Shown: piece by piece, positions 1 to 64,000 of the stretch | Numbering within the stretch: position 1 is the stretch's first letter | Layout of the letters: the number at the start of each line of letters is the position of its first letter | Assembly: GCA_011523505.1 (NCBI GenBank) | Contig: WTGP01000008.1 | Span: forward strand, 1 to 64,000 | DNA: 64,000 nucleotides | From: Gammaproteobacteria bacterium | GTDB lineage: Bacteria; Pseudomonadota; Gammaproteobacteria; Steroidobacterales; Foliamicaceae | Reading direction: 5' to 3' | Notes under the pieces: generated by a model | The model's input: the letters and a program-made list of their open reading frames with translations, nothing else | Told to the model about the DNA's origin: nothing | The model's database searches: none | Program-made: the position numbers and the translations under genes

Positions 1-106
1 GGTGGCCCTATTCAAACAGACAAGCAGGGACAGCGAGAATCGAGCCAGGATGGCGCCTCCAACGAGGAGGAGGGCGAATGACAGGCGAGGGCTGGCAGTA
101 CGCCGT

Positions 107-1150
107 TCAGCGGTGGTGCAGTTCGAGTATGTCGCCGTCGTGAATGAGGTGCTTCGGACTCACCTGCTGCCCGTCATAGACCTTCTCCCCCCATATCCGC
201 GCAAACCGCAGACTCCCCGCAATGTCCTTGTGCACCAGCGAAGCCAATTCGCTCACCGTAGCGCCGTGGCGCAGAGTGAACGGCCGCCCCAGATCGGGCG
301 GCTTGCCCGGCGTCTTGGTGTAGGCCCGCACCACGCCCAGCCCCCTGAACAGGAACTCCGGTATCGCATCCAGGTTGTCCCCGGTCTCGGCGGACACGGC
401 AAGCGAAGGAAAGCCGAGTTTCCCGCTTAAGGCGTCGAGCCGATCCCGATAGTCTCCCAGGTCGGTCTTGTTCGCCACGAGCAGGGCAGGGAGGCGAATC
501 CGGAACAGGTCCTCGAAAGTCTCCTGCTTCTGCGACCGGCGCTTCTTGCGGCGGCGCTTGCGCGGGTCCGGCAGGCCCGGCCACTCGGGAACGAAGGTCA
601 CGCGCTTCTCGGCCATCTTGTCCAGCACGATCCCGATCTCCGTGGCACAGTCCGGCGAGGCGATATCCACGACAAGCAGCGCGCCGTCGGCCGGCTGCAG
701 GGCTGTCGCCAGCCAGGGCTGGGTGCGCTCCAGCGCCACCGGCGGCAGATCGACCAACTGAAAATGGATGTCGTGATACGGCGCCATCCCGGGTATCGGC
801 GTCTCGGTGGTATGCGGCCAGGCGCCGACGGTGGACTGCGACCCCGTGAGCGCCGAATGCAGTTGCGATTTGCCGGCGTTGGGCGCGCCAAGCAGCGCCA
901 CCTGGGCCGCGCCCTCGCGACGCACGGCGTGGGCAGGACCGGACCGCGCGCCGCCCTTGCGCGGACGGGACAGCTCGGTGGTGAGCTGCTTGATCCGGGT
1001 CTTGATGTCCGCCTGGACGTGTTCGGTGCCCTTGTGCTTCGGGATGAGCCGCAGCATCTCGCGCAGGCAGCGCAAACGGTCTTGCGGTTCCCTGGCCTCG
1101 CGAAACGCCTGCTCGGCCTTCTTGTATTCCTGCGTGACGTTGGTGGGCAT
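107..1150 (-). CDS. TGS-domain GTPase, Obg/DRG-like
   Basis: A 347-residue P-loop GTPase of the TRAFAC class, likely cytosolic and ribosome- or RNA-associated by analogy with DRG/Obg proteins. Visible in order: a basic, helical N-terminal region (1-80), G1 motif GAPNAGKS at residues 88-95, a DRG-like segment TTETPIPG, a G3 region reading DLPP instead of the canonical DxxG, a lysine/arginine-rich insertion, G4 NKTD, and a C-terminal TGS domain beginning near PFTLRHGATV. It is transcribed divergently from the carbamoyltransferase gene. The ATG start fits the usual N-terminus. The family assignment is strong; the precise cellular role is not known. Confidence 0.88.
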   Translation of the reverse strand: MPTNVTQEYKKAEQAFREAREPQDRLRCLREMLRLIPKHKGTEHVQADIKTRIKQLTTELSRPRKGGARSGPAHAVRREGAAQVALLGAPNAGKSQLHSALTGSQSTVGAWPHTTETPIPGMAPYHDIHFQLVDLPPVALERTQPWLATALQPADGALLVVDIASPDCATEIGIVLDKMAEKRVTFVPEWPGLPDPRKRRRKKRRSQKQETFEDLFRIRLPALLVANKTDLGDYRDRLDALSGKLGFPSLAVSAETGDNLDAIPEFLFRGLGVVRAYTKTPGKPPDLGRPFTLRHGATVSELASLVHKDIAGSLRFARIWGEKVYDGQQVSPKHLIHDGDILELHHR

Positions 1151-1184
1151 GGCGGCGAAAAGTTTACCCTTCGCGGCGCATCAC

Positions 1185-1213
1185 GCGACACCAGAGCGCC
1201 ATTCAACGATAAT
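1185..1213 (+). promoter_or_regulatory. Candidate sigma-70 promoter for the carbamoyltransferase gene
   Basis: GCGACA (1185-1190), a 17-base spacer and GATAAT (1208-1213) lie in the divergent gap. The -10 box ends only 9 bases before the ATG at 1223, so the transcript would have almost no leader. Inferred from sequence only. Confidence 0.4.
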
Positions 1214-1222
1214 GGCGGCGGA

Positions 1223-2209
1223 ATGGGGAGTAGCGGGTTGTTTCACGTTATCGATACCCGGCAGTTCGACCGGCCGATGCTCGACCGTCTGTGCCGCCTT
1301 GCGACCCACGTCCGGACCCTCGCGAAATCGCGGTCCGGCGCGCAAACCCTGCAGCGGCTCGCGCCCAACCGGCGCGCGATGCTCTATTTCACGCAGCCGT
1401 CCACGCGCACCTTCCTGTCCTTCAACAGCGCCTGCCATATCCTCGGCATGCAGACCAGCGAAATCCGCAATCCGTCCATCTCCTCGGAGGTGAAGGGCGA
1501 GACCTTCGAAGACAGCATCCGCACCTTCAGCTCCTATGCGGACATCATCATCATGCGCACCCCGGAAGGCGGAAAGGCCGCGCGGGCGGCCGAACTCATG
1601 GACTCCATTCCGCGCCCGGTCCCCGTCATCAACGCCGGCAGCGGACCCGATCAGCACCCCACACAGGCCCTGCTGGACATCTATACGCTGGAGCGCAGCT
1701 TCGAGCAGCGCGGCGGCATCGACGGCAGCACCATCGCCATGATGGGCGACCTGCGCCGCGGCAGGACGGTCCGGTCGCTCAGCTACCTGATGAAGAACTA
1801 CAGGGACGTTCGCCTGCGTTTCGTCGCGCCGCCGGGCTTCGAGATCAAGCGGGACATCCTCGATCATCTCGACGAGCACGGTGTCGAGTACGCGTCCACC
1901 AGCCGGCTGGATGACGTCATGGACGACCTGGACGCCTTGTACGTGACGCGGCTGCAGGAGGAATACGACGAGCAGAACGAATCGGAGAACGCCGATTACG
2001 CGTCCTACTCGATCGGTCCCGAACAGTTGCGGCGCTTTCCCTCAAACGCGATCATCATGCATCCGCTTCCGCGCGGGCCGGAACTCGACCCCGGCATCGA
2101 CAACGATCCGCGCATCATGTACTGGCGCCAGGAACGAAACGGCATGTGGATGCGGGTCGCGCTGTTGGCGGCTATTTTCGACCTGGACGGCGACCTGAAT
2201 GTGAATTGA
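1223..2209 (+). CDS. pyrB: Aspartate carbamoyltransferase catalytic chain
   Basis: Carbamoyl phosphate plus L-aspartate to N-carbamoyl-aspartate, second step of pyrimidine synthesis, cytosolic. The 328-residue product carries the family landmarks: the carbamoyl-phosphate loop PSTRT, the 80s loop SSEVKGET with its lysine, HPTQALLD, GRTVRSL, the aspartate-binding TRLQ and HPLPRGPELD. Its length suits a catalytic chain; no regulatory pyrI and no pyrC is nearby. The ATG at 1223 was chosen because the open frame upstream runs antisense through the GTPase gene. It abuts a penicillin-acylase-like gene with no gap, an unusual neighbour for pyrB; a paralogue with another amino-acid acceptor cannot be excluded. 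Confidence 0.85.
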   Translation: MGSSGLFHVIDTRQFDRPMLDRLCRLATHVRTLAKSRSGAQTLQRLAPNRRAMLYFTQPSTRTFLSFNSACHILGMQTSEIRNPSISSEVKGETFEDSIRTFSSYADIIIMRTPEGGKAARAAELMDSIPRPVPVINAGSGPDQHPTQALLDIYTLERSFEQRGGIDGSTIAMMGDLRRGRTVRSLSYLMKNYRDVRLRFVAPPGFEIKRDILDHLDEHGVEYASTSRLDDVMDDLDALYVTRLQEEYDEQNESENADYASYSIGPEQLRRFPSNAIIMHPLPRGPELDPGIDNDPRIMYWRQERNGMWMRVALLAAIFDLDGDLNVN

Positions 2210-2211
2210 AA

Positions 2212-4605
2212 GTGATAAAGAAATTAACTATTTCATTTATCACTCTGATATCAATAGTAGTTCTGATATCTCTGGCGGCCTTACTGTGGTTGCGCACCAG
2301 CAACGTTCCGACTCGCGCGGGAACCGTCGACAAGCCGATTCCGCTGGGCGTGCTGGATGCGCCGGTTACGGTCAGGAGGGACCGCTACGGGGTCCCGTAC
2401 ATCCATGCGCAATCGCTGGCGGACGCAATCCGGGCGCAGGGATTCGTCACCGCGCAGGACCGGCTGACCCAGATGCTCCTGACCCGCGAAGCGGTCAATG
2501 GCCGTCTGGCCGAACGGATCGGACCTCGTGGAGAAAGCAACGACATCCGCGTGCGAGTGCTCGGAATCCGGCAACTGGCCCGCCGGTTTGCGGCCGGTCT
2601 CGAGTCGCCCAGCCGGGAAATGCACGAGTGGTATCTCGAAGGCGTCAATGCCTACATCGGCACGCGGGCGCATGAGTTTCCGCTCGCGGTGCGCATTTCC
2701 GGGACGCCGCCGGCGCCCTACACGCTGGAGGACATCTGCGCGCACTACCTGCTCCAGGCGTACGACCTTACCGAGAACTGGCGCTCCGAGTGGCTGGCCC
2801 AGCGTCTCGTGGACCGGCTGGGACGCGAGAAGGCCGCACAAATCTCGCTCGTCAGCGTAAACCCGGACGACGGCAGCCGGTGGGCGTCGGATTACGCGCT
2901 CGCGCCGCGGGAACCGCTGGTGTCGATGCATGAGCAACCGCAAGCCGAGGCCAGCCCCGTCGGCGGCTCCAACAGCTGGGCAACGGCCGGATGGCGGTCG
3001 CGGCGGGGTGCGCCGATACTGGCCAACGATCCGCACCTCGACGCCCGCCGGCTTCCCGGCATCTGGTACCCCGTCGGCCTGATTACGCCCGAATGGCGGG
3101 CCGTCGGAGTGGCCGCGGCCGGATGGCCCGGCCTGGCCGTGGGGCGATCCGATTCCATCGCCTGGGGCGTCACCAATTCGACCGCCGATACGGCGGACCT
3201 GTTCATCGAGCGGGACGATCCCGACAACGAGGGCCACTACCTGGAAGGCCAGCTGTCCTTGCCCTACGAGGTGGTCAGCGAGACCGTACGGGTACGGGAC
3301 CCGGATTCGCCCGGCGGCCTTCGCGAGCGCACGTTCGAGGTGCGGCGCAGCCGGCGAGGGCCGGTCGTTTCCGATACCCTGATCGAGGATGCTCACGGCC
3401 GCTCCCTGTCGCTTCGCTGGAGCGTGGCCGAGAACGTCGGCAGCCAGGTGGGCGTCGATCGATTGATGCTGGCGAAGGATGTCGCCGAAGCCGGCGAGGC
3501 CATCCGCGACATCGTGGGCGCGCTCAACTACAACGTGGCCGATACCCGGGGAAATATCGCCCACTTCACCTCCGGCCATGTTCCCGTCCGACTGAGGGGA
3601 GACGGCGCAATTCCGCTGCCGATAACGGGCGGAGAGGACAACTGGACCGGGTTCGTTCCCTTCGAACGGGCGCCCTCGACGATCAATCCGCAAAGAGGCT
3701 GGGTGGGCAATGCCAATCACCGGACAGTCGGCGCAAACTTCGACGGCATGTGGAGCAGCTACTCGGCCCCTTCCTGGCGCTACAGGCGCATGCTGGAACT
3801 GTTCGACAACGAACTGGTGTTCTCGGCCGAAGACCACTGGTCGGCGATCACCGATACCGGAAACACGCTGGCCCGCGACCTGGTCCCGCTGTTCCTGCCG
3901 GCCCTTGAGGCCGCCCCCGAAACGCAGCCGGCCGCGGACGTTCTCAGCGGCTGGGATTATCGCGACGACGCCGGGAAGGCCGCACCCGCGCTGTTCCAGT
4001 TGATGCTCCGCGCGCTCGTAACCCGTATCTTCGCCGACGAACTGGATACCCTGGTCTCGAGTTATGAGGGCTCTCCCTATTTTTGGCAGGAACGCGTTTA
4101 TTCGATGCTGGAATCCGGGGCATCGGACTGGTTCGACAACATCAATACCCCGCAAACCGAAAGCCGGGACGACCTGGTTCGGGGCGCGGCGCTGGATGCC
4201 TGGCGGCAACTTGAAGCGAGTCTGGGCGGGAACCCGCGCGACTGGCGCTGGGGCGATATCAGCCGGCTCAGGATTTCCAGCCCCCTCCCGACGGCCAACA
4301 GGTTCGTGAACCGTCTGTTCGGCGGCGGCGATTTTCCGCGCACCGGGTCCACGGAGACCTTGTGGGGGTCGTACGGCAGCCCGTCGTACGGCGCCTGGGC
4401 GATCGATTCGCTGCGCTTCGTGGCGGATCTCGGCGATCCGGACAAGGTGCTGGCAGTCATTCCCGGCGGCGTCAGCGGACGCCTGTTCGATCCGCACCTG
4501 AACGACCAGCTTCCGTTGTGGCTGTCCGGCGAAATCAACTACTGGTGGTTCTCCGACCAGGCCATCAGCGTCAATGCGCGCAGGGAAGTCACGCTGGCGC
4601 CGTGA
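2212..4605 (+). CDS. Penicillin acylase family Ntn hydrolase (first of tandem pair)
   Basis: An S45-type amidohydrolase: a precursor that cleaves itself before a serine, which then becomes the N-terminal nucleophile that hydrolyses amide bonds (penicillins, acyl-homoserine lactones or other N-acyl compounds in known members). A single hydrophobic anchor or signal (residues about 7-27) places it in the envelope. The processing site is GG/SNSW, nucleophile Ser253. Length about 797 residues matches the family. The start is uncertain: TTG 2206 or GTG 2212, both touching the pyrB stop. The first 65 bases are strikingly AT-rich (ATA and TTA codons) compared with the rest of the gene. It is closely similar throughout to the next gene. 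Substrate unknown. Confidence 0.9.
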   Translation: MIKKLTISFITLISIVVLISLAALLWLRTSNVPTRAGTVDKPIPLGVLDAPVTVRRDRYGVPYIHAQSLADAIRAQGFVTAQDRLTQMLLTREAVNGRLAERIGPRGESNDIRVRVLGIRQLARRFAAGLESPSREMHEWYLEGVNAYIGTRAHEFPLAVRISGTPPAPYTLEDICAHYLLQAYDLTENWRSEWLAQRLVDRLGREKAAQISLVSVNPDDGSRWASDYALAPREPLVSMHEQPQAEASPVGGSNSWATAGWRSRRGAPILANDPHLDARRLPGIWYPVGLITPEWRAVGVAAAGWPGLAVGRSDSIAWGVTNSTADTADLFIERDDPDNEGHYLEGQLSLPYEVVSETVRVRDPDSPGGLRERTFEVRRSRRGPVVSDTLIEDAHGRSLSLRWSVAENVGSQVGVDRLMLAKDVAEAGEAIRDIVGALNYNVADTRGNIAHFTSGHVPVRLRGDGAIPLPITGGEDNWTGFVPFERAPSTINPQRGWVGNANHRTVGANFDGMWSSYSAPSWRYRRMLELFDNELVFSAEDHWSAITDTGNTLARDLVPLFLPALEAAPETQPAADVLSGWDYRDDAGKAAPALFQLMLRALVTRIFADELDTLVSSYEGSPYFWQERVYSMLESGASDWFDNINTPQTESRDDLVRGAALDAWRQLEASLGGNPRDWRWGDISRLRISSPLPTANRFVNRLFGGGDFPRTGSTETLWGSYGSPSYGAWAIDSLRFVADLGDPDKVLAVIPGGVSGRLFDPHLNDQLPLWLSGEINYWWFSDQAISVNARREVTLAP

Positions 4606-4627
4606 AATTCACCCGAGGAAGCCTCGA

Positions 4628-7027
4628 ATGCTGAAGAAAATCGGAATCGCGCTCATCGCCCTGCTGCTGGTGATTGTGCTGGCCGCAGCCGCGGGCATCG
4701 CCTGGCTCAGGGATAGCAATATCCCGGAGCGTCACCGCGACGTCGGCGACGCAGCGGTCCTGGCGATGCTGGAAGACGAAGTGCGCGTGAAGCGGGACCG
4801 GCAGGGAGTCCCCTATATCTACGCGGAGACGCTGGCCGACGCCTTGCGCGTTCAGGGTTTCGTCACGTCCCAGGACCGCCTGTCGCAGATGCTGCTGACC
4901 CGCGAGCTGATCAACGGCCGGCTGTCCGAACAGATCGGGGAGGCCGGACTGCGCAGCGATACGCTGATCCGGGTCATGGGCCTCAACTGCATGGGGTCAG
5001 TCTGGGCGGCCCAACTCGAATCGCCCAGCCGCGAACTGCATGAATGGTTCCTTGAGGGTGTCAACGCCTACATCGCGACGCAGGCCGACGAATTTCCGCT
5101 GGCCGTGAGGCTTGCCGGCGAGGCGCCGGCGCCGTTTACGCTGGAGGACCTGACGACGCAGTACCTGTTCCTGGCGTTCAACAGCACGGGAAACTGGCGC
5201 ACCGAAGTACTCAGCCAGGCGCTGGTCGATCACCTCGGCGCGGCGAAGGCGGCGGAAATCTCGATGCTGACGGTCAACCCGGACGACGAGAGCGAATGGG
5301 CATCGGACTACAGCCTGGCGAAGAACAGCATGCCGACGGGGGGCCCCGCGAGCTTCCCCGAGCTGCCCGAGCCGGCGGATGGCTCCAACAGCTGGGCCAC
5401 ATCGGCCCGTCGGTCGGCGGGCGACGCGCCGATCGTGGCCAACGACCCGCACATCGACGTACGCCGCCTGCCCGGCATCTGGCATCCGGTGGGCCTGATC
5501 ACACCCGAATGGCGGGCGGTGGGCGCAGCCGGCGCGGGCCTGCCTGGACTGGGTGCGGGGCGCTCCAGCCACGTCGCCTGGGGCATAACCAATGCCTATT
5601 CCGACGTCGCCGACCTGTTCATCGAGCGGGATGATCCGGACCGGCCGGGACACTACCTGGAAGGGGAACAGTCCGTTCCGTACCGGATCGTGGAGGAAAT
5701 CATTCGCATACGCGACCGCAGCGCGCCGGACGGCTACCGCGAACATCCCTTGACGATTCGACATACGCGGCGCGGCCCGGTCATTTCCGATCACGGCCTG
5801 ACCGGAGGCGACGGCCGCGTGTATTCGCTGCGCTGGAGCATGGCCGAGAATATCGGCAGGCAGGTGGGCATCGAACGCGTGATGCTCGCACGCGATACGT
5901 TCGAGGCCGCCGAAGTCATTGCACAGATCAACGCGCCGTACAACTACACGGTAGGGGACACGAAGGGAAACATTGCGCACTACACGGCCGGCCAAGTGCC
6001 GGTGCGGCGCCGGGGCGACGGAGCGCTGCCCCTTCCCGTCGTGGACGCCGTGGACGACTGGCCGGCGTTCGTGCCCTTCGCCCGCGCGCCCACGTCCATC
6101 AACCCGCCGCGGGGATGGGTCGGCAACGCCAACCACCGCACCGTGAGCGGAGATTTTGACGGACACTGGACCAGCTACGTAGCCTCCTCCTGGCGCTACC
6201 GCCGCATGCAGGAACTGTTCGACGGCGACGGTGCGCTGTCGGATGCCGACCACTGGTCGGCGATCAACGACACGCTCAATCCCATGGCCAGGGGCCTCGT
6301 CCCGATCATGATCCAGGCCCTGGAAGGGCAACCCGAAACGCGGGACGCCGCCGCGATGCTGGCTGACTGGAACTTCCACGACGAGCCGGAGCTGGCGGCG
6401 CCGGCCCTTTTCCAGGCGATTATGGCCAGCCTTGTGCGGCGCATTTTCGAGGACGAGCTGGGCGAGGCGCTGACGCGGCAATACACACGCGACATCTACT
6501 ACTGGCAGGAGCGCGTGTACCGGATGCTGCTGGCGGGCGAGTGGGAGTGGTTCGACGACACGCGCACCGAGGTCGTGGAGGGCCGCGACGACCTGCTTCG
6601 CGCCGCGGCGCGCGACGCCTGGTCCGAATTGCAATCGCGACTGGGCCCCGATCCGTCCGCCTGGCGCTGGGGAGAATTGAGCCGGTTCCGGTTCAGCAAC
6701 CCCTGGGTGCCCGGCGAACTGGCGGATCGCCTTCTGGGCGGCGGGGACTATTCCGGCCGAGGGTCCGGAGAAACGCTGGGCCGCGCGCGGTTTCCGGGAT
6801 TGGGGAACTACGATCCCCGGGTCATTGATTCACTGCGTTTCGTGGCCGATCTCGGCGACCCCGACAAGGTCCTGGCGGTCATACCCGGCGGCGTCAGCTC
6901 ACGCCTGTTCGATCCGCACCTGAACGACCAGCTTCCCGCGTGGCTGTCGGGCGACATCGGCTACTGGTGGTTCTCCGACGCCGCCATCGCCGCCGACACG
7001 CGGCAGGAAATGACGTTCAAGCCATGA
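4628..7027 (+). CDS. Penicillin acylase family Ntn hydrolase (second of tandem pair)
   Basis: A 799-residue paralogue of the preceding acylase, 22 bases downstream in the same direction. It has an N-terminal hydrophobic anchor (about residues 5-27), a prepeptide, and the self-cleavage site DG/SNSW with Ser253, the same residue number as in its neighbour. Shared blocks include the DRQGVPYI/DRYGVPYI region, LFIERDDPD, GWVGNANHRTV, SLRFVADLGDPDKVLAVIPGG and RLFDPHLNDQLP. Divergence between the two copies suggests an old duplication and possibly different acyl preferences. It overlaps the next gene by ATGA, so translation is probably coupled. Function as an amide or lactam hydrolase is a family inference. 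Confidence 0.9.
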   Translation: MLKKIGIALIALLLVIVLAAAAGIAWLRDSNIPERHRDVGDAAVLAMLEDEVRVKRDRQGVPYIYAETLADALRVQGFVTSQDRLSQMLLTRELINGRLSEQIGEAGLRSDTLIRVMGLNCMGSVWAAQLESPSRELHEWFLEGVNAYIATQADEFPLAVRLAGEAPAPFTLEDLTTQYLFLAFNSTGNWRTEVLSQALVDHLGAAKAAEISMLTVNPDDESEWASDYSLAKNSMPTGGPASFPELPEPADGSNSWATSARRSAGDAPIVANDPHIDVRRLPGIWHPVGLITPEWRAVGAAGAGLPGLGAGRSSHVAWGITNAYSDVADLFIERDDPDRPGHYLEGEQSVPYRIVEEIIRIRDRSAPDGYREHPLTIRHTRRGPVISDHGLTGGDGRVYSLRWSMAENIGRQVGIERVMLARDTFEAAEVIAQINAPYNYTVGDTKGNIAHYTAGQVPVRRRGDGALPLPVVDAVDDWPAFVPFARAPTSINPPRGWVGNANHRTVSGDFDGHWTSYVASSWRYRRMQELFDGDGALSDADHWSAINDTLNPMARGLVPIMIQALEGQPETRDAAAMLADWNFHDEPELAAPALFQAIMASLVRRIFEDELGEALTRQYTRDIYYWQERVYRMLLAGEWEWFDDTRTEVVEGRDDLLRAAARDAWSELQSRLGPDPSAWRWGELSRFRFSNPWVPGELADRLLGGGDYSGRGSGETLGRARFPGLGNYDPRVIDSLRFVADLGDPDKVLAVIPGGVSSRLFDPHLNDQLPAWLSGDIGYWWFSDAAIAADTRQEMTFKP

Positions 7028-9666
7028 AGCGTTTCCTGCTACCCGCGGCGGTCCTCGCCTGGCTGTTGGCCCCGGCCCCGCTCGCGTACGCGCAGGATGC
7101 CGCCGGCGAACTGCCCTGCGACACCGGCCTGTACGAAATCAGCGCGGACCACGAAGGCGCGCGCGCCAATGCCTGCCGGGTCTTCAATCCGCGCGGCGTG
7201 ATCCTGACCATCGATCCGGAGGATCCGCCCCCGATCAACCCCAGCCCCTGGTTCGGGTTCCACGTTCGCCCCAGGAACGCGAACGAGCAGGGCACCGTCG
7301 TGGTCACGCTGCGCTACTCCACCAGCCGGCACCGCTACGCGCCCAGGACCAGCGTTGACGGGCGGGAGTGGACCCCGCTGCCGGAGCGCCAATGGCTGGT
7401 CCACGAAGACGGCCGCGCGACCATGGAACTCAAACCCGGCGCGGAGGGGCTGTTCGTTTCGGCCCAGGAAAACCTCGGGCGGGGCTTCTACGAAGAATGG
7501 CGCCGCAGCACCGCCGAGCGTTTCGAAGGACTGCAGTGGCGCAGCATCGGCGAATCCACGGGAGGACGCCCGATTTTCGCGGCCGAGACGGCTCCCGGCG
7601 CGGCCAACTACCTGCTCTTCATCGGCCGTCAGCACCCGCCCGAGGTCCCGGGCGCACTGATGTTCAAGGCTTTTGCCGAACGGCTGCTCGAGGACCGCTC
7701 AGGAGCCTGCGACGACCCGTCCTCGGCGAAGTGCGCGTTCTATTCCGGGCACAGCCTGGTTTTCATACCCAACCTCAATCCCGATGGGGTCGCCCTGGGC
7801 CACTGGCGGCACAACCTCGACGGCACCGACCTGAACCGCGACTGGGGGACTTTCGCGCAGCCCGAGACGCAGGCCGTCCGGAACCTGGTCGACTCGCTGG
7901 AAGAAAGCGGAAGAACGATCGCCGTCATGCTGGATTTCCACTCGACCTGGCGAAACGTGTTCTATGTCCCGACCCTTAAGGATGCGACCCGCCCGCCGGC
8001 GTTCGTCGCCCGCTGGCTGCGCCTGGCCCGTGCAAGCGGAGACGCCTACGCGTTCGAGCGGGCGCCGCGGTCCTCGGAAGACACGGCGATTGCCAAGAAC
8101 TACTTCTATCGCCGCTTCGGCGTGCCGGCAATCACGGTCGAGACGGGCGACGATACGCTCAGGGACGAGATCGCCGCCACCGGTCCCGTCCTGGCGGACG
8201 CGCTGGTTGCAGTGCTGGGGGGCGGGAACGGCCCCCAGGGGCGCCGACGCGGCGCGCTGTGCCCCGATTTCTTCTGCTACATGGCCGAGGCGAACAAGGC
8301 ATCGCTCGTGATGCTCCTGGAAGAGGGTCTGGTGGACCGCGGGCAGGCGGAGAAGATCGCCGGCGCGATGATGCAATTGCATGCCGAGCAGGAGGCCGAA
8401 GGCGCCAGGCGGACAGCGAACTACCTGCCCTACGAGGAGCGCCTGATCGAACTGGCCGATGAGGAAGTGGCCAATCTTCATCTTGGACGCTCGCGCCAGG
8501 ACCTCCACGGCGTGGTACGGCGAATGTTGATACGCGACCAATGGCTGGCGTTGGCCAACGGTGCGTTGCAAGCCCGCGCCGCTCTGCTGCGCCTGGCGGA
8601 ACAGGAGGCGACAACGCCGATTCCCGCCTACACGCATGGCGTTCAGGCGCAGCCCACCACGCTGGGTCATTACCTGCTGGCGTTTTCGGCCAGCCTGGAA
8701 CGCGACCTGCAGCGCTTCCGCGAGGGTTACGCCCGCATGAACCGGAGCCCTCTGGGCGCAGCCGCGCTGGGGACCTCGGGTTTTGCACTGGACCGCGAAA
8801 GGCTTGCGGAACTGCTGGGCTTCGACGCTCCGGTCGAGAACAGCTACGACGCCAATCTGGTTTCGTCCGGCGACCTGCGGCGGGAGCTCGCCGGCATCCT
8901 GTCCCTTTCGGCGGTTCCCATCGGCCAGCTCGCCGAGAACCTGCACACCCAGTACCACAATCCCAGGCCGTGGATCCTGCTGGACGAATCCTCTGTCGCC
9001 ATCAGCACGATCATGCCGCAGAAGCGCAACCCGCGGCCGCTGGACCGGGTGCGCAGCCAGGCCAGCCGGGTGCTGGGCGGCGCGCAGACGGAAGTGCTTC
9101 TCGCGCACAACACCAACACCGGAATGCACGACTACCGGGACATCGCACCGATCATGGAGCTGGCGGACAAGGCCAGGCTGATGTACCGCCGCTACGAGCG
9201 GCTCATCGGACTGTTGCGAATCGATCGTGAACGGGCACTGGAAGAACTTCAGCGCGGGTATTCGACCATGACCGAAGTGGCCGACATGCTGGTACGGGAA
9301 GCCGGCCTGCCGTTTCGCACGGCCCATGGCTACGCCTCGGCGCTGACCGACTACGGGCGCGCGCACGGACGCTCGCCGGATTCGCTGACCGACGAGGAAC
9401 TGCAAAGAATCTACCGGGAAACCATGGGCGGCCGGTTGCCGGTTCCGATGGAAACGCTGCGCCGGGCGATGGATCCGGTGGCGATGCTCGCCGATCGCAG
9501 GGGTTCGGGCGGACCCCAGGCCGCCGAGGTGCAGCGTATGCTTGGCCGTCACCGCGAGTCCCTGGCCGCCGACCGGCAATGGCTGGGCAAGGCCAACGAG
9601 GACCTGCTCGCGGCATTCATCGATCTGCACACGGCGTTCGCGGAAATTGCGCCCTCCGAACGGTAG
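7024..9666 (+). CDS. Exported M14 zinc carboxypeptidase fused to an argininosuccinate lyase-like domain
   Basis: A single 880-residue open frame joins two enzymes. Residues 1-24 form a signal peptide (hydrophobic core ending APLAYA-QD). Residues about 30-400 are an M14 metallopeptidase: zinc ligands H204xxE207 and H306, DLNRDW from 269, catalytic Glu373 in VETGDD. After a Gly/Arg linker (about 400-413), residues 414-880 resemble argininosuccinate lyase: HLGRSRQD (486-493), YTHGVQAQPTT (536-546, probable catalytic His538) and STIMPQKRNP (661-670, with the catalytic-loop serine at 661). ASL is normally cytosolic; here export to the periplasm is predicted. It overlaps the acylase stop by ATGA and is followed by a TonB receptor. 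Domain calls are firm; the substrate and the benefit of fusion are unknown. Confidence 0.85.
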   Translation: MKRFLLPAAVLAWLLAPAPLAYAQDAAGELPCDTGLYEISADHEGARANACRVFNPRGVILTIDPEDPPPINPSPWFGFHVRPRNANEQGTVVVTLRYSTSRHRYAPRTSVDGREWTPLPERQWLVHEDGRATMELKPGAEGLFVSAQENLGRGFYEEWRRSTAERFEGLQWRSIGESTGGRPIFAAETAPGAANYLLFIGRQHPPEVPGALMFKAFAERLLEDRSGACDDPSSAKCAFYSGHSLVFIPNLNPDGVALGHWRHNLDGTDLNRDWGTFAQPETQAVRNLVDSLEESGRTIAVMLDFHSTWRNVFYVPTLKDATRPPAFVARWLRLARASGDAYAFERAPRSSEDTAIAKNYFYRRFGVPAITVETGDDTLRDEIAATGPVLADALVAVLGGGNGPQGRRRGALCPDFFCYMAEANKASLVMLLEEGLVDRGQAEKIAGAMMQLHAEQEAEGARRTANYLPYEERLIELADEEVANLHLGRSRQDLHGVVRRMLIRDQWLALANGALQARAALLRLAEQEATTPIPAYTHGVQAQPTTLGHYLLAFSASLERDLQRFREGYARMNRSPLGAAALGTSGFALDRERLAELLGFDAPVENSYDANLVSSGDLRRELAGILSLSAVPIGQLAENLHTQYHNPRPWILLDESSVAISTIMPQKRNPRPLDRVRSQASRVLGGAQTEVLLAHNTNTGMHDYRDIAPIMELADKARLMYRRYERLIGLLRIDRERALEELQRGYSTMTEVADMLVREAGLPFRTAHGYASALTDYGRAHGRSPDSLTDEELQRIYRETMGGRLPVPMETLRRAMDPVAMLADRRGSGGPQAAEVQRMLGRHRESLAADRQWLGKANEDLLAAFIDLHTAFAEIAPSER

Positions 9667-9696
9667 TTGGGCGGCTGCCCGCTATCAAGCTAGAAT
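9667..9696 (+). promoter_or_regulatory. Candidate sigma-70 promoter for the TonB receptor gene
   Basis: TTGGGC (9667-9672), an 18-base spacer and TAGAAT (9691-9696) directly after the fusion gene stop. A GGGAGGT ribosome site precedes the ATG at 9724. The TAGAAT box recurs upstream of several other genes in this window. Confidence 0.5.
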
Positions 9697-9723
9697 CCGT
9701 TTCTTACCCGGGAGGTAGGCACC

Positions 9724-12700
9724 ATGAATGAACGCACCAGGTTCGCGGTCTGCGCGGCTCTTTCCCTGTACTTCGCAAGCAGCGTCAGTGCAATCGCGCA
9801 GGACGCCCAGGATGGCGACAGCGACGAGCCCGAGATGGAGGAAATCGTCGTAACGGGCAGCCACATCAGGGGCGCCAACATTACCGGAGCGCTGCCGGTT
9901 TCGGTGATCGGCGCCGAGGAAATCGAAGCAACCGGCGTGGATTCGGGAGACGACCTGATGCAGTTCATACCCGAGCAGGGTCAGAACTTCTTCAACGAGG
10001 CCGAGAACATCAGCGGCGGCGTCAATTCCGCCCGTGGCGATATCGGCGCCTTCAATCTTCGCAGCCTGGGCACCGGCAACACGCTCGTGCTCTTCAATGG
10101 CCGCCGGGTCGTGAACGCCGCCAGCTTTCAAACCGAGGAAGTCGGCGGCAGCTTCGTCCCCGTCAATACGGCAAATACGCAGACAATTCCCATTTACGGC
10201 ATGGACCGGCTGGAAATCCTGAAGGACGGCGCATCCGCGTTGTATGGGGCCGATGCGGTCGCAGGAGTGGTCAATTACGTAGTCAGGGACGACATCGACC
10301 ATTTGCGGGTTTATTTGCGTTACGGCTCGTACGACAACGTGGGCAGGAAGACCCAACGCGTTGCACTGGAGTGGGGCGACTCCTTCAACGGAGAGCGGAC
10401 CCGCGTAGGCGTCCTGGCCAACTATTACGTTCGCGACCGCATCAGTGCGCATGAAGACGAGCGCTGGGCGGATGCGGACTTCCGCCGGCGCGTGCCGGCC
10501 GACTCGCCCTGGGCGGGAGATACACGATTTCGCAACACCAGCGCCAACTCCCTTTACGGGCAGTTCGACGTGCGCGCGAGCGCACGCAGTACCGGTCTGC
10601 GGAACGTGCTGACGGATTCCGCCGGCGAATTCCAGGTATATCCCCAGGGCCATGAGGACTGTGACTGGGATCTCGGCTATGGAAGCTGCGGGGCGATCGA
10701 TGGCGATCCGATCTACCGGCGCAACCTCAACGCCACCCGCGATCTCTCTTCGGACCTCAAGCGGGGCAATATTTATTTATTCCTCAACCATGAGTTCGAG
10801 AACGGCATGGAGAGCTTTTCGGAAGCGCTGTACTACATGTCGGACACGCACCTGTACCGGCACGCTTCGGCGTCGTTCAGCACGGTCAAACTGAGGGTCG
10901 CCGCGCAGAACTACTACAACCCATTCGGCCCGTGCGGATCTCCGAATCGCCTGCCGGACAGCATTCTGCCGAGCCAGGTGCCCTGCGAGGGCCTTGAGCT
11001 GGAAATCGACAACTACCGCTACCATGAATTCCCGAGGATCGTGGAAAACGACGGCAACGTCGTGCGCCTGCTTACGGGTCTCAGAGGCCAGGCCGGCCGT
11101 TGGGACTGGGAAGGCGCGGTCGTCTGGTCGCGCGCCCAGAAGGATGACCTGACCCGCAACCGGGTATCCAACCTGTTGATGGTGGAGGCCCTTTCGGACC
11201 CCACTCCCGCAGCCTACAACCCCTTCAGCGGCGGCGTGAACAGCAATATCGAGCGGGCCCTGGTGGATGTGTACCGCAACAACGAGACGACGCTTGCGAT
11301 GGCCGACTTCCAGGTCTCCACGCCCGAACTCTTCAATCTGCCCTGGGGGCCTGCGGGCGGAGTGGCCGGGATAGAGTTCCGGCGCGAAACCTTCGAGGAC
11401 GATCGCGATCCCCGGCTTGACGGAACCCACGTTTTCACCGATTTCCAGGGAGATACATTTCCGTACGTGTCGGACGTGGTCAACTCCAGCCCTACGCCCG
11501 ACAATGAAGGCAGCCGAAACGTCACGTCGTTTTTCACGGAACTGCAGTTGCCGCTGATGAACAATGTCGATGTCCAGCTGGCGGCGCGTTATGAGAACTT
11601 CTCGGACGTGGGCAGCACCGTGGTGCCCAAATTCGCCATCGGCTGGCAGATTGTGCCGGCGGTGCTGTTGCGCGGATCCTGGTCGGAAGCGTTCCGGGCC
11701 CCGAACCTGATCACGATCAACGAGGTCATCGTGGCGCGGCAGAACACCCGCAACGACTACGCCTGTGTCTATGCGGCCGAGAACGGCGGCGATCCGGAAC
11801 AGGACATCATCGATTGCCGGAACAGCACGCAGCGTATTGCGCAGGGCAGCAAGCTGCTGGAGCCCGAGCGCTCCAACAACTACTCCTTCGGCATCGCGGT
11901 GCAGCCGACGGACTCGCTAACACTCACGCTCGACTGGTGGTCCATACGCAAGGAAGACACGATCGGTCTGCTTGGCGAGGAAAACCACACGGTGCTGGAC
12001 CTGCTGGCGCGCCTGCAGCATGGCGGCGGCAACTGCGGCGGCCTCAATGCCAACCCGGCGGTCGTGCGCCAGGGGGCCGAAACACTCAACGACGACGAGG
12101 CGGCAATCTACCAGGCGGCGGGGATCTGTCCTGCCGGCCTGATCCGCTACATCGACGACAATTACGTCAACCTCGACACGCGGACGCTCAAGGGCTGGGA
12201 TGCAAGTCTGCGCTATTCGCTGGAAACAGGAATCGGCGACTTCAGCCTGACTTATCTGGCCTCGTTTCTGACCAAGTTCGAGCAGGTTCCAGGCGGCAGG
12301 GCTGCCGAGCTGGTCGCGGCAAAGGATGCGGGAACTATTCCGGCCAGCATTCCCGTGTCGGGATTCGCCGACCTGCTGCAAAAGGACGGCAACCAGAAGG
12401 TCCGCCAGACGTTGTTCCTGTCCTGGCGCCGTGCGCCATTCCGGGTAGGCCTGTCGGCCCGAAACCTCGGGGACTTCTACCAGAATTCACTGACGCTCGA
12501 CGACGGCAGCCTGTACTGGATCCCGTCGGTGACGACCTGGAACGGCACGTTCGACTACAACTTCGAAATGGTCGACCGCGACTGGCGGCTGCGCTTCGGA
12601 GTGAACAACATGTTCGACGAGCGGGCGCCTCTCGCCGACCGCTATTTCGGCTTCTTTGCCGACGCCCACCAGGGCATCGAGTACGGACGGAACTATTACT

Positions 12701-12729
12701 TGCAGTTGCGGATGACGCAGGGCGACTAG
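9724..12729 (+). CDS. TonB-dependent outer-membrane receptor
   Basis: A 1001-residue active-transport porin powered by TonB-ExbBD. Visible features: signal peptide (about 1-25), TonB box EEIVVTGSHI, plug domain with LFNGRRVVN, RLEILKDGASALYGADAVAGVVNY-type plug signature, and a long beta-barrel ending in an amphipathic strand. Cysteine pairs in probable loops (for example near CDWDLGYGSC) suggest disulfide-bonded extracellular loops. It lies 57 bases after the peptidase-lyase fusion in the same direction, with its own promoter and a strong Shine-Dalgarno. From context it may import the substrate or products of the upstream envelope enzymes; the ligand could also be a siderophore or peptide. 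Confidence 0.93.
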   Translation: MNERTRFAVCAALSLYFASSVSAIAQDAQDGDSDEPEMEEIVVTGSHIRGANITGALPVSVIGAEEIEATGVDSGDDLMQFIPEQGQNFFNEAENISGGVNSARGDIGAFNLRSLGTGNTLVLFNGRRVVNAASFQTEEVGGSFVPVNTANTQTIPIYGMDRLEILKDGASALYGADAVAGVVNYVVRDDIDHLRVYLRYGSYDNVGRKTQRVALEWGDSFNGERTRVGVLANYYVRDRISAHEDERWADADFRRRVPADSPWAGDTRFRNTSANSLYGQFDVRASARSTGLRNVLTDSAGEFQVYPQGHEDCDWDLGYGSCGAIDGDPIYRRNLNATRDLSSDLKRGNIYLFLNHEFENGMESFSEALYYMSDTHLYRHASASFSTVKLRVAAQNYYNPFGPCGSPNRLPDSILPSQVPCEGLELEIDNYRYHEFPRIVENDGNVVRLLTGLRGQAGRWDWEGAVVWSRAQKDDLTRNRVSNLLMVEALSDPTPAAYNPFSGGVNSNIERALVDVYRNNETTLAMADFQVSTPELFNLPWGPAGGVAGIEFRRETFEDDRDPRLDGTHVFTDFQGDTFPYVSDVVNSSPTPDNEGSRNVTSFFTELQLPLMNNVDVQLAARYENFSDVGSTVVPKFAIGWQIVPAVLLRGSWSEAFRAPNLITINEVIVARQNTRNDYACVYAAENGGDPEQDIIDCRNSTQRIAQGSKLLEPERSNNYSFGIAVQPTDSLTLTLDWWSIRKEDTIGLLGEENHTVLDLLARLQHGGGNCGGLNANPAVVRQGAETLNDDEAAIYQAAGICPAGLIRYIDDNYVNLDTRTLKGWDASLRYSLETGIGDFSLTYLASFLTKFEQVPGGRAAELVAAKDAGTIPASIPVSGFADLLQKDGNQKVRQTLFLSWRRAPFRVGLSARNLGDFYQNSLTLDDGSLYWIPSVTTWNGTFDYNFEMVDRDWRLRFGVNNMFDERAPLADRYFGFFADAHQGIEYGRNYYLQLRMTQGD

Positions 12730-12738
12730 CGCGGACCG

Positions 12739-12763
12739 GCTATCCGCCGGCCGCGCGGATAGC
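12739..12763. terminator. Hairpin between convergent genes
   Basis: GCTATCCGC (12739-12747) and GCGGATAGC (12755-12763) form a perfect 9-base stem with a 7-base loop at the meeting point of the receptor and ATPase genes. It overlaps the last codons of the ATPase gene and lacks a U-tract, so it is a possible bidirectional terminator rather than a clear intrinsic one. Confidence 0.45.
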
Positions 12764-13588
12764 GTCCGCCACCAGGTCCACGAAGTCCGCTTCGTTGCGA
12801 ACGCCCTGCGCGTCCCGGGCGGGAACCGTGTAGCCGTGCTCCCTGGCCACGGCGGCATACAGGGGCCGGCGGTGAGCGATCAGGCGCGGAAAGGCCCATA
12901 GCGTGAAGTCGTCGGGCGAGGCCTTTTCGATGTCGTCGAGGTTCCGTTCCTTCAGGAATTCAGGCAGCGAGCGCTGGAGGAATTCAGGCGAGTAATACAT
13001 CGGCTTGGGTTCCTTGCGGGCCCGCTCCACCAGCTTTTCCTCGTCCTCGGCCGAGGCCTCGAGATACAGAATCACGGTGTGCTCGATGAGCGTCTCCACC
13101 GCGCCCCTGTCCCCCAGTTCGCAGATGCTGCCGCCGGCGTCATTCACGAAGTGCATGTAGCCGTAGATGCGCTCGGCCTTCTCGATGAACGAGGCCACGT
13201 CGCGCATCGCCCTGGCTTCCGCGTCGCGGTGCAGCTCCTGCCGCCGCCGGAACTCCTTCAGCGGCAGACCGCCCCGCTCGGGATCGCCCAGCTTGCCGAG
13301 GAAGGTGGAGATGGGGCGCAGGTTGTGCACGGTGATGTTGCTTTCGATGTAGATGGAATCGCTGCGAAGCAGGTTGCGAAGAAAGGGCACTTCCATGGCG
13401 CGCAGCTTGATGTTGTCGAGTATCGGTTCGCGCAGATACTGGGTGCCGATGCGGTAGTCGCCGGAGTAGATGAACCAGCGGGTCGCGGGCAGGCGGTTGG
13501 CGAGCACCGTCTTGCCCACGCCGGACATGCCCATCAGCGTGACGGACTTGCGCGGCGCGTTTCTGAACTCTTCAGCCGGCATTCGCAT
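12740..13588 (-). CDS. P-loop ATPase/kinase-like protein of unknown role
   Basis: A 282-residue cytosolic protein with Walker A GMSGVGKT at residues 20-27. Downstream sequence contains a charged helical stretch (LPLKEFRRRQELHRDAEARAM) and an acidic segment; no clear transporter or helicase signature is seen. The fold resembles small nucleoside or shikimate kinase-like P-loop proteins, but the phosphate acceptor cannot be assigned. It converges on the TonB receptor gene, separated by 10 bases, and is divergent from the peroxiredoxin gene. I do not recognise a named family. Confidence 0.6.
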   Translation of the reverse strand: MRMPAEEFRNAPRKSVTLMGMSGVGKTVLANRLPATRWFIYSGDYRIGTQYLREPILDNIKLRAMEVPFLRNLLRSDSIYIESNITVHNLRPISTFLGKLGDPERGGLPLKEFRRRQELHRDAEARAMRDVASFIEKAERIYGYMHFVNDAGGSICELGDRGAVETLIEHTVILYLEASAEDEEKLVERARKEPKPMYYSPEFLQRSLPEFLKERNLDDIEKASPDDFTLWAFPRLIAHRRPLYAAVAREHGYTVPARDAQGVRNEADFVDLVADAIRAAGG

Positions 13589-13616
13589 GGCGCGATTGTA
13601 TGCCCTGCCGCTCGAT

Positions 13617-13622
13617 TAGAAT
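13617..13622 (+). promoter_or_regulatory. -10 box of the peroxiredoxin promoter
   Basis: TAGAAT lies 34 bases upstream of the ATG at 13657, inside the divergent gap. A possible -35 TTGTAT sits 15 bases upstream. A GGGAGG ribosome site (13645-13650) fixes the start. Confidence 0.4.
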
Positions 13623-13656
13623 GTCCGTTCTTTTTTTGGCTTCCGGGAGGACCAGT

Positions 13657-14139
13657 ATGAGTATCGAGAAAGGCCAGGCAATGCCCGAGGGCGGGTTCGG
13701 CATCATGACCGAAGGCGGACCGGGCCGGATCACCACCGACGAATTGTTCAAGGGCAGGAAAGTGGTTCTGTTCTCCGTGCCCGGCGCGTTTACGCCTACC
13801 TGCTCCAACGAGCACCTGCCGGGATACGTCAATAATGCCGGCGCCCTGCAGGCCAAGGGCGTAGATCAGATCGCGTGCATGGCCGTCAACGACGTATTCG
13901 TGATGGATGCCTGGGGCCGTTCCGCCGGCGCCGGCGATTCGGTGCTGATGCTGGCCGACGGCAACGGCGATTACACCCGGGCGCTGGGCCTGGAACTGGA
14001 TGCCTCCGGGTTCGGCATGGGCATGCGCGGCCAGCGGTTCTCCATCGTGATTGACGACGGGGTCATCACGGAACTCAACCTGGAAAACGGCGGGGGCCTG
14101 AGCTGCTCAGCGGCCGAAGCCACACTCGAGCAGCTTTGA
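13657..14139 (+). CDS. Peroxiredoxin, Prx5/redoxin type
   Basis: A 160-residue thiol peroxidase that reduces hydrogen peroxide and organic peroxides. The peroxidatic site is the block GAFTPTCS with Cys49. The start is set by GGGAGG seven bases upstream of ATG 13657; longer in-frame starts overlap the promoter. The C-terminal part contains a second cysteine (GGGLSCS) that could act as resolving residue, though typical bacterial Prx5 proteins use glutathione or glutaredoxin instead. The stop codon overlaps the TTG start of the reductase gene, so the two are probably co-translated. Confidence 0.9.
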   Translation: MSIEKGQAMPEGGFGIMTEGGPGRITTDELFKGRKVVLFSVPGAFTPTCSNEHLPGYVNNAGALQAKGVDQIACMAVNDVFVMDAWGRSAGAGDSVLMLADGNGDYTRALGLELDASGFGMGMRGQRFSIVIDDGVITELNLENGGGLSCSAAEATLEQL

Positions 14140-15155
14140 GTCCTAACATCCCGGATACCCAGCGGCAGGTACTACTGGGCCGCTACCCCGAGGGCGTACC
14201 GGAGACGTCCGATTTCGAGCTTGCCGAGGGTCCGGTGCCGCGGCCCGGTGAAGGAGAATTCCTTTCCCGCACGCTTTACCTCTCGCTCGACCCCTATCTG
14301 CGCGGAGTGATCTCCGGCCGCCACCTGTACGCGGAACGGGTGCAGCCCGGCGACGTCATGCCCGGACGAACGGTCGCGCAGGTGGTCGAATCCCGGCACC
14401 CGGACTTCGCTCCCGGCGACATCGCGGTCTGCTCCAACGGATGGCAGGAATACGGGCTCAGCACCGGCGCCATCGACCTCAGGAAACTCGACCCGGAAGC
14501 CGCTCCCGTCAGCACGGGAATAGGAATACTGGGCATGCCGGGGCTGACGGCCTGGGCGGGACTCCTGCACCTGGGCGAGCCCATGCCGGGCGAAACCGTG
14601 CTGGTGTCGGCGGCGTGCGGCCCCGTGGGCTGCATGGTGGGCCAGTTGGCGCGCATTGCCGGCTGCCGGGCAGTCGGGATCGCCGGCGGCCCCGAGAAGT
14701 GCGCCATCGTGAAGGACGAGTTCGGATTCGCGGAATGCGTCGATTACAAGACCGGCGAACTGGGCGAGAAGCTGAAGGCCGCCTGTCCGGACGGGATCGA
14801 CGTGTATTTCGACAACGTCGGCGGCGAGGTACTGATCGCGGCCATGGCCAATCTCGCCCAGGGCGCGAGGGTCGTGCTGTGCGGAATGATGAGCGGCTAC
14901 AACAACACCGGGCCCCCGCCGCCGGGACCCAGCCTGATCCCGCTGGTCATGGCCCGCGCTACGGTCCGGGGACTGGTCGTCTATGACCATGAAGACAAGC
15001 AGCAGGACTTTCTGCGCGCCTGCACCCGCTGGCTCAAGGAGGGGCGCATCCGTTACCGCGAGGACATCGCCGACGGCATCGAAAAGGCCCCCGAGGCGTT
15101 CTGCCGCCTGATGCGCGGCAAGAACGTCGGCAAGGCGCTGGTGCAGTTCGCCTAG
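14136..15155 (+). CDS. NADP-dependent medium-chain oxidoreductase (CurA/LTB4DH-like)
   Basis: A 339-residue zinc-free medium-chain dehydrogenase/reductase, probably reducing carbon-carbon double bonds of enones or 2-alkenals with NADPH. Landmarks: SLDPYLRG near residue 50, VLVSAACGPVGCMVGQLA (glycine-rich nucleotide site) near 150-167, and YFDNVGGEVL. It starts with TTG 14136 inside the TTGA that ends the peroxiredoxin gene. Coupling with a peroxiredoxin suggests a role in handling lipid-peroxidation aldehydes (inference). Zinc-ligand cysteines of classical alcohol dehydrogenases are absent. Confidence 0.87.
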   Translation: MSPNIPDTQRQVLLGRYPEGVPETSDFELAEGPVPRPGEGEFLSRTLYLSLDPYLRGVISGRHLYAERVQPGDVMPGRTVAQVVESRHPDFAPGDIAVCSNGWQEYGLSTGAIDLRKLDPEAAPVSTGIGILGMPGLTAWAGLLHLGEPMPGETVLVSAACGPVGCMVGQLARIAGCRAVGIAGGPEKCAIVKDEFGFAECVDYKTGELGEKLKAACPDGIDVYFDNVGGEVLIAAMANLAQGARVVLCGMMSGYNNTGPPPPGPSLIPLVMARATVRGLVVYDHEDKQQDFLRACTRWLKEGRIRYREDIADGIEKAPEAFCRLMRGKNVGKALVQFA

Positions 15156-15168
15156 GGCCGCGCTTGCC

Positions 15169-15735
15169 GTGACCCGCAAGCCAGGCCTCAGGGAGGAACT
15201 GCTCAGGTTCTGGTTCGAGGAGTCCGGCCCCGAGCGGTGGTTCGCGAAAAGCGACGAGTTCGACGACACCATACGCGGGCGCTTTCTCGCGGACTACGAG
15301 GCCGCAGCGCGCGGCGACTACGATGACTGGCAGGGCAGCGGGCCCGGCTGCGTAGCCCTTTGCCTGCTGTTGGATCAGTTCCCCCGCAACCTGTTTCGCG
15401 ACGATGCGCGGGCGTTCGCAACCGACGCGAAGGCGCTGGCCATAGCCCGGCACGCGGTCGACACGGAGCTCGACATGGAGCAGGGCATGAGCAGGGACAT
15501 GCGCAAGTTCCTTTACCTCCCCTTCGAGCACAGCGAGGACCTGGACGACCAGCGGCTGTGCATGAAGCTCATGGCCGAACGTCTGGACCCCGTCGGGGAG
15601 GACCTGGACTGGGCCCGCAAGCACTTCGTCATCATCGAACGCTTCGGCCGTTTCCCCCACCGCAACGAGGCAATGGGGCGCGAATCCACCCCCGAAGAAC
15701 TGGAATTCCTGAAGGAACCCGACTCCAGCTTCTAG
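15169..15735 (+). CDS. DUF924 family protein
   Basis: A 188-residue cytosolic protein with the family pattern: an early FWFEES and WFAKSDEFD, then LLLDQFPRNLFR, FLYLPFEHSED, and a closing HFVIIERFGRFPHRN. The family is TPR-like and all-helical, with no established biochemical function. The GTG start lies 13 bases after the reductase stop, so it belongs to the peroxiredoxin-reductase operon. Confidence 0.85.
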   Translation: MTRKPGLREELLRFWFEESGPERWFAKSDEFDDTIRGRFLADYEAAARGDYDDWQGSGPGCVALCLLLDQFPRNLFRDDARAFATDAKALAIARHAVDTELDMEQGMSRDMRKFLYLPFEHSEDLDDQRLCMKLMAERLDPVGEDLDWARKHFVIIERFGRFPHRNEAMGRESTPEELEFLKEPDSSF

Positions 15736-15743
15736 CCCCGGGT

Positions 15744-15777
15744 GCGAGGGAATGCCCCTCGCGACGGGACGCCCTCC
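15744..15777. repeat. Intergenic palindromic repeat, copy 1
   Basis: A perfect stem GCGAGGG (15744-15750) / CCCTCGC (15756-15762) with loop AATGC is followed by GACGGGACGCCCTCC (15763-15777). The latter is the exact reverse complement of 62410-62424. It lies between convergent genes and may also terminate transcription. Confidence 0.65.
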
Positions 15778-15780
15778 TAC

Positions 15781-16335
15781 CTAGCCCGGAAACGGGCAGC
15801 TTTCTTCTTTTTCCACCAGGTCGAAGGTGAACAGCATCTTGGCCATGCCGGTCAGCACCGCCATGACCATGCCCAGTTCCATGATTTCCGCCGGGCTGAA
15901 GTGCCGCTTCAGACGCTCATGCAGGGCCTCGTCGAGCGAGCCGGAGGGATTGGTGAGCACCATCTGATCGGCCAGCGCGAGAGCGGCCCGCTCGCGCTCG
16001 GAGAACGGGCCGCTTTCGTATTCGTCAAGCCGGTCGATCTGCTCCTGCTTCACCCCCGCCGCCAGGGCATCGGGGCGGTTGCCCTGGTTGCAGAACCGGC
16101 AACCGTGGGTGGTCGACAGCCGCAGGCGGGCCAGTTCCTTGATGACCCGCTCCACGCGGCCGCCGTTGAACAGTCGCTCGTAGAACTCGCCGTACCAGTC
16201 GTACAGCTCCGGCGCATGCGCCATGATCTCGAACCACGTGGCGTCGCCACGGAGCGCCATCGAGCGCTCCCATCCCTGCCGGATGCGCTCCGGCATGGCC
16301 TCCGGGGCAACGCGCGGAAGCTGCGGCTGCGGCAT
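15781..16335 (-). CDS. Carboxymuconolactone decarboxylase/AhpD-family protein
   Basis: A 184-residue helical protein with the AhpD-like redox site HGCRFCNQ: Cys79 and Cys82 within the ELARLRLSTTHGC block. Family members act as alkylhydroperoxidases or decarboxylases; the CxxC argues for peroxide or thiol redox chemistry rather than ring decarboxylation. It lies three bases downstream of a membrane-protein gene in the same direction, probably one operon. Substrate unknown. Confidence 0.85.
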   Translation of the reverse strand: MPQPQLPRVAPEAMPERIRQGWERSMALRGDATWFEIMAHAPELYDWYGEFYERLFNGGRVERVIKELARLRLSTTHGCRFCNQGNRPDALAAGVKQEQIDRLDEYESGPFSERERAALALADQMVLTNPSGSLDEALHERLKRHFSPAEIMELGMVMAVLTGMAKMLFTFDLVEKEESCPFPG

Positions 16336-16338
16336 TCG

Positions 16339-17091
16339 CTACCCCAGCAGGGGAGCCACAAACGCGTGGGCGCCGTGGATCAGATTGCCCATGGTCGCGG
16401 CCGCTTCCGGCGCCCCGGGTTTGAAGATGCCGAGGAAGGCTTCAATGATCAGACCGGCCCAGATCGCAAACACCCAGGGGCGGACGCGATAGATGCTGCG
16501 GCGCATGGCGTCGTCCTGCTCCTGGGTAATCGAACCCTGGCTCAGCGCCCGCACGCCGGCGATGAACCCGGGGAGGAAGATGCGGATCATTACGCCGCAC
16601 AGCACCATGAACGCAAAAACGATCAGCTTGGGTGCAAGCCACGGCGCCTCATCCAGCCGTCCGGTGGAAACGGACCACCACACGGAAACCACGATCGCGG
16701 CGATCAGGAACCAGCGGAACCACAGGTCCAGCTTGGTCAGTATGGGCATAAAGCTGGCGTTGTGCCTGAAGTGCATGATCAGCAGCACGGTAAACCACAC
16801 CGGGCCCAGCACAACGATCATTGCATACTGCCAGGGCGGATGCGATACGCCAACGTATTCCGAGAGAATGCCTCCAACGGTCAGCATCATGCTCAGGCAC
16901 AGGCGCGGCAGGAGGTCGATCCACATCATGATGCGTGACGCCATGAACCGTTGGTCAGGAGTGTTCGAGCGGTTGAGGATCATTCGTGTGGAATAAAACA
17001 CTCCGATGTCGCCCCCCAGCCAATAAGCAAACAGCACCAGATGAAGAATCAGCCAGATGGTGTGGCCGAGATCGCCTTCAGCTCCAGTCAT
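16339..17091 (-). CDS. Multi-pass inner-membrane protein, paralogue of the gene at 49.9 kb
   Basis: A 250-residue protein with about six to seven predicted membrane helices. It opens with a conserved histidine-containing helix, LHLVLFAYWLGGD, followed by MWIDLLPR. The gene ending at 49910 encodes a shorter relative with AHLVLFVYWLGPD and LWIDLIPR at the same places. Conserved H, D and R within membrane segments could bind a cofactor such as haem, but no CxxCH or quinol site is seen. Co-oriented with the CxxC-containing CMD protein downstream. No named function. Confidence 0.75.
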   Translation of the reverse strand: MTGAEGDLGHTIWLILHLVLFAYWLGGDIGVFYSTRMILNRSNTPDQRFMASRIMMWIDLLPRLCLSMMLTVGGILSEYVGVSHPPWQYAMIVVLGPVWFTVLLIMHFRHNASFMPILTKLDLWFRWFLIAAIVVSVWWSVSTGRLDEAPWLAPKLIVFAFMVLCGVMIRIFLPGFIAGVRALSQGSITQEQDDAMRRSIYRVRPWVFAIWAGLIIEAFLGIFKPGAPEAAATMGNLIHGAHAFVAPLLG

Positions 17092-17153
17092 AAACGTTCC
17101 CCTCCGTTAATCCGGCGCATAGTGTAGCGTCCATTTGCACCAGTACCTAGCTG

Positions 17154-17181
17154 TTGCCGCGCGCCGCGGGCGGGGTAGAAT
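17154..17181 (+). promoter_or_regulatory. Sigma-70 promoter for etfB-etfA
   Basis: TTGCCG (17154-17159), a 16-base spacer and TAGAAT (17176-17181), 38 bases upstream of the etfB ATG, in the 128-base divergent gap. Confidence 0.55.
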
Positions 17182-17219
17182 TCGCCGTTCCGTAACGGCA
17201 GCAGAGTTTCCGCGGAAGA

Positions 17220-17972
17220 ATGCGCAAGATACTGGTTACGCTCAAGCGCGTCGTGGACTACAACGTCCGCGTGCGCGTCAAGCCGGACGGCAGCGGCGTG
17301 GCTGTCGAGGGCCTGAAGATGAGCGTCAACCCGTTCGACGAAATCGCGCTCGAGGAAGCCCTGCGCATGCGCGAGCGCGGGGAGGCCGGTGAAATCCTGG
17401 CGGTAACGATCGGCGGCGACGAATGCCAGCAGCAGCTTCGCACCGGGCTGGCCATGGGCGCCGACCGGGCCCTGCTGGTCAAATCCGAAGGCGAGGTGGA
17501 ACCGCTGGCCGCGGCCGGCATCCTGTTGGAAGTGATCCGGCGCGAGGAGCCTGAAATCGTCATCATGGGCAAACAGGCCATCGACGACGACTGCAACCAG
17601 ACCGGCCAGATGCTGGCGACTCTGTGGGGGCGACCGCAGGCCACCTTCGCATCCGAGGTAAAGCTCAACGGCGACACGGCCCGCGTCACCCGCGAGGTGG
17701 ACGCCGGCCTGGAAACCCTGGAGGTCCGGTTGCCGGCGGTGATCACCACCGACCTGCGACTGAACGAGCCCCGCTATATCAAGCTGCCGGACATCATGAA
17801 GGCACGTCGCAAACCACTTGAAACGCTGGAGGCCGGCGACCTCGGCCTGGCTGCGCCGCCGGCGCTGAAGGCGCTGGCCTACGAGCCGCCCGCGCAGCGG
17901 GAGAAAGGCGTAGTGGTAGAAGACGTGCCGGCCCTGGTGGGTATGCTGCGCGAACGTGGTTTCCTGAATTGA
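17220..17972 (+). CDS. etfB: Electron transfer flavoprotein beta subunit
   Basis: A 250-residue AMP-binding subunit of the ETF heterodimer, which accepts electrons from acyl-CoA and other flavin dehydrogenases and passes them to ETF-quinone oxidoreductase. Recognisable blocks are KRVVDYNVRVRVK at the N-terminus, NPFDEIALEEALR, the VTIGGDECQQQLRTGLAMGADRA region, and the AMP-site segment GKQAIDDDCNQTGQMLA. ATG 17220 follows GGAAGA. etfA begins 9 bases after its stop. Confidence 0.96.
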   Translation: MRKILVTLKRVVDYNVRVRVKPDGSGVAVEGLKMSVNPFDEIALEEALRMRERGEAGEILAVTIGGDECQQQLRTGLAMGADRALLVKSEGEVEPLAAAGILLEVIRREEPEIVIMGKQAIDDDCNQTGQMLATLWGRPQATFASEVKLNGDTARVTREVDAGLETLEVRLPAVITTDLRLNEPRYIKLPDIMKARRKPLETLEAGDLGLAAPPALKALAYEPPAQREKGVVVEDVPALVGMLRERGFLN

Positions 17973-17981
17973 GCTAGGGAC

Positions 17982-18932
17982 GTGGGCGCAGTACTGATAG
18001 TTGCCGAGCATGACGGGCAGACGCTGCACACCGGCGTTGCGAGAGTGGCAAGCTGCGGCGGAGCAATCGGCGCCGAGCAAATGGACGTGGTGGTGCTTGG
18101 GGAGGATTGCGAAGGCGTGGCACAGCAGGCTGCGCAGATCGAGGGCGTTTCCCGCGTCCTGAGTCTGGACAGGCGCGAGAACGCAAACCCGGTAGCCGCG
18201 GTTCAGGCTCCGCAGCTGGCGGCGCTGGCCGCCGAAGGCTACAGCCACGTGCTCGGGCCCTCCACGACCTTCGGCAAGGACCTGATGCCGCGCGTGGCGG
18301 CCCTGCTGGGCGTCCCCCAGGTCAGCGACATCATGAGCGTGGAGGGCGAGCGCCGGTTCAAGCGCCCGATCTACGCGGGCAACGCCGTTCTTACCGTGGA
18401 GGCGCCCGCCGAACACATCGTGGTCGGGACCGCGCGCCTGGCTTCCTGGCCGGCCGCCGCGGAAGGCGGCGAGGCCGCCATCGAGGAGGTGCAAACGGAC
18501 GCGGAACTGCCGGACCATACGAGCTGGCTGGAACTGAAGTCGGCCGAATCCGAACGCCCCGACCTGCAAAGCGCCAGCGTGGTCGTTTCCGGCGGACGGG
18601 CGCTGGGCAGCTCCGAGAATTTCTCGCTGCTCTACGAGCTTGCGGACCGCCTGGGGGCCGCGGTCGGCGCCTCGCGCGCGGCGGTGGACGCGGGCTACGT
18701 CTCCAACGACATGCAGGTAGGGCAGACGGGCAAGATCATCGCCCCCGATCTGTATTTCGCGATCGGCATTTCCGGCGCAATACAGCACCTTACCGGGATC
18801 AAGGACGCGGGCGTGATCGTGGCGATCAACAAGGACCCGGAGGCCCCGATCTTCGAAATCGCCGACATCGGTTTGGTGGGCGACCTGTTTGCGATCGTTC
18901 CGGAAATCCAGGCCGCAGTGGAGGGCTCCTGA
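17982..18932 (+). CDS. etfA: Electron transfer flavoprotein alpha subunit
   Basis: The 316-residue FAD-binding partner of EtfB. The C-terminal FAD domain is clear: [11 protein letters not shown], then [36 protein letters not shown] and [19 protein letters not shown]. The N-terminal domain carries [18 protein letters not shown]. It starts with GTG and is directly followed by a TTG-started sulfurtransferase. With EtfB it would feed electrons from dehydrogenases to the quinone pool. Confidence 0.96.
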
Positions 18933-19799
18933 TTGGCCGCTCTGTTGCTGAGTCCGGAAGAACTGTACTCCGCCATCGAGGCCGGCGAGGCCCGGGCGGT
19001 GGACTGCCGCTTCGACCTGATGAATCCTGACGGCGGCCGCGCGCTTTGGGCCGAGAGCCACATCCCCGGCGCGCCGTACGCGCACCTCGACCACGATCTC
19101 GCCGGACATGCAGCGGGGGAGGGCGGGCGCCATCCGCTTCCCGAGCCCGCGGAATTTGCGACCACGCTGGGGCGCTGGGGCATCAAACCCGATACATTGG
19201 TAGTGGCATACGACAACATGGGCTGTGCGATTGCCGGACGACTCTGGTGGATGATGAACTGGATGGGACATGAACGCGCCGGGCTGCTGGATGGCGGAAT
19301 CCAGGCCTGGGAACAAGCGGAGCTTCCGCTTGAGCGCGCCGAACCGATCATCGAGCCTGCGGACTATCCGGTCGGGGGCCACTGCCGACCGGTCGTTGGG
19401 CTGGCCGAAGTAGAGCGCGCGGCGCTTGCCGGCGGCATGCGCATGCTGGACGCCCGCGACGGCGCCCGCTACCAGGGACTCTCCGAACCGCTGGATTCGC
19501 AGGCGGGACACGTGCCTGGAGCGGTCAACGCCTTCTTCCGCGACAACCTGGATACCGACGGGCGCTTTCGGTTCCCTGACGAACTCCGCGAACACTATCT
19601 GGACCTCCTGGGCGGCGCCGATCCCTCCGGCGCCTGCGTCATGTGCGGTTCCGGAGTCACGGCCTGCCATGACCTGTTCGCCATGGAGCTGGCCGGTCTG
19701 GGCGGAGCGGCGCTGTATCCCGGTTCCTGGAGCGAATGGTCGCTATCCGAGGCGCGTCCCATTGCGCGCGGCCCCGAACCCGGAGGGCCCTCCTCATGA
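18933..19799 (+). CDS. sseA: 3-mercaptopyruvate/thiosulfate sulfurtransferase (tandem rhodanese)
   Basis: A 288-residue two-domain rhodanese. The N-terminal domain is inactive-type; the C-terminal domain holds the active cysteine Cys238 in CGSGVTAC, the loop typical of mercaptopyruvate sulfurtransferases. Further blocks: [22 protein letters not shown] and the C-terminal YPGSWSEW. The TTG start abuts the etfA stop with no gap, so it is likely read through from the etf transcript. It transfers sulfane sulfur to cyanide or thiols. Confidence 0.9.
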
Positions 19800-20383
19800 T
19801 GCTCCACCTTGCAACATCCCGATTCTCCCTGCCGGCCCTGCCGGCGCTCGCGGTAGCCTTGCTGCTGACCTCCTGCGCCACGGGTGACGGTGACGGAGCC
19901 TCCGCTTCCAGGCCCGGACGGATCGCCCGTTTCCCCCACAACCTGGCCAATGCCGATTGCTTCTTCCAAGACCGCATCGACAACTTCGAGGTGCTCAACG
20001 AGACCAATCTGCTGGTCTTCGACGGCCGCAGGCGCGTGTACCACGTGGAAATCTCGCCGCCGTCCATGGACCTTCGCCACGCCTACGGCATTCAGTTCCG
20101 TTCATCGACCGGGCGTGTCTGCGGCAATCCGGGCGAGCGCCTGCAGATCAGCGGCGGTTCCTTCGGCACGTTTCCGCTCTCGGTAACCGGCGTCTACCGG
20201 CTGGACGCCGTTACGCAAACGGCCGTGCGGGCGCATTTCGGCCAGGCCGTCGCCCAGCCTCCGCTGCCGGATGATGCAGACGCCGGAGCCGTCGAGGAAC
20301 TGGTAACCGACCTCGGGAAAGAAGAAAACGCGGCAGGCGGAAAATCCCAACCATCGCCCTCCGACGAGAATCAGGAGAACTGA
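19796..20383 (+). CDS. Putative lipoprotein, DUF6491-like
   Basis: A 195-residue protein with an N-terminal hydrophobic segment ending in the lipobox LLTSC, so Cys is probably lipidated. The mature part contains CFFQDRIDNFEVLNETNLLVF, a pattern I associate with DUF6491, and ends in a charged, disordered tail. The ATG overlaps the sulfurtransferase stop. Function unknown. Confidence 0.7.
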   Translation: MMLHLATSRFSLPALPALAVALLLTSCATGDGDGASASRPGRIARFPHNLANADCFFQDRIDNFEVLNETNLLVFDGRRRVYHVEISPPSMDLRHAYGIQFRSSTGRVCGNPGERLQISGGSFGTFPLSVTGVYRLDAVTQTAVRAHFGQAVAQPPLPDDADAGAVEELVTDLGKEENAAGGKSQPSPSDENQEN

Positions 20384-20385
20384 GT

Positions 20386-20694
20386 ATGGATAGCGTCATC
20401 GTGCTGTTTAACCTGAAGGAGGACGCCGACCAAGCCGAGTACCAGGCCTGGGCGCGCGACCGCGACATGGTGGAAGTCAATCGGCTGCCGTCGGTGGACC
20501 ACTTCCGTATCCTGCGCTGTGTCGGACTGCTGGGCGGGACGGATGCGCCACCCTATCAGTACGCGGAGGTCATCGACTTGAACAGCATGGAGAGGTTTGG
20601 CGAGGACCTTCAGTCGGACGCGGTCGGCCAGTTGGCCACCGAATTCCGCCAGTTCACGGACAATCCGCTCTTCATCCACTGCCAGGACCTTTAG
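20386..20694 (+). CDS. REDY/Dabb-like small protein
   Basis: A 102-residue single-domain protein starting MDSVIVLFNLKEDAD, with a central VNRLPSVDHFRIL and a C-terminal FIHCQDL. The pattern resembles the dimeric alpha-beta barrel family that includes the REDY-like protein HapK. Such proteins are often found beside catabolic or pigment genes without a proven catalytic role. It starts three bases after the lipoprotein stop. Confidence 0.6.
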   Translation: MDSVIVLFNLKEDADQAEYQAWARDRDMVEVNRLPSVDHFRILRCVGLLGGTDAPPYQYAEVIDLNSMERFGEDLQSDAVGQLATEFRQFTDNPLFIHCQDL

Positions 20695-20708
20695 GGCCTG
20701 TTAGCACC

Positions 20709-21179
20709 GTGCGGCGCACCGGCGGACGGTACTACGAGGAGTTCCGCAAGGGGGACGTGTACGAGCATTCGCCGGCGCGCACGCTGACCGAGACCGACAA
20801 CACCTGGTTCACGCTGCTCACGATGAACACGCACCCGCTGCACTTCGACAAGGAATACGCGGCCAGGACCGAATTCGGCCGGCGCCTGATCGTCAGCACG
20901 CTGACGCTCTCGGTGCTGGTGGGCATGAGCGTCTCGGACGTCAGCGAGAAGGCCATCGCCAACCTGGGCTGGGGCGACATCCGCCTGCCGAACCCGCTGT
21001 TCATCGGCGATACGCTGTACGGTTCGTCCGAGGTCATCCGCAAGCGGCCTTCGAAATCGCGTCCCAACGCCGGCATCGTCACGGTGCGAACCACCGGGCG
21101 CAACCAGCACGGCGACGCCGTCTGCGTATTCGACCGAACCGTGCTCGTGCCCAGGCGCGGCCACGGCGTTATGGATTAG
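20709..21179 (+). CDS. MaoC-like hotdog dehydratase
   Basis: A 156-residue hot-dog-fold protein resembling enoyl-CoA or mesaconyl/beta-methylmalyl-CoA hydratases. The hydratase motif is present as TDNTWFTLLTMNTHPLHFD, with Asp and His in the expected places, and NPLFIGDTLYGSSEV follows. The GTG start is 14 bases after the REDY-like gene. It could act on a CoA thioester in a short-chain acid pathway; the specific substrate is not determined. Confidence 0.82.
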   Translation: MRRTGGRYYEEFRKGDVYEHSPARTLTETDNTWFTLLTMNTHPLHFDKEYAARTEFGRRLIVSTLTLSVLVGMSVSDVSEKAIANLGWGDIRLPNPLFIGDTLYGSSEVIRKRPSKSRPNAGIVTVRTTGRNQHGDAVCVFDRTVLVPRRGHGVMD

Positions 21180-21231
21180 CGCCGGATCAAACGGCGCTAA
21201 TAACCACACTTACAAACCGGGAGGGATGCCA

Positions 21232-21969
21232 ATGAGCGACATTCTTCAAGTCGACCATGTGAACTATCACGGTCGCATTGCCTATCTGAGCAAGAAACCG
21301 GACCGCATGGACCAGGAACGCGGCCGCGAGCGGTTCACGATCACCGTGCACTCCGACGGCCACCGCACCTGCACGGCACAGAGCGAAATCGACGACCGGC
21401 CCAGCGTGATGCGCAACGTGGCGCTGACCCTGGACGAGAACTGGTATCCGCTGGACTGTTTCGTGCGCATTTCGGTGGGCGACCGGTTCATGGGCAGCGG
21501 CTGGTTCCGGTTTGGCGAGAACGAGGCCGAGTGCGAAACCTGGACGGCCGTGGAAGGCCGGGTTTCACAGAAAATGAGCCTGATCGAGCGCCCGCGGGCG
21601 TTTGTCGATCACGCCATCATCTGCGACTCCTGGGTCCTGAGTATGCTCGATCTCAGCAAGGGTCCGGGCGTGCAGAAATTCCCGCAGTTGCTGATGTCGT
21701 CACCCGACCACCGCGGCGCCACCGGGCCCATGCTGCACAGCATCCCCACGGCGATCGAGTACGTCGGCGAAGACCGGATCACGGTGGGCGCGGGCGAGTT
21801 CGACGCCCTGCATTTCCGTTTCGGCGTAAATGTCGGCTTGGCCAACGATCACCCGAAGTACGACGTCTGGTGCACCGCCGACGGCCACTACATCTTCCTT
21901 CGCGGCGCCGTCTACGGCTACATGATGACCTACTACGAGCTCATGGACCTGGAGGTGGAGCATGGGTAA
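21232..21969 (+). CDS. Conserved protein of unknown function
   Basis: A 245-residue soluble protein that I do not recognise. Composition and pattern (alternating strands rich in aromatic residues, for example GSGWFRFGENE and FDALHFRFGVN) suggest a beta-barrel or lipocalin-like fold. It ends in an aromatic stretch with GYMMTYYELMDLE. Two nearby ATGs exist; 21232 is preferred because GGAGGG ends 6 bases upstream, while 21226 is too close to it. The stop overlaps the next gene by 8 bases. Confidence 0.6.
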   Translation: MSDILQVDHVNYHGRIAYLSKKPDRMDQERGRERFTITVHSDGHRTCTAQSEIDDRPSVMRNVALTLDENWYPLDCFVRISVGDRFMGSGWFRFGENEAECETWTAVEGRVSQKMSLIERPRAFVDHAIICDSWVLSMLDLSKGPGVQKFPQLLMSSPDHRGATGPMLHSIPTAIEYVGEDRITVGAGEFDALHFRFGVNVGLANDHPKYDVWCTADGHYIFLRGAVYGYMMTYYELMDLEVEHG

Positions 21970-22915
21970 TTTCAAGACGTTGCTTACTGTTGCCTGCCTG
22001 GTGACGCTGTTGCCGGCGGCCCCGGTGTTCGCGCAGGGAGAGGATTCCACGCCAACGGAACGCGACGTGCTGGTGTTGGCCGAGCTGCTGGCGCGCGTTT
22101 ACGACAACTACAACCAGGTGTATTTCGACCGGCGCATCGGCTATCCGGAAAACGAACGCCACGACCGCATCGAGCTTCGCGTCGATCGCGTGGGCGGGCC
22201 GGATTCCATGCTGCTTGCGTTTCGGGAGTTCTCCGGCGGCGACTATTCCGCGCTCACTCGCGCCGGTGCGCTGGCGCTGTCGCCCGACAATGAGCGGGGC
22301 GCTTCGCGCATGGAGGTCTGGAACCGCCCGGTGGAAGGCCTGGATCCGATGGCTGAAGGCGCAGGCGTCTCCGAACGTCCGGAAGCGCCGCCGGACTGCG
22401 TCGTCTACTGGACCCGCGAGGCCGCGCAATTCCGCGGCAAAGCGGAAGGCGAGTGCGCCGCCTGGGCGGACAAGTCCATGCTGGGAGAGCAGCAGTTGTG
22501 GCTGGATGCGCCCGGCGGCCGTGATCACCCGGGCGGAACCTACAAGCTGCACGCGGCGCGCATGATGAGCTGCTATATCGATATCCCCGGCGTGAGCGGC
22601 GGGCGTGACGAGGAATACAGGCGCTACGACAATCTCCAGGTCCACGACCGGGGCGGTGGAGCGCGTATCACCCATACGGACGGCAGGGAGATCGGCCTCC
22701 GGCTATCGAACGTCGATTGGCCGCTCAACAACTACAGCGACGTCTTCACCCGCGACGTGCTGGTCTTGTACGTGCTCGAATACCTCGAAGACGGAATCAC
22801 CTCCCACGGCTACGTCTTCACCGAGCCCGACACCGAGCGCATCGGCATCAACCTCTACTGGATGCTGTCCTACTGCTACATGGAGTCCAACAAGAACATC
22901 CGCCCGTTCATGTAG
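21962..22915 (+). CDS. Exported CpcT/CpeT-like protein
   Basis: A 317-residue protein with a signal peptide (cleavage near VFAQG). The mature part resembles the CpcT/CpeT family: LAELLARVYDNYNQ, a beta-rich barrel core, and cysteines in CVVYWTRE and GECAAW positioned like those of the family. In cyanobacteria these are bilin lyases; homologues in non-photosynthetic bacteria have unknown ligands. It is translationally linked to the unknown gene upstream and ends 8 bases before the convergent flavoprotein gene. Family call is tentative. Confidence 0.55.
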   Translation: MGNFKTLLTVACLVTLLPAAPVFAQGEDSTPTERDVLVLAELLARVYDNYNQVYFDRRIGYPENERHDRIELRVDRVGGPDSMLLAFREFSGGDYSALTRAGALALSPDNERGASRMEVWNRPVEGLDPMAEGAGVSERPEAPPDCVVYWTREAAQFRGKAEGECAAWADKSMLGEQQLWLDAPGGRDHPGGTYKLHAARMMSCYIDIPGVSGGRDEEYRRYDNLQVHDRGGGARITHTDGREIGLRLSNVDWPLNNYSDVFTRDVLVLYVLEYLEDGITSHGYVFTEPDTERIGINLYWMLSYCYMESNKNIRPFM

Positions 22916-22922
22916 TCCTGGG

Positions 22923-24896
22923 TTAGAGGGAGCGGCCGAGGGCGTGGCCGTCGGTCGTGGCGGCGAGCAGCGTGCGGGGCATGTCGCAGTCGCCCACGCA
23001 TACCACTTCGAGGCCTTCCGCCCTCAGCGGCGCGGCCAGTTCGTCGTTGGGGGCGCGGCTGCCGGACCAGGTCAGCATCGCCAGGTCGTCGATATCCCGC
23101 AGCGAACCGTTGAGAACGTTGCGGCAGCTCACGCGGCCTTCATCGAGCGCGGAATCGGCATGGATGTCCGAGAGAAGCACGACCTCGACGTTCGGCATGC
23201 CGTACAGGCGCCGGTAGATGCCCTGGCGCGTCACCAGGCCCACGTCGCTGGCCAGGCGTTCCCGCGGCGTCACGACGACCAATCGGGAGAAGCGCTGCGC
23301 CAACAGTTCTGCGGCGGAGTAGGTCGCCAGCGTATGGTCCTGGTCCCATAACACGGCCGTGCCGTCTATCGTTTCTTCCGGGCGGTCCAGCATTTCCCGG
23401 CTGACCTCGCGGATATCGAATACGAAATCGCGCCATTCCTCAGGCCAGCCGTGCGGCCACAGCATCGACGCGCCGCCCGCCAGGACCACCACGTCCGGCT
23501 CGCAGGCGAGCACGTCGTCGACGCCCGCCCGGATCCCGAGGTGAACGGTCGCGCCGGCTTTGGCGGCGGCCATTTCCTGGTAGTCGTAGACGCTGCTGAC
23601 GTTCTCCCCGCCGGGCAGTTGGGCATGCAGGTACGCCTTGCCTCCGGGCCGTTCCGACGCTCCAAAAACCGTGACCTCGTGTCCCCGGGCGGCGGCCACC
23701 CAACCCGCCTCCAGGCCTGCGGGACCGGCGCCCGCGACCACGACGCGCCGCTTGCGGCTGGTCGGCTGCGGCCAGTAGTCCACTTCATCGGGCTGCGAAA
23801 GGCGAGGGTTGTTGTCGCAGAGGATCGGCTTGCGCTCGACGATCGTGGCCCAGCAGGTGTTGCAGGACACGCAGTAGCGGATCTCGGATTGCCGGCCTTC
23901 CGCCGCCTTCTTGACCCAGGCCGCATCCGTGACCAGCGGACGGCCCATCGCCACCATCTGTGCCTTGCCCGCGGCCAGTATTCCTTCAGCTTCCGCCGGG
24001 TCGGTAATCAGACCCAGGGCCATGAGCGGCACGCCGGGCGCGTTGGCCGCAATCTCCGCGTGCCCCTCGACATACGGGGCGCGCGGGTAGCTCATGTCCG
24101 GGATGTGCGTCTCCAGCGTATGGGAGTGCGAACCGTCGCAATAGACCAGGTAATGAAAGCCGCCGGCCTCCGCCAGGCGGGCGGTGATGCGCGCGGACTC
24201 GGGATGATCGATGCCTCCCGGAATCCCGTCAGTGCCCGGAAGTTTTAATCCTATTATGAAATTCTTTTTACAACTACCTGTTATTACTTCAATTAGTTCA
24301 CGCAATAATCGCGTCCTTCCCTCCACATCGCCACCGTACTCGTCCTCGCGTATGTTGGCGGCCGGCGACAGGAACTGATGAAACAGATGGCCATGCCCGG
24401 CGGAGAGCTCGACCCCGCTGAAGCCCGCCTCCTCAAGGCGGCGCGCGCCCTTGCCGAAGTGCTCTATGGCCTCGTGAATGCGGTGCGTCGGCATTTCCCT
24501 GGGCATGGTCCAGCTCAGGTCGTCGGGCAGTGCCGAGGGCGCCCAGGCCTGCTGCGATCTCCCCGCCTCGCGGTGACCGCGGCCGGAATCCTGAAACTGT
24601 CCCAGCAGACGGCAGCCCCGGCTTTCCACGCTGTCCGCCCAGCGGGCCAGTGCATCGCGGGTGTTCGGCCCGAACAGGGCCGGGCGGTGCGAACGGTCGT
24701 GCCAGGGCAATACGTTCAGCGGCTCGGTCACGATCAATCCCGTTCCTCCCGCGGCGCGATTGGCGTGATAGCGCACGAGACGCGGATCGATGTCCTGGTT
24801 CTGCGTGTAACGCGTGCTCATCGATGCGTGAACCACGCGATTGCGCACCGTTCTCCCGGCCAGCGTGATCGGTTCGAGCAGTAGCGGATATTCCAT
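22923..24896 (-). CDS. Iron-sulfur flavoprotein, trimethylamine dehydrogenase/2,4-dienoyl-CoA reductase type
   Basis: A 657-residue enzyme with an N-terminal FMN TIM barrel (PITLAGRTVRNRVV, ELSAGHGHLFHQFLSP), a four-cysteine [4Fe-4S] cluster at Cys342, Cys345, Cys348 and Cys360, and a C-terminal FAD/NAD(P) module starting VVVAGAGPAGLEAG. This arrangement transfers electrons from NAD(P)H or a substrate amine through FAD and Fe-S to FMN. Dienoyl-CoA reduction, amine dehydrogenation or dimethylglycine-type demethylation are all possible. ATG 24896 is preferred over TTG 24917. Codons for residues about 200-219 (24250-24310) are conspicuously AT-rich. Confidence 0.85.
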   Translation of the reverse strand: MEYPLLLEPITLAGRTVRNRVVHASMSTRYTQNQDIDPRLVRYHANRAAGGTGLIVTEPLNVLPWHDRSHRPALFGPNTRDALARWADSVESRGCRLLGQFQDSGRGHREAGRSQQAWAPSALPDDLSWTMPREMPTHRIHEAIEHFGKGARRLEEAGFSGVELSAGHGHLFHQFLSPAANIREDEYGGDVEGRTRLLRELIEVITGSCKKNFIIGLKLPGTDGIPGGIDHPESARITARLAEAGGFHYLVYCDGSHSHTLETHIPDMSYPRAPYVEGHAEIAANAPGVPLMALGLITDPAEAEGILAAGKAQMVAMGRPLVTDAAWVKKAAEGRQSEIRYCVSCNTCWATIVERKPILCDNNPRLSQPDEVDYWPQPTSRKRRVVVAGAGPAGLEAGWVAAARGHEVTVFGASERPGGKAYLHAQLPGGENVSSVYDYQEMAAAKAGATVHLGIRAGVDDVLACEPDVVVLAGGASMLWPHGWPEEWRDFVFDIREVSREMLDRPEETIDGTAVLWDQDHTLATYSAAELLAQRFSRLVVVTPRERLASDVGLVTRQGIYRRLYGMPNVEVVLLSDIHADSALDEGRVSCRNVLNGSLRDIDDLAMLTWSGSRAPNDELAAPLRAEGLEVVCVGDCDMPRTLLAATTDGHALGRSL

Positions 24897-24965
24897 TCGC
24901 CCAGGGTGGATTGGCAATTGAGCGAGCGTACCTTAACCTTTAGGCAGAGCATGTAAACCGACAGT

Positions 24966-27653
24966 TTGAGCGCGCCTTCCTACCAGCAGATTCTCGAACA
25001 GGACCTTTTCCCCGCACTGCGGGAGGGCGCCCTGGCCGTGACCGCCACCGGCAGACTGGCGCGGAGGATACGTTTTCGCTACGGCCGGTGGCGCCGCGCC
25101 GCGAACGCAACCGTGTGGCGTCGACCGGCCGTGATGTCGTGGCAGGAATGGATGCGCCGGTTGTGGGAGGACTCGCTGCTGCGCGGCGGAAAGGCCGGCG
25201 AATACACATTGCTGTCTTCCCACGGATCGCTGATGCTCTGGGAGCAGGCGGTCGGGAAGAACGCGGTGGCCGGCTTCGACCTGGAACAGAACGCGGAACT
25301 GGCCCGAAGAAGCTGGAACCTGGCGCTCGAATACGGGCTGAACCTCGAGCGCCTGCGCGGCGAGGTAGACGGGGAAGACGAGCGCCGCTTCGCCCGCTGG
25401 GTCGCGCGCTTCGAGGAACTGCGCCGATCGGGCAGCTGGCTGGAGCCCGCGGGGCTCCCGCCACTCCTGACTCAGGATCTGCAAAGCGGCGCGATCGCCG
25501 CGCGCGGGCCGCTGTATCTGCTCGGTTTCAACGATCCGGTCCCGCCACCGCAAGCCCAGCTGCTGGAGACCGTACGCTCCGCCGGTATCTCCGTGGAGAA
25601 GGGCCCGCGTGCAGCGAGGGCGGCAAACGTCTGTCAGATCCAATACGAAAACGGGGACGAGGAACTGCAGGCCGCGGCAAGCTGGGCCGTTGAAGGCAAC
25701 GCCGGTCTGGTGCTGGTCGATTTCACCGAACGTGCACCCCGCGCGCGCCGGGCGTTGCTGGACCGCATGCAGCCGGCCTGGCAGACGCGCGGGTTCCCGC
25801 AGGACGCTCCGCTGAACTCCGCCGAGGCGCCTTCGCTGGGACATGTGGGACCGGCTGAAATGGCCCTCGACGCGCTGTGCCTGTTGCCGACCGTGGTGGA
25901 TTTCGAAGTGGTCAGCCGGGTGCTGCGCGGCGCCTACCTTCAGGGTTCCGACGCGGAAGCCGGCGGGCGCGCAAGCGTGGAGCGGCGGATACGGGAAAGA
26001 CTGGTCGGGGGCGAGATTACCCGCACGCAACTGATGGCGCGCGCCCTGTCCGGCGCGCCGCTGCTTGCACAGGCGCTGCAGAAGGCATGGAAGGCGTCCC
26101 GAAAGGCCCGCGGAAAGGGCAGGGCGCACTCCTACCGCACCTGGGCCGGCGTATTCACGACCTTTTTGCGAGAACTGGGCTGGCCGGGCGACAGGCCGCT
26201 GGTCAGCAGCGAGCAGCAGGCAGTGGAAGCCTTCGGCCGGTTGCTTTCGGAGTACGGCGGCTGCGACGCCGTTTCCGCAAGGCCCGTACCCCTCTCCGCA
26301 GCGCTCTCGCGCCTGGGCACGATGGCCCGGGACCGCAAATTCCAACCCCAGGGTCCCGACCAGGCCGTGGAACTCCTGCCGGTCGAGGAGTCGGCCGGTT
26401 TGCACTTTGATCGATTATGGGTGGCGGGCGCGGGCGCAAACCTGTGGCCACGGGGGATCCGGCCGGCGCCCCTGCTTCCTCTCGGATTGCAACGGCGTAT
26501 GAAGATGCCCCAGGCAAGCGCGCAGACGGCACTGGAACAGGCCCGCCGGCAAACCGAAGCACTGCTGCACGGCGCCGACGAAGTGGTGTTCAGTTGGTCG
26601 AAGGTTGCGGAAGAAGGCGTGGAGACCAGCTGCAGTCCACTCATCGCCCGGGTTCCTCTGCGCGACGCTCCAAGCGTGGCGGAGGCGGGTGCGGGCGCTG
26701 CTTACGTCGAAGTCCTTCGCGCCGGCGCCTCGCTGGAGACGCTCACCGACGATGCCGCGCCTCCGCTTGCGGCGGATGAAGTGGTCGGCGGCGGTACGCG
26801 CCTGATGGACCATCAGCTCAGGAACCCGTTTCGCGCGTTTGCCGAGCATCGGCTGCACGCGGCCGAATACCCAAGGCCGTGGGACGGAATCAGCCCGCTG
26901 GACCGCGGGGACATCGTGCACAAGCTCCTGTGCCGGCTCTACACCGAGTTCGGGGACGCCGCCTCACTGGCCGCCGCCTTGCCCGACCTGGCGCCCCGTC
27001 TTGAGGAATGGGCGGCGGAAATCCCCAGGAAGGAACCGCCGGGAATCCGGCCGCTCGTGCTGGGGCTGCTGCGGATGGAACGCGAGCGGGCCGTGCTGCT
27101 TGCCCTGGACTGGGTCCGTCTCGACCTTGAGCGCGGAGAATTCAAGGTCCGGGAACTGGAGGAACTGGCGCAACTGGACCTGGGACCCGTCACGCTGCGG
27201 ATGCGGCTGGACCGGGTCGATCAATCGGCATCCGAGGCGGGGGCACTGGTGCTGGATTACAAGACCGGGCGGGAAATACCGCTTTCGGGGCTCAACCCGG
27301 AACGTTTGCGTTCCAGCCAGCTTCCCGCATACGCGCTGGTCACGCCGGACGTGTCCGGCGTCGGCTACGTATTTCTTTCCGGAAAACAGCGAACGGTGAA
27401 GGGCATTTGCGATCCGCATGCCGATATTCCGGGCAAGGAGAAGCTGCCGAAGCTGACGCCCATTTCGAAGCACCGCGATTTCAGGCATTACGCTAGCTGG
27501 GAAGAAGTCCTGGCGGCCTGGCGCGAAGCATTGGAAAAGGCGGCGCTGGACCTGAGCCGGGGCGATGCGCGCGTCGAGATTTTTTCCTGGGATGATGGCG
27601 GTCGCGGGCAGTACCAGGTACTGAGCCGCATCCAGGAGCTGGAGCAGGCATGA
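24966..27653 (+). CDS. AddB-like nuclease subunit (putative DNA repair protein)
   Basis: An 895-residue protein of the AddB-related family that pairs with a RecB-type helicase for double-strand-break end processing. The C-terminal PD-(D/E)XK nuclease has HKLLCRLY and VLDYKTG with Asp764 and Lys766. The Walker A motif of true AddB is not evident, as in the inactivated-helicase members. Translation starts at TTG 24966, and the stop overlaps the ATG of the helicase gene, consistent with a stable complex of the two products. Confidence 0.82.
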   Translation: MSAPSYQQILEQDLFPALREGALAVTATGRLARRIRFRYGRWRRAANATVWRRPAVMSWQEWMRRLWEDSLLRGGKAGEYTLLSSHGSLMLWEQAVGKNAVAGFDLEQNAELARRSWNLALEYGLNLERLRGEVDGEDERRFARWVARFEELRRSGSWLEPAGLPPLLTQDLQSGAIAARGPLYLLGFNDPVPPPQAQLLETVRSAGISVEKGPRAARAANVCQIQYENGDEELQAAASWAVEGNAGLVLVDFTERAPRARRALLDRMQPAWQTRGFPQDAPLNSAEAPSLGHVGPAEMALDALCLLPTVVDFEVVSRVLRGAYLQGSDAEAGGRASVERRIRERLVGGEITRTQLMARALSGAPLLAQALQKAWKASRKARGKGRAHSYRTWAGVFTTFLRELGWPGDRPLVSSEQQAVEAFGRLLSEYGGCDAVSARPVPLSAALSRLGTMARDRKFQPQGPDQAVELLPVEESAGLHFDRLWVAGAGANLWPRGIRPAPLLPLGLQRRMKMPQASAQTALEQARRQTEALLHGADEVVFSWSKVAEEGVETSCSPLIARVPLRDAPSVAEAGAGAAYVEVLRAGASLETLTDDAAPPLAADEVVGGGTRLMDHQLRNPFRAFAEHRLHAAEYPRPWDGISPLDRGDIVHKLLCRLYTEFGDAASLAAALPDLAPRLEEWAAEIPRKEPPGIRPLVLGLLRMERERAVLLALDWVRLDLERGEFKVRELEELAQLDLGPVTLRMRLDRVDQSASEAGALVLDYKTGREIPLSGLNPERLRSSQLPAYALVTPDVSGVGYVFLSGKQRTVKGICDPHADIPGKEKLPKLTPISKHRDFRHYASWEEVLAAWREALEKAALDLSRGDARVEIFSWDDGGRGQYQVLSRIQELEQA

Positions 27654-30600
27654 CCGCGCCCGGCGACCAGGCGGTTCGCGAACGTGCGCTGCACCCGGAG
27701 CGCTCGTTCATCGTGCAGGCGCCGGCCGGCTCCGGCAAGACCGAGATTCTTGTCCAGCGCTACCTGCGCCTGCTGGGGCGCGAGGCCGAGCCCGACGCGG
27801 TGCTGGCGATCACCTTTACGCGCAAGGCGGCCGCTGAAATGCGCGAGCGCGTGGCCCGCAGCCTGCGGGAGGCCGCTTCGGACAACAAGGACGTGCCGCC
27901 TCACCGCCAACGGAGCCTTGAGCTTGCGCGGCGCGTGCTTGAGCAGTCCCGCAAGCGCGGCTGGGACCTGCCGGACAATCCCGCGCGCCTGCGCATCATC
28001 ACCATCGACTCGCTGGGTTCCTGGCTGGCGGCGAGTTCCCCGGTGTCCAGCGGCGGCGGAGCGCTGGGCAACTTGCGCGCCGACGCGGTCCCCCTCTACG
28101 AAACGGCCGCCCGCATGCTGCTCCATGACGGCATCCGGCTTGGGGACGAGGATGTGCAGACCCTGCTTCGCCACCTGGACGGAAGCGGGCAGCAATTCAC
28201 CGAACTGGTCGCCGGAATGCTGGCCAAGCGCGAACAGTGGCTGCCGCTGCTGGGAGCGGGGGACAACGCCGCGGCGCTCAATGCCGCGCTGCGCAATCTC
28301 GCAGGCCGTGAAATCGGCCGGATGCTTCAATGCCTTGGGAAATATCGCGGCGAATTCGAGAAGGCCTTTGCCGATTACTGGGTAGCCGACGATGAGCCGG
28401 AAGACCCCGCCGACCCCGACGCGCTTGCGGGATGGGGTCGCGCGGCGGACGACCTGCTCACGCTGAAGAACGAATGGCGCGTGCGGTTCAGGAAGCAACT
28501 CGGCGAAAAACTGCAGCAAGCGCTCAGAGGGTCCGGCGAATTTCAGGAACGATTGTCCCGCCTCAGGATTCTCGAGTCGCCGGGCTACGAAGCGGCCCGT
28601 CTGCGACTGGTGCAGTCGGTCATGCGCGTATTGCGCGGCGCATTTGCGCAGTTGAAGGTGCTGTTCGCGCAGCGCAGGGAAACCGACTACACGGAAGTCA
28701 GCCAGGCGGCGCTCAAGGCCCTGGGCCACGGCGACCGGCCATCGCTGCTGGCCGAACGCCTGGATACGCGGCTGCGCCACATCCTGATCGACGAGTTCCA
28801 GGACACCTCGCGCACCCAGCTCGACCTGCTCCAGCAGATGACTCGGGAATGGCAGGACGGCGACGGCCGCACCGTGTTCATGGTTGGGGACCCCATGCAA
28901 TCCATATACGGATTCCGGGAGGCCGACGTGCGCGGCTACCTCAGGGTGTGCGAACAGGGGCTGGCGGGCCTGCGGCCCGAACTGCTCCGGCTGACCGTGA
29001 ACTTCCGATCGACGCCGAAGCTGGTGGACTGGTTCAATACGGTTTTCCCCAGGGTATTCCCGGCCCAGGGCGACACGCTGCTGGGCACCGTGGCCTACAC
29101 GCCCTGCGAGCCCGCACCCGGAGCAAAGCCCGCGCCCGAGGCGAATCCCGGACACGCCGATGCCCGGCTTCACTACTTCCGCAAGGGCGATCACGAGTCG
29201 GAGGTAGCCATCGTCGAGCGGATTGTCCGAATGACGCTTGAGGACCGTCCCGACGGGACCATCGGAATCCTGGTCCGCAGCCGGACCCACGGCGAGGAGG
29301 TGAGCAACGCGCTGGGCAGGACCGGCATCGCGGTCAACCGAACCGAGTTCGAGCGCCGCAAGCGCTTCAGCGTGGTGCAGGACCTGGCCGCGATCGCCCG
29401 CGCGCTGGCGCAACTGTCCGACCGGATCGCCTGGCTGGCTGTCCTGCGCGCTCCGTGGTGCGGGCTTTCGCTCAAGGATTTGCACGCGCTTTGCCACGAT
29501 GCCCCGCGCGAAACGGTCTGGGACATGCTGCGCGACTCCGGGCGCATCGGCCGGCTCAGCAGTGACGGGCGCAAGCGCCTGGCCCGGGTCGTCCCGGTGC
29601 TCGAGCGGGCGCTGCGCCTGCGCGGGCAACTGGACTTTCGAAGCTGGGTGGAAGGGACCTGGCTGGCTCTGGGCGGTCCCGCGGGCAACAGCGACGAGAA
29701 TTGCCTGCGTCACGCGGCCGAGTTCCTCGACAGTCTCTCCGAAACCAGCCAGGGAAGTCAGATCGACAACGCGGTTGCCCGCACGCTCAAACTCACGGAC
29801 GAATTCGTGTCCAACCCGGAGACCGGCGCGCGCGTGCAGATCCTGACCATGCACAAGGCCAAGGGCCTGGAGTTCGATACCGTGATCCTGCCGGGGCTGG
29901 GACGGGACATCCGCGGCGGACGCGCGCCGGTGCTGCGCTGGTGGCAGCCGCCGCCCGGCGAGAACTGGTTGCCGGCGGAGGAGGGCGCCGCCACCCTGCT
30001 GGCCGTGCCTCCCTCGCGGCGTAGACAGGACTCCGACCCCGTGTACGAATACCTGGACAAACTGGAGAAGGCCCGTGAGGATGCCGAGCGGAGGCGGCTC
30101 CTGTACGTGGCGGCGACGCGCGCGCGCACCCGCCTGCATCTGCTGGTGGGCCTGGTCCGGGACGAGGAGTCGGAAGGCCCGGGGGAATTCAGGCCTTCGG
30201 CGCGGACCATGGCCGCGGACCTTGCGGAGGCTCTCAGGGAACTATTCGAGCGGGAGGCCCCCGCGGAACTCCCCGCAAAACGCAGGAGCGCGAGGAAACG
30301 GCGATTGGTGAAACCGGAGATCCGGCGCGTGCCCGACGGCTGGGTGCCGCCCGAGCCCCCGGCGCCCATGATCGCACCCAGCCCGGAGGAAACCCGGTCG
30401 CCTTCGTACGTCTGGGCCGGCGAAAGGGCGAGGGTGCTGGGCCTGGCGGTCCACCGCTGGCTTCAGGAAATCTCCGAAGAAGGACCCGGCGCCTGGCCGC
30501 GCGAGCGCCTGGAAACGAAACGCCCGCGCACTCGGCGGATGCTGCAGTTTCACGGCGTGCCGGCGGACGAACTGGAATCACTGACGACGGACGTTGAAAT

Positions 30601-30952
30601 TGCGCTGCTCAATACGCTGGAGGACGAAACGGGCCGCTGGACGCTGCAAGCCCACGACGATGCAGCCAGCGAACTGCCGCTGTCCTTGCAGGAAGACGGC
30701 CGCACTGGCAGCCTGATCCTGGACCGCACCTTCGTGCATAACGGAGAACGCTGGATCGTGGACTACAAGACTTCACGCCACGAGGGCGGCGACCTCGAAG
30801 CCTTCCTGGACGAGGAGGAGCGCCGTCATGCGCGGCAACTCGGGCGCTACCGCCTCGCCATGCAGGCGCGCGAAAGCCGGCTCATCCGCACCGCGCTCTA
30901 CTTCCCCTGGCACAGCGCCTTCCGCGAAGTAACCCCCGAACCCGGCGCGTAA
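27650..30952 (+). CDS. UvrD/RecB-family helicase-nuclease, AddA-like
   Basis: An 1100-residue superfamily 1 helicase with a C-terminal nuclease. Walker A is APAGSGKT at residues 24-31; TFTRKAAAEMRERV (motif Ia), LIDEFQDTSRTQ (motif II), GDPMQSIYGFR (motif III), FRSTPKLVDWFN, TMHKAKGLEFD (motif V) and YVAATRARTRL (motif VI) follow in order. The nuclease has IVDYKTSR with Asp1038 and Lys1040. It is coupled to the AddB-like gene by an ATGA overlap. It would unwind and resect broken DNA ends, loading RecA in the AddAB manner. Confidence 0.92.
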   Translation: MTAPGDQAVRERALHPERSFIVQAPAGSGKTEILVQRYLRLLGREAEPDAVLAITFTRKAAAEMRERVARSLREAASDNKDVPPHRQRSLELARRVLEQSRKRGWDLPDNPARLRIITIDSLGSWLAASSPVSSGGGALGNLRADAVPLYETAARMLLHDGIRLGDEDVQTLLRHLDGSGQQFTELVAGMLAKREQWLPLLGAGDNAAALNAALRNLAGREIGRMLQCLGKYRGEFEKAFADYWVADDEPEDPADPDALAGWGRAADDLLTLKNEWRVRFRKQLGEKLQQALRGSGEFQERLSRLRILESPGYEAARLRLVQSVMRVLRGAFAQLKVLFAQRRETDYTEVSQAALKALGHGDRPSLLAERLDTRLRHILIDEFQDTSRTQLDLLQQMTREWQDGDGRTVFMVGDPMQSIYGFREADVRGYLRVCEQGLAGLRPELLRLTVNFRSTPKLVDWFNTVFPRVFPAQGDTLLGTVAYTPCEPAPGAKPAPEANPGHADARLHYFRKGDHESEVAIVERIVRMTLEDRPDGTIGILVRSRTHGEEVSNALGRTGIAVNRTEFERRKRFSVVQDLAAIARALAQLSDRIAWLAVLRAPWCGLSLKDLHALCHDAPRETVWDMLRDSGRIGRLSSDGRKRLARVVPVLERALRLRGQLDFRSWVEGTWLALGGPAGNSDENCLRHAAEFLDSLSETSQGSQIDNAVARTLKLTDEFVSNPETGARVQILTMHKAKGLEFDTVILPGLGRDIRGGRAPVLRWWQPPPGENWLPAEEGAATLLAVPPSRRRQDSDPVYEYLDKLEKAREDAERRRLLYVAATRARTRLHLLVGLVRDEESEGPGEFRPSARTMAADLAEALRELFEREAPAELPAKRRSARKRRLVKPEIRRVPDGWVPPEPPAPMIAPSPEETRSPSYVWAGERARVLGLAVHRWLQEISEEGPGAWPRERLETKRPRTRRMLQFHGVPADELESLTTDVEIALLNTLEDETGRWTLQAHDDAASELPLSLQEDGRTGSLILDRTFVHNGERWIVDYKTSRHEGGDLEAFLDEEERRHARQLGRYRLAMQARESRLIRTALYFPWHSAFREVTPEPGA

Positions 30953-30970
30953 CCCGAGGGCCTAAACGAC

Positions 30971-32863
30971 ATGCCTGATCAGAATCTCACCTTGGGCATC
31001 CTTTGGGCGGCCCTGCTTGTTGCAGCTCCACCGTCCCACGGCGCCGAACCACTGCCAGGCGAACTGGTGTTCGCCGAACGCTGCGCCCAATGCCACAGTT
31101 CCGAGGTCATAGAGCCGAAAGTGGCCGGACTTGCAAAGCTCAGGCCCGAGGACATCTACCGTTCGCTGTGGTCCGGCGTCATGCGGGAGGCTGCAGTCGG
31201 GTTGAACGATGCCGAACGCTGGGCGGTCGCGCGGTATCTCGGCGGCCTGGCGCCGGAAAAGCCTTCGGCGGAGGTCTCCAACTTCTGCGATGCGGAAACG
31301 CTGACTCAAGACGTAGTGGCCGGCTCCTGGCCTGCCTGGGCGCCGGATGCGCGCAACAGCCGGCACCTGTCCGGTTCCGGCCTGACCGCCGCACAAGTGG
31401 AACAAGCACGATTGAAGTGGGCATTCGTCATTCCGGATACCGGCTCCACCACCAATGCCGGCAACCAGCCGACCGTCCACGACGGGCGCCTGTATGTCGG
31501 CAGCAGGAGCGGATTCGTCTTTGCGCTGGATGCCCGAAGCGGTTGCATTCACTGGCTTTACCGGCCTGCAGCGGGCGTGCGCTCGGCCATTTCGATCGAC
31601 GACGGCAAGGCGATCTTTGCCGACTACGAGAATTACGTCTATGCGTTGGAATCCGCTACCGGCAAGCTGCTCTGGCGCAACAAGGCCGATGAACAGCCTT
31701 CCGCGCGAATGAACGGCAGCGTCACCGTGCATGACGGTAAGGTCTTCGTTCCCGTTTCGACCAACCAGGGGTTCGTGAATGCCCTCGATCCGAAACTCCC
31801 CTGCTGCACTTTCCAGGGTACCGTGACCGCATTCGACACCGGCACGGGAAGCCGCTTATGGCAGACGCGCATCGTCGAGGAACCCATTCGGGAACTCGGC
31901 CGTTCACCCTCCGGAACGATGCGCTACGGCCCGTCGGGCGGGAGCGTCTGGTCCGTGCCGACCGTCGATGCCCGGCGAGGACTCCTCTACGTGGGCACCA
32001 GCAACCAGAAGACCGGGCCGCCCATACCCGAGTCGGACGCCGTGGTTGCGCTGGACCTGCACACCGGCAAGAAGAAGTGGGTCAGGAGCTTCGCCCCGGC
32101 GCGATTCGGCGGAATCGACATCTGGAACGGCGGTTGCGTGGGCGTGTTCGCCGACCCCGAGGAGGAGTGCCCGCCCGAAAACGAATCGCTTGAAGGAGAC
32201 AGGGACATCGGCGCCCCCGTAGTCGTCCAGACCCGCAGCGACGGTACCGAAATCCTGCTGGTCGCATCGAAGGACGGCATGCTTTACGCGCTGGATCCGG
32301 ACCAAAACGGAGAGGTCATCTGGGAAACCCGGGTCGGCAGGATCATTCAGATCCGGGGACCGTCGTTCGGCGGGGTGGAACACGGCATAGCCGCCGACGT
32401 GGAACGGGCATACGTACCGATTGCCGACATTGACGTCATTGAGAACACTGCTGCCGGCGCACTTGTCGCCGTGGACCTCGGCTCGGGAGAAATCGCCTGG
32501 CGTGCCGACGCGGCGGACGACTGGTGCAACGGCAAGCCTCATCGTTGCTACACATCGATGACTTCGCCCCCGACGATAGCCGGAGAGGTCGTGTTCGCCG
32601 GCGCCAATGACGGCGTCCTGCGCGCCTATGACAGGAGGACCGGCGAGATTGTCTGGGCGTTCGATACGGCGTTCCGGGTGGAAGGCGTAAACGGACTGTC
32701 CGGATCGGGGGGCTCGATATCGCGGGGCGGAACGGCCCTGGTCGATGGCATGTTCTTCCAGTCCTCAGGTTACGGCCAGGGGCTGGGCATGCCCGGCAAC
32801 GTCGTTTTCGCGTTCGAGTACCCGTCAGCCCCGGCTGCGGTCACTTCGCCGCGCAACCCCTGA
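30971..32863 (+). CDS. Periplasmic cytochrome c-quinoprotein dehydrogenase
   Basis: A 630-residue exported protein with a signal peptide (about 1-24), a short cytochrome c domain with haem site CAQCH (Cys38, Cys41, His42), then a PQQ-type eight-bladed beta-propeller. Repeated blades show W-motif endings such as GKLLWRNKAD, GEVIWETRVG and GEIVWAFDT. Adjacent cysteines (PCC near residue 276) recall the vicinal disulfide of quinoprotein dehydrogenases. Overall it resembles polyvinyl-alcohol dehydrogenase-like cytochromes. It would oxidise an alcohol in the periplasm and pass electrons to its own haem. Cytochrome maturation genes are at 57-64 kb. Confidence 0.85.
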   Translation: MPDQNLTLGILWAALLVAAPPSHGAEPLPGELVFAERCAQCHSSEVIEPKVAGLAKLRPEDIYRSLWSGVMREAAVGLNDAERWAVARYLGGLAPEKPSAEVSNFCDAETLTQDVVAGSWPAWAPDARNSRHLSGSGLTAAQVEQARLKWAFVIPDTGSTTNAGNQPTVHDGRLYVGSRSGFVFALDARSGCIHWLYRPAAGVRSAISIDDGKAIFADYENYVYALESATGKLLWRNKADEQPSARMNGSVTVHDGKVFVPVSTNQGFVNALDPKLPCCTFQGTVTAFDTGTGSRLWQTRIVEEPIRELGRSPSGTMRYGPSGGSVWSVPTVDARRGLLYVGTSNQKTGPPIPESDAVVALDLHTGKKKWVRSFAPARFGGIDIWNGGCVGVFADPEEECPPENESLEGDRDIGAPVVVQTRSDGTEILLVASKDGMLYALDPDQNGEVIWETRVGRIIQIRGPSFGGVEHGIAADVERAYVPIADIDVIENTAAGALVAVDLGSGEIAWRADAADDWCNGKPHRCYTSMTSPPTIAGEVVFAGANDGVLRAYDRRTGEIVWAFDTAFRVEGVNGLSGSGGSISRGGTALVDGMFFQSSGYGQGLGMPGNVVFAFEYPSAPAAVTSPRNP

Positions 32864-32968
32864 CCGCGATTCTGCGGTCCCGATCAAAGGCTTGCCACGC
32901 CGTCCATTCATAAGAGCCCACTTCACCGGACGGTGTTATATGACGCCAAGGGGGAGCCCATTAGCCGA

Positions 32969-33772
32969 TTAGGACGCTTTGCTTTGTTGGTGAGTTTCAA
33001 ACAGGAACACCGCCAAAGTTGATGCGGCCCCCACCGCTAGTTTTGCGTGTCGCGCAGTGAGCCCTGAGGACGAGCCGTGTTGACCATGTCCTGTCCCATA
33101 AAGACTCCGGAGTTCGGCAAGGCCATTGCCGATAGTCGCTAGATTGCTTAAGAGTCGTTTGATTACGTCAGCACCACGAGCCGCCTTTGGAACATCTTCG
33201 GGGACGAGATTCAATTCCTTAAGCGTCGTCTTCGTCAAGGTGGGAATATCAGCTTTTCTTGGCAATTCCATTCCCCTCTCGGCCAATATTGTCTTACAGC
33301 ATGTCTCAACAAGTTCTTTCGCGGTGCCGATTGCTAGCCTTGGATCGTTTTCGACGGAATCCTCCATTCGGCGAATCTGTTCTGCCAGATGGTTCGCGTC
33401 AAGAGACCTTGCTTGCTGTCTTAAATCTTGAAAGCTGGGGCCACCGGCAAGAAGACGGCTGGCGATCTCGCGGCAACGATGTGCAAGTTTCTTTTCTGCG
33501 TCATTGGTGTTTCGATAAGTGTCTTCCACATACTCAACCAACGCCTTCAACAACCTGCCAACAAGATAGTCAGATTCAATTTCCCAAAACGCACGCAACT
33601 TTTTGGCTTTTGATGTTCCATGAATGGTATATGTCCCCGAGTGGATTTCGATGTCAACCACTTCGTGAACGAAGTCTCCAAATGTCCGGTCGGAGAAGTT
33701 CAGGACATAGCCAGATTCCATTTGAAGAAACTCCTCAAGCACTCGTTTTTCTCGCATGTTGAGTGAACTCAT
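32969..33772 (-). CDS. Abortive-infection family protein (Abi C-terminal domain)
   Basis: A 267-residue protein whose C-terminal half carries ARHAKLAVGAASTLAVFLFETH, preceded by a lone-glycine helix LRSLYGTGHG, a pattern typical of the Abi_C domain found in phage-exclusion proteins. The N-terminal half is helical and charged with no recognised domain. Base composition is lower in GC than the flanks, and codons such as AAA, ATT and AGA are common, in keeping with horizontal acquisition. Its ATG overlaps the stop of the hsdS remnant (ATGA). Function as a phage-defence effector is inferred. Confidence 0.7.
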   Translation of the reverse strand: MSSLNMREKRVLEEFLQMESGYVLNFSDRTFGDFVHEVVDIEIHSGTYTIHGTSKAKKLRAFWEIESDYLVGRLLKALVEYVEDTYRNTNDAEKKLAHRCREIASRLLAGGPSFQDLRQQARSLDANHLAEQIRRMEDSVENDPRLAIGTAKELVETCCKTILAERGMELPRKADIPTLTKTTLKELNLVPEDVPKAARGADVIKRLLSNLATIGNGLAELRSLYGTGHGQHGSSSGLTARHAKLAVGAASTLAVFLFETHQQSKAS

Positions 33773-34035
33773 GCAGATTGCTCTCCTTCGAGTAGTCCGA
33801 TGTCGTTAGTGCGGATCTTCGTTGTCATCAGGTTATGGAGGAGGGTACGGAAGGTATCTTTGATTACCCGTCGCCTTGAAGCTGCAACACCTCGCTTCGC
33901 ATCAACCAGTTCCAAGATTGAAACTACCTCCTCCTGCTGATTCACAGACGGGGGCGGTATTTGAATCTTTGTCGCTGCATCCACGTCTACGTGCTGCTGG
34001 CGCCGCGGATGGAGCAGGCTGCGTCCCAGATCCAC
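33769..34035 (-). pseudogene. hsdS: Truncated type I restriction specificity subunit (3' remnant of hsdS)
   Basis: About 88 codons encode only the C-terminal repeat region of an HsdS protein: IQIPPPSVNQQEEVVSILELVDAK and TLLHNLMTTKIRTND match the conserved PLPPLxEQ and TLLHxLMTGKIR blocks. Both target-recognition domains are absent, and no hsdM or hsdR lies nearby. Another frame just upstream (33985-34030) reads a GASST-like string seen before this block in some HsdS proteins, hinting at a frameshift. It is a remnant of a lost restriction system to which the downstream Abi gene was probably linked. Confidence 0.75.
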
Positions 34036-34070
34036 GATTCGGGGGATTTTTCAGGCATGAACGGTGCTGA

Positions 34071-34397
34071 TCAGGCGCTGACTCCGCTGGCATTTGCCTC
34101 GATTCTGTCAAGTTCCCGCTTCAAGCGCTTTTCGGCGTGCCACAGGTCGTAATTCTGCTGCAACCGTAGCCAAAGTTCTGGCCCGTTGCCAGCGAATTTC
34201 CCGATTCTCAAGGCCATTTCTGTCGTGATCGGATGGGTACAAGCCAGCACCCTATGGAGCTGCTGACGGGACACGCCAAGCCGCCTGGCCGTTTCGCTGA
34301 CGGACAACCCAATCGCCGGCAGCACGTCCTCGCGCATGATCTCGCCGGGATGCACCGGCTTACGCCGCAAAGGGTGTTTTACTTGATACTCGGCCAT
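34071..34397 (-). CDS. higA: HigA-family antitoxin
   Basis: A 108-residue helix-turn-helix XRE protein. RKPVHPGEIMREDVLPAIGLSV opens the domain in the form typical of HigA, and the DNA-binding helices are SVSETARRLGVSRQQLHRVL. The C-terminal part RLQQNYDLWHAEKRLK binds the toxin in this family. ATG 34397 gives the normal family N-terminus; a longer frame to 34529 runs through the toxin gene. It lies 7 bases after higB in the toxin-first order. Confidence 0.92.
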   Translation of the reverse strand: MAEYQVKHPLRRKPVHPGEIMREDVLPAIGLSVSETARRLGVSRQQLHRVLACTHPITTEMALRIGKFAGNGPELWLRLQQNYDLWHAEKRLKRELDRIEANASGVSA

Positions 34398-34404
34398 ACT
34401 CACC

Positions 34405-34680
34405 TCAGTGATATTGTTCCAGGTCAACCCGAACCGCCTCGCCATCTGCCCATTCAAATGTAATGCGCCAAGGGCCATTGACCTGCACGCTGTATCGCTG
34501 TGGTCTGCCATGAAGCAGATGCAAACCAAAGCCGGGAAGGTTCAGGTCAACCAGTACTTCAGCCTGATCCAAAACTTCAAGCCGCCTCAGGCACCGCGCG
34601 TGCAGATCGGCCCGCACACGACGGCTCCGTCCGCGCTCAAACAACTCGGACAATCCCTTGTGCCGAAAGCTCCGAATCAC
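34405..34680 (-). CDS. higB: HigB/RelE-type mRNA interferase toxin
   Basis: A 91-residue ribosome-dependent endoribonuclease of the RelE superfamily. Diagnostic blocks are IRSFRHKGLSELFE at the N-terminus, DLNLPGFGLHLLHG, YSVQVNGPWRITF and a final DLEQYH. GTG 34680 matches the family start; an upstream ATG at 34725 would add 15 atypical residues and lies beyond the probable promoter. It is transcribed with higA, whose product neutralises it and represses the operon. Confidence 0.92.
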   Translation of the reverse strand: MIRSFRHKGLSELFERGRSRRVRADLHARCLRRLEVLDQAEVLVDLNLPGFGLHLLHGRPQRYSVQVNGPWRITFEWADGEAVRVDLEQYH

Positions 34681-34687
34681 CGTAGAA

Positions 34688-34696
34688 AGTGTAACA
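34688..34696 (-). promoter_or_regulatory. Extended -10 element of higBA
   Basis: On the minus strand TGTTACACT matches the extended -10 pattern TGnTAnnnT, 7 bases upstream of the higB GTG, predicting a leaderless or very short-leader transcript. HigA would be expected to bind around here. Confidence 0.4.
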
Positions 34697-34748
34697 CGAT
34701 ATGCTACGATCAAGTATCGCCACACGCAACTTTACCTGCGCTGAGAGG

Positions 34749-34764
34749 GCGAGGGCGCCCTCGC
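34749..34764 (-). terminator. Palindrome after gspM
   Basis: GCGAGGGC / GCCCTCGC is a perfect 16-base palindrome immediately downstream of the gsp operon on the minus strand. There is no U-tract. It may end the gsp transcript; its GAGGGCG core is shared with the dispersed repeats listed elsewhere. Confidence 0.4.
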
Positions 34765-34778
34765 TCCTTTGCCGGGGG

Positions 34779-35261
34779 TCAGTCGCTGCGTTCGAGTACC
34801 AGGCTGACCTGGGTTATACCGGGCGCCGAGCCGCGCTCGATATCGGCGCTGACGGTGCGGATGCCTTCCTGGACCGCCAGGCCGGCCAGCCAGGCGCTGA
34901 CTTGAGGAAACGGCGCATCACGCAGGCGCAGGCGAACCCGCGTTTCGCCGTCGGCGGCGCCGTCTTCAAGAAAGCCGCCCAAACCGGCGTCGCGGACCGA
35001 ACGGTTGACCAGGAGCAGCAGCGAAGCGTCCGACCGGGGGCGCGGCGCCGGCAGCGCCGCCATCCGGCCGCCCACGCGTTCCAGCCGTTCCAGCAACGCG
35101 GTCTCCGCCGCGCGCCTCTGCTTGTAGCTCTCGGCCCGGTCAAGCAGCGGCGCGACCGCCGCGAAATACCAGATCGTGGCAAGCGCCATCACCGCCAGCG
35201 CCGCGAGCAGGACCTGCTCGCGGGCCGATCTCACGCGCCAGAATTCAGCGATCGCGGTCAT
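34779..35261 (-). CDS. gspM: Type II secretion protein M
   Basis: A 160-residue bitopic inner-membrane protein: short cytoplasmic N-terminus, one helix (about 17-37), then a coiled coil rich in Arg/Glu (LLDRAESYKQRRAAETALLERLERV) and a small ferredoxin-like periplasmic domain. It partners GspL in the assembly platform. It is the last gene of the gsp run and overlaps gspL by 17 bases. Confidence 0.82.
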   Translation of the reverse strand: MTAIAEFWRVRSAREQVLLAALAVMALATIWYFAAVAPLLDRAESYKQRRAAETALLERLERVGGRMAALPAPRPRSDASLLLLVNRSVRDAGLGGFLEDGAADGETRVRLRLRDAPFPQVSAWLAGLAVQEGIRTVSADIERGSAPGITQVSLVLERSD

Positions 35262-36468
35262 CGCGAATACTCAGTTCACCCGTGACCGATCCGTTGGATT
35301 CGGGCACGGCGGTCTGGATCAGCACGGAATGGCCGCCGGAAATCAGGCTCCGGCGAACCCGGTCAAGCGTTTCCGTGTCCGCGGCCGCCAAACGCACCTG
35401 GGCCGATCCGTTCCCGTAGTTCAGGTCGAGCAAGCGGGTGCCGCTGCCGCCGGCGCGTTCCAGGGACTGCAGCAGCCGCAGAAACCCGTCGCTGTCTGCC
35501 GCGGCGGACAGATCGGCCGAAGCGACGCGGCGCCTGAACTCGCCCCTGAGATCGGCCGACGCTCCCGCATCCGGCATCATCTGCCGAAGCCGCGCGTCCA
35601 CGATTCCGGCAAGCGCCTGGTATTCCCTCTGCGCGCGCCAGCCGTCCATGGCCAGGTAGCCCGGAAACAAAAGGGCCACGACAAGCAGGCCGATAGCAAC
35701 GCCCCTCAGCCGGCCGGCCCGGTCGTCGCGGCGGCGGAACTCGCCCTGCAAAAGATTCACGGCGGCGCCGGACATCGACTCCGCGGCCAGTTGCGGCATC
35801 ACGCCCTGTTCGAGCAGCCGGAGCTCCACCTCCCGTCCGTTCAGGCTTGCGATTGCTTCCTGCGCCACGCCTTGCAAAGCGGGCTCGCAATAGATCACCA
35901 GCCGGAACGGAACAGCCTCGTCGCCGGCATGCTCCGCGCACGCGATATCAACAAGGCCCGCAAGCTCGCCGGGCTGGGCCGACACCACCTGCCCGCCGCC
36001 GTCCCGCAACAGCAGCGCATCCTCCTCCAGCAGGGCGGCGGCGGCGTTGGGAAGCCGGGGCAGGGCGTCGCCTTCGCCATAAACGGCAACCGGCAGCAGT
36101 CCCGCCTCCTCTGCCCGGCCCAGGAGTGCTTCAAGCCGTTGCCGCTCCACGGCCGCCACTTCCAGCTGGTCGCCGGCGGCGGGTCCGACCGCAAAATGCA
36201 GCTCCTCCACGTCGCCCGCAATCCGGTCCTCCAGCGCGTATCTCGCGCCCCTGACCGCCGACCGGCGCCCGCGCGCGGGCAGGTCCAGGCGGGACCGAAA
36301 CACTTCGCGCGCCGGGATCAGAAGGACGACCTTGCGTCCCTCGGCCAGTTCGGCAGCCTGCTCGAGTTTCCCTTCGCCGCCCTGCGCCAGAGGCGCGCCA
36401 TGCGCATCCACCGCCTGCCAGGAGGCGCCGCCTTCCAGGTCGCTGATCCGTATTACCAGGTATTCCAT
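35245..36468 (-). CDS. gspL: Type II secretion protein L
   Basis: A 407-residue protein with an actin-like cytoplasmic domain that recruits the GspE ATPase, a single membrane helix (about 251-270, GVAIGLLVVALLFPGYLA) and a periplasmic domain that contacts GspM. The N-terminal MEYLVIRISDLEGG and the central FRLVIYCEPALQGV are typical of GspL. It begins 4 bases after gspK. No GspE gene is in the window, so its partner must be encoded elsewhere. Confidence 0.85.
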   Translation of the reverse strand: MEYLVIRISDLEGGASWQAVDAHGAPLAQGGEGKLEQAAELAEGRKVVLLIPAREVFRSRLDLPARGRRSAVRGARYALEDRIAGDVEELHFAVGPAAGDQLEVAAVERQRLEALLGRAEEAGLLPVAVYGEGDALPRLPNAAAALLEEDALLLRDGGGQVVSAQPGELAGLVDIACAEHAGDEAVPFRLVIYCEPALQGVAQEAIASLNGREVELRLLEQGVMPQLAAESMSGAAVNLLQGEFRRRDDRAGRLRGVAIGLLVVALLFPGYLAMDGWRAQREYQALAGIVDARLRQMMPDAGASADLRGEFRRRVASADLSAAADSDGFLRLLQSLERAGGSGTRLLDLNYGNGSAQVRLAAADTETLDRVRRSLISGGHSVLIQTAVPESNGSVTGELSIRDDRDR

Positions 36469-36472
36469 CCGC

Positions 36473-37441
36473 TCAGGGACTCTTGCGCTCTTGGTCCTCC
36501 ACCGGCGCCAGCCAGGCTTCGGGCGGCAATCCCTGGCGGCGCGCGCGGATCTGACCGAGGCCGCGATCCAGCAGGCTGCTCAGGTAGAACCGTGTGCCGT
36601 CGGCGTTCACGGCCACGCGCAGCGAGAACCAGTTGCTGGACAGTGAAACCCGCTCGGCCATTCGGGAGGGCAGGGTGGCCTGCACTTCCTCCAGGTCCGT
36701 CATGCCGCCGGCGAGTTGCCGCTGACGCCAGTTTTGCACCCGCGCGCGGTCCGGGTATTCCGCAATCGACAGCAGCACTTCCTCGGTCGCCGTGTTCACG
36801 TTGACCGGAACCGGCGGTCCGGTGACCGGCAAGGCCGTGACATGCGGTGAGAGCAGGCGCCAGGTTTCGGCATCCACGCCCTCTACCGCCAACAGTTCCG
36901 ACACGTCCTCCATCGGACGGTTCGGGGCCTGATAGGGCGGGAAAAGCCGCGTGTAGGCCTCGTCTTCGGCGCCTCCCGCGGGCTGCGGGAGATTGTCGGC
37001 GTCCATCCAGTCCAGCGCCTTCAGGGCAATCGTCTCGTCCAGTCCCAGCACGCGGAGCAGGCGTCGAAACTGATCGACCGCGATCATGTCCGGCGTTCCC
37101 TGTTGGGTGACCAGGTTATTCAGATTGAACCGCCCCTGCATGTCTTCTATTGTCCCTCGAATCCGCATCGGCCCAACGCTCATGTCGCTGATGCCGCGAA
37201 ACCAGGGCTCGCCGTAATGGTCCGTGTCGCTGTCGAGCGCGTCGCGGGCCATGATCTCGGCCGCCAGTTCCTCGATTCCCAGGGCAACAAGGCGTGCCTG
37301 CGTGGCGCCCAGGACGGCCCGGGACGCCTGCGTTTCGAGTTGCAGGGCAAACATTCGGGCGGCGGCCAGAACGCCGGCCAGACTCACAATGAGCAGCGCC
37401 GAAATCAGCGCCAGCCCCTTCTGGGAGCGGTCCGAATTCAC
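36473..37441 (-). CDS. gspK: Type II secretion minor pseudopilin K
   Basis: A 322-residue minor pseudopilin that caps the pseudopilus tip with GspI and GspJ. The prepilin peptidase site is QKG/LALISALLIVSL, followed by the large helical domain typical of GspK: MQGRFNLNNL, DWMDAD, and VNVNTATEEVL (helix-hairpin-helix-like). The usual Glu at +5 of the mature protein is absent, as expected for GspK. GTG start overlaps the gspJ stop. Confidence 0.9.
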   Translation of the reverse strand: MNSDRSQKGLALISALLIVSLAGVLAAARMFALQLETQASRAVLGATQARLVALGIEELAAEIMARDALDSDTDHYGEPWFRGISDMSVGPMRIRGTIEDMQGRFNLNNLVTQQGTPDMIAVDQFRRLLRVLGLDETIALKALDWMDADNLPQPAGGAEDEAYTRLFPPYQAPNRPMEDVSELLAVEGVDAETWRLLSPHVTALPVTGPPVPVNVNTATEEVLLSIAEYPDRARVQNWRQRQLAGGMTDLEEVQATLPSRMAERVSLSSNWFSLRVAVNADGTRFYLSSLLDRGLGQIRARRQGLPPEAWLAPVEDQERKSP

Positions 37442-38079
37442 CGGCCCACCTCGATCAGGCGTGAAACGGTTCCGATACCTCGCGCCACAACCGTAAGCCG
37501 GACTCCGGCCGGCAAGGTCTCAACGGAGAACTCGCCGGGTGGAGGCCAGAAATCCGTCCACGCGGCCTGCGCCGCTACCGGCCCGGGCAGAAACTCCACC
37601 CGGAATTCCTCCACTTCCGACAGCAGCACCTCGCCCGCGGCCTGGGTAGCCCCGATACGGTCCAGCACCGGCCAGTACTCCCGCAGCAGGCGCCCGTCGA
37701 TCAACCGGTAACGCACCCGTTGCAACTCGGACCGCGGCAGCAGTCCTGGATTCAGCCAGCCGCCGCGGGTGAAGCTCAGTTCGCCCGCGCCGAGCGCCTG
37801 CAATGCCGACTCATGGTCCTGGCCGAGGATGCCGCGCACCGGACGCGCCCGCAACTGGGCGAAATCGTTTTCCATCAGCCGCACGGCGCGCTGCACGCCG
37901 TGCCAACGCTGTTGCTGCGCATCCAGCCGTTCCGATTGCGTGACCGCTTCCCCGAGGCCGCCGAAAGCCAGCGTCGCCATCACGGCGAAGATGGCAAGGG
38001 CCACGAGCAACTCGATCAGCGTAAACCCGAGCGTCGTGGCAAGCTCATAGCGTCGCATCCGAGCGAGGCGGCTTCTCAT
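37438..38079 (-). CDS. gspJ: Type II secretion minor pseudopilin J
   Basis: A 213-residue pseudopilin with cleavage site LG/FTLIELLVALAIFAVM. The leader is longer than usual (18 residues), and an internal ATG (MRRYELATTLG) could be the true start. The mature part contains RAVRLMENDFAQL and the conserved RPVRG. It overlaps gspI and gspK by a few bases on each side. Confidence 0.88.
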   Translation of the reverse strand: MRSRLARMRRYELATTLGFTLIELLVALAIFAVMATLAFGGLGEAVTQSERLDAQQQRWHGVQRAVRLMENDFAQLRARPVRGILGQDHESALQALGAGELSFTRGGWLNPGLLPRSELQRVRYRLIDGRLLREYWPVLDRIGATQAAGEVLLSEVEEFRVEFLPGPVAAQAAWTDFWPPPGEFSVETLPAGVRLTVVARGIGTVSRLIEVGR

Positions 38080-38450
38080 TCCCCATCTCCCAATTGGACC
38101 CGTACCCGAACCACGCCCCTGGCCGCCGCCAGGACCGGGGCGCCGCGTTCCGGGCCAATCCGCACTTCCACGTCACGCAGGGTCTCGGCGGCCGATTGCC
38201 GGACCCGATACTCGACCCACCAGACCCGCCCGCCAATTTCTTCCTCGCGGCGGGCCTGCCCGCGCGGAAGGTCTCCGGCCAGCCGCAATGCCGTCAGCGC
38301 GTCCGCGGCCGCCCACTGCGCCAGCGTGCGGACACGCAGTTGCTCGGCGGTGCGGGCCGATTGGCCGGTGGCGGCGAACGCGGCGCTCAGGCCCAGGGCA
38401 ACGACGGCCAGCGCCACCAGCACTTCGAGCAGCGTGAAACCTCTTTTCAC
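38076..38450 (-). CDS. gspI: Type II secretion minor pseudopilin I
   Basis: A 124-residue pseudopilin with a very short leader, KRG/FTLLEVLVALAVVALGL. The following LRVRTLAQWAAADALTALRL is in the position of the family's conserved A-x-x-L-A-x-W-A helix. The GTG start overlaps the gspH stop. It forms the tip complex with GspJ and GspK. Confidence 0.87.
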   Translation of the reverse strand: MKRGFTLLEVLVALAVVALGLSAAFAATGQSARTAEQLRVRTLAQWAAADALTALRLAGDLPRGQARREEEIGGRVWWVEYRVRQSAAETLRDVEVRIGPERGAPVLAAARGVVRVRVQLGDGE

Positions 38451-38983
38451 AGGCCTTCAAGCTCAAACTGGCCGGAAGAGCCGAAGCGCATCGTAGCGCC
38501 CGCTTCCCGCGTGCCGACCAGCCGCAATGTAAAAGGCGTGAACTCGCCTTCGGGCAGAAGCAGGATCTGCGGCGCGGAAGCGGCGATCCCGAACGCGGGC
38601 GCCACCGCGCGGCCGTCGATACGCAATTCGAAGCGCATCGGCTGCGGCCAGGTGCGGGCCGCAAACGCGCCCCTTGGGGGCAATGGTGTCCAGACGAAAC
38701 CGGGCCCGGACTCGTCGTCCGGCTCCCGGGGAACCAGTTCAAGATAGGAATAGCCGTCCCGGCGGAACTTCAGCCCCAGCACTCTGCCCTGCAGGCGGCT
38801 CTCTTCCGTGGCCAACTGCAGGGTGGCGGCCAGCCTGCGCGCCTCCCGCGTTACCGGGCTGCCGGCAGCGCCGGCCGACAGCGCGGCCAGTCCGGTCAGC
38901 AGCGCGATCAGCGCCAGCACGACGAGGAGTTCGATCAACGTAAAACCACGCGTCGCGCGCGTGGCTTCCCGATATGCCGTCAC
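38447..38983 (-). CDS. gspH: Type II secretion minor pseudopilin H
   Basis: A 178-residue pseudopilin with cleavage site RG/FTLIELLVVLALIALL and a C-terminal beta-rich GspH domain (LAATLQLATEESRLQGRVLGLKF). It initiates or bridges the minor tip complex to the GspG shaft. GTG start overlaps the gspG stop. Confidence 0.88.
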   Translation of the reverse strand: MTAYREATRATRGFTLIELLVVLALIALLTGLAALSAGAAGSPVTREARRLAATLQLATEESRLQGRVLGLKFRRDGYSYLELVPREPDDESGPGFVWTPLPPRGAFAARTWPQPMRFELRIDGRAVAPAFGIAASAPQILLLPEGEFTPFTLRLVGTREAGATMRFGSSGQFELEGL

Positions 38984-39441
38984 GGCTGCCGGTCGAGATT
39001 CCAGTTGCCGATGTCCCCGTCCTGGCCCTCGCCGCCTTCCTGTCCGTCGCGTCCCAGGGTGTAGACATCCACTTCTCCGCGGCGGCCCGGGCTGGCGTAG
39101 AGATAGGGGCGGTTCCAGGGGTCCAGCGGCAGGCGGCGCATATAGCCGCCCGCCGGCCAGCGAAGGTCGGGATCATTGGGCCGTTCCACCAGCGCCTCCA
39201 GCCCCTCCGCATTGGTCGGGTAGCGGAAATTGTCCAGCCGGAATATGTCCAGCGCCGCCTCTATCGTCTGAATATCGGCCCGGGCCCGCGTTATCCGTGC
39301 ATCATCGACGCGGCCCACGTAAACGCCTGTCGCGATCGCGGCCAGGATGCCGATGATGGCCAGCACCACCAGCAGTTCCATGAGCGTAAAACCGCGGGAG
39401 CGCCGGGTGAAATCCTGCCTGCCGGAAAAATCGCGCTTCAT
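38980..39441 (-). CDS. gspG: Type II secretion major pseudopilin G
   Basis: A 153-residue major pseudopilin. Leader ends RSRG/FTLMELLVVLAIIGILAAI; then RADIQTIEAALDIFRLDNFRYP, the YPTNAEGLEAL block, and LPLDPWNRPYLY with the calcium-site C-terminal region (DVYTLGRDGQEGGEGQDGDIGNW) follow as in the family. It is the first gene of the gspGHIJKLM run and is divergent from fabG. The core genes gspC, D, E and F are absent from the window. Confidence 0.95.
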   Translation of the reverse strand: MKRDFSGRQDFTRRSRGFTLMELLVVLAIIGILAAIATGVYVGRVDDARITRARADIQTIEAALDIFRLDNFRYPTNAEGLEALVERPNDPDLRWPAGGYMRRLPLDPWNRPYLYASPGRRGEVDVYTLGRDGQEGGEGQDGDIGNWNLDRQP

Positions 39442-39481
39442 CCGGCAATCATGCCAGAGCGCGAATAAGGGCGCTATCGCC

Positions 39482-39487
39482 TATAAT
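39482..39487 (+). promoter_or_regulatory. -10 box of the fabG promoter
   Basis: TATAAT ends 8 bases before the GTG at 39496, so transcription would start at or next to the start codon. No good -35 match was seen. Confidence 0.45.
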
Positions 39488-39495
39488 TTTTCTGC

Positions 39496-40245
39496 GTGTC
39501 CGACGATACGAACCTGTTTTCCCTGAGCGGAGAGATCGCCCTGGTCACGGGTGCGACGCGCGGCATCGGCGCCGAGATTGCAGGGCAGTTCCGGGCCGCC
39601 GGAGCCGATGTGATCGGGACCGCGACCACGGAGCAGGGCGCAGCCGAAATCGCCGAACGCCTGGGCGGCGGCGATTCGGGCAAGGTGCTCGACGTGGCGT
39701 CCGACGAGAGCGTTCAGGCTCTGATGAAGGACCTGGCCGGGCGCCTCCCGACCATCCTCGTGAACAACGCGGGCATCGTCCGCGACAACCTGCTGCTCAG
39801 GATGAAGCCGGACGACTGGCAGGACGTCCTCAACACCAATCTCAACTCGGCCTACCGCCTGTGCAAGGGTTGTCTGCGCGGCATGCTCAAGGCGCGGCGC
39901 GGGCGCATCATCAACCTGTCTTCGGTCGTGGGCGCCGCCGGAGCGGCAGGGCAGGCCAACTACGCGGCGGCCAAGGCCGGACTTCTGGGCTTCACCCGCG
40001 CGCTGGCGCTGGAAGTGGCCGGGCGCGGCATCACCGTGAACGCCATCGCGCCGGGCTATATCGAAACCGACATGACGGCGGGAGTAACGTCCGAGCGAAA
40101 GGACGCGATCGTCACGCAGATTCCGGCCGGACGCGCCGGTTCGCCGCTGGACGTGGCCGGGGCCGCCGTCTACCTGGCGTCGCCCGCGGCGTCCTACGTC
40201 ACGGGAACCGTACTGCACGTGAACGGCGGAATGTGGATGGGCTGA
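39496..40245 (+). CDS. fabG: 3-oxoacyl-ACP reductase
   Basis: A 249-residue short-chain dehydrogenase that reduces 3-oxoacyl-ACP with NADPH in fatty acid elongation. The nucleotide site is TGATRGIG, NNAGIVRDNLLLRM follows, and the catalytic triad is Ser143, Tyr156, Lys160 (VVGAAGAAGQANYAAAKAG). The GTG start is followed closely by the conserved IALVTG strand. Its neighbours acpP and fabF confirm the role. The TATAAT just upstream suggests a nearly leaderless mRNA. Confidence 0.95.
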   Translation: MSDDTNLFSLSGEIALVTGATRGIGAEIAGQFRAAGADVIGTATTEQGAAEIAERLGGGDSGKVLDVASDESVQALMKDLAGRLPTILVNNAGIVRDNLLLRMKPDDWQDVLNTNLNSAYRLCKGCLRGMLKARRGRIINLSSVVGAAGAAGQANYAAAKAGLLGFTRALALEVAGRGITVNAIAPGYIETDMTAGVTSERKDAIVTQIPAGRAGSPLDVAGAAVYLASPAASYVTGTVLHVNGGMWMG

Positions 40246-40272
40246 TCGCCTAAGCGGGCCGACCGGGACTTC

Positions 40273-40288
40273 ACGGGCAAACGCCCGT
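40273..40288 (+). terminator. Stem-loop between fabG and acpP
   Basis: ACGGGC (40273-40278), loop AAAC, GCCCGT (40283-40288): a perfect 6-base stem without a U-tract. It may attenuate fabG read-through before the separate acpP promoter. Confidence 0.3.
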
Positions 40289-40305
40289 CGGGGCGGGTAT
40301 TCCGT

Positions 40306-40311
40306 TAGAAT
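40306..40311 (+). promoter_or_regulatory. -10 box of the acpP promoter
   Basis: TAGAAT 53 bases upstream of the acpP ATG. acpP is usually the most highly expressed gene of this cluster, and a private promoter fits. Confidence 0.45.
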
Positions 40312-40364
40312 ACGCGCTTCGGCATTACTGTCGGCTACGCCCGGCTCCCAGGGGAATTGGATCT

Positions 40365-40604
40365 ATGAGCAATGTTGAACAACAGATCAAAGCGATCATC
40401 GCCGAGCAGCTTGGCGTGTCCGAATCCAGTATCACGAACGAGTCCTCGTTCGTGGACGACCTGGGCGCCGATTCGCTGGACACCGTGGAATTGGTGATGG
40501 CGCTTGAGGAAGAGTTCGAAACCGAGATCCCCGACGAAAACGCCGAGCAGATTACTACCGTTCAGGAAGCGATCGACTTCATTTCCGCCCGCCTGGAGGA
40601 ATAG
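40365..40604 (+). CDS. acpP: Acyl carrier protein
   Basis: A 79-residue acidic four-helix carrier. The phosphopantetheine attachment site is Ser37 in [10 protein letters not shown]. Start ATG is preceded by AGGGGAATTGG. It carries acyl chains for FabG, FabF and the other enzymes of type II fatty acid synthesis. Confidence 0.98.
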
Positions 40605-40683
40605 CCGAGCCGGCGCGGCCGGACCAAAGAACTGACAGCACCAGCGTGATTTCCGGCACGCCTGGCCGCCTGGAGTAATTCTC

Positions 40684-41928
40684 ATGAAAGGACGTCGCGT
40701 AGTCGTGACGGGCGCGGGAGCGATTACTCCCGTGGGCAACGATCCCGAGACCTCATGGCAGTCGGTCCTTGAGGGGAAGAGCGGCATCACGGCCCATGAG
40801 GAATTGCCCAATATCGGGGCTTTCCCCTCGCGAATCGCAGGACTGATCCGCGATTTCGACCCTACCGAATACATGGAGCGTCGCGAGGTCCGGCGTTTCG
40901 ACGCATTCAACCACTACGGCGTCGCGGCCGGAATCCAGGCGCTGCGCTCTTCGGGGCTCGTCATCGACGAGTCGAACGCCGACCGGGTGGGCGTCTACGT
41001 GGGCTCCGGCATAGGCGGCATCCGCACCATCGAAGCCTCGCATGAGCGCTACGCCGAGCAGAACAATCCGCGGCGCATTTCACCTTTCCTGGTTCCGGGC
41101 ATTATCGTGAACATGCCCGCCGGCCTGCTTTCGATACAGATCGGCGCCCGCGGCCCCAACATTGCGACGGCCACCGCCTGCTCCACGTCCACGCATTCGA
41201 TCGGCCTGGGGGCGCGGTCCATCGCCTACGGCGAATCCGATGTCTGTCTCGCCGGCGGCGCCGAGCACTGCATTGCCTACCTGGGCATCGGCGGCTTCTC
41301 GTCGGCCCGCGCCTTGTCGCTGCGCAACGACGAACCGGAACGCGCCAGCCGGCCCTGGGACCGGGACCGGGACGGTTTCGTGCTCGCCAGCGGCGCCGTG
41401 TGCCTGATGCTGGAGGAATTCGAGCATGCACGGGCGCGCGGCGCGGAGATACTCGCCGAAGTCATCGGTTTCGGGATGAGCAGCGACGCGTATCACATCA
41501 CGGCCCCGGCGGAGGACGGCGCGGGCGGGGCCGCCTGCATGCGCGCGGCGCTCAAGGATGCGGGCCTCGATCCCGAGGAAGTGGACTACATCAACGCCCA
41601 CGCCACCTCCACGCCGCTGGGCGACCTGGTCGAGACGATCGCCATCAAGGACGTCTTCGGCGACCATGCGGAGCGCCTGGCCGTCAGCTCGACCAAGTCG
41701 ATGACCGGCCACCTGCTGGGCGCCGCCGGCGCGCTGGAGGCGCTGTATTCGATCCTGGCGATCCGCGACGGAGCCGTTCCTCCCACCATCAACCTGGACA
41801 ATCCGGATGAAGGCTGCGACCTTGACTTCGTGCCCGGCACGGCGCGCAACATGCGCGTGCGGGTGAGCATGAGCAACTCCTTCGGCTTTGGCGGCACCAA
41901 CGGTTGCCTGGTCTTCCGCGGGGTCTGA
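40684..41928 (+). CDS. fabF: 3-oxoacyl-ACP synthase II
   Basis: A 414-residue condensing enzyme elongating acyl-ACP with malonyl-ACP. The catalytic Cys166 is in TATACSTSTHS, with His306 (NAHATSTPLGD) and His343 (SMTGHLLGAAG) completing the triad; GFGGTNG closes the protein. It is 79 bases after acpP, and its stop overlaps the ATG of mltG. Confidence 0.97.
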   Translation: MKGRRVVVTGAGAITPVGNDPETSWQSVLEGKSGITAHEELPNIGAFPSRIAGLIRDFDPTEYMERREVRRFDAFNHYGVAAGIQALRSSGLVIDESNADRVGVYVGSGIGGIRTIEASHERYAEQNNPRRISPFLVPGIIVNMPAGLLSIQIGARGPNIATATACSTSTHSIGLGARSIAYGESDVCLAGGAEHCIAYLGIGGFSSARALSLRNDEPERASRPWDRDRDGFVLASGAVCLMLEEFEHARARGAEILAEVIGFGMSSDAYHITAPAEDGAGGAACMRAALKDAGLDPEEVDYINAHATSTPLGDLVETIAIKDVFGDHAERLAVSSTKSMTGHLLGAAGALEALYSILAIRDGAVPPTINLDNPDEGCDLDFVPGTARNMRVRVSMSNSFGFGGTNGCLVFRGV

Positions 41929-42971
41929 TGACCCGCAACGCCAAGACCGTGGTTGCCGGGGTAGCCGCGGCGGCCCTCCTCGCGCTTGCCGGGCTGTATT
42001 CCGCACGGCTGGCGCTGGAAAACCCTCTCGCTGCCGGATCCGCCGATCGGACCGTGATCGTCGAACCGGGAGACTCGCTGAATGCGGTGGTCGCGCGGCT
42101 TGAGGAGCGGATGATCCTGGAGCGGCCGTGGCTGTTCAAGCTGGCGGCCTACGTGACGGGAACCTCGGCGCGCATACAGGCAGGCGAATACCGGGTCGGG
42201 GCAGGGGACACCCATCGCCAGCTCATCGATCGCATGGTTCGCGGCGAGGTCGTTCAGCACTACTTCACCATCATCGAAGGCTGGACCGTTGGCGAGATTC
42301 TTCGGGCCCTGCCTGCCGCCGAACCGCTGGTTTCCACCCTGCAGTCGCAGGATGCGGAAGCGCTGGCCGCAGAACTGGCGCTCGGACATGAACACGCCGA
42401 GGGATGGTTTTTCCCGGATACCTACGCTTATACGCGCGGTGAATCCGACGCCGATCTGCTTCTGCGTGCCCACACGCTGATGCAGGACCGATTGCAGGCG
42501 GCCTGGGCGGAGCGTACCGCCGGACTGCCCCTGGAAGATCCCTACGAGGCCCTGATCCTGGCGTCCATAATCGAGCGCGAGACCGGGATCGACGCCGAGC
42601 GCCCCGTCATCGCCGGCGTACTCACACGGCGACTTAAACTGCGCATGCGCCTTCAGGTGGACCCCACGGTGATCTACGGACTCGGCGATTCGTACGCCGG
42701 CGACATCACCCGCGCCCACTTGCGCGAAGACACGCCGTACAACAGCTATACGCGCTATGGACTGCCGCCCACGCCCATCTCGCTTCCCGGCGAGCCTTCC
42801 CTGCAGGCGGCCGTGCAGCCGCAGCCGGGCGAATTCCTGTACTACGTGGCTTCCGCGGACCTCGACGGCAGCCACGTATTCAACGAGACGCTGGACGGAC
42901 ACAACGCCGCGGTCGCGATGCTCGTTCGCAGCCAGCGCGCGCGCAACGGCGGCAACGCGCCGCTTGAATGA
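41928..42971 (+). CDS. mltG: Endolytic murein transglycosylase
   Basis: A 347-residue bitopic inner-membrane protein that cuts nascent peptidoglycan strands and sets glycan length. After one helix (about 8-26) come a LysM-like region and the YceG catalytic domain, with LASIIERETG holding the probable catalytic glutamate (Glu216 or Glu218 region) and LRMRLQVDPTVIYGLGD. ATG 41928 overlaps the fabF TGA. Position between fabF and tmk is the standard gammaproteobacterial order. Confidence 0.95.
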   Translation: MTRNAKTVVAGVAAAALLALAGLYSARLALENPLAAGSADRTVIVEPGDSLNAVVARLEERMILERPWLFKLAAYVTGTSARIQAGEYRVGAGDTHRQLIDRMVRGEVVQHYFTIIEGWTVGEILRALPAAEPLVSTLQSQDAEALAAELALGHEHAEGWFFPDTYAYTRGESDADLLLRAHTLMQDRLQAAWAERTAGLPLEDPYEALILASIIERETGIDAERPVIAGVLTRRLKLRMRLQVDPTVIYGLGDSYAGDITRAHLREDTPYNSYTRYGLPPTPISLPGEPSLQAAVQPQPGEFLYYVASADLDGSHVFNETLDGHNAAVAMLVRSQRARNGGNAPLE

Positions 42972-43013
42972 CGCCGCCCCCGTTGCGGCTTCACAGGCTA
43001 TGCTTCAACTGAT

Positions 43014-43640
43014 ATGAGCCGCGGACGATTCGTAGTTCTGGAAGGGATAGAAGGAGCGGGCAAATCCACTCATGCCGCGTTTCTGGCCGGCTGGCTCGAG
43101 CAGCGGGGCATCGCCGTGGTTGCGGCCAGGGAGCCGGGCGGGACCGCGCTTGGAGAGCGGCTAAGAGAGATACTGCTGGATCCCGAATTGACCGGCATGG
43201 CGCCGCTGGCGGAGTTGCTGCTGATGTTCGCGGCACGCAGCGCGTCCCTGAAGGAAGTCATTCTTCCTGCGCTCGACGAGGGTTCGTGGGTGATCTGCGA
43301 CCGCTTCGTGGACTCGAGTTACGCCTATCAATCGTACGGCCGCGGCGTTTCGCTGGAGTACGTGGAGGCGCTTGAAAAGCAGGTCCTGGACGGCCTGCGC
43401 CCCGATCTCACCATTCTTCTCGATACTCCGGTCCGCCTCGGACTCTCGCGCAAGGCCGATCCGCAAGGCGGCGACCGGTTCGAACGCGAGAGCCGCGAGT
43501 TCTTCGAGCGGGTGCGCGCCGGGTATCTGGAGCGGGCCGCGCTGGGAGGCGACGGCTACCGGATTGTCGATGGGTCGAAATCGCTGGAGGAAGTGCAAAC
43601 GGACCTGACGGACGCGATTCGCCGGCTGGCCGGTCTCTAG
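43014..43640 (+). CDS. tmk: Thymidylate kinase
   Basis: A 208-residue dTMP kinase supplying dTDP for DNA synthesis. P-loop GIEGAGKS at residues 11-18, AREPGGT, the DR motif VICDRFVDSSYAYQ and LID-region arginines RKADPQGGDRFE are all present. It precedes holB by four bases. Confidence 0.96.
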   Translation: MSRGRFVVLEGIEGAGKSTHAAFLAGWLEQRGIAVVAAREPGGTALGERLREILLDPELTGMAPLAELLLMFAARSASLKEVILPALDEGSWVICDRFVDSSYAYQSYGRGVSLEYVEALEKQVLDGLRPDLTILLDTPVRLGLSRKADPQGGDRFERESREFFERVRAGYLERAALGGDGYRIVDGSKSLEEVQTDLTDAIRRLAGL

Positions 43641-43644
43641 TGCC

Positions 43645-44604
43645 GTGAACCGGACGGAGCTTCCCTGGCTGGAGCCTCTCGAGGCCGAACTCGCGGCGCA
43701 GATCAGTTCGGGCCAACTTGCTCATGCCCTGCTGGTGCACGGCCAGCGCGGCACCGGGAAGCGGCGCCTTGCCGCATGGGTGGCGCAGGAGTTGCGGGGG
43801 TCCGAACGTCCCGTATGGCCGGCGGAATCCGCCCCGGAGACCACCCTGCACGCGAATCTTCACCCGGCAGCGCCGGAGGCCGGCAAGTTGCTCTCGGTGG
43901 AACGCATCCGGGAACTGATCGATTTCATGCTGCTGAGCACCTACGGCACGGGCGCGCGCGTCGCCGCGATCTGCCCGGCCGAGTCGATGACGCGTTCGGC
44001 CGCCAACAGCCTGCTGAAGATCCTCGAGGAACCGCGGCCGAACAGCTACATTCTCCTGGTCGCGGACGATCCGGCGCAACTGCCGGCCACGATCATCAGC
44101 CGCTGCCGCTTGCTGCGTTCTCCGGCCGTATCCCGGGACGCGGCGCTTGCCTGGCTGGCGCGGCAGGAACCGGACGCGAACTGGGACAACGCCTTGCGCC
44201 TGGCGGGAGGCGGACCGCTCGCGGCGCTGCAGATTCACGCCGACGGCCTCGACCAACGCGCCAGGACGATGAGCGGCCAGCTGGCCGGTCTGGAACGGCG
44301 GGCGTCCACGCCGCTGGAAGTGGCGCGCAGCTGGAAGGACCTGCCGATGCGATTCTGCTGCGATTTCCTGTTCCGTTGCGCGTTTCGCCGGATCAGCGAC
44401 TGGACCGCAAACGAAAATAATGCCTACAAGCAGAGATTTTCGGTCTTGTCCGCGGATTTGCAGGAGGCAATGATCAGGTACGGTTTCGTTCACCTGGACA
44501 ACGTCATGGATTGCCGCCGCATCGAACGCTTCACGCCGAACGCGGAACTGGCCGTAACGGTGCTGCTCAAGGACTGGTACGGGGGTTTCGGCACGCAGCG
44601 ATGA
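43645..44604 (+). CDS. holB: DNA polymerase III delta-prime subunit
   Basis: A 319-residue clamp-loader subunit of the AAA+ fold. Residues 33-41 keep a P-loop-like GQRGTGKRR (the usual Ser/Thr after Lys is Arg), NSLLKILEEPRPNSYILL and the arginine-finger SRC motif (IISRCRLL) follow. The zinc-ribbon cysteines common in delta-prime are missing between the P-loop and SRC regions. GTG start; the stop overlaps the ATG of the PilZ gene. Context tmk-holB-pilZ supports the call. Confidence 0.9.
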   Translation: MNRTELPWLEPLEAELAAQISSGQLAHALLVHGQRGTGKRRLAAWVAQELRGSERPVWPAESAPETTLHANLHPAAPEAGKLLSVERIRELIDFMLLSTYGTGARVAAICPAESMTRSAANSLLKILEEPRPNSYILLVADDPAQLPATIISRCRLLRSPAVSRDAALAWLARQEPDANWDNALRLAGGGPLAALQIHADGLDQRARTMSGQLAGLERRASTPLEVARSWKDLPMRFCCDFLFRCAFRRISDWTANENNAYKQRFSVLSADLQEAMIRYGFVHLDNVMDCRRIERFTPNAELAVTVLLKDWYGGFGTQR

Positions 44605-44936
44605 GCGTCCCAGGCTTCTACTCCCTGGTGCTGGAGGACGCCGATTCGCTTTCCGCGGCCTGGCTGCCGTTCCTCGAGCCGGGCGGACTGTTCGTTGCGA
44701 CCCGCCGGGAACATTTTCCGGGGGAAGAAGTCGTGCTGCTGGTGCATCTTGCCGATGGCGAGAAACGCAGCGTCGCCGGCAGTATCGCGTGGATCGGCGC
44801 GGACGATCTTTCCGGGCAGCGCCCGGGCGCCGGCGTGGCACTCGACGGGGAGGAAGGGCAGGCGCTGGCGGAGATGATCAGGCGGATCGTGGGAGAGGAA
44901 CCCTCTCCGTCCGACGCTCTCCTGGCCCGCTGCTGA
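44601..44936 (+). CDS. pilZ: PilZ-domain protein, type IV pilus assembly type
   Basis: A 111-residue single PilZ domain of the kind encoded beside holB. It begins MSVPGFYSLVLEDAD, with GGLFVATRREHFPGEEVVLLVHL and a GAGVAL segment. The RxxxR c-di-GMP motif is not clear, as in pilus-type PilZ proteins that act in pilin export without binding the nucleotide. tatD, frequently next in this order, is absent; the following gene is convergent. Confidence 0.85.
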   Translation: MSVPGFYSLVLEDADSLSAAWLPFLEPGGLFVATRREHFPGEEVVLLVHLADGEKRSVAGSIAWIGADDLSGQRPGAGVALDGEEGQALAEMIRRIVGEEPSPSDALLARC

Positions 44937-44942
44937 TACGCT

Positions 44943-46682
44943 TCAGCGCCAGCCGGAGAATTGCACCAGGCACTGAGGGGCGGTCTGGACGCGGCATTCG
45001 GGGCGCAGCTCTTCGGCGTCCAGCAGGTACCAGTAGCGGCGGTGGGCGTAGCCAAGGCGGATCCCCGAATCGCCGGTGAAACACCAGTTTCGATACTCTT
45101 CCGGCGCCAGCAGCATCCGGTCGGGGGCCCCGGCCAGCCAGGCCGAAGCATCGAGGATTTCCTGGCGGCGATCGGCGCGCCGGCGCCCGAAGTGGGTGAC
45201 CGGCCGGTCCATGTGCAGCATCTGCTGGGCCCGCCAGTCCGCCAGCCCCAGTTCCGTGCCCTCGGGAAGCGCCTGAAGCGCCGCGACGGTTATCGTCCTG
45301 CCGGAACGCCCCTCGTTGAGCAGCGAGAACGAGCCCCAGCCGAGCAGCATCCAGAACAGCACGATTATGCACCCCGTGACCGCGGGCGCCCTGCGGCTGC
45401 CGGCGGACAGGAGGCCCGCCAGGCCCGCCGCGCTGGCCACGATCACCAGCGGCACGACCACGGGATGGACCGAGTTGATCTCCAGGAGAAGCGCGAGCCG
45501 TCCTGGATTCAGAAGGTTGAACCAGAAGGGAGAGCCATCGGAAAGCGACGTTACCGCGGGCTCGTCGGCCGGCGTCACGCCGTACACGCTCAGCATGGAG
45601 AAGAGCAGAACCAGCAGCACGGCCATCATTCCGATCCAGAGCGTCAGGCGGCAGTTCCTGCGCTGCAGGGCGCCGGCCAGGTGCGGGCCGCAGGCAAGCG
45701 CCAGTGCCGGAATGATCGGCAGAAAGTCGGCCGCCCGCTTCGCCTGGCTGACGGATATGAGAAGCAGTACCGCGGCTGCCCAGACGATGAAGCAGAGCAG
45801 GGCGGGGTCGCGTGCGCGCAGGCCGTCCCCCCAGCCGTAGCGGACCCAGGGAAGCGTCAGCACCAGGGGGAAACAGGCCCAGGGGGCGACCTGCAGGGCG
45901 TAGTACCAGAACGGGTAGAGGTCGCTCCACGACGCGGGGCCGCGGCCCAGAGGCCAGGCCTCCGGCAAGGCCAGCCTGTACGCGGCCACGGCCTCGCTGT
46001 CGGAGCCCCAGAGCAGGGCCAGCCAGGCCGCCGGGATCGCCACAAGCACGGCAAGGCCCGCCAGCAACCTGAGGTTCCACCGGGCCGGCCTCAACAGCCA
46101 GCCGCGGCGCGCAGCCCAGAGCCACGGCGCCAGCAGCAGGAGCGGCAACAAGCCGGAAATGTCGATCAGCAGGCCCAGCGCACAAGCCAGGCAGCCGAGA
46201 ACGAAATGGCCCCAGGCGGGGCCCAGCAGCAGGTGGCGGGACAGCCCGTAAAGGCCGGACACGATGAAGAAGCACAACACCACGTCGCCCCCGGCGCCGT
46301 GCGCCTGCAACGCGAACTGCACGCAGCCCAGCATTGCGACCCCGGCCCAGAAACCGGCGGCATCGTCCCAGAGCCGGCGGGCCAGGTCGCAGGTCATCCA
46401 CAGCATGCCGATGCCAGCCAGCAGCGACGGCAGTAGGAATCCGGTCCTCATGCCGAACAGCCACTGAAAAACCGCCAGTATCCAAAGATATAGCGGCCCT
46501 TCCTTGACGAACAGTTCACCCGCGAGCGTAGGCGCCAGCCAATCGCCGGAACTGAGCATTTCCGCTGCGGCGAGCGTGTTTTCCGGCTCGTTGGGCGGCC
46601 AGGGATCGCGCAGGCCGAAGCCCGCGGTCAGGATCAGCAGCGCGGCGCCGAACAGGATCAGCGTACGGACCCGGTATCTCAT
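44943..46682 (-). CDS. ArnT-like membrane glycosyltransferase
   Basis: A 579-residue multi-spanning protein of the PMT/ArnT family, which transfers sugars from polyprenyl-phosphate donors to periplasmic acceptors such as lipid A or protein. The first periplasmic loop carries RDPWPPNEPENTLAAAEML with the acidic residues expected for catalysis, followed by about 11 hydrophobic helices and a soluble C-terminal domain. The donor and acceptor are unknown; lipid A aminoarabinose genes are not nearby. ATG 46682 is preferred over the frame running to 46712, which includes the divergent promoter. Confidence 0.82.
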   Translation of the reverse strand: MRYRVRTLILFGAALLILTAGFGLRDPWPPNEPENTLAAAEMLSSGDWLAPTLAGELFVKEGPLYLWILAVFQWLFGMRTGFLLPSLLAGIGMLWMTCDLARRLWDDAAGFWAGVAMLGCVQFALQAHGAGGDVVLCFFIVSGLYGLSRHLLLGPAWGHFVLGCLACALGLLIDISGLLPLLLLAPWLWAARRGWLLRPARWNLRLLAGLAVLVAIPAAWLALLWGSDSEAVAAYRLALPEAWPLGRGPASWSDLYPFWYYALQVAPWACFPLVLTLPWVRYGWGDGLRARDPALLCFIVWAAAVLLLISVSQAKRAADFLPIIPALALACGPHLAGALQRRNCRLTLWIGMMAVLLVLLFSMLSVYGVTPADEPAVTSLSDGSPFWFNLLNPGRLALLLEINSVHPVVVPLVIVASAAGLAGLLSAGSRRAPAVTGCIIVLFWMLLGWGSFSLLNEGRSGRTITVAALQALPEGTELGLADWRAQQMLHMDRPVTHFGRRRADRRQEILDASAWLAGAPDRMLLAPEEYRNWCFTGDSGIRLGYAHRRYWYLLDAEELRPECRVQTAPQCLVQFSGWR

Positions 46683-46713
46683 GCGGCAAGTGTATCGCTC
46701 CGCGGGCCACACT

Positions 46714-46719
46714 TATAAT
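46714..46719 (+). promoter_or_regulatory. -10 box of the flavoprotein promoter
   Basis: TATAAT 31 bases upstream of the ATG at 46751, in the gap with the divergent glycosyltransferase gene. Confidence 0.45.
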
Positions 46720-46750
46720 CCCGTTCGCGACTGCCGGCGCCCGGAAGCCT

Positions 46751-47782
46751 ATGACCATACGAACCGATGCACTGATAGTTGGCGCGGGTCCCTGCGGGCT
46801 GTTCCAGGTGTTTGAACTCGGGCTGCTCGGCATCAGCGCACACCTCGTGGACGCCCTGCGGGAGCCCGGCGGGCAATGCACGGAGCTCTATCCGGACAAG
46901 CCGATCTACGACATTCCGGCCATACCGGTGCTCAACGCCCAGGACCTCGTGGACGCCCTTCTGAAGCAGATCGAGCCCTTCAACCCAACTTTTCACCTGG
47001 GCGAAGAGGTGACGGTGGTCCGGCCGCTTGGAGAAGGGGAGGGCTTTCACGTCGAAACCGGAGCCGGCACGCTATTTCAGGCAAAAACGCTTTTTCTCGC
47101 CGGCGGCGTGGGCTCGTTTCAACCCCGCAAGCTTCGCCTGGACGGCGCCGAGACCCTGGAAGGCCGGCAGCTTCATTACCGCGTAAAGGATTCCTCGCGT
47201 TTCCGCGGCAGGCGCCTGCTGATACTCGGCGGCGGCGACTCCGCTCTGGACTGGGCGCTGGAACTGAGCGGAATCGCCGAGTCCGTGACGTTGGCGCACC
47301 GGCGCGACGAGTACCGCGCGGCGCCCGCTTCGGTGGCGCAGTTCAGGGAACTGGTCGAGCAGGGCAGGGCGCAACTGTACGAAAAGGCCCGCGCGACCCG
47401 CCTGCACCTGGCCGGGGATGATCTCTCGGCGGTCACGCTCAGCGTTGGCGACGTTGAAAGAGATCCTTTGGAAGTTGATGATTTACTGGTATTTTTCGGC
47501 CTTGCCCCCAAACTGGGACCGATCGCCGGATGGGGCCTGGACCTGAACCGCAAGACCGTGAACGTGGATCCGGAAAAGTTCCAGACCAATATTCCGGGCA
47601 TTTTCGCCATCGGCGACATCTGCCACTATCCGGGCAAGAAGAAGCTGATCCTGAGCGGTTTTCACGAAGCCGCACTGGCGGCCTTCGCGGCCAAGGCGAT
47701 ACTCACGCCCGGCAAGAAAGTCCACCTGCAGTACACGACCACCAGCCCGATCATGCACAAGCGCCTGGGGCTGTCCGACTGA
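46751..47782 (+). CDS. Ferredoxin/flavodoxin-NADP reductase, thioredoxin-reductase-like type
   Basis: A 343-residue FAD protein that moves electrons between NADPH and ferredoxin or flavodoxin. Two dinucleotide sites are visible: IVGAGPCGLFQ near residue 9 and LILGGGDSALDWAL near 157; the C-terminal FAD block is GIFAIGDICHYPGKKKLILSGFHEAALAA. The CxxC of thioredoxin reductase is absent, and the arrangement matches the YumC-type FNR. A short codon stretch around 47455-47510 is AT-rich compared with the rest. Confidence 0.88.
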   Translation: MTIRTDALIVGAGPCGLFQVFELGLLGISAHLVDALREPGGQCTELYPDKPIYDIPAIPVLNAQDLVDALLKQIEPFNPTFHLGEEVTVVRPLGEGEGFHVETGAGTLFQAKTLFLAGGVGSFQPRKLRLDGAETLEGRQLHYRVKDSSRFRGRRLLILGGGDSALDWALELSGIAESVTLAHRRDEYRAAPASVAQFRELVEQGRAQLYEKARATRLHLAGDDLSAVTLSVGDVERDPLEVDDLLVFFGLAPKLGPIAGWGLDLNRKTVNVDPEKFQTNIPGIFAIGDICHYPGKKKLILSGFHEAALAAFAAKAILTPGKKVHLQYTTTSPIMHKRLGLSD

Positions 47783-47790
47783 CCCGGGCG

Positions 47791-47830
47791 GGAGGGCGTC
47801 TTGCCCTCCGGGAAGGCGGGACGCCTTTCC
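47791..47830. repeat. Intergenic palindromic repeat, copy 2 (double hairpin)
   Basis: Two successive stem-loops between convergent genes: GGAGGGC (47791-47797) / GCCCTCC (47803-47809), then GGAAGGCG (47811-47818) / CGCCTTTCC (47822-47830). GGAGGGCGTC and GGAAGGCGGGAC are shared exactly with the repeat at 62.4 kb. Could double as a bidirectional terminator. Confidence 0.7.
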
Positions 47831-47848
47831 GGAGGGGTGTTTCATGGC

Positions 47849-48421
47849 CTAATCGTCCGGCATGGCCGACAGCACGGCCTCTTCGAACTGCTCCTCGCTG
47901 TGTCCGCCCAGAAGCGTCCGGACGACTGATCCGTCCGGGCCGATCACGTAGTTCGCCGGCATGACGCCCGGCCAGAAGGGATCCAGCTCTTCCACGAGCA
48001 GATAGTCCTCGAATTCCCCGTTGAGGTAGCTGTGCCACGCGGGGAAGCGCGTCTCGATGAATTCGGGGACCAGCCACGCAGCGTCGGCCTGATCGTCCAG
48101 CGAAATCGCCACGAGGGAGAACCGCGACGGATCCAGCTTCTCGCGCAGGCGGATCAGCGCGGGAATCTCGTGAATGCAGGGACCGCACCAGGTGGCCCAG
48201 AAGTTGACCAGCACCACCTTGCCCCGATGGCTTTCGAGCAGAGGCAACAGATCGTCCGCCCGGACCCATTCAAGCTCTAGCGCATCGTTGTTTTCCGCGG
48301 GATTCGCCGCATCGTCGGCCGGCAAGGCGGCAGGGGAGGCCAGTGCCAGGCTCGCTGCCGCCGCCGCGAGAGCGGCCCGCCAAACGGGTGTATGATTTGG
48401 GGTTGTTCGAATAGGTCTCAC
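47849..48421 (-). CDS. TlpA-like thioredoxin-fold protein
   Basis: A 190-residue envelope thiol oxidoreductase. A signal or anchor segment (about 15-34) precedes the domain, and the active site is WCGPC with Cys79 and Cys82. The segment PANYVIGPDG carries the cis-proline region. Such proteins deliver electrons to periplasmic disulfides or cytochrome apoproteins. GTG 48421 is preferred because the earlier ATG (48499) lies inside the divergent gene and would add a long non-signal extension. Confidence 0.82.
   Translation of the reverse strand: MRPIRTTPNHTPVWRAALAAAAASLALASPAALPADDAANPAENNDALELEWVRADDLLPLLESHRGKVVLVNFWATWCGPCIHEIPALIRLREKLDPSRFSLVAISLDDQADAAWLVPEFIETRFPAWHSYLNGEFEDYLLVEELDPFWPGVMPANYVIGPDGSVVRTLLGGHSEEQFEEAVLSAMPDD
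48391..48396 (+). promoter_or_regulatory. -10 box of the Asp-box exoprotein promoter
   Basis: TATGAT 38 bases upstream of ATG 48435. It lies inside the 5' end of the divergent TlpA-like gene, so the two divergent transcripts overlap here. Confidence 0.35.
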
Positions 48422-48434
48422 TGGAGCTAGCCGT

Positions 48435-49823
48435 ATGTTGAAAAAAGCATACTTTAGCGCATTGGCGCTGTTGACCGCGTTTGTGTTCCTGCCGTCCACG
48501 GCCTGGACGCAAGCCGATGTTCTATACCAGAACGAACTGGGGTTGCCGGACAGGGCTGCCTTCAGCCCGGAGGTCGCGATATCCAGCGGCGGCGAAGTCT
48601 ACGTCGTGTTTCTGGATCGGCCCGACCCGACAGCGCCGCCTCCGAAGCGCAAGCACGGCGAACACAGCCATCGTTCCTCGGTGGATTTGTGGATCGCGCG
48701 TTCCGACGACGGCGGGTCCAGTTTTCAGGCGCCGTCCATGGTCAACCATGAGCGGGGCGTCATCTGGGGCTTCCAGGTCAGCAAGCCGCGGGTCAACATC
48801 GACAATCACGGCACCGTGCACATTTTCTATCCGGGCAACGCGCAGTCCAGCCAGACGCGTCTGGATGTCATCGCCTCGCAATACACGCGTTCGCTCGACA
48901 AGGGCGCCACATTCTCCGAACCCGTCATGCTGAATTCGCACGTCAAGAAGGACGGGCGGGGGCTGCTGGGCGAAGAGCTCGGCGCGGCGCACGCCTTCGG
49001 GACCATGGGGGTGGCGCCCGACGGCACCGTTCACACTTTCTGGCTCGACACCCGCTACATGGGTGGTCCCAGCATGGGGGCCACGCTGTTCACGGCCTCA
49101 TCGAAAGACGGCGGGTCAACATTCGGCACCGAGATCGAGTTTGCGCGTGACGTTGTCTGCCCCTGCTGCCAGCTGGTAGCGGACTTCGTGGGCGACGAGG
49201 CGGTCCTGTTGTCCTACCGGCATGTGTTCGACGACGGCTCTCGCGACAGCGTGGTGCTGCGTTCCACGGACGACGGGCAAACCTGGCCCGAGCTGGCCCG
49301 GTTGCCGATCGATCCCTGGTATATCGGCGGCTGCCCGCTCAAGCCCACGGATATGGCCGTGAACGAGAACTACGTCTATTCCGTGGCGTTTTCCGCCGGT
49401 CCCGAACACCAGGGCGTGTGGTTCAGCCGCTCGCGAAATGCCGCCCTCGACTTTGAGGAAGCGCTGCCCATGCACCCGGACTCGAAGTACAGCGACGCGC
49501 CGGTCATCACCGTAACGCCCAGCGGGGTAGTGCGGGTCGTCTGGCATTCGCGCGAGGGCCGCAAGAGCCCATACCGGCTGTACATGTCGGAATCCTACGA
49601 TCACGGCGAAACCTTTACGGCGCCCTGGGAGCTGCCCACGCCTGAAGGCCAGTCACGCTTCCCGGTAATGGCCACCGACCCCGACGGGAATTCACACGTG
49701 GCCTGGGAGCAGCAGGTGAAGATCGGCGAAATCGTGACCACCGAAGTGCACGTCATGGGCATCGCGGCGCCGAGCACAGGCCCCACAACGGTCATCGCCA
49801 GCCTGGGCCAGGGCGCCGAGTAG
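48435..49823 (+). CDS. Exported sialidase-like beta-propeller protein (BNR/Asp-box)
   Basis: A 462-residue protein with a signal peptide (about 1-26) and at least five Asp-box loops: SDDGGSSF, SLDKGATF, SSKDGGSTF, STDDGQTW and SYDHGETF. This builds a six-bladed propeller like sialidases, but the arginine triad and catalytic tyrosine of true neuraminidases cannot be identified. A CPCC cluster (VVCPCCQLV) is unusual and might bind metal or form disulfides. It is divergent from the TlpA-like thioredoxin gene, which could maintain those thiols. Enzymatic activity is unproven. Confidence 0.75.
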   Translation: MLKKAYFSALALLTAFVFLPSTAWTQADVLYQNELGLPDRAAFSPEVAISSGGEVYVVFLDRPDPTAPPPKRKHGEHSHRSSVDLWIARSDDGGSSFQAPSMVNHERGVIWGFQVSKPRVNIDNHGTVHIFYPGNAQSSQTRLDVIASQYTRSLDKGATFSEPVMLNSHVKKDGRGLLGEELGAAHAFGTMGVAPDGTVHTFWLDTRYMGGPSMGATLFTASSKDGGSTFGTEIEFARDVVCPCCQLVADFVGDEAVLLSYRHVFDDGSRDSVVLRSTDDGQTWPELARLPIDPWYIGGCPLKPTDMAVNENYVYSVAFSAGPEHQGVWFSRSRNAALDFEEALPMHPDSKYSDAPVITVTPSGVVRVVWHSREGRKSPYRLYMSESYDHGETFTAPWELPTPEGQSRFPVMATDPDGNSHVAWEQQVKIGEIVTTEVHVMGIAAPSTGPTTVIASLGQGAE

Positions 49824-49831
49824 AAAAAGCA

Positions 49832-49866
49832 GACGCCCTCGCGGCTTTGCTCTCGGCACAGCCGCG
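49832..49866. repeat. Hairpin carrying the dispersed repeat core
   Basis: CGCGGCT (49840-49846) / AGCCGCG (49860-49866) forms a 7-base stem, preceded by GACGCCCTC (49832-49840), the reverse complement of GAGGGCGTC found in the other repeat copies. It sits between convergent genes. Confidence 0.5.
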
Positions 49867-49909
49867 CCCCGATCATGCGGGCGCGGGTCCGTAACGCGTT
49901 GCCAGTTGC

Positions 49910-50575
49910 CTAGAACGGTTTGGCCAGGCCGAGGAAGGCCAGCACCAGCGACGTGCCCCAGAACAGGTAGACCACCTTCTTCGACTGCGCGAGCATCGTC
50001 GTGAAGATCGCCTCCACCTCGGGCGTCGAACCTTCCGCGGCCAGCCGCTGGAATCCCGTCCCGATATCGGCGACGTAGGACCTGAGCCACAGGCCGAGGT
50101 ACACCAGCACGCCGAACAGCATCACCTTCAGCCCCAGCCAGTTGCTGCCGAACCCGACGTCCATCACCAGCGATACAGCGCCGGCCAGCGCGAGAACGGG
50201 CGCGACGACCCACCGGATGCGGTTGTCAACGATACGAAAAGTGCTGCCGGCGGAAGGGCCCTTGTTCAGGTAAACCGCCCACGACAGCGCCAGCCAGGCC
50301 AGAAAGGCAATCCAGACCAGCCACAGCCAGGTTCCCGTGACCGGGCTGAGCCCCAGACTGTCCGCCAGCGTAAGCCCCACCGGAAACATCAGGATCAGGC
50401 AGGACCGCGGAATCAGGTCGATCCAGAGCATTGCGGTAAGAAAGCGCCGCCGTTCCTCGATCGGAAGTTCCGCCTTGCAGATGTAGTGGGTGGTGACATA
50501 GACGCCCCAGTCCGGCCCCAGCCAATAGACGAACAGCACCAGGTGCGCGTAAAGGACGAAAGTGTGAAAGTCCAT
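49910..50575 (-). CDS. Multi-pass inner-membrane protein, paralogue of the gene at 16.3 kb
   Basis: A 221-residue protein with about six membrane helices. It shares AHLVLFVYWLGPD at the N-terminus, LWIDLIPR and a C-terminal helix ending LGLAKPF with its longer relative at 16339-17091 (LHLVLFAYWLGGD, MWIDLLPR, LGIFKPG). The shared His, Asp and Arg within helices suggest cofactor binding or proton transfer. It lies 47 bases downstream of the cyclopropane synthase gene, with its own promoter-like palindrome. No named family. Confidence 0.72.
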   Translation of the reverse strand: MDFHTFVLYAHLVLFVYWLGPDWGVYVTTHYICKAELPIEERRRFLTAMLWIDLIPRSCLILMFPVGLTLADSLGLSPVTGTWLWLVWIAFLAWLALSWAVYLNKGPSAGSTFRIVDNRIRWVVAPVLALAGAVSLVMDVGFGSNWLGLKVMLFGVLVYLGLWLRSYVADIGTGFQRLAAEGSTPEVEAIFTTMLAQSKKVVYLFWGTSLVLAFLGLAKPF

Positions 50576-50593
50576 AACTTACCTCTAACTTTA

Positions 50594-50609
50594 CATAATA
50601 TACATTATG
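50594..50609 (-). promoter_or_regulatory. Operator-like palindrome at the membrane-protein promoter
   Basis: CATAAT-ATAC-ATTATG is a perfect 6+6 palindrome about 20 bases upstream of the ATG at 50575. On the minus strand a TTGATC about 18 bases upstream of TATATT overlaps it, so a bound repressor could block the -10 region. Confidence 0.4.
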
Positions 50610-50622
50610 CCCATTTGATAGA

Positions 50623-51846
50623 TCAACGCGCCTGGGGTTTGGCGAAGAGCATTTGGGCGTCCCCTATCGTTCGTTCCGCGAACCCCGCCTCGCAGTACCG
50701 AAAGTAGAAGTCGTACATGCGCAGGAACTCCCCGGAGTATCCAAGCTCCTTCGCCGCATCCCAGTTCCGCCGCAAGGCCTCCGCCCACAGCTGCAGCGTG
50801 CGCACGTAGTGACTGCCGATATCTTCCATGCGCACGAGGCGGAAGTCCGTCCGCCGGCGCACCGCGCCCATGATCACCTCGACTGACGGCAGAAAACCTC
50901 CCGGAAAGATGTAGCGCTTGATGAAGTCCACGCGCCTGACCGCTTCCCGGTACGCCTGGTCGGCAATCGTTATGGCCTGCAGCGCCATCAGGCCGTCGGG
51001 CTTCAGCAACTCGCTGCAGCGATTGAAGAACAGGTCCAGGTACTGGGCGCCCACCGCTTCGATCATTTCAATCGATATCAACCGGTCGAACTGTCCCCCG
51101 GTGTCCCTGTAGTCCTGCATCCGGATTTCCACCAGATCTTCAAGACCCGCAGCCTTTACCCGCTCCGAGGCTTCCGCGTGTTGCCGCTCGGAAATCGTGA
51201 TGCTCACCACCCTGCAGCCGTATTTCCGCGCCATGTGGATAGCGCAGGCGCCCCAGCCGCTGCCGATCTCCAGGACCCGCAGACCGGGTTTCAGTTGCAG
51301 TATTTCGCACAAACGGTCCAGCTTTGCGATCGAGGCCTCTTCCAGGCTTGCGTCCTCGGACGGGAAAAATGCGCAGGAATACAACATGGTGGGATCGAGA
51401 AACAACCGAAAGAAGTCGTTCCCTACGTCGTAATGCGCCGCAATGTTGCGTCGCGAACCGGAGCGGGTATTGCGCCGCAGAGCGTGCCCTATCCAGCGTG
51501 GAATGGCGCCCAGCGCCGACAATTGGCCTCCCAGGCCCTCAGCCACATCCTGATCGCGCAGCATCAGCCTGAGCAGGCCGGCCAGGTCCGGAGAGCGCCA
51601 CTGGCCGTCCATGAAAGACTCCGCCGCGCCCAGCGCGCCACCTGTCGCGATCGTCCGCCAGCAGGCGCTGTCCAGCACTTCGAGCGTAGCCTGCGGAAGA
51701 TCGCCTGAATTGCCCTGCCCGCCCAGAATCCGCCTGTGGCCTGCCTCCAACACTTCCAGCCGGCCATTCTCAAGCCGGCTCAGGCGCTTCTGCACCGGTC
51801 GCCGCCACATTGAGGCGGGCAGATCGGCCTTCCCCTGCGCGTTCAT
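50623..51846 (-). CDS. cfa: Cyclopropane-fatty-acyl-phospholipid synthase family methyltransferase
   Basis: A 407-residue SAM-dependent enzyme that methylenates or methylates double bonds of membrane phospholipid acyl chains. Landmarks: HYDVGNDFFRLFLDPTMLYSCAFF, SAM-binding LEIGSGWGACAIHMA, VSITISERQ, SIEMIEAVG and FIKRYIFPGG. ATG 51846 overlaps the DUF1365 stop (ATGA). Together with the DUF1365 and COG2907-type genes it forms a known three-gene lipid-modification set. Confidence 0.93.
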   Translation of the reverse strand: MNAQGKADLPASMWRRPVQKRLSRLENGRLEVLEAGHRRILGGQGNSGDLPQATLEVLDSACWRTIATGGALGAAESFMDGQWRSPDLAGLLRLMLRDQDVAEGLGGQLSALGAIPRWIGHALRRNTRSGSRRNIAAHYDVGNDFFRLFLDPTMLYSCAFFPSEDASLEEASIAKLDRLCEILQLKPGLRVLEIGSGWGACAIHMARKYGCRVVSITISERQHAEASERVKAAGLEDLVEIRMQDYRDTGGQFDRLISIEMIEAVGAQYLDLFFNRCSELLKPDGLMALQAITIADQAYREAVRRVDFIKRYIFPGGFLPSVEVIMGAVRRRTDFRLVRMEDIGSHYVRTLQLWAEALRRNWDAAKELGYSGEFLRMYDFYFRYCEAGFAERTIGDAQMLFAKPQAR

Positions 51847-52592
51847 GATCCCGGATGCGCTAGCGGCTTGACGCCCTTCAACCACAGGCGCAGGGCATTG
51901 AGATGGATGCGCAACGTAACGTTGGCGGTCATCAACGGGTAGCGCAACAGGCTGCGTGCCAGCACGCCGCCCGTGACCGGCCGCCGGGTCAGCGCCAGGC
52001 TGGTCTGAAGGGTGGCCTCGTCCTCCCGAAGCACTTCGATGCTCAGCGACAGCCGCTCGCCGGGCGAGCCTGCCCAGCAGCGGTACGACATGTCCATGGG
52101 AATGAAGGGTGAGACGTGCATTTCCTTAGCAATTTCAAATACCTGCCCTCTCCCTCCAGATTTTGCCTCAGTAACGGGCAGGACGTAGCACACGCGCTCC
52201 TTCCAGGGGGTGTTGCTCACCTCCAGCACATAGCAGCGGGGCTTCGCGCTGACCCTGTCGAAGCAGTAATAGACCGAGATCGGGTTGAAGATGTAGCCGA
52301 AATACCGCAGGTGCGTCAGCAGCCGCACCGGTCCGTCCAGGCGCAGGCCGCTCCGCTCACGCACCAGCGCCCGCACCCCCTCGGCGAGGTCGTCGCAGTT
52401 TCCGTCCAGGTGGTCGCTCGGCAAAAAGCGCGCAATCGCCGGTCGCCGCGTGGACCACAACCACCTGCCGGAGAAAACCTGGTCCAGCTCGTCCAGGTCC
52501 ACGTACGCCATGAACAGGCGGTACTGAAAAGCGTGCCTAGCCGGCCTGTGCCGGATATGCCTGACCCAACCCTCGTAGATCGCGCTGTGCAT
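51843..52592 (-). CDS. DUF1365 family protein
   Basis: A 249-residue protein with the family pattern SAIYEGWVRHIRHRPARHAF near the start, LLTHLRYFGYIFNPISVYYCFD in the middle, and KEMHVSPFIPMDMSYRC. Its function is not known biochemically, but it is consistently linked to a COG2907 oxidoreductase and cyclopropane synthase-like enzymes. Its start overlaps the oxidoreductase gene by 56 bases; the overlap is kept because the N-terminus is conserved. An AT-rich codon stretch lies at 52118-52165. Confidence 0.85.
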   Translation of the reverse strand: MHSAIYEGWVRHIRHRPARHAFQYRLFMAYVDLDELDQVFSGRWLWSTRRPAIARFLPSDHLDGNCDDLAEGVRALVRERSGLRLDGPVRLLTHLRYFGYIFNPISVYYCFDRVSAKPRCYVLEVSNTPWKERVCYVLPVTEAKSGGRGQVFEIAKEMHVSPFIPMDMSYRCWAGSPGERLSLSIEVLREDEATLQTSLALTRRPVTGGVLARSLLRYPLMTANVTLRIHLNALRLWLKGVKPLAHPGS

Positions 52593-53910
52593 ATGCGAAT
52601 TTTGCCTGAATCTCCGGTCTCGCCGCCCATTCGCGCACGCTGCCCGCCGCCTTGAGGCCGCTGGCCAGGCCGTCCTCGTGGAACCCCCACCCGGTCCAGG
52701 CGCCGCAGAAGAAGCGGTTCCCGCCTGCGTTCATCTCGCCCATCCTGCCCTGCGCGGCAAAGGCCTCGGCGCTGAATACCGGATGCGCGAAGCTGGTCCT
52801 GGTGATGACCTTGTCGCGGCGCAGCGGACGCAGCGGATTGAGCGTGACGCAAATCGGTTCCGGCGACTGAAGATGCTGCAGCACGTTGAGGTTGTAGGTA
52901 ACGGAAGCCTCGCGCCCGCTGTCGGGCGCCCGATAGTAGTTCCAGGAAGCCCAGGCCAGCCGCCGCCTGGGGAGAACGCCGCGGTCGGTATGCACAACCG
53001 CTTCGTTGCGCCGATACGATATTGCGCTCAACACCTGCCGCTCGAGCGGGCTGGGGTCCTTGATCAGGCGCAGCGCCTGGTCGCTGTGAACCGCCAGCAC
53101 GGCGGCATCGAAAGCCTCGACGCCCCTATCGGTTTCGACGTGGACTTCGCCGCCCTGGGATTGAAGCGAGCGCACCGGCAAATTTGCCCTGACGCGGCCG
53201 CCGAAGCCGCGCAGCACGGCGTCCACGTACCGGTCGGAGCCACCGGGAATCATCCGCCACTGGCGGTGCCCCTTGGCGCCCAGCAGCATGTGGTTGGCCA
53301 TGAAACGGAGCAGGTAGAGGCTCGGATAGCGCTCGATCGATTGCACGGAACACGACCAGATGGCCCCCGTCATCGGCAGCAGGTAGTCGTTGACCAGTTC
53401 CGGGCCGTAACCGCCCTGCCCGAGAAACTCCGCCACGCTGGTTTCGGCCAGCTCCCCTTCCCTCTCCGCCAGCGCCCTGTTGGCGTCGCGATTGAACTTG
53501 AGGATGTCCCGCAACATCCGGTAGTGCCTGGGACGAAGAAGGTTGCGCCGCTGCGCGAAGAGCTTGTTCATCGTGCTGCCGTGGTATTCCAGGCCTCTCT
53601 GGTCGCAGCGCATGCTGAAGCTCATCTCGGTATCCCGCGCGGGAATGTTCAGTTCCTGCAACAGCCGGGTGAAACGCGGGTAGTTGGCCTCGTTGAACAC
53701 CATGAAGCCCAGGTCCGCCCGGTATTCCTGCCCGAACCGCTCGAATTCGAGGGTGCGCGTGTGGCCACCCGGCTTGGCCCGCGCGTCGAACAGCGTCACC
53801 TCATGTTCGCCGTCCAGCGCCCTTGCCGCGGCAAGCCCGGAGATTCCTGCGCCGATGACGGCGATGCGCAGGCGGTTCACCGTCCCGAGCCGGGTTACTT
53901 CAACGTCCAT
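52537..53910 (-). CDS. FAD-dependent amine-oxidase-fold protein, COG2907 type
   Basis: A 457-residue flavoprotein. It begins with the dinucleotide site RIAVIGAGISGLAAARAL, with FDARAKPGGHT and a GSTMNKLFAQ block, and ends with FFCGAWTGWGFHEDGL. Its fold is that of monoamine oxidase and phytoene desaturase-like enzymes. Family members act beside cyclopropane synthases in lipid modification, reaction unproven. ATG 53910 was preferred over 53997, which crosses the divergent promoter. Confidence 0.87.
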   Translation of the reverse strand: MDVEVTRLGTVNRLRIAVIGAGISGLAAARALDGEHEVTLFDARAKPGGHTRTLEFERFGQEYRADLGFMVFNEANYPRFTRLLQELNIPARDTEMSFSMRCDQRGLEYHGSTMNKLFAQRRNLLRPRHYRMLRDILKFNRDANRALAEREGELAETSVAEFLGQGGYGPELVNDYLLPMTGAIWSCSVQSIERYPSLYLLRFMANHMLLGAKGHRQWRMIPGGSDRYVDAVLRGFGGRVRANLPVRSLQSQGGEVHVETDRGVEAFDAAVLAVHSDQALRLIKDPSPLERQVLSAISYRRNEAVVHTDRGVLPRRRLAWASWNYYRAPDSGREASVTYNLNVLQHLQSPEPICVTLNPLRPLRRDKVITRTSFAHPVFSAEAFAAQGRMGEMNAGGNRFFCGAWTGWGFHEDGLASGLKAAGSVREWAARPEIQAKFAYAQRDLRGLGQAYPAQAG

Positions 53911-53915
53911 CCGGC

Positions 53916-53921
53916 TATAAT
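53916..53921 (+). promoter_or_regulatory. -10 box of the desaturase promoter
   Basis: TATAAT in the divergent gap, about 63 bases upstream of the desaturase start. GGAGGG (53971-53976) is its Shine-Dalgarno. Confidence 0.45.
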
Positions 53922-53984
53922 TCGCAGTTCTCGCGCGCGCCGGATTCAGGCGCAGGCAGCAAGGAGCCCGGGAGGGATCGATTG

Positions 53985-54851
53985 GTGAAGACCGCAACGC
54001 GAAAGGCGCAACAAAAGGCTCGAGTCGTAGTCATAGGAATGATCGCCTTTCACCTGGCCTGCTTTGGCGCCATCTACACGGGCGTGAGCTGGACCGCCGT
54101 AATTGTCGCGGCCGTACTCTACTTCCTGCGGGCCTTCGGCGTCACCGCGGGTTTTCACCGCCTGCTCGCCCATTCCTCCTACAGCGCGTCGCGTCCCGTG
54201 CGTTTCCTGCTGACCTTTCTCGGTAGCTGCGCCACCCAGGGCGGACCCTTGTGGTGGGCGTCGCATCATCGTCGGCACCATCGCTATTCCGAGCGCGAAG
54301 ACGACGTGCATTCGCCGGTTCAGCGTGGCTTCTGGTACGCGCATATCGGATGGATGTGGGATGCGGTTTGCTTCGCGGGCAACTACGCCAACATCAAGGA
54401 CCTTCACCGTTACCCGGAAATCCGGATTCTACAGAAAGGCTATGTTTTCCTGATCCTCGCCCAGGCCGCTGCCCTGTTCGGCCTCGGAGCGCTGCTGAAC
54501 TGGCTGAACCCGGCCCTGGGAACGAGCGGTCTGCAGATGCTCGTGTGGGGTTTCTTCATCAGCACCGTGGCCCTTTGGCACGCCACTTTCATGGTGAATT
54601 CGGTCTGCCACCTGTGGGGCACGCGGCCGAACCCCGCCGGCGACGGCAGCCGCAACAATTTCCTGGTGGCCCTGCTGACCCTCGGCGAAGGCTGGCACAA
54701 CAACCACCACCGCTGGGCCTACTCGGCGCGGCACGGACTGCGCTGGTGGCAGCTCGACGTTACCTGGCTGGGCCTGCTGCTGATGAAGCATCTCCGGCTG
54801 GTCCGCGATCTTCGCCTGCCTGCCCGGAGAGTGGCGCCGGCGCAAACCTGA
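53985..54851 (+). CDS. Membrane fatty acid (acyl-CoA) desaturase
   Basis: A 288-residue integral-membrane di-iron desaturase. The three histidine boxes are HRLLAH (58-63), HRRHH (95-99) and HNNHH near residue 244, as in delta-9 acyl desaturases. About four membrane helices are seen. TTG 53982 and GTG 53985 both follow the Shine-Dalgarno; GTG has the better spacing. Divergent from the lipid cluster, it could supply the double bond on which the cyclopropane synthase acts. Confidence 0.92.
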   Translation: MKTATRKAQQKARVVVIGMIAFHLACFGAIYTGVSWTAVIVAAVLYFLRAFGVTAGFHRLLAHSSYSASRPVRFLLTFLGSCATQGGPLWWASHHRRHHRYSEREDDVHSPVQRGFWYAHIGWMWDAVCFAGNYANIKDLHRYPEIRILQKGYVFLILAQAAALFGLGALLNWLNPALGTSGLQMLVWGFFISTVALWHATFMVNSVCHLWGTRPNPAGDGSRNNFLVALLTLGEGWHNNHHRWAYSARHGLRWWQLDVTWLGLLLMKHLRLVRDLRLPARRVAPAQT

Positions 54852-54864
54852 TTCCTGAGGCGCG

Positions 54865-55344
54865 GTGGTGAAAACTCTCTTCATCCTGATCGCGATCCTC
54901 GTGTGCTGCGAGTCCGCTCTCGCCTGCTCCTGTGCGGACAGGACGACTACCGAGCTGTATTCCGCGGCCAGTCATGTATTTCGAGCCCGCATTGAGTCCG
55001 TAGGTATCGTAGTGGTGCCCAAGCACGTTGAGAGTTTCCGTGTGCACAAGACGGCGGTCCTGGCGCGCTTCGATTTGCTGGAAACGTACAAGGGTTCACC
55101 GCAACGTCTCGATGCGGTTTACACCAACCCGTCTGGCGCAGCCTGCGGCCGGTCTATCGTCGATGCCGAAGAATACGTCTTCTTTGCAGACGCCGAGGGC
55201 ATTGTAGGTCACTGCGACGGAAGCACCCAAGTTTGGTCCCACGAGAGCATCAGGGAACTGATCGAGACCTTGAAACGCTTGGCGTCTGAGCAGTCGGATC
55301 ATGAGAAAGGCCCGGCGGCGCCAGAAAACCCCGGTAGCGAATGA
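54865..55344 (+). CDS. Secreted TIMP/netrin-like protein
   Basis: A 159-residue protein with a signal peptide ending before ACSCADRTT. A mature N-terminus near CSC followed by ELYSAASHVFRARIESV resembles the netrin/TIMP-like OB-fold found in bacterial homologues of metalloproteinase inhibitors. Further cysteines (AACGRS, GHCDGS) fit two disulfides. Its last 95 bases overlap the end of the convergent gene. Family assignment is tentative and the ligand is unknown. Confidence 0.55.
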   Translation: MVKTLFILIAILVCCESALACSCADRTTTELYSAASHVFRARIESVGIVVVPKHVESFRVHKTAVLARFDLLETYKGSPQRLDAVYTNPSGAACGRSIVDAEEYVFFADAEGIVGHCDGSTQVWSHESIRELIETLKRLASEQSDHEKGPAAPENPGSE

Positions 55345-56995
55345 CGAATCCTGCCAACGGCAGGCGGACCTCCACGTCGAACCAAAACTGATTGTCTTTC
55401 GCGAATTCGTGAGAATCGCCGCTCGGCATCAAGCTGCGCGGTAGCGGCAATCCGAGAAAGCTCCACCTGCGCATGACCAGGTTCAGCCGGCCGGCGTCCG
55501 GAACCAGGGCCATGCCGAACGTCAACGGGCCGAACCGTTCGCACAGGAGGTGTTCGAAGCGGCCAGTGCCCACGGTGAAAGTGCTGGCGAAGACCTGGCC
55601 CCCGAAATTGCGCGTCCACTTATCGTAATCCCCATGGCGCTCTAAAGTCACCGACACGGGGGTGTTTTCGCCGGCGGCGGGAAACCGCATGATCCACGCC
55701 AGCAGGCGCGCCAGCACTCCCCTACCCCGGGTGATCGAGGCTTCGCCGCTGATCGTCAGCTTCGGCCCGGCACCATGCACGGCCCTGAGGACGGCAGGAA
55801 GCGATTGCCATGCCGTGCCGAGAATCCGCTTGTGCAGGCAGTGAACGCCGGTTCCCGCGCCGTTTCGTGTGCCGATAGCGATAGGCCGGTCCGCGAACAC
55901 GCGTGCGTAATCGGATAACTCCAGCGCCGCGGTCGCGGGCCGGGCGCCGGCCCTGGGCGGGCGGCCGTCCAGCCAGTTGCGAACAATCGCCTCCACTGCC
56001 ATCGACGGAATGTAGAGGCCGTGATGGCCCTCCGCCAGGAGGTGAGCCGATCGGCTGATTTCGGCTCCTTCCGCGTCCCTGCCTCTGACTTCCACGAACA
56101 TGCCGCCTCGATGCTCGCCCCAGCGTACGTTGTTGGCCGTCGAGTGAATGATCCGCGCGAGCGGCGCCAGCGAAGGTACCAGTCCCAGCCTTACCAGCCC
56201 GGCAAACCGGCGCAGCAGCCAGTGCAGGATCGCGGGTTCCGGGGCGGCGCCCATCCACACTTCCCGCACTTCCGGCCATTCATCGGCCAGCAATTGCAGG
56301 TCCGGCACATCGACCAGCGAAAACGTGCGCGGGAACAGCGGAATTTCTCCGGGCGGCGCAATCATGAACCTTCTTGTCTCCCGCAAGGCGCGGGCGGTTT
56401 GCTCGCTTCCACCTCGACGCACCGGGATTCCCTTGCCCGCGTAACCAGCAATCGCACGGATCACGTTGTATCCGACGCCGGCATACGGGGAAGGCGCGAT
56501 CCCTCCCGTTATCGAGTCTATGCGCCGGAATTCGGTTGCGAGATCGCGCACCAGAGCGGCCGACAGCACGGGAAAACTGCTGACGCCCGACAACATTACC
56601 AGCCCTTGCTCTTTGGCTGTCCCATCGAATTTTCGGATGCCCCGAACAAAATCGGGGCTGTCGGCGAGATCGAGATAGTGCGTGCCCGTGGCCAGCGCGG
56701 CCTCGACCACACGATAGGGGTCCTTACCGTAGGCCTGGAACGGTCCGGACGCGTCCACAACGATATCCGGCTTGACCTTCTCGATCCGCCGGGCCACGTC
56801 CCCATCACGATCCACCGCCAGCGCTTCACGAGTAGCCCCGGGAGGAATCGCATGACAGAAGGCCAGCGCGGCGGACTTCGAGCGACCGGCGATGACCAGC
56901 GAGACCCGCCGTTCGCGGCACAGCAATTCAGCCAATCGGCCGCCGAACGTGCCGTAACCCCCGATGATGAGCATGCGGAGGTGTTGGTCTTTCAC
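55250..56995 (-). CDS. Saccharopine-dehydrogenase-like NAD(P)-binding/DUF4166 protein
   Basis: A 581-residue fusion. The N-terminal Rossmann domain, LIIGGYGTFGGRLAEL near residues 9-24, followed by DASGPFQAYG and a TGTHYLDLAD block, belongs to the saccharopine dehydrogenase/trans-acting reductase type. The C-terminal part from about residue 390 (RILGTAWQSLPAVLRAVHG, NTPVSVTLERHGDYDKWTRNFGG) is DUF4166. The combination occurs in many bacteria with no known reaction. GTG start; an internal ATG at 56974 is possible. Confidence 0.8.
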   Translation of the reverse strand: MKDQHLRMLIIGGYGTFGGRLAELLCRERRVSLVIAGRSKSAALAFCHAIPPGATREALAVDRDGDVARRIEKVKPDIVVDASGPFQAYGKDPYRVVEAALATGTHYLDLADSPDFVRGIRKFDGTAKEQGLVMLSGVSSFPVLSAALVRDLATEFRRIDSITGGIAPSPYAGVGYNVIRAIAGYAGKGIPVRRGGSEQTARALRETRRFMIAPPGEIPLFPRTFSLVDVPDLQLLADEWPEVREVWMGAAPEPAILHWLLRRFAGLVRLGLVPSLAPLARIIHSTANNVRWGEHRGGMFVEVRGRDAEGAEISRSAHLLAEGHHGLYIPSMAVEAIVRNWLDGRPPRAGARPATAALELSDYARVFADRPIAIGTRNGAGTGVHCLHKRILGTAWQSLPAVLRAVHGAGPKLTISGEASITRGRGVLARLLAWIMRFPAAGENTPVSVTLERHGDYDKWTRNFGGQVFASTFTVGTGRFEHLLCERFGPLTFGMALVPDAGRLNLVMRRWSFLGLPLPRSLMPSGDSHEFAKDNQFWFDVEVRLPLAGFVIRYRGFLAPPGLSHDPTAQTPSVSRSRSVP

Positions 56996-57049
56996 GTTAC
57001 CCCTTATGCATGAGGGCCGGGACGACTTCTTGCCCGCGGCGCATGTTGG

Positions 57050-58054
57050 CTAGGGCCGGTAAAGGAGATCGAGCTCCAGGGCGCCCTGCCCTGCCTGCCA
57101 GGCGCCCCGCGCCTCGTAGTCGCCGGCGCCGCGGGTGATCTGCCCGCTGGCGGATAGCCGGGCGGTAATCGCCAGTTCGGACTGGTCGGATATTCTTGCG
57201 CCAGGGAGCATCGCGTCGGCATCGCTCAACCGGACTTCCAGCGGGAAGCGCGCACCGTCCACGCGCTTTGCGGCCAGCGGCGGGCCGGCCTGCCCGGGAA
57301 TGCGCGCATCGATGAACAGGACGGCGCCGGGCGGCGGGGTGGCCGGCAGCCCCAAGGTCAGGCGAAGCTCCACGCTGCCTTCCGCGGAGACGGCCCCGCC
57401 GGACTCAACGCGCGCCCCCAGGCGATTCAGTTCGCCTTCGACAATGGCGCGTACCTCGGGCGTGACCGGGCCTTCCAGCATCATCCTCCAGCGCTGCACC
57501 GCGATGATGTCCTGGCCGGTTGCGCTGGCCCGCAGGCCGCCGTACCAGAGTCCCTTGGGATTGGCGGGATCCGCCAGCAGCACCTGCTCGACCATGTCGC
57601 CGGCGTCCTCCAGCAGCCGCTGGGGATTGCCGAGGATCAGCGCCTCGGCCTTGCCCATGAGAGCATCCATGTCCCGGCCTCCGGTCAGGTCCAGCACCCG
57701 GTCGAAGGCCTGCGCCGCATCGGAATAACGCTCCACCTGGGCGTAGGAAGCGCCCAGCAGCATCCAGCCCCTGGGATCGTCCGGTGACGCTTCCAGTCGC
57801 GCGCGCAGCGGACCGATCAGTTCCTCCACTCTCGGAGGCGAACCGTCCTCGCCCATTTCAAGTCCGGCATGAGCCCATTCGTAGTTGCTGGACTGCAGGT
57901 AGATCAGCACGGCCAGGACCGGAATCAGCAGGCACGAAGCGGTCAATGCCGCGGTGCTTGCGGGCTTGCCGCGGTCGCGCCACAACTGGGGCGCAACGCA
58001 GGCCAGCGCCGCCAGGGCCAGAACCACGCAGATTGCAACGAAGCCGGCGACCAT
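57050..58054 (-). CDS. ccmI: Cytochrome c maturation protein I
   Basis: A 334-residue protein with two N-terminal membrane helices (about 2-20, 37-55), a TPR segment (WMLLGASYAQVERYSDAAQAFDRVLDL) and a periplasmic C-terminal domain, so a full CcmI. It binds apocytochrome c and presents it to CcmFH. The start at 58054 follows ccmH by 16 bases. It is the last gene of the ccm operon. Confidence 0.88.
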   Translation of the reverse strand: MVAGFVAICVVLALAALACVAPQLWRDRGKPASTAALTASCLLIPVLAVLIYLQSSNYEWAHAGLEMGEDGSPPRVEELIGPLRARLEASPDDPRGWMLLGASYAQVERYSDAAQAFDRVLDLTGGRDMDALMGKAEALILGNPQRLLEDAGDMVEQVLLADPANPKGLWYGGLRASATGQDIIAVQRWRMMLEGPVTPEVRAIVEGELNRLGARVESGGAVSAEGSVELRLTLGLPATPPPGAVLFIDARIPGQAGPPLAAKRVDGARFPLEVRLSDADAMLPGARISDQSELAITARLSASGQITRGAGDYEARGAWQAGQGALELDLLYRP

Positions 58055-58070
58055 GTCCTGTGCCCGGGCC

Positions 58071-58478
58071 CTAGTCCTCGTCGGGTATCGGCATCTGCAT
58101 GCGGCGCCGGATGACCAGCGCAATCGCGCCCAGCGCGATGACCAGGATCACGCCGGGTCCAGCCCAGAGCAGCAGCGTATTGGGCGCAAGCCGCGGTCGG
58201 TAAAGGGCGAAGTCGCCATAGCGATCGAGCAGGAACTGCTTGACATCGTCCTCGCTTGCGCCGCCCTCCACCATGCGGCGCAACTCGCGGCGCATGTCCC
58301 TGGCCAGCGGCGCGTCGGAATCGCGCAGGTTCTGGTTCTGGCAAACCATGCAGCGCACTTCCTCCAGAAGCTTGCGGTAGAGGCTCTGCTGCTCGGCAGT
58401 CGGCAGCGGCGCTTCCGTGTCCACGGCGGCGGCGCTTGCCGCCATCAGCACCAGCAGAACTGTAGCCAGGCTTTTCAT
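58071..58478 (-). CDS. ccmH: Cytochrome c maturation protein H
   Basis: A 135-residue thiol protein with a signal segment, the active site VRCMVCQNQN (Cys43, Cys46), a three-helix bundle and a C-terminal membrane helix (about 99-122). It reduces the apocytochrome CxxCH disulfide. Start overlaps the ccmG stop by ATGA. Confidence 0.93.
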   Translation of the reverse strand: MKSLATVLLVLMAASAAAVDTEAPLPTAEQQSLYRKLLEEVRCMVCQNQNLRDSDAPLARDMRRELRRMVEGGASEDDVKQFLLDRYGDFALYRPRLAPNTLLLWAGPGVILVIALGAIALVIRRRMQMPIPDED

Positions 58479-59017
58479 TGCGATTGACCCTCGAGGACCG
58501 GTAGGAACACGTCCGCGAATACGGCGCCGTCCAGCGGCCCCACATGCCGATACCGCACGATGCCGTCGGCGTCGATCAGGAAGGTTTCCGGCGCCCCGTA
58601 AACGCCCCAGTCGATACCGGAGCGCCCGTCCACATCGACGCCGATAGCCCGGTAGGGATTGCCCCTGAGTTGCAACCATTCCATGGCGTCGGCGTGCCCG
58701 TCCTTCCAGTTGAGCCCGTAGAGCGGGGCGCCGGCGCGGCCCAGCGCCATCAGGAACTCATGTTCAACGATGCAGCCCGAGCACCAGCTTGCCCAGACGT
58801 TGAGCATCCACGGCCCCTCCTCGACGTCCTGCAAGGAAAATACAATGTTGGGGTCCAGCAGCTCCGGCAGAGAGAATTCCGGCGCCGGACGGCCGACAAG
58901 CGGCGACGGCACCAGGCTGGGGTCGCGCCCCAGGCTGACGCCGAAAAAGTACACCATCACCAGCAGCACTGCGCACGGCAGCAGCAGGACCCAGCGAATG
59001 CGCCTGCGACCGCTCAC
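58475..59017 (-). CDS. ccmG: Periplasmic thioredoxin DsbE/CcmG
   Basis: A 180-residue membrane-anchored thioredoxin. One helix (8-26) is followed by the domain with the active site WCSGC (Cys79, Cys82), a dipeptide between the cysteines that differs from the common PT/VP/GP forms, and GAPETFLID with the cis-proline. It keeps CcmH reduced. Confidence 0.92.
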   Translation of the reverse strand: MSGRRRIRWVLLLPCAVLLVMVYFFGVSLGRDPSLVPSPLVGRPAPEFSLPELLDPNIVFSLQDVEEGPWMLNVWASWCSGCIVEHEFLMALGRAGAPLYGLNWKDGHADAMEWLQLRGNPYRAIGVDVDGRSGIDWGVYGAPETFLIDADGIVRYRHVGPLDGAVFADVFLPVLEGQSQ

Positions 59018-60945
59018 GATTCATCCTCTTTCGGCGCAGCCACTCGATAGCGTCGGTCCGAGAGCGCCAGCAGACCGCCCAGGCCCATGATCAGCGCACC
59101 CAGCCAGATGAAGCGCACCAGCGGCTTGACCTGCACCCGCACGCTCCAGGCCTCCTCGCCCAGCGGTTCGCCCAGCGCCACGAACAGGTCGTGCCGCCAT
59201 CCGGCATCTATTCCGGCCTCGGTCATCGGACTCTGCTGCACTTCGTATACACGCTTTTGCGGATAGAGCGTCGTCACCGGTCGGCCGTCGCGCGAAACAT
59301 TCACAACGCCCTGCGCGGCCTGGTAATTCGGGCCCTGGACGTCTTCTATGCGATCGAGCTGAAATTCATATCCGGACACTTCCAGGCTTTCGCCCAGCTC
59401 AAGACTACGGTCGGTTTCCACGCCCCAGGCGGAAACCACGACGATGCCCAATGTGGTTACGCCCAGTCCGCAGTGCGCCACCTGCATGCCCCAGGACGAA
59501 CGACTCGGTTTCGGGCCGCGCCGGAGCAGCCAGGCCATAGGGTCACGCAGTGCAGACGCAATCACCCATACGGCGATCAGGATCCCGATGCCGGTCAGGA
59601 GTCCCGCAAACCCGTAAGCCGCAACGCTCAGGACGATTCCGGCAAGGACGGCTACCGCGGCCGGCGCCCTGAGCTTTCGTCCCCAGTCGGCGGTATCGGT
59701 GGCCTTCCAGGAAGCGTGCATGCCGGCGCCCACGACCAGCAGCAGCGGCAGCATGGGAAGAATGAAGACCAGGTTGAAATACGGCGGGCCCACCGAGATC
59801 TTGCCCATGTCCAATGCGTCCAGCGCGAGCGGATAGAGCGTGCCGAATAAAACAAGCACGGTGGCCGCGCTCAGCAGGATCGTGTTGACCAGCAGCGCAG
59901 ACTCACGCGACACCAGCTTGAATCCCGTCTGGGGGTTGGTGGCCGCGTTCCGGAGCGCGTACAGCAGCAGCGCGCCCCCCATCACGACCGCCAGGAACAC
60001 CAGGATGAACAGCCCGCGCGCGGGGTCGCTGGCGAAGGCATGCACCGACACCAGCACGCCCGAGCGGACCAGGAAGGTGCCCAGCAGGCTCAAACCGAAG
60101 GCGGCAATCGCCAGCAGCAGCGTCGTGTTGCCGAAAAGCCCGCGTCGCTCCGTCACGGCCAGCGTGTGAATCAGCGCGGTGCCCGCCAGCCAGGGCATGA
60201 ACGAAGCGTTCTCCACCGGGTCCCAGAACCACCATCCACCCCAGCCCAGCTCATAGTAGGCCCACCAGCTACCCAGTGCGATACCCACCGTGAGAAACAT
60301 CCAGGCCGCGGTGGTCCACGGACGGGTCCAGCGCGCCCAGCGGCGGTCCAGCCGCCCGCTCAGCAGTGCCGCGATCGCGAAGGCGAAGGGCACGGCCATC
60401 CCCACGTAGCCCATGTAGAGCAAGGGCGGGTGAATCGCCATGGCCGGGTCCTGCAGCAGCGGGTTGAGGTCGGCGCCGTCCACCGCCGCCGGAAAGAGCC
60501 TCAGGAAAGGGTTGGAGGTGAGCAGGATGAACAGCAGAAAGCCGATGCTCACCAGCCCCAGCACGCCGAGTACCCGCGCCCTGAGCACCTGCGGGAGCGT
60601 GCGGCTGGCCAGCGCCACGGCCACCGTCCAACTGCTCAGAATGAGTTGCCAGAGAACCAGCGAACCTTCGTGCGCGCCCCAGATGGCCGCGAAACGGTAC
60701 ATGGCCGGCAGCTTCAGGTTCGAGTGCTGGGCCACGTACAGGACGCTGAAGTCGTGGCGGAAGAAGCTGACGGCCAGCATCGCGAACGCCAGCGCGACAA
60801 ACGCGAGCATCCCCAGGGCGCAGGGCCGGGCCACTTCCATCCAGCGGACATTGCCCGTATGCGCCCCCGCCAGCGGGAATACGACCAGCGCAACCGCCAG
60901 GCACAAGGCAAGCGCCAGGCTGATCTGGCCGATTTCAGGAATCAT
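59014..60945 (-). CDS. ccmF: Haem lyase subunit CcmF
   Basis: A 643-residue polytopic protein that, with CcmH and CcmI, ligates haem to apocytochromes. The tryptophan-rich haem-handling motif WGGWWFWDPVENASFMPW and about 14-15 membrane helices are visible, plus a periplasmic domain (SLELGESLEVSGYEFQLD). It begins 27 bases after ccmE. Confidence 0.97.
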   Translation of the reverse strand: MIPEIGQISLALALCLAVALVVFPLAGAHTGNVRWMEVARPCALGMLAFVALAFAMLAVSFFRHDFSVLYVAQHSNLKLPAMYRFAAIWGAHEGSLVLWQLILSSWTVAVALASRTLPQVLRARVLGVLGLVSIGFLLFILLTSNPFLRLFPAAVDGADLNPLLQDPAMAIHPPLLYMGYVGMAVPFAFAIAALLSGRLDRRWARWTRPWTTAAWMFLTVGIALGSWWAYYELGWGGWWFWDPVENASFMPWLAGTALIHTLAVTERRGLFGNTTLLLAIAAFGLSLLGTFLVRSGVLVSVHAFASDPARGLFILVFLAVVMGGALLLYALRNAATNPQTGFKLVSRESALLVNTILLSAATVLVLFGTLYPLALDALDMGKISVGPPYFNLVFILPMLPLLLVVGAGMHASWKATDTADWGRKLRAPAAVAVLAGIVLSVAAYGFAGLLTGIGILIAVWVIASALRDPMAWLLRRGPKPSRSSWGMQVAHCGLGVTTLGIVVVSAWGVETDRSLELGESLEVSGYEFQLDRIEDVQGPNYQAAQGVVNVSRDGRPVTTLYPQKRVYEVQQSPMTEAGIDAGWRHDLFVALGEPLGEEAWSVRVQVKPLVRFIWLGALIMGLGGLLALSDRRYRVAAPKEDES

Positions 60946-60972
60946 TACTTCTTGTGCCTGGTATCAGGGGCG

Positions 60973-61419
60973 TCAGCGGAGGGAAGCATCCGGGGGGTGG
61001 CCCCGTTCTTCCAGCATTTCCGCGACTTCCGGCGGCATGTAGTTCTCGTCGTGGCGCGCCAGGACCTCGTCGGCCTCGAACAGCCCGTCCGCGCCTACCA
61101 AGCCGTGGGCCACGACGCCCTGCCCCTCACGGAACAGGTCCGGCAGTACGCCGGCGTAGGCCACGGTAATCGTTTGATCGAGGTCGGTCACGTCGAACCG
61201 CACTTCCAGCGAACCGGGCGTGCGCCGTACGCTGCCCTGTTCGACCAGCCCGCCGACCCGCAGGCGCCGCCCTTCCGGCGCCTCGCCCGCGGCGATCTGC
61301 GTGGGCGTGTAGAAATACAGCATGTTCTGCTCGAAGGCGGTCAGCACCAGCGCCGTCGCCGCCACCAGGCAGACGAGCCCGCCGGTCATCGCCACCATCC
61401 GGCGCCGGCGCGGCGTCAT
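60973..61419 (-). CDS. ccmE: Haem chaperone CcmE
   Basis: A 148-residue membrane-anchored OB-fold protein. Haem attaches covalently to His123 in ARHDENYMPPEV, with Tyr127 as axial ligand. A helix (about 10-28) anchors it. Start overlaps the ccmD stop. Confidence 0.96.
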   Translation of the reverse strand: MTPRRRRMVAMTGGLVCLVAATALVLTAFEQNMLYFYTPTQIAAGEAPEGRRLRVGGLVEQGSVRRTPGSLEVRFDVTDLDQTITVAYAGVLPDLFREGQGVVAHGLVGADGLFEADEVLARHDENYMPPEVAEMLEERGHPPDASLR

Positions 61420-61595
61420 GCGCGCAACTCCCAGGCGCCCTCTTCCGGCGCGACATTCAGGTGCCTGATGCGCCGGTGAACGCCGCGCAGGCGCCGGCGG
61501 GCGGTCAGCATCAACCCCGCCAGGATCGCAAACGACAGCCCCACACAGGGCCAGACGAACGCGGCGTAGCCGCCCATGGCCAGAAACTCGCTCAT
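61416..61595 (-). CDS. ccmD: Haem exporter protein CcmD
   Basis: A 59-residue single-helix protein: MSEFLAMGGYAAFVWPCVGL, a helix, then a basic tail beginning RRRLRGVHRRI. It stabilises holo-CcmE release from CcmABC. It sits between ccmC and ccmE, overlapping both, which fixes its start at 61595. Confidence 0.9.
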   Translation of the reverse strand: MSEFLAMGGYAAFVWPCVGLSFAILAGLMLTARRRLRGVHRRIRHLNVAPEEGAWELRA

Positions 61596-62341
61596 GCGCC
61601 CACCGCCACCACGTCGCGCACCCAGCGGGCGCCGCGCTCGCGCAACAGCACTTCCGCCCGTGCCCGGGTCAGCGTGACCGCAAGGGAAAACAGCACCGCT
61701 CCCACTATCATGACCAGCAGGGGCCAAAGCATATCCCAGGTGATCGCCGGCGCCGCCAGGCGCGAAATGGTCGGCCCCTGGTGCAGGCTGCTCCACCATT
61801 CCACCGAGAACTTGATGATCGGCAGGTTCACCACGCCCACAACCGCGAGAATGCCGGCCGCGCGGTCCGCGGTCGAGCGCTCCTCCAGCGAGGCGTGCAG
61901 CAGCATGTAGCCCAGGTAGAGGAAGAACATCACCAGTACGGAAGTCAGCCGGGCGTCGCCCCAGCTCCAGTAAGCGCCCCACATGGGCTTGCCCCAAAGC
62001 ATGCCGGTGGCCAGCGCCAGCCCGGTAAACGCCAGGCCCACAGGCGCCGCGGCCGCGGAGATGGCGTAGGCCAGCTTCATCCGCCAGACGAGTCCAATTG
62101 CCGAGCCGATTGCCATCAGCGCATAGAGCTGCATGGCCAGGTAGGCGGCGGGAACGTGGAAGTAGATGATGCGGTAGGCATCGCCCTGCTGGTAGTCCGG
62201 CGGCGCAAGCAGCAATCCGCCGAAAGCGCCGACCGCGATGGCCGCAAGGCCGGACCAGAGCATCCAGGGCTCGATACGCCCCGCGATCCGGTAGAAATGG
62301 GGCGGCGAAGCCAGCTTGTGCAGCCAGTTGGGAAGTCGCAT
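61592..62341 (-). CDS. ccmC: Haem exporter protein CcmC
   Basis: A 249-residue protein with six helices that loads haem onto CcmE. The tryptophan motif reads MWGAYWSWGDARLTSVL, with one extra glycine before the Asp compared with the usual WVWDARLTS; conserved periplasmic histidines (FHVPAAY, LHQGPT region) are present. It is separated from ccmB by a 143-base gap carrying a repeat. Confidence 0.96.
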   Translation of the reverse strand: MRLPNWLHKLASPPHFYRIAGRIEPWMLWSGLAAIAVGAFGGLLLAPPDYQQGDAYRIIYFHVPAAYLAMQLYALMAIGSAIGLVWRMKLAYAISAAAAPVGLAFTGLALATGMLWGKPMWGAYWSWGDARLTSVLVMFFLYLGYMLLHASLEERSTADRAAGILAVVGVVNLPIIKFSVEWWSSLHQGPTISRLAAPAITWDMLWPLLVMIVGAVLFSLAVTLTRARAEVLLRERGARWVRDVVAVGA

Positions 62342-62401
62342 CTTGGGCAGCCGGACGTGATCAGGAGCAGGCGAAGTTCAGCCCTGTATTTTAGCCTGTA
62401 G

Positions 62402-62480
62402 CGTGGGTGGGAGGGCGTCCCGTCCTCCACGTAGGCAGGACGCCTTCGCTCCCGGTGTGGAAGGCGGGACCCCCTCCCCC
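62402..62480. repeat. Intergenic palindromic repeat, copy 3, inside the ccm operon
   Basis: GGAGGGCGTCCCGTC (62410-62424) is the exact reverse complement of 15763-15777, and GGAAGGCGGGAC (62459-62470) matches 47811-47822. Imperfect stems form around 62407-62430. It fills the gap between ccmB and ccmC, where the rest of the operon is tightly overlapped. Confidence 0.7.
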
Positions 62481-62484
62481 CAAT

Positions 62485-63150
62485 TCAGTTTGCCGTCGCG
62501 CGGAGCGCAGCGCCCGCGGCCCACGGCAACAGCCCCACGGCCACCAGCAGAAAGGCCCCCAGCATCATCAGAGGCGCTCCTGCCGGCAGTCCGTCCACCG
62601 CCAGCTCCGTTCCGCGCACGCCGAACAGCAATACCGGCAATGCCAGCGGCAGGACCAGCAGCGCCAGCAGACCCACGCCTCGGCGCAGCCCCGCGGTCAG
62701 CGCGGCGGCCACGGTCGCCAGCAGAATCAGCGCCGGCGTCCCCAGCGCCAGCGTCGCCGGCAGGATCACCAGCGCAGTTCCTTGCATGCCGTAACTTGCG
62801 GCAAGCACCGGCGAAAGAAGAACCAGCGGCAGTCCGAAAACGCACCAGTTGGCGCCCGCCTTGGCCAGCGCCAGCCAGGCCGGATCGACCGCGCTCAGGA
62901 GCATCAGGTCCAGCGTCCCGTCGTCGCGGTCCGGCTGGAACAACAGCGGCATGGAGAGCAGCATCGAGAGAAAGGCCACCACCCAGATCACGCCGGCGCC
63001 CCATTGCGCAAGCAGCTCCGGCTCCAGTCCCGCGACGATCGAAAAGAGAGACGTGGAGATAAGGAAAAAAGTAATATTTATAATGATATGTATCCACTTC
63101 TTGAAGTAGATCAAGAACTCATGCTGCAGCACGGTCAGCCAGATGCTCAT
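62485..63150 (-). CDS. ccmB: Haem exporter membrane protein CcmB
   Basis: A 221-residue permease with six helices that partners CcmA. Conserved LLFQPDRDDGTLDLMLLS and the start MSIWLTVLQHEFLIYF fit. ATG 63150 overlaps the ccmA stop. The first about 35 codons (63050-63125) are unusually AT-rich (ATA, AAT, TTT) for this genome. Confidence 0.95.
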   Translation of the reverse strand: MSIWLTVLQHEFLIYFKKWIHIIINITFFLISTSLFSIVAGLEPELLAQWGAGVIWVVAFLSMLLSMPLLFQPDRDDGTLDLMLLSAVDPAWLALAKAGANWCVFGLPLVLLSPVLAASYGMQGTALVILPATLALGTPALILLATVAAALTAGLRRGVGLLALLVLPLALPVLLFGVRGTELAVDGLPAGAPLMMLGAFLLVAVGLLPWAAGAALRATAN

Positions 63151-63761
63151 CTGCTGACCCCAAGAAACAACTGCGCGACCGGCCCCGGGAAATCCCAATC
63201 CAGACGGTGCCCAGCCAGCACCGCACAGCCGCCACCCTCAAGATGCGAACCTAGTTCCTGCTGCAGCCACTCCCTGCCCTGCGCATCCAGGTTGGCGTCC
63301 GGCTCGTCCAGCAACCACAGCGGCGGCCCAGCCCCGATCAGACCTGCCAGCGCCAATCGCCGGCGCTGGCCATACGACAGTTGCGAAGCAGCCCGCTCCT
63401 GCAGACCGCTCAAGCCTGCCTTTTCGAGCAGTTGGTCCTCCCTTCCCGTCGAACCAGCAAGCCTCAGCGTAAAGGCCAGGTTACGGCGCACGCTCAACTC
63501 TCCCTTGACGCCGTCCTTGTGACCCAGCCACCCCATACTGCGCAGGTAGCGCGCCGGGTCGCTTCGAAACCGCACACCGTTCAGCTCGACAGTTCCCGAC
63601 TCCAGCGGCAGCAGGCCGGCCAGGGACCGCAACAGCGAGGTCTTGCCTGAACCGTTCGGTCCCTTCAGCAGCAACAGCGCACCCGGCGCCAGGCTGAAGG
63701 ACAGTTCGTGGAAGAGGCGCCGTTCCCCGCGCCAGAGAGTCAGCCCCTGCGCCGCAAGCAT
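63147..63761 (-). CDS. ccmA: Haem exporter ATP-binding protein CcmA
   Basis: A 204-residue ABC ATPase. Walker A is GPNGSGKTS near residues 34-42, the signature is LSYGQRRRLAL and Walker B LWLLDEP. It drives release of holo-CcmE from CcmC-CcmE. First gene of the ccm operon, 8 bases after the dehydrogenase stop. Confidence 0.96.
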   Translation of the reverse strand: MLAAQGLTLWRGERRLFHELSFSLAPGALLLLKGPNGSGKTSLLRSLAGLLPLESGTVELNGVRFRSDPARYLRSMGWLGHKDGVKGELSVRRNLAFTLRLAGSTGREDQLLEKAGLSGLQERAASQLSYGQRRRLALAGLIGAGPPLWLLDEPDANLDAQGREWLQQELGSHLEGGGCAVLAGHRLDWDFPGPVAQLFLGVSR

Positions 63762-63769
63762 CGTGACTT

Positions 63770-64000
63770 CTAGCCGATTCTCACCAGCAGTTTGCCGAAA
63801 TGCTCGCCCCGGGTGATCGAACCGATGGCCTCCGGGCCTTCCGGCAGGGAATACTCGCGGTCAATTACGGCGGAGATGCCGTGCTTGACCAGGTGTGCGT
63901 TCAACGCCCGGTGGTCGTCGCGGGCGCCCACCGTAATCCCGTGAATGCCGGCGCACTTTCCGATCAGGGCCATGGCGCTCAACTCGGCGCTCACGCCGCC
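63770..64000 (-). CDS. Zinc-type alcohol dehydrogenase/quinone reductase family protein (partial)
   Basis: Only the last about 76 codons lie in the window. GARDDHRALNAHLVKHG followed by IDREYSLPEGPEAIGS and GEHFGKLLVRIG is the C-terminal pattern of medium-chain dehydrogenases of the qor/zinc-ADH group. The catalytic and cofactor domains lie beyond the right edge; the window cuts it, so it is not a broken gene. Confidence 0.75.
   Translation of the reverse strand, partial: GGVSAELSAMALIGKCAGIHGITVGARDDHRALNAHLVKHGISAVIDREYSLPEGPEAIGSITRGEHFGKLLVRIG

Follow-up and report, generated by a model that had tools for sequence, protein, structure and literature searches.

Those members of the aspartase/fumarase superfamily that can be named are, to our knowledge, cytoplasmic enzymes of core metabolism, and related enzymes with altered chemistry, such as XcbC, are also known. 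The described lyases closest to the one considered here are EDDS lyase from Chelativorans sp. BNC1 (PDB 6g3d-6g3i), argininosuccinate lyase (ArgH) and S-(2-succino) lyase (2SL). The last of these cleaves N-acetyl-2SC, giving fumarate plus N-acetylcysteine, and its pathway also requires a deacylase (PMC9706529). Here we describe a locus in which a lyase of this superfamily is exported, fused to an M14 zinc carboxypeptidase and followed by the gene for a TonB-dependent receptor (TBDR); literature searches turned up no description of an M14-lyase fusion, nor of a periplasmic lyase of this kind.

The window, by which we mean the whole 64,000-nucleotide stretch of DNA analysed, comes from a sponge-associated lineage. 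Five rightward open reading frames occupy positions 1223-12729 on the + strand, and both the reading frames and the domain families proposed in the initial annotation were borne out. Going from pyrB to the TBDR gene, there are gaps of 2 bp and 22 bp, then a 4-bp overlap (ATGA) and a final gap of 57 bp. A scan of the gene junctions, which is weak evidence, found no terminator-like hairpins. It is probable that pyrB, the two acylases, the fusion and the receptor are here carried on one transcript. Hydrophobic N-terminal export or anchor segments begin acylase 1, acylase 2 and the fusion, as had been noticed earlier, with 12-residue hydropathy maxima of 3.0, 3.7 and 2.4, respectively, against 0.7 for the carbamoyltransferase.

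The first gene, pyrB (1223..2209, +), encodes the catalytic chain of aspartate carbamoyltransferase (ATCase; PF02729/PF00185), scoring 257.6 bits against a cut-off of 236.95 for the ATCase model TIGR00670. The motifs STRT, VKGE, HPTQ, GRT, TRLQ and HPLPR, which we take to be those for carbamoyl-phosphate and aspartate binding, are all present. A genome-wide search of this 95%-complete genome identified pyrB as its sole ATCase; there are only two OTCace matches, the second of which lies between argD- and argB-like genes. As the sole ATCase of the genome, pyrB is a housekeeping gene and probably a neighbour outside the module, a possibility that the initial annotation had itself raised. A single dedicated five-gene pathway that includes the carbamoyltransferase is barely credible. 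The spacing is tight and the order of the genes is identical in four genomes (G001, G002, G003 and G007), but the ATCase is both sole and complete, pyrB lies apart from the TBDR and lyase genes in G023 and G009 and is unlinked to such genes in other families, and the island around the acylases holds anything between a single acylase and the complete set. This pathway was rejected on the genome-wide search and on synteny; the five genes are not one pathway. Of the four enzymes said earlier to act on amide, peptide or C-N bonds, ATCase makes a C-N bond instead of dismantling one.

Within the genus of the window, a variable island separates pyrB from a conserved 282-residue open reading frame. 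The latter (12740..13588, -), which sets the right-hand boundary of the island, has no match in Pfam or NCBIfam. In some members of the genus the island is without both acylases, is without the lyase domain, or is reduced to one acylase. Acylase 1 (2212..4605, +) and acylase 2 (4628..7027, +) are tandem paralogues, 58% identical, of the penicillin amidase family of Ntn-hydrolases (PF01804, 579 and 545 bits). The autoproteolysis Ser lies in a G|SNSW site, at position 2965 in acylase 1 and 5381 in acylase 2. This family and the G|S site are shared with D-succinylase (7eby) and with PvdQ-type acylases; the former is simply the nearest solved structure to acylase 1, and the window acylases, which are accessory to their locus, score far below the PvdQ model NF051460 (34.8 and 19.1 bits against a cut-off of 950). 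An identity as acyl-homoserine lactone acylases or PvdQ was rejected on this score, and no result favours the antibiotic or acyl-homoserine lactone substrates suggested earlier. Acylase 1 is missing from G004 and G006 and acylase 2 from G004, leaving one acylase in G006 and none in G004, and no acylases were seen in the fusion lineages outside the window genus. The two acylases are accessory and are not conserved with the core, which counts against their proposed joint function with it.

The core unit is the exported M14-lyase fusion (7024..9666, +; PF00246 and PF00206/PF14698) followed by its TonB receptor (9724..12729, +; PF00593, PF07715). The receptor gene directly follows the fusion in every fusion locus that reaches that far, with the exception of G005, and the two are adjacent in at least three lineages with differing flanks: the window genus, L070 and the group L078-081/088/138-140. 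The receptors of the fusion lineages are 59-66% identical to that of the window, against 38% for the next TBDR of the same genus, and the fusion has a single origin in the tree (support 100/100). Gene order in relatives, proposed as a check in the initial annotation, therefore upholds the link between fusion and receptor but neither that of pyrB, which is unlinked in G023, nor that of the acylases, which vary. In G006 exactly the lyase domain has been lost and the M14 domain is intact; a TAG in this M14 gene, considered as a sign of decay, marks the end of an intact M14 gene without a lyase domain. As M14 and TBDR also occur without the lyase in G012 and G051, the lyase is not essential in every version of the system.

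The N-terminal half of the fusion (7024..8253, +; PF00246) comprises a signal peptide and an M14 domain of the cytosolic carboxypeptidase (CCP) type. Its active-site motifs HxxE, RHN, LNR, H and TVETG include the zinc ligands HxxE...H, the carboxylate-binding NR and the catalytic Glu. In the AlphaFold model this half matches 4b6z, 4a37 and CCP5 with Z scores of 28-32 (~32 to 4b6z/4a37). The whole M14 domain, with its zinc- and carboxylate-binding motifs, is thus shared with CCP5 and the bacterial CCP-type carboxypeptidases (4a37, 4b6z, 3k2k), from which the window enzyme differs in being exported and fused to a lyase.

The C-terminal half (8254..9666, +; PF00206/PF14698) belongs to the aspartase/fumarase superfamily: it has the PF00206 domain, the catalytic SS loop and the conserved K and N, and its active site looks intact, with the conserved SS-loop Ser, K667, N669, R491 and the T/H of YTH. 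ArgH shares its fold and superfamily, and relatives of the window lyase are annotated as argininosuccinate lyase. However, the window lyase falls below the corresponding model (TIGR00838, 239.2 bits against a cut-off of 279.5) and lacks the substrate motifs RSRND and YNKDLQEDK-type, having GRSRQD and HN...GM.DYR instead. GRSRQD is found in all 75 of 75 loci of the family, which forms a separate clade (100/100). A plain ArgH paralogue was ruled out by cut-off, motifs and tree; the genome has a separate ArgH within an arginine cluster. EDDS lyase is the best match to the AlphaFold model of the lyase half (Z 38.4, 460 residues, 2.4 A) and the best sequence match among solved structures, sharing the fold, the catalytic loop SS(T)IMPQK.NP and, as predicted from the superfamily, fumarate-releasing chemistry. 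Identity is about 30%, however, and of six substrate-side residues only R112 and N288 are kept (N113Q, Q159H, D290R and Y320D being changed), which rules out a true EDDS lyase. Unlike EDDS lyase, the window enzyme is exported, fused to a carboxypeptidase and adjacent to a TonB receptor. The lyase is a family of its own, nearest to EDDS lyase in fold. In the exported proteobacterial members the charge on the substrate side is reversed, Asp290 being replaced by Arg in all 20 of the 20 loci read, with Ala or Val in cytoplasmic ones.

The resemblance to EDDS lyase raises the question of aminopolycarboxylate use, whereby the receptor would import the chelate of an EDDS-, iminodisuccinate- or aspergillomarasmine-like metallophore and the lyase would destroy the chelator, freeing the metal. 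FecI/FecR-type regulators and DadA-like oxidases in sister clusters would suit such a role, which we nevertheless consider quite improbable: one of the four altered substrate-side residues is a charge reversal, the receptor lies below every siderophore-receptor cut-off (TIGR01783, 45.5 against 223.5 bits), and chelators of this type need neither peptidases nor acylases. In the window and its genus, the fusion has neither a metal-uptake partner, metal transporters included, nor a FecI/FecR pair beside it.

In other gammaproteobacteria, the exported lyase, the M14 peptidase and the receptor are separate, clustered genes. At L071-L076 they cluster with ECF/FecR (a FecI/FecR pair), a DadA-like D-amino-acid dehydrogenase, a DASS dicarboxylate symporter and a D-aminoacylase-like N-acyl-D-amino-acid deacylase, while in G023 the TBDR is found with two gamma-glutamyltransferases, the exported lyase and an M19 dipeptidase. 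With their deacylases, gamma-glutamyltransferases, dipeptidase and dicarboxylate symporter, these related loci fit a role in taking up an acylated or peptidic small molecule and dismantling it. A DASS protein scoring above cut-off is also present in the window genome, where DadA-like matches reach only 31-33% and lie elsewhere; the D-aminoacylase of the sister clusters was not found in G000, G004 or G005 at E <= 0.001. Among cytoplasmic relatives in beta- and alphaproteobacteria no partner gene recurs consistently, and plasmid-borne relatives at 37-42% identity (Agrobacterium, Paracoccus, Caballeronia) share no neighbours from which the function of the family could be read; the Cupriavidus metallidurans record carries no annotation there. 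Matches at 33-36% that were opened lie mostly beside ABC transporters and probably belong to other families.

The order in G023 is of the mercapturate type, as for glutathione conjugates, and brings to mind the salvage of succinated thiols. Peptidases and acylases would strip an S-(2-succino)cysteine compound, for example S-succino-glutathione, an S-succino-peptide or N-acyl-2SC, and the lyase would then yield fumarate and a cysteine derivative. By description, 2SL is comparable, being a class I lyase that releases fumarate from a succino adduct and works with an N-deacylase, and differs in that its loci contain an ABC importer and it is not described as exported (PMC9706529). This reading seems unlikely, as the lyase accompanies gamma-glutamyltransferase and M19 in one locus only, there is no linked cysteine or sulfur gene and 2SL, again compared by description, is placed under cd01334, apart from ASL. 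General peptide scavenging, in which the TBDR, M14 and acylases take up small D-residue or gamma-glutamyl peptides (e.g. peptidoglycan fragments) and the lyase handles a side product only, is somewhat doubtful. D-aminoacylase, DadA-like dehydrogenase, gamma-glutamyltransferase and M19 do turn up repeatedly close to this type of receptor, also where the lyase is missing, and M14 and TBDR remain in G006, G012 and G051, which are without it; against this, the lyase, joined to M14 with a single origin, has been retained in many lineages, and several loci keep an exported lyase beside a TBDR without a linked M14.

Our preferred reading, to which we assign a probability of roughly one half, is that the fusion and receptor import a capped, acidic succino-adduct compound and dismantle it in the periplasm with release of fumarate. 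Uptake and periplasmic cutting of a small, capped, acidic compound is probable, as is its being a succino adduct; the release of fumarate is possible. The TonB receptor would bring the scarce compound into the periplasm, where exported amidases may take off an N-acyl cap, a task for the PF01804 acylases in the window and, it seems, for a D-aminoacylase-like lipoprotein or gamma-glutamyltransferases in the sister clusters. From family chemistry and active-site residues, the M14 domain would clip a C-terminal residue, probably an acidic one, and the lyase would beta-eliminate the succino group (an N- or S-linked 1,2-dicarboxyethyl) to give fumarate and an amine or thiol. Fumarate is predicted as the product solely from the lyase superfamily, and could be imported by the C4-dicarboxylate symporter (DASS). 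Points that weigh against this reading are the patchy acylases, the versions of the system with M14 and TBDR but no lyase, the cytoplasmic relatives with their inconsistent neighbours, the missing metal-uptake and FecI/FecR genes beside the fusion, and the altered chemistry of relatives such as XcbC. The import-and-dismantle idea of the initial annotation thus holds for the fusion and receptor, is plausible for the acylases and fails for pyrB.

More broadly, and tentatively, an exported, periplasmic branch of the aspartase/fumarase superfamily, encoded beside a dedicated TonB receptor, may free fumarate from imported succino adducts, be they succinated thiol peptides or aminopolycarboxylates, with a carboxypeptidase-lyase double enzyme in one lineage. 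Release of fumarate can be followed by UV absorbance, which makes the lyase a defined enzyme for substrate screening. The locus would also give a handle on uptake by marine and sponge-associated bacteria through uncharacterised TonB receptors. Were a secreted lyase branch indeed coupled to an outer-membrane importer, this would suggest that succino compounds, whether succinated thiols or chelators, form a pool in the environment which bacteria harvest.

Five rightward genes at 1223-12729 are arranged in an operon-like layout: pyrB (1223-2209), two acylases matching PF01804 (2212-4605 and 4628-7027), a fusion of an M14 carboxypeptidase with an aspartase/fumarase-superfamily lyase (7024-9666) and a TonB-dependent receptor (9724-12729). 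The junctions, in gene order, are +2 and +22 bases, a 4-bp ATGA overlap and +57 bases. Hydropathy places N-terminal export or anchor segments on both acylases and the fusion, and none on the carbamoyltransferase. Coordinates and family matches thus bear out the initial annotation, which had described five genes with overlaps or gaps under 60 bases and export signals on three of four enzymes; the genes and their layout are real. Its proposal of one import-and-dismantling pathway stands only in part: fusion and receptor are linked in three lineages, whereas pyrB is a bystander and the acylases are accessory.

The carbamoyltransferase scores above the curated ATCase model and carries the motifs STRT, VKGE, HPTQ, GRT, TRLQ and HPLPR. 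The one other carbamoyltransferase in the genome (95% complete) sits between argD-like and argB-like genes, making the gene at 1223-2209 the only ATCase. Identity is 85-98% within the genus and 66-67% to pyrB of two genomes from other families of the order (G009 and G023), where the stretches read, about 6-10 kb to each side, contain no other gene of the cluster. Thus, this is housekeeping pyrB, a possibility that the initial annotation had raised.

Between pyrB and a conserved opposite-strand ORF of 282 aa (12740-13588, minus strand; no Pfam or NCBIfam match) lies an island whose content differs across the genus (eight other genomes compared). The ORF, 80-96% identical in the genus, marks the right edge wherever that edge was read. 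Conservation of gene order, proposed earlier as a check, is mixed: the full set is present in G001, G002, G003 and G007, and in G005 with the receptor 18 kb further on, but both acylases are missing from G004. In G006 a single acylase remains, the M14 gene stops exactly at the would-be start of the lyase domain, and the receptor gene is interrupted by one TAG, which is either genuine or an assembly error. In G008 two contigs meet inside an acylase, and their ends hold acylase sequence and nothing else of the set; the absence of a fusion or receptor orthologue from this genome therefore relies on a genome-wide search as well. Both acylases of the window have a G|SNSW autoproteolysis site; D-succinylase is the closest relative of known structure, and PvdQ identity was excluded by cut-off.

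A lyase-domain scan of 84,980 species genomes yielded 75 loci, with the edge of the family sampled unevenly because the patterns used were biased towards the motif IPAYTHGV. Going by bin names, several of the uncultured gammaproteobacteria may be sponge-associated. Fusions recur in an uncultured Pseudomonadales (L070; M14 49%, lyase 63% and receptor 63% identical); the third lineage that has them comprises L078-L081, L088 and L138-L140 (lyase about 45%, receptor 59-66%). The receptor follows the fusion each time, the surrounding genes are different, and neither pyrB nor an acylase was found around the fusion in these loci. The 11 fusions placed in the tree group as one branch (support 100/100). 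As the next-best receptor within the genus is only 38% identical, the window receptor is the orthologue that travels with the fusion. The core unit is fusion plus receptor.

In the M14 half of the fusion the residues for zinc binding, carboxylate binding and catalysis are present, and its closest likenesses are CCP5 and the CCP-type carboxypeptidases of bacteria, a class known to take off acidic residues. For the lyase, both sequence and an AlphaFold model (mean pLDDT 83.8) give EDDS lyase of Chelativorans sp. BNC1 as nearest solved relative (Z 38.4 over 460 residues), followed by argininosuccinate lyases (ASL). It is rejected as either enzyme, since GRSRQD, found in 75/75 loci, replaces their RSRND, and the family separates at 100/100 in a tree where the long EDDS branch cannot be placed precisely. 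The Ser, Lys and Asn of the catalytic loop are retained, the base presumably being the first Ser of the pair, as in FumC and delta-crystallin. Six residues of EDDS lyase lie close to substrate: R112, N113, Q159, N288, D290 and Y320 (PMC12363623). The window lyase retains R112 and N288 but differs by N113Q, Q159H, D290R and Y320D. The D290 position is Arg in 20/20 readable exported proteobacterial loci, Gly in an Acidobacteriota member, and Ala or Val in nearly all other loci; we infer from these residues that exported members act on a leaving group that would be negatively charged at this position.

Woeseiaceae/Chromatiales-like gammaproteobacteria (L071-L076) encode the lyase as a stand-alone protein that has a signal peptide of its own. 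Its neighbours, in varying subsets, are a same-type receptor (51-56%), a separate M14, an ECF sigma/FecR pair, a DadA-like D-amino-acid dehydrogenase, a DASS dicarboxylate symporter and a lipoprotein-like relative of N-acyl-D-amino-acid deacylase. The FecI/FecR pairs, together with the EDDS-lyase fold, point to a chelator as candidate substrate; the D-residue enzymes would fit capped peptides in general. G023 has its receptor gene divergent from a pair of gamma-glutamyltransferase genes and an exported-lyase gene that an assembly frameshift splits; on the other side lies an M19 dipeptidase. This locus and the published S-(2-succino) lyase 2SL (PMC9706529) point to succinated glutathione as a further candidate. 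In G012 and G051 the receptor is accompanied by a DadA-like enzyme and an M14 but by no lyase, and in G014 an M14 adjoins a DadA-like gene. Within the window's genus, G003 (C2:275815-283600) and G007 have a parallel uptake locus in which a second receptor (38%) is flanked by a D-aminoacylase-like gene on one side and a gamma-glutamyltransferase on the other. The common thread of the neighbouring enzymes is that they strip caps from N-termini, residues from C-termini, and acidic groups.

Directly upstream of two exported lyases (L071:8329-9942, L073:8295-9908) a Rieske domain is fused to a glutamate-synthase-like FMN domain. Cytoplasmic GRSRQD lyases are widespread in betaproteobacteria (L083-L137), several near tripartite-tricarboxylate (Bug-type) binding proteins; plasmid relatives are annotated argininosuccinate lyase, probably a misannotation. 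Seven MAGs (L091, L112, L113, L120, L131, L137, L141) bear the title 'Bordetella parapertussis', which looks doubtful, and their lyase loci resemble those of environmental Burkholderiales. Elsewhere in the window, a PD-(D/E)XK nuclease adjoins a UvrD helicase that carries a nuclease domain at its C-terminus (24966-30949, plus strand), an AddAB-like recombination pair, and an Abi_C (abortive-infection C-terminal domain) gene (32972-33772, minus strand) in a local GC dip (0.57 vs 0.65; GC3 0.49) was probably acquired recently.

Gene content, linkage, motifs, hydropathy export signals and predicted fold are the observed part of the mechanism. Its proposed course would start with uptake, by the receptor, of a scarce compound that is acidic and capped. 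Exported amidases would take off the cap and the M14 half would trim the product; the lyase would release fumarate by beta-elimination from a succino unit linked through N or S, and a DASS symporter may take that fumarate up. What is new about fusion plus receptor is that a branch of the ASL/EDDS-lyase group is exported and tied to a TonB receptor.

Follow-up and report, generated by a model that had tools for sequence, protein, structure and literature searches.

Lyases of the argininosuccinate lyase (ASL)/fumarase type are treated as cytoplasmic enzymes, and in ASL an N-terminal segment carries the residues that bind arginine. Among described relatives the S-(2-succino) lyase 2SL, a class I lyase, splits a succino adduct to fumarate and prefers N-acetyl-2SC (PMC9706529); the periplasmic proteome of Achromobacter xylosoxidans includes three proteins annotated as ASL, recorded there as expressed and as putative Tat substrates (PMC11533796). 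The latter proteome was the only relevant record in the literature searched for the fusion or for exported C-N lyases. A sequence-only reading of the DNA studied here proposed an exported fusion of an M14 zinc carboxypeptidase with an ASL-like domain and knew of no described enzyme with this layout; we found none in the literature searched. The parts come from families already known; that literature gave no description of the exported clade of EDDS-lyase-like enzymes, of its linkage to M14 peptidases or of the fusion itself.

The window – the whole stretch of DNA analysed, 64,000 nucleotides of contig WTGP01000008.1 – carries on its forward strand an open frame of 880 codons (7024..9666) that joins both domains without interruption, as had been read. 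The 880-residue product, delimited by the open frame, Pfam and an AlphaFold2 model, begins with a predicted Sec signal peptide (residues 1-24; 7024..7095, +). Pfam, alignment and fold comparison place next a cytosolic-carboxypeptidase-like M14 domain, comprising a beta-sandwich and the peptidase fold (residues ~28-400; 7105..8223, +); model pLDDT and dN/dS define a linker (residues 401-411; 8224..8256, +); and sequence, fold and tree identify the remainder as an EDDS-lyase-like domain of the aspartase/fumarase superfamily (residues ~412-880; 8257..9663, +). Matches to Pfam comprise Peptidase_M14 at residues 158-344 (3.1e-10), Lyase_1 at 480-685 (5.4e-28) and ASL_C2 at 746-797 (1e-11). The model, made from a 45-sequence alignment from which four rows from annotated plasmid records were left out, has a mean pLDDT of 85, with two confident domains and a linker that falls below 50 at residues 403-409.

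A critical issue is whether the junction is genuine. Across the linker (8215-8260), where a stop or frameshift would have undone the original claim, all seven of the fusions that we found are in frame, and dN/dS is 0.14-0.23, similar values being obtained for the M14 domain (0.13-0.22) and the lyase (0.13-0.21): a hidden stop or frameshift is thus ruled out. That assembly has artificially joined two genes might be entertained given that most of the genomes are MAGs (several can be traced to named records of this kind), but the presence of the fusion in seven genomes, one of them a single 3.1-Mb contig, as diverged orthologues with purifying selection across the junction, renders the chance negligible. 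The M14-lyase fusion is a real, single, intact protein with both catalytic sets.

The zinc site of the M14 half was said to be intact and is: His204, Glu207, His306 and Glu373 are shared by every one of the 30 M14 sequences aligned, the first three being zinc ligands and Glu373 the catalytic residue. Conservation of Glu373 is taken from this 30-sequence alignment; in the alignment behind the model, the rows of separate M14s are out of register near this position. DLNRDW, with its Asn-Arg substrate motif, occurs in all but one of the 30. Comparison of the modelled residues 35-402 with the PDB (VIA-align) gave Z scores of 32.6 for 3l2n, 32.2 for both 4b6z and 4a37, and 31.4 for CCP5 (8v3p). Judged from the model, the M14 half is a CCP-like (M14D) enzyme, having the beta-sandwich, the peptidase fold and the zinc site.

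The lyase half retains the catalytic features attributed to it – His538, Ser661 and the MPQKRNP loop – and the comparison with EDDS lyase proved apt, this enzyme being the best match in the PDB both by sequence (1.9e-55) and by fold (Z 40.8 over 464 residues, with ASLs at about 32-36). EDDS lyase residues R112, T158, S280, K286 and N288 are kept as R491, T537, S661, K667 and N669; S281 is replaced by T662, and the substrate-contact residues N113, Q159 and D290 are changed to Q492, H538 and R671, H538 being the residue that ASL has at this place. The description of the domain as ASL-like therefore stands for the superfamily fold and the catalytic residues, but not for identity with ASL, against which both the argH score and the N-terminal segment speak. 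Matches to Pfam ASL_C2 and to the argH model might suggest that the fusion is simply an exported ASL. We think this very improbable: the argH equivalog model returns 239.2 bits against a cut-off of 279.5, and structural alignments with animal ASL/crystallin start only at ASL residue ~30-33, the missing N-terminal segment having in its place the linker of the fusion or the signal peptide of separate relatives. Moreover, the tree places the lyase outside argH with strong support, and the window genome has its own argH elsewhere, adjoining an N-acetylglutamate-kinase-like gene. Score, separate argH and tree together rule out a true ASL.

The fusion begins MKRFLLPAAVLAWLLAPAPLAYAQD, which by eye and by hydropathy resembles a Sec signal peptide, in accord with the first reading. 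The further notion that export is unusual for such a lyase has not survived. The exported lyases form one clade (support 100/100) apart from argH, EDDS lyase and cytosolic relatives, and its separate members – some from the same order, others from plasmids of alpha- and betaproteobacteria – have, in those examined by eye and by hydropathy, signal-peptide-like N-termini; export is therefore not peculiar to the fusion. The ASL-annotated proteins of the periplasmic proteome (PMC11533796) may point the same way. Three exported subgroups can be told apart, each with its own active-site signature. In the plasmid-borne alpha- and beta-proteobacterial lyases and their relatives (L047, L049-L051, L073, L074 and L076) Asn replaces the catalytic His (YTN), Ser stands for Arg112 and Gly occupies position 290, changes that make a different reaction or substrate likely. 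The plasmid neighbourhoods of these lyases contain an amidase and a branched-chain amino-acid ABC transporter and do not settle the substrate. Among cytosolic EDDS-lyase-like genes, those at L092, L093, L095 and L096 adjoin genes of ~870 and ~558 aa, the latter being a sodium:solute symporter in the one tested.

How widely the fusion recurs bears on its interpretation. Our search within the genus covered nine genomes, seven of which (G000, G002 and G004-G008) carry the full fusion, the other six proteins being 74-93% identical to that of the window. Isolate codes of several MAGs suggest that these bacteria are probably sponge symbionts. In the lyase tree the fusions have a single origin, with the lyase of G023 as sister (99/97). 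Outside the genus none was found in samples of the order, class and phylum, and no place in plasmid records covered 80% of the fusion query. Recurrence thus holds within the genus; because the fusion was found in it only, broad recurrence is unsupported, and it is the linkage of split genes that recurs instead. The two remaining genomes of the genus lack the full fusion: in G001 the sole match resembles argH, and G003 retains just the M14 half (L066, M14 end ~9144), which terminates in a stop at the linker and is immediately followed by the gene for the TonB receptor. Since the G003 M14 falls inside the fusion group in the M14 tree, the simplest reading is that this genome lost the lyase half. 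The receptor frame downstream of the G003 M14 is itself split in two. Between the window fusion and those of G005 and G007, dS is far lower in the M14 half (0.27-0.32) than in the lyase half (0.89-0.92), a hint of intragenic recombination.

The fusion is set among genes for hydrolysis and uptake, the order in the window being two acylases, fusion and TonB receptor. The acylases are Ntn hydrolases of the penicillin-acylase family: the first (2212..4605, +), whose proposed GTG start derives from comparison with relatives, has its nucleophile Ser in GSNSWA, and the second (4628..7027, +), assigned by Pfam and comparison with solved relatives, is 58% identical to the first and has a stop that overlaps the start of the fusion by 4 bp. 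For both, the nearest solved relative is D-succinylase (7eby in the case of the first), followed by, among others, penicillin G acylases and glutaryl-7-ACA acylase. G006 keeps the fusion but has no acylases of this kind. Downstream lies a TonB-dependent receptor (9724..12729, +), recognised by Pfam, whose orthologue is found beside the lyase in three bacterial families (f1, f7 and f16). Of 67 candidate places scored in the window genome, only this one matches at E<=1e-60. The nearest relative in the fusion genomes of the sodium-dicarboxylate symporter (DASS) discussed below lies elsewhere in the genome, at 44% identity.

Family f7 encodes the lyase and a related exported M14 separately, on one contig and with midpoints 6.2-11.7 kb apart (n=5 genomes). 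This M14 also occurs in six of the seven f7 genomes with a close lyase compared with 34 of 107 overall (hypergeometric p 0.004, genomes counted as independent). A DASS symporter is in the cluster in six of the seven close-lyase genomes (in G177 the lyase is on another contig). The lyase is present in 6 of 11 DASS-type clusters and in none of nine NhaC-type clusters (Fisher p 0.014, clusters counted as independent), as expected if the lyase makes a dicarboxylate; five clusters have DASS without the lyase. The symporter and the orthologous TonB receptor usually accompany the linked pair, and D-amino-acid enzymes often do; f7 clusters may further contain ECF sigma/FecR or LysR regulators, an Amidohydro_3 lipoprotein similar to PRK09061 and a D-amino-acid dehydrogenase, and the companion hydrolases examined have Sec or lipoprotein signals. 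The M14 clusters of NhaC type lack the lyase; several have a gene of ~680 aa, with PGA_cap in the one tested. In L062, L103, L105, L108, L116 and others the M14 stands with a D-aminoacylase-like lipoprotein, a D-amino-acid dehydrogenase, a TonB receptor, an NhaC-type carrier and, in several, the ~680-aa gene. Such lyase-free clusters are a possible system for the catabolism of gamma-glutamyl or D-amino-acid peptides. A different assemblage occurs in G023, where the sister lyase has beside it two exported GGTs, an M19 dipeptidase with a lipoprotein signal and the orthologous TonB receptor; the reading frame of this lyase (L061:18411-19834), situated at a contig end, is split in two, perhaps because the gene is a pseudogene or because of a sequencing error. 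Two expectations about these associations failed: the fused M14 is not nested among the M14s of the split lyase clusters, the tree putting it outside, and the TonB receptor is no lyase-specific marker, its tree not tracking lyase presence. It follows that the range of substrates handled by peptidase and receptor is broader than that of the lyase.

On balance, we favour by a little the view that the fusion is a periplasmic enzyme with two activities that serves scavenging and is encoded in an operon for uptake across the outer membrane. While the gene structure is established, we infer the substrate class, fumarate as product, the order of the two steps and the role of the acylases. A small modified peptide or amino-acid conjugate would enter via the TonB receptor; the adjacent Ntn acylases would take off an acyl or gamma-glutamyl-type cap, if present; and the M14 domain would hydrolyse off a C-terminal residue to expose a free carboxylate, or trim the peptide. 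The lyase domain could then abstract a proton adjoining a carboxylate and beta-eliminate the N- (or S-) linked leaving group, so that the dicarboxyethyl group departs as fumarate and an amino acid or thiol is set free, the released products being imported by inner-membrane carriers. Candidate substrates would include N-modified aspartates, succinated thiols (suggested by the GGTs and M19) and D-amino-acid conjugates. A periplasmic sequence of peptidase followed by C-N (or C-S) lyase had been called plausible, and the linked split genes strengthen that suggestion: together with the fusion, they argue that peptidase and lyase act on one periplasmic molecule. Conserved catalytic sets, purifying selection, the EDDS-lyase-like fold, the signal peptides of separate relatives, the export signals of companion hydrolases, the DASS association and the orthologous receptor also speak for a scavenging enzyme. 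Against it, G003 kept the peptidase without the lyase, DASS occurs in lyase-free clusters too and its nearest relative in the fusion genomes is away from the locus, the fused M14 lies outside the split-cluster M14s, the TonB tree does not track the lyase, and G006 has no acylases of this kind.

Other substrates would imply other roles. If the substrate were an S-(2-succino)thiol, for example S-(2-succino)glutathione, the locus would perform a periplasmic version of 2SC breakdown, in which gamma-Glu is removed by a GGT or a glutaryl-acylase-like Ntn hydrolase and Gly by M14 or M19, before the lyase releases fumarate and cysteine. The G023 assemblage fits the processing of a glutathione adduct, N-acetyl-2SC is the substrate of a known class I lyase (PMC9706529), and Arg671 would suit an anionic leaving group. 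Yet G023 is a single locus, which lies at the end of a contig and has a broken lyase frame, the preference of 2SL is for N-acetylated 2SC, and the scheme does not account for the D-amino-acid enzymes found in the split clusters; we regard this route as unlikely. It is more doubtful still that the substrate is a metallophore of the EDDS or aspergillomarasmine (aminopolycarboxylate) type, cleaved to free the metal or to feed the cell. EDDS lyase is the nearest solved lyase, several split clusters combine the TonB receptor with ECF sigma and FecR, and a DAO-family oxidase is present; but this oxidase is closest to D-amino-acid dehydrogenase, Asp290 and Asn113 of EDDS lyase have become Arg and Gln, carboxypeptidase and acylases have no obvious role, and the clusters examined showed no recognisable siderophore genes.

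A further alternative centres on the peptidase: the core pathway would degrade D-amino-acid or gamma-glutamyl peptides, such as poly-gamma-glutamate or peptidoglycan peptides, the lyase having changed its reaction or become a binding module. In many genomes the M14 occurs lyase-free with the PRK09061-like lipoprotein amidohydrolase, D-amino-acid dehydrogenase and PGA_cap; its fold matches CCP5, which has been crystallised with Glu analogues; and D-succinylase is the nearest solved relative of both acylases. Retention of the catalytic Ser, His, Lys and Asn in a lyase domain under purifying selection argues otherwise, and we consider this about as improbable as the metallophore.

Should the scavenging enzyme be upheld, a well-supported exported clade joined, by linkage or fusion, to a carboxypeptidase and an uptake receptor would mean that the periplasm is a site of C-N or C-S beta-elimination. 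It would also offer a testable function for exported proteins presently annotated as argininosuccinate lyase, and the fusion indicates which two activities belong together for assay. Fusion and split neighbours point to an undescribed extracytoplasmic way of dismantling small modified peptides. More tentatively, there may be an unrecognised family of periplasmic fumarate-forming lyases that, together with M14s, would constitute an extracytoplasmic route for succinated or aminodicarboxylate-modified peptides, of which the fusion would be the most compact form.

Comparison with known systems shows how the locus both resembles and departs from them. EDDS lyase of Chelativorans sp. BNC1 (6g3d-6g3i, 6rx8) shares the fold across 464-471 residues, C-terminal extension included, with Z 39-41; identity is about 30%, and the lyase here is exported, with a signal peptide or the M14 domain replacing the N-terminal segment. 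With argininosuccinate lyase and delta crystallin it has in common the superfamily fold and the catalytic His, Ser, Lys and Asn, but it lacks their N-terminal segment, is changed at the Asp290 equivalent, is exported and falls below the argH cut-off. The bacterial cytosolic-carboxypeptidase-like M14s (3l2n, 4a37, 4b6z) and human CCP5 likewise have the beta-sandwich, M14 fold and zinc site, whereas the M14 here is exported and fused to a lyase. The A. xylosoxidans proteins, comparable to the fusion lyase by annotation, are likewise listed as periplasmic, with no dedicated function proposed for them (PMC11533796). Compared by description, 2SL comes close to the proposed role in that it belongs to a scavenging locus and releases fumarate from a succino adduct; unlike the fusion lyase, it is a separate protein, not described as exported or fused (PMC9706529).
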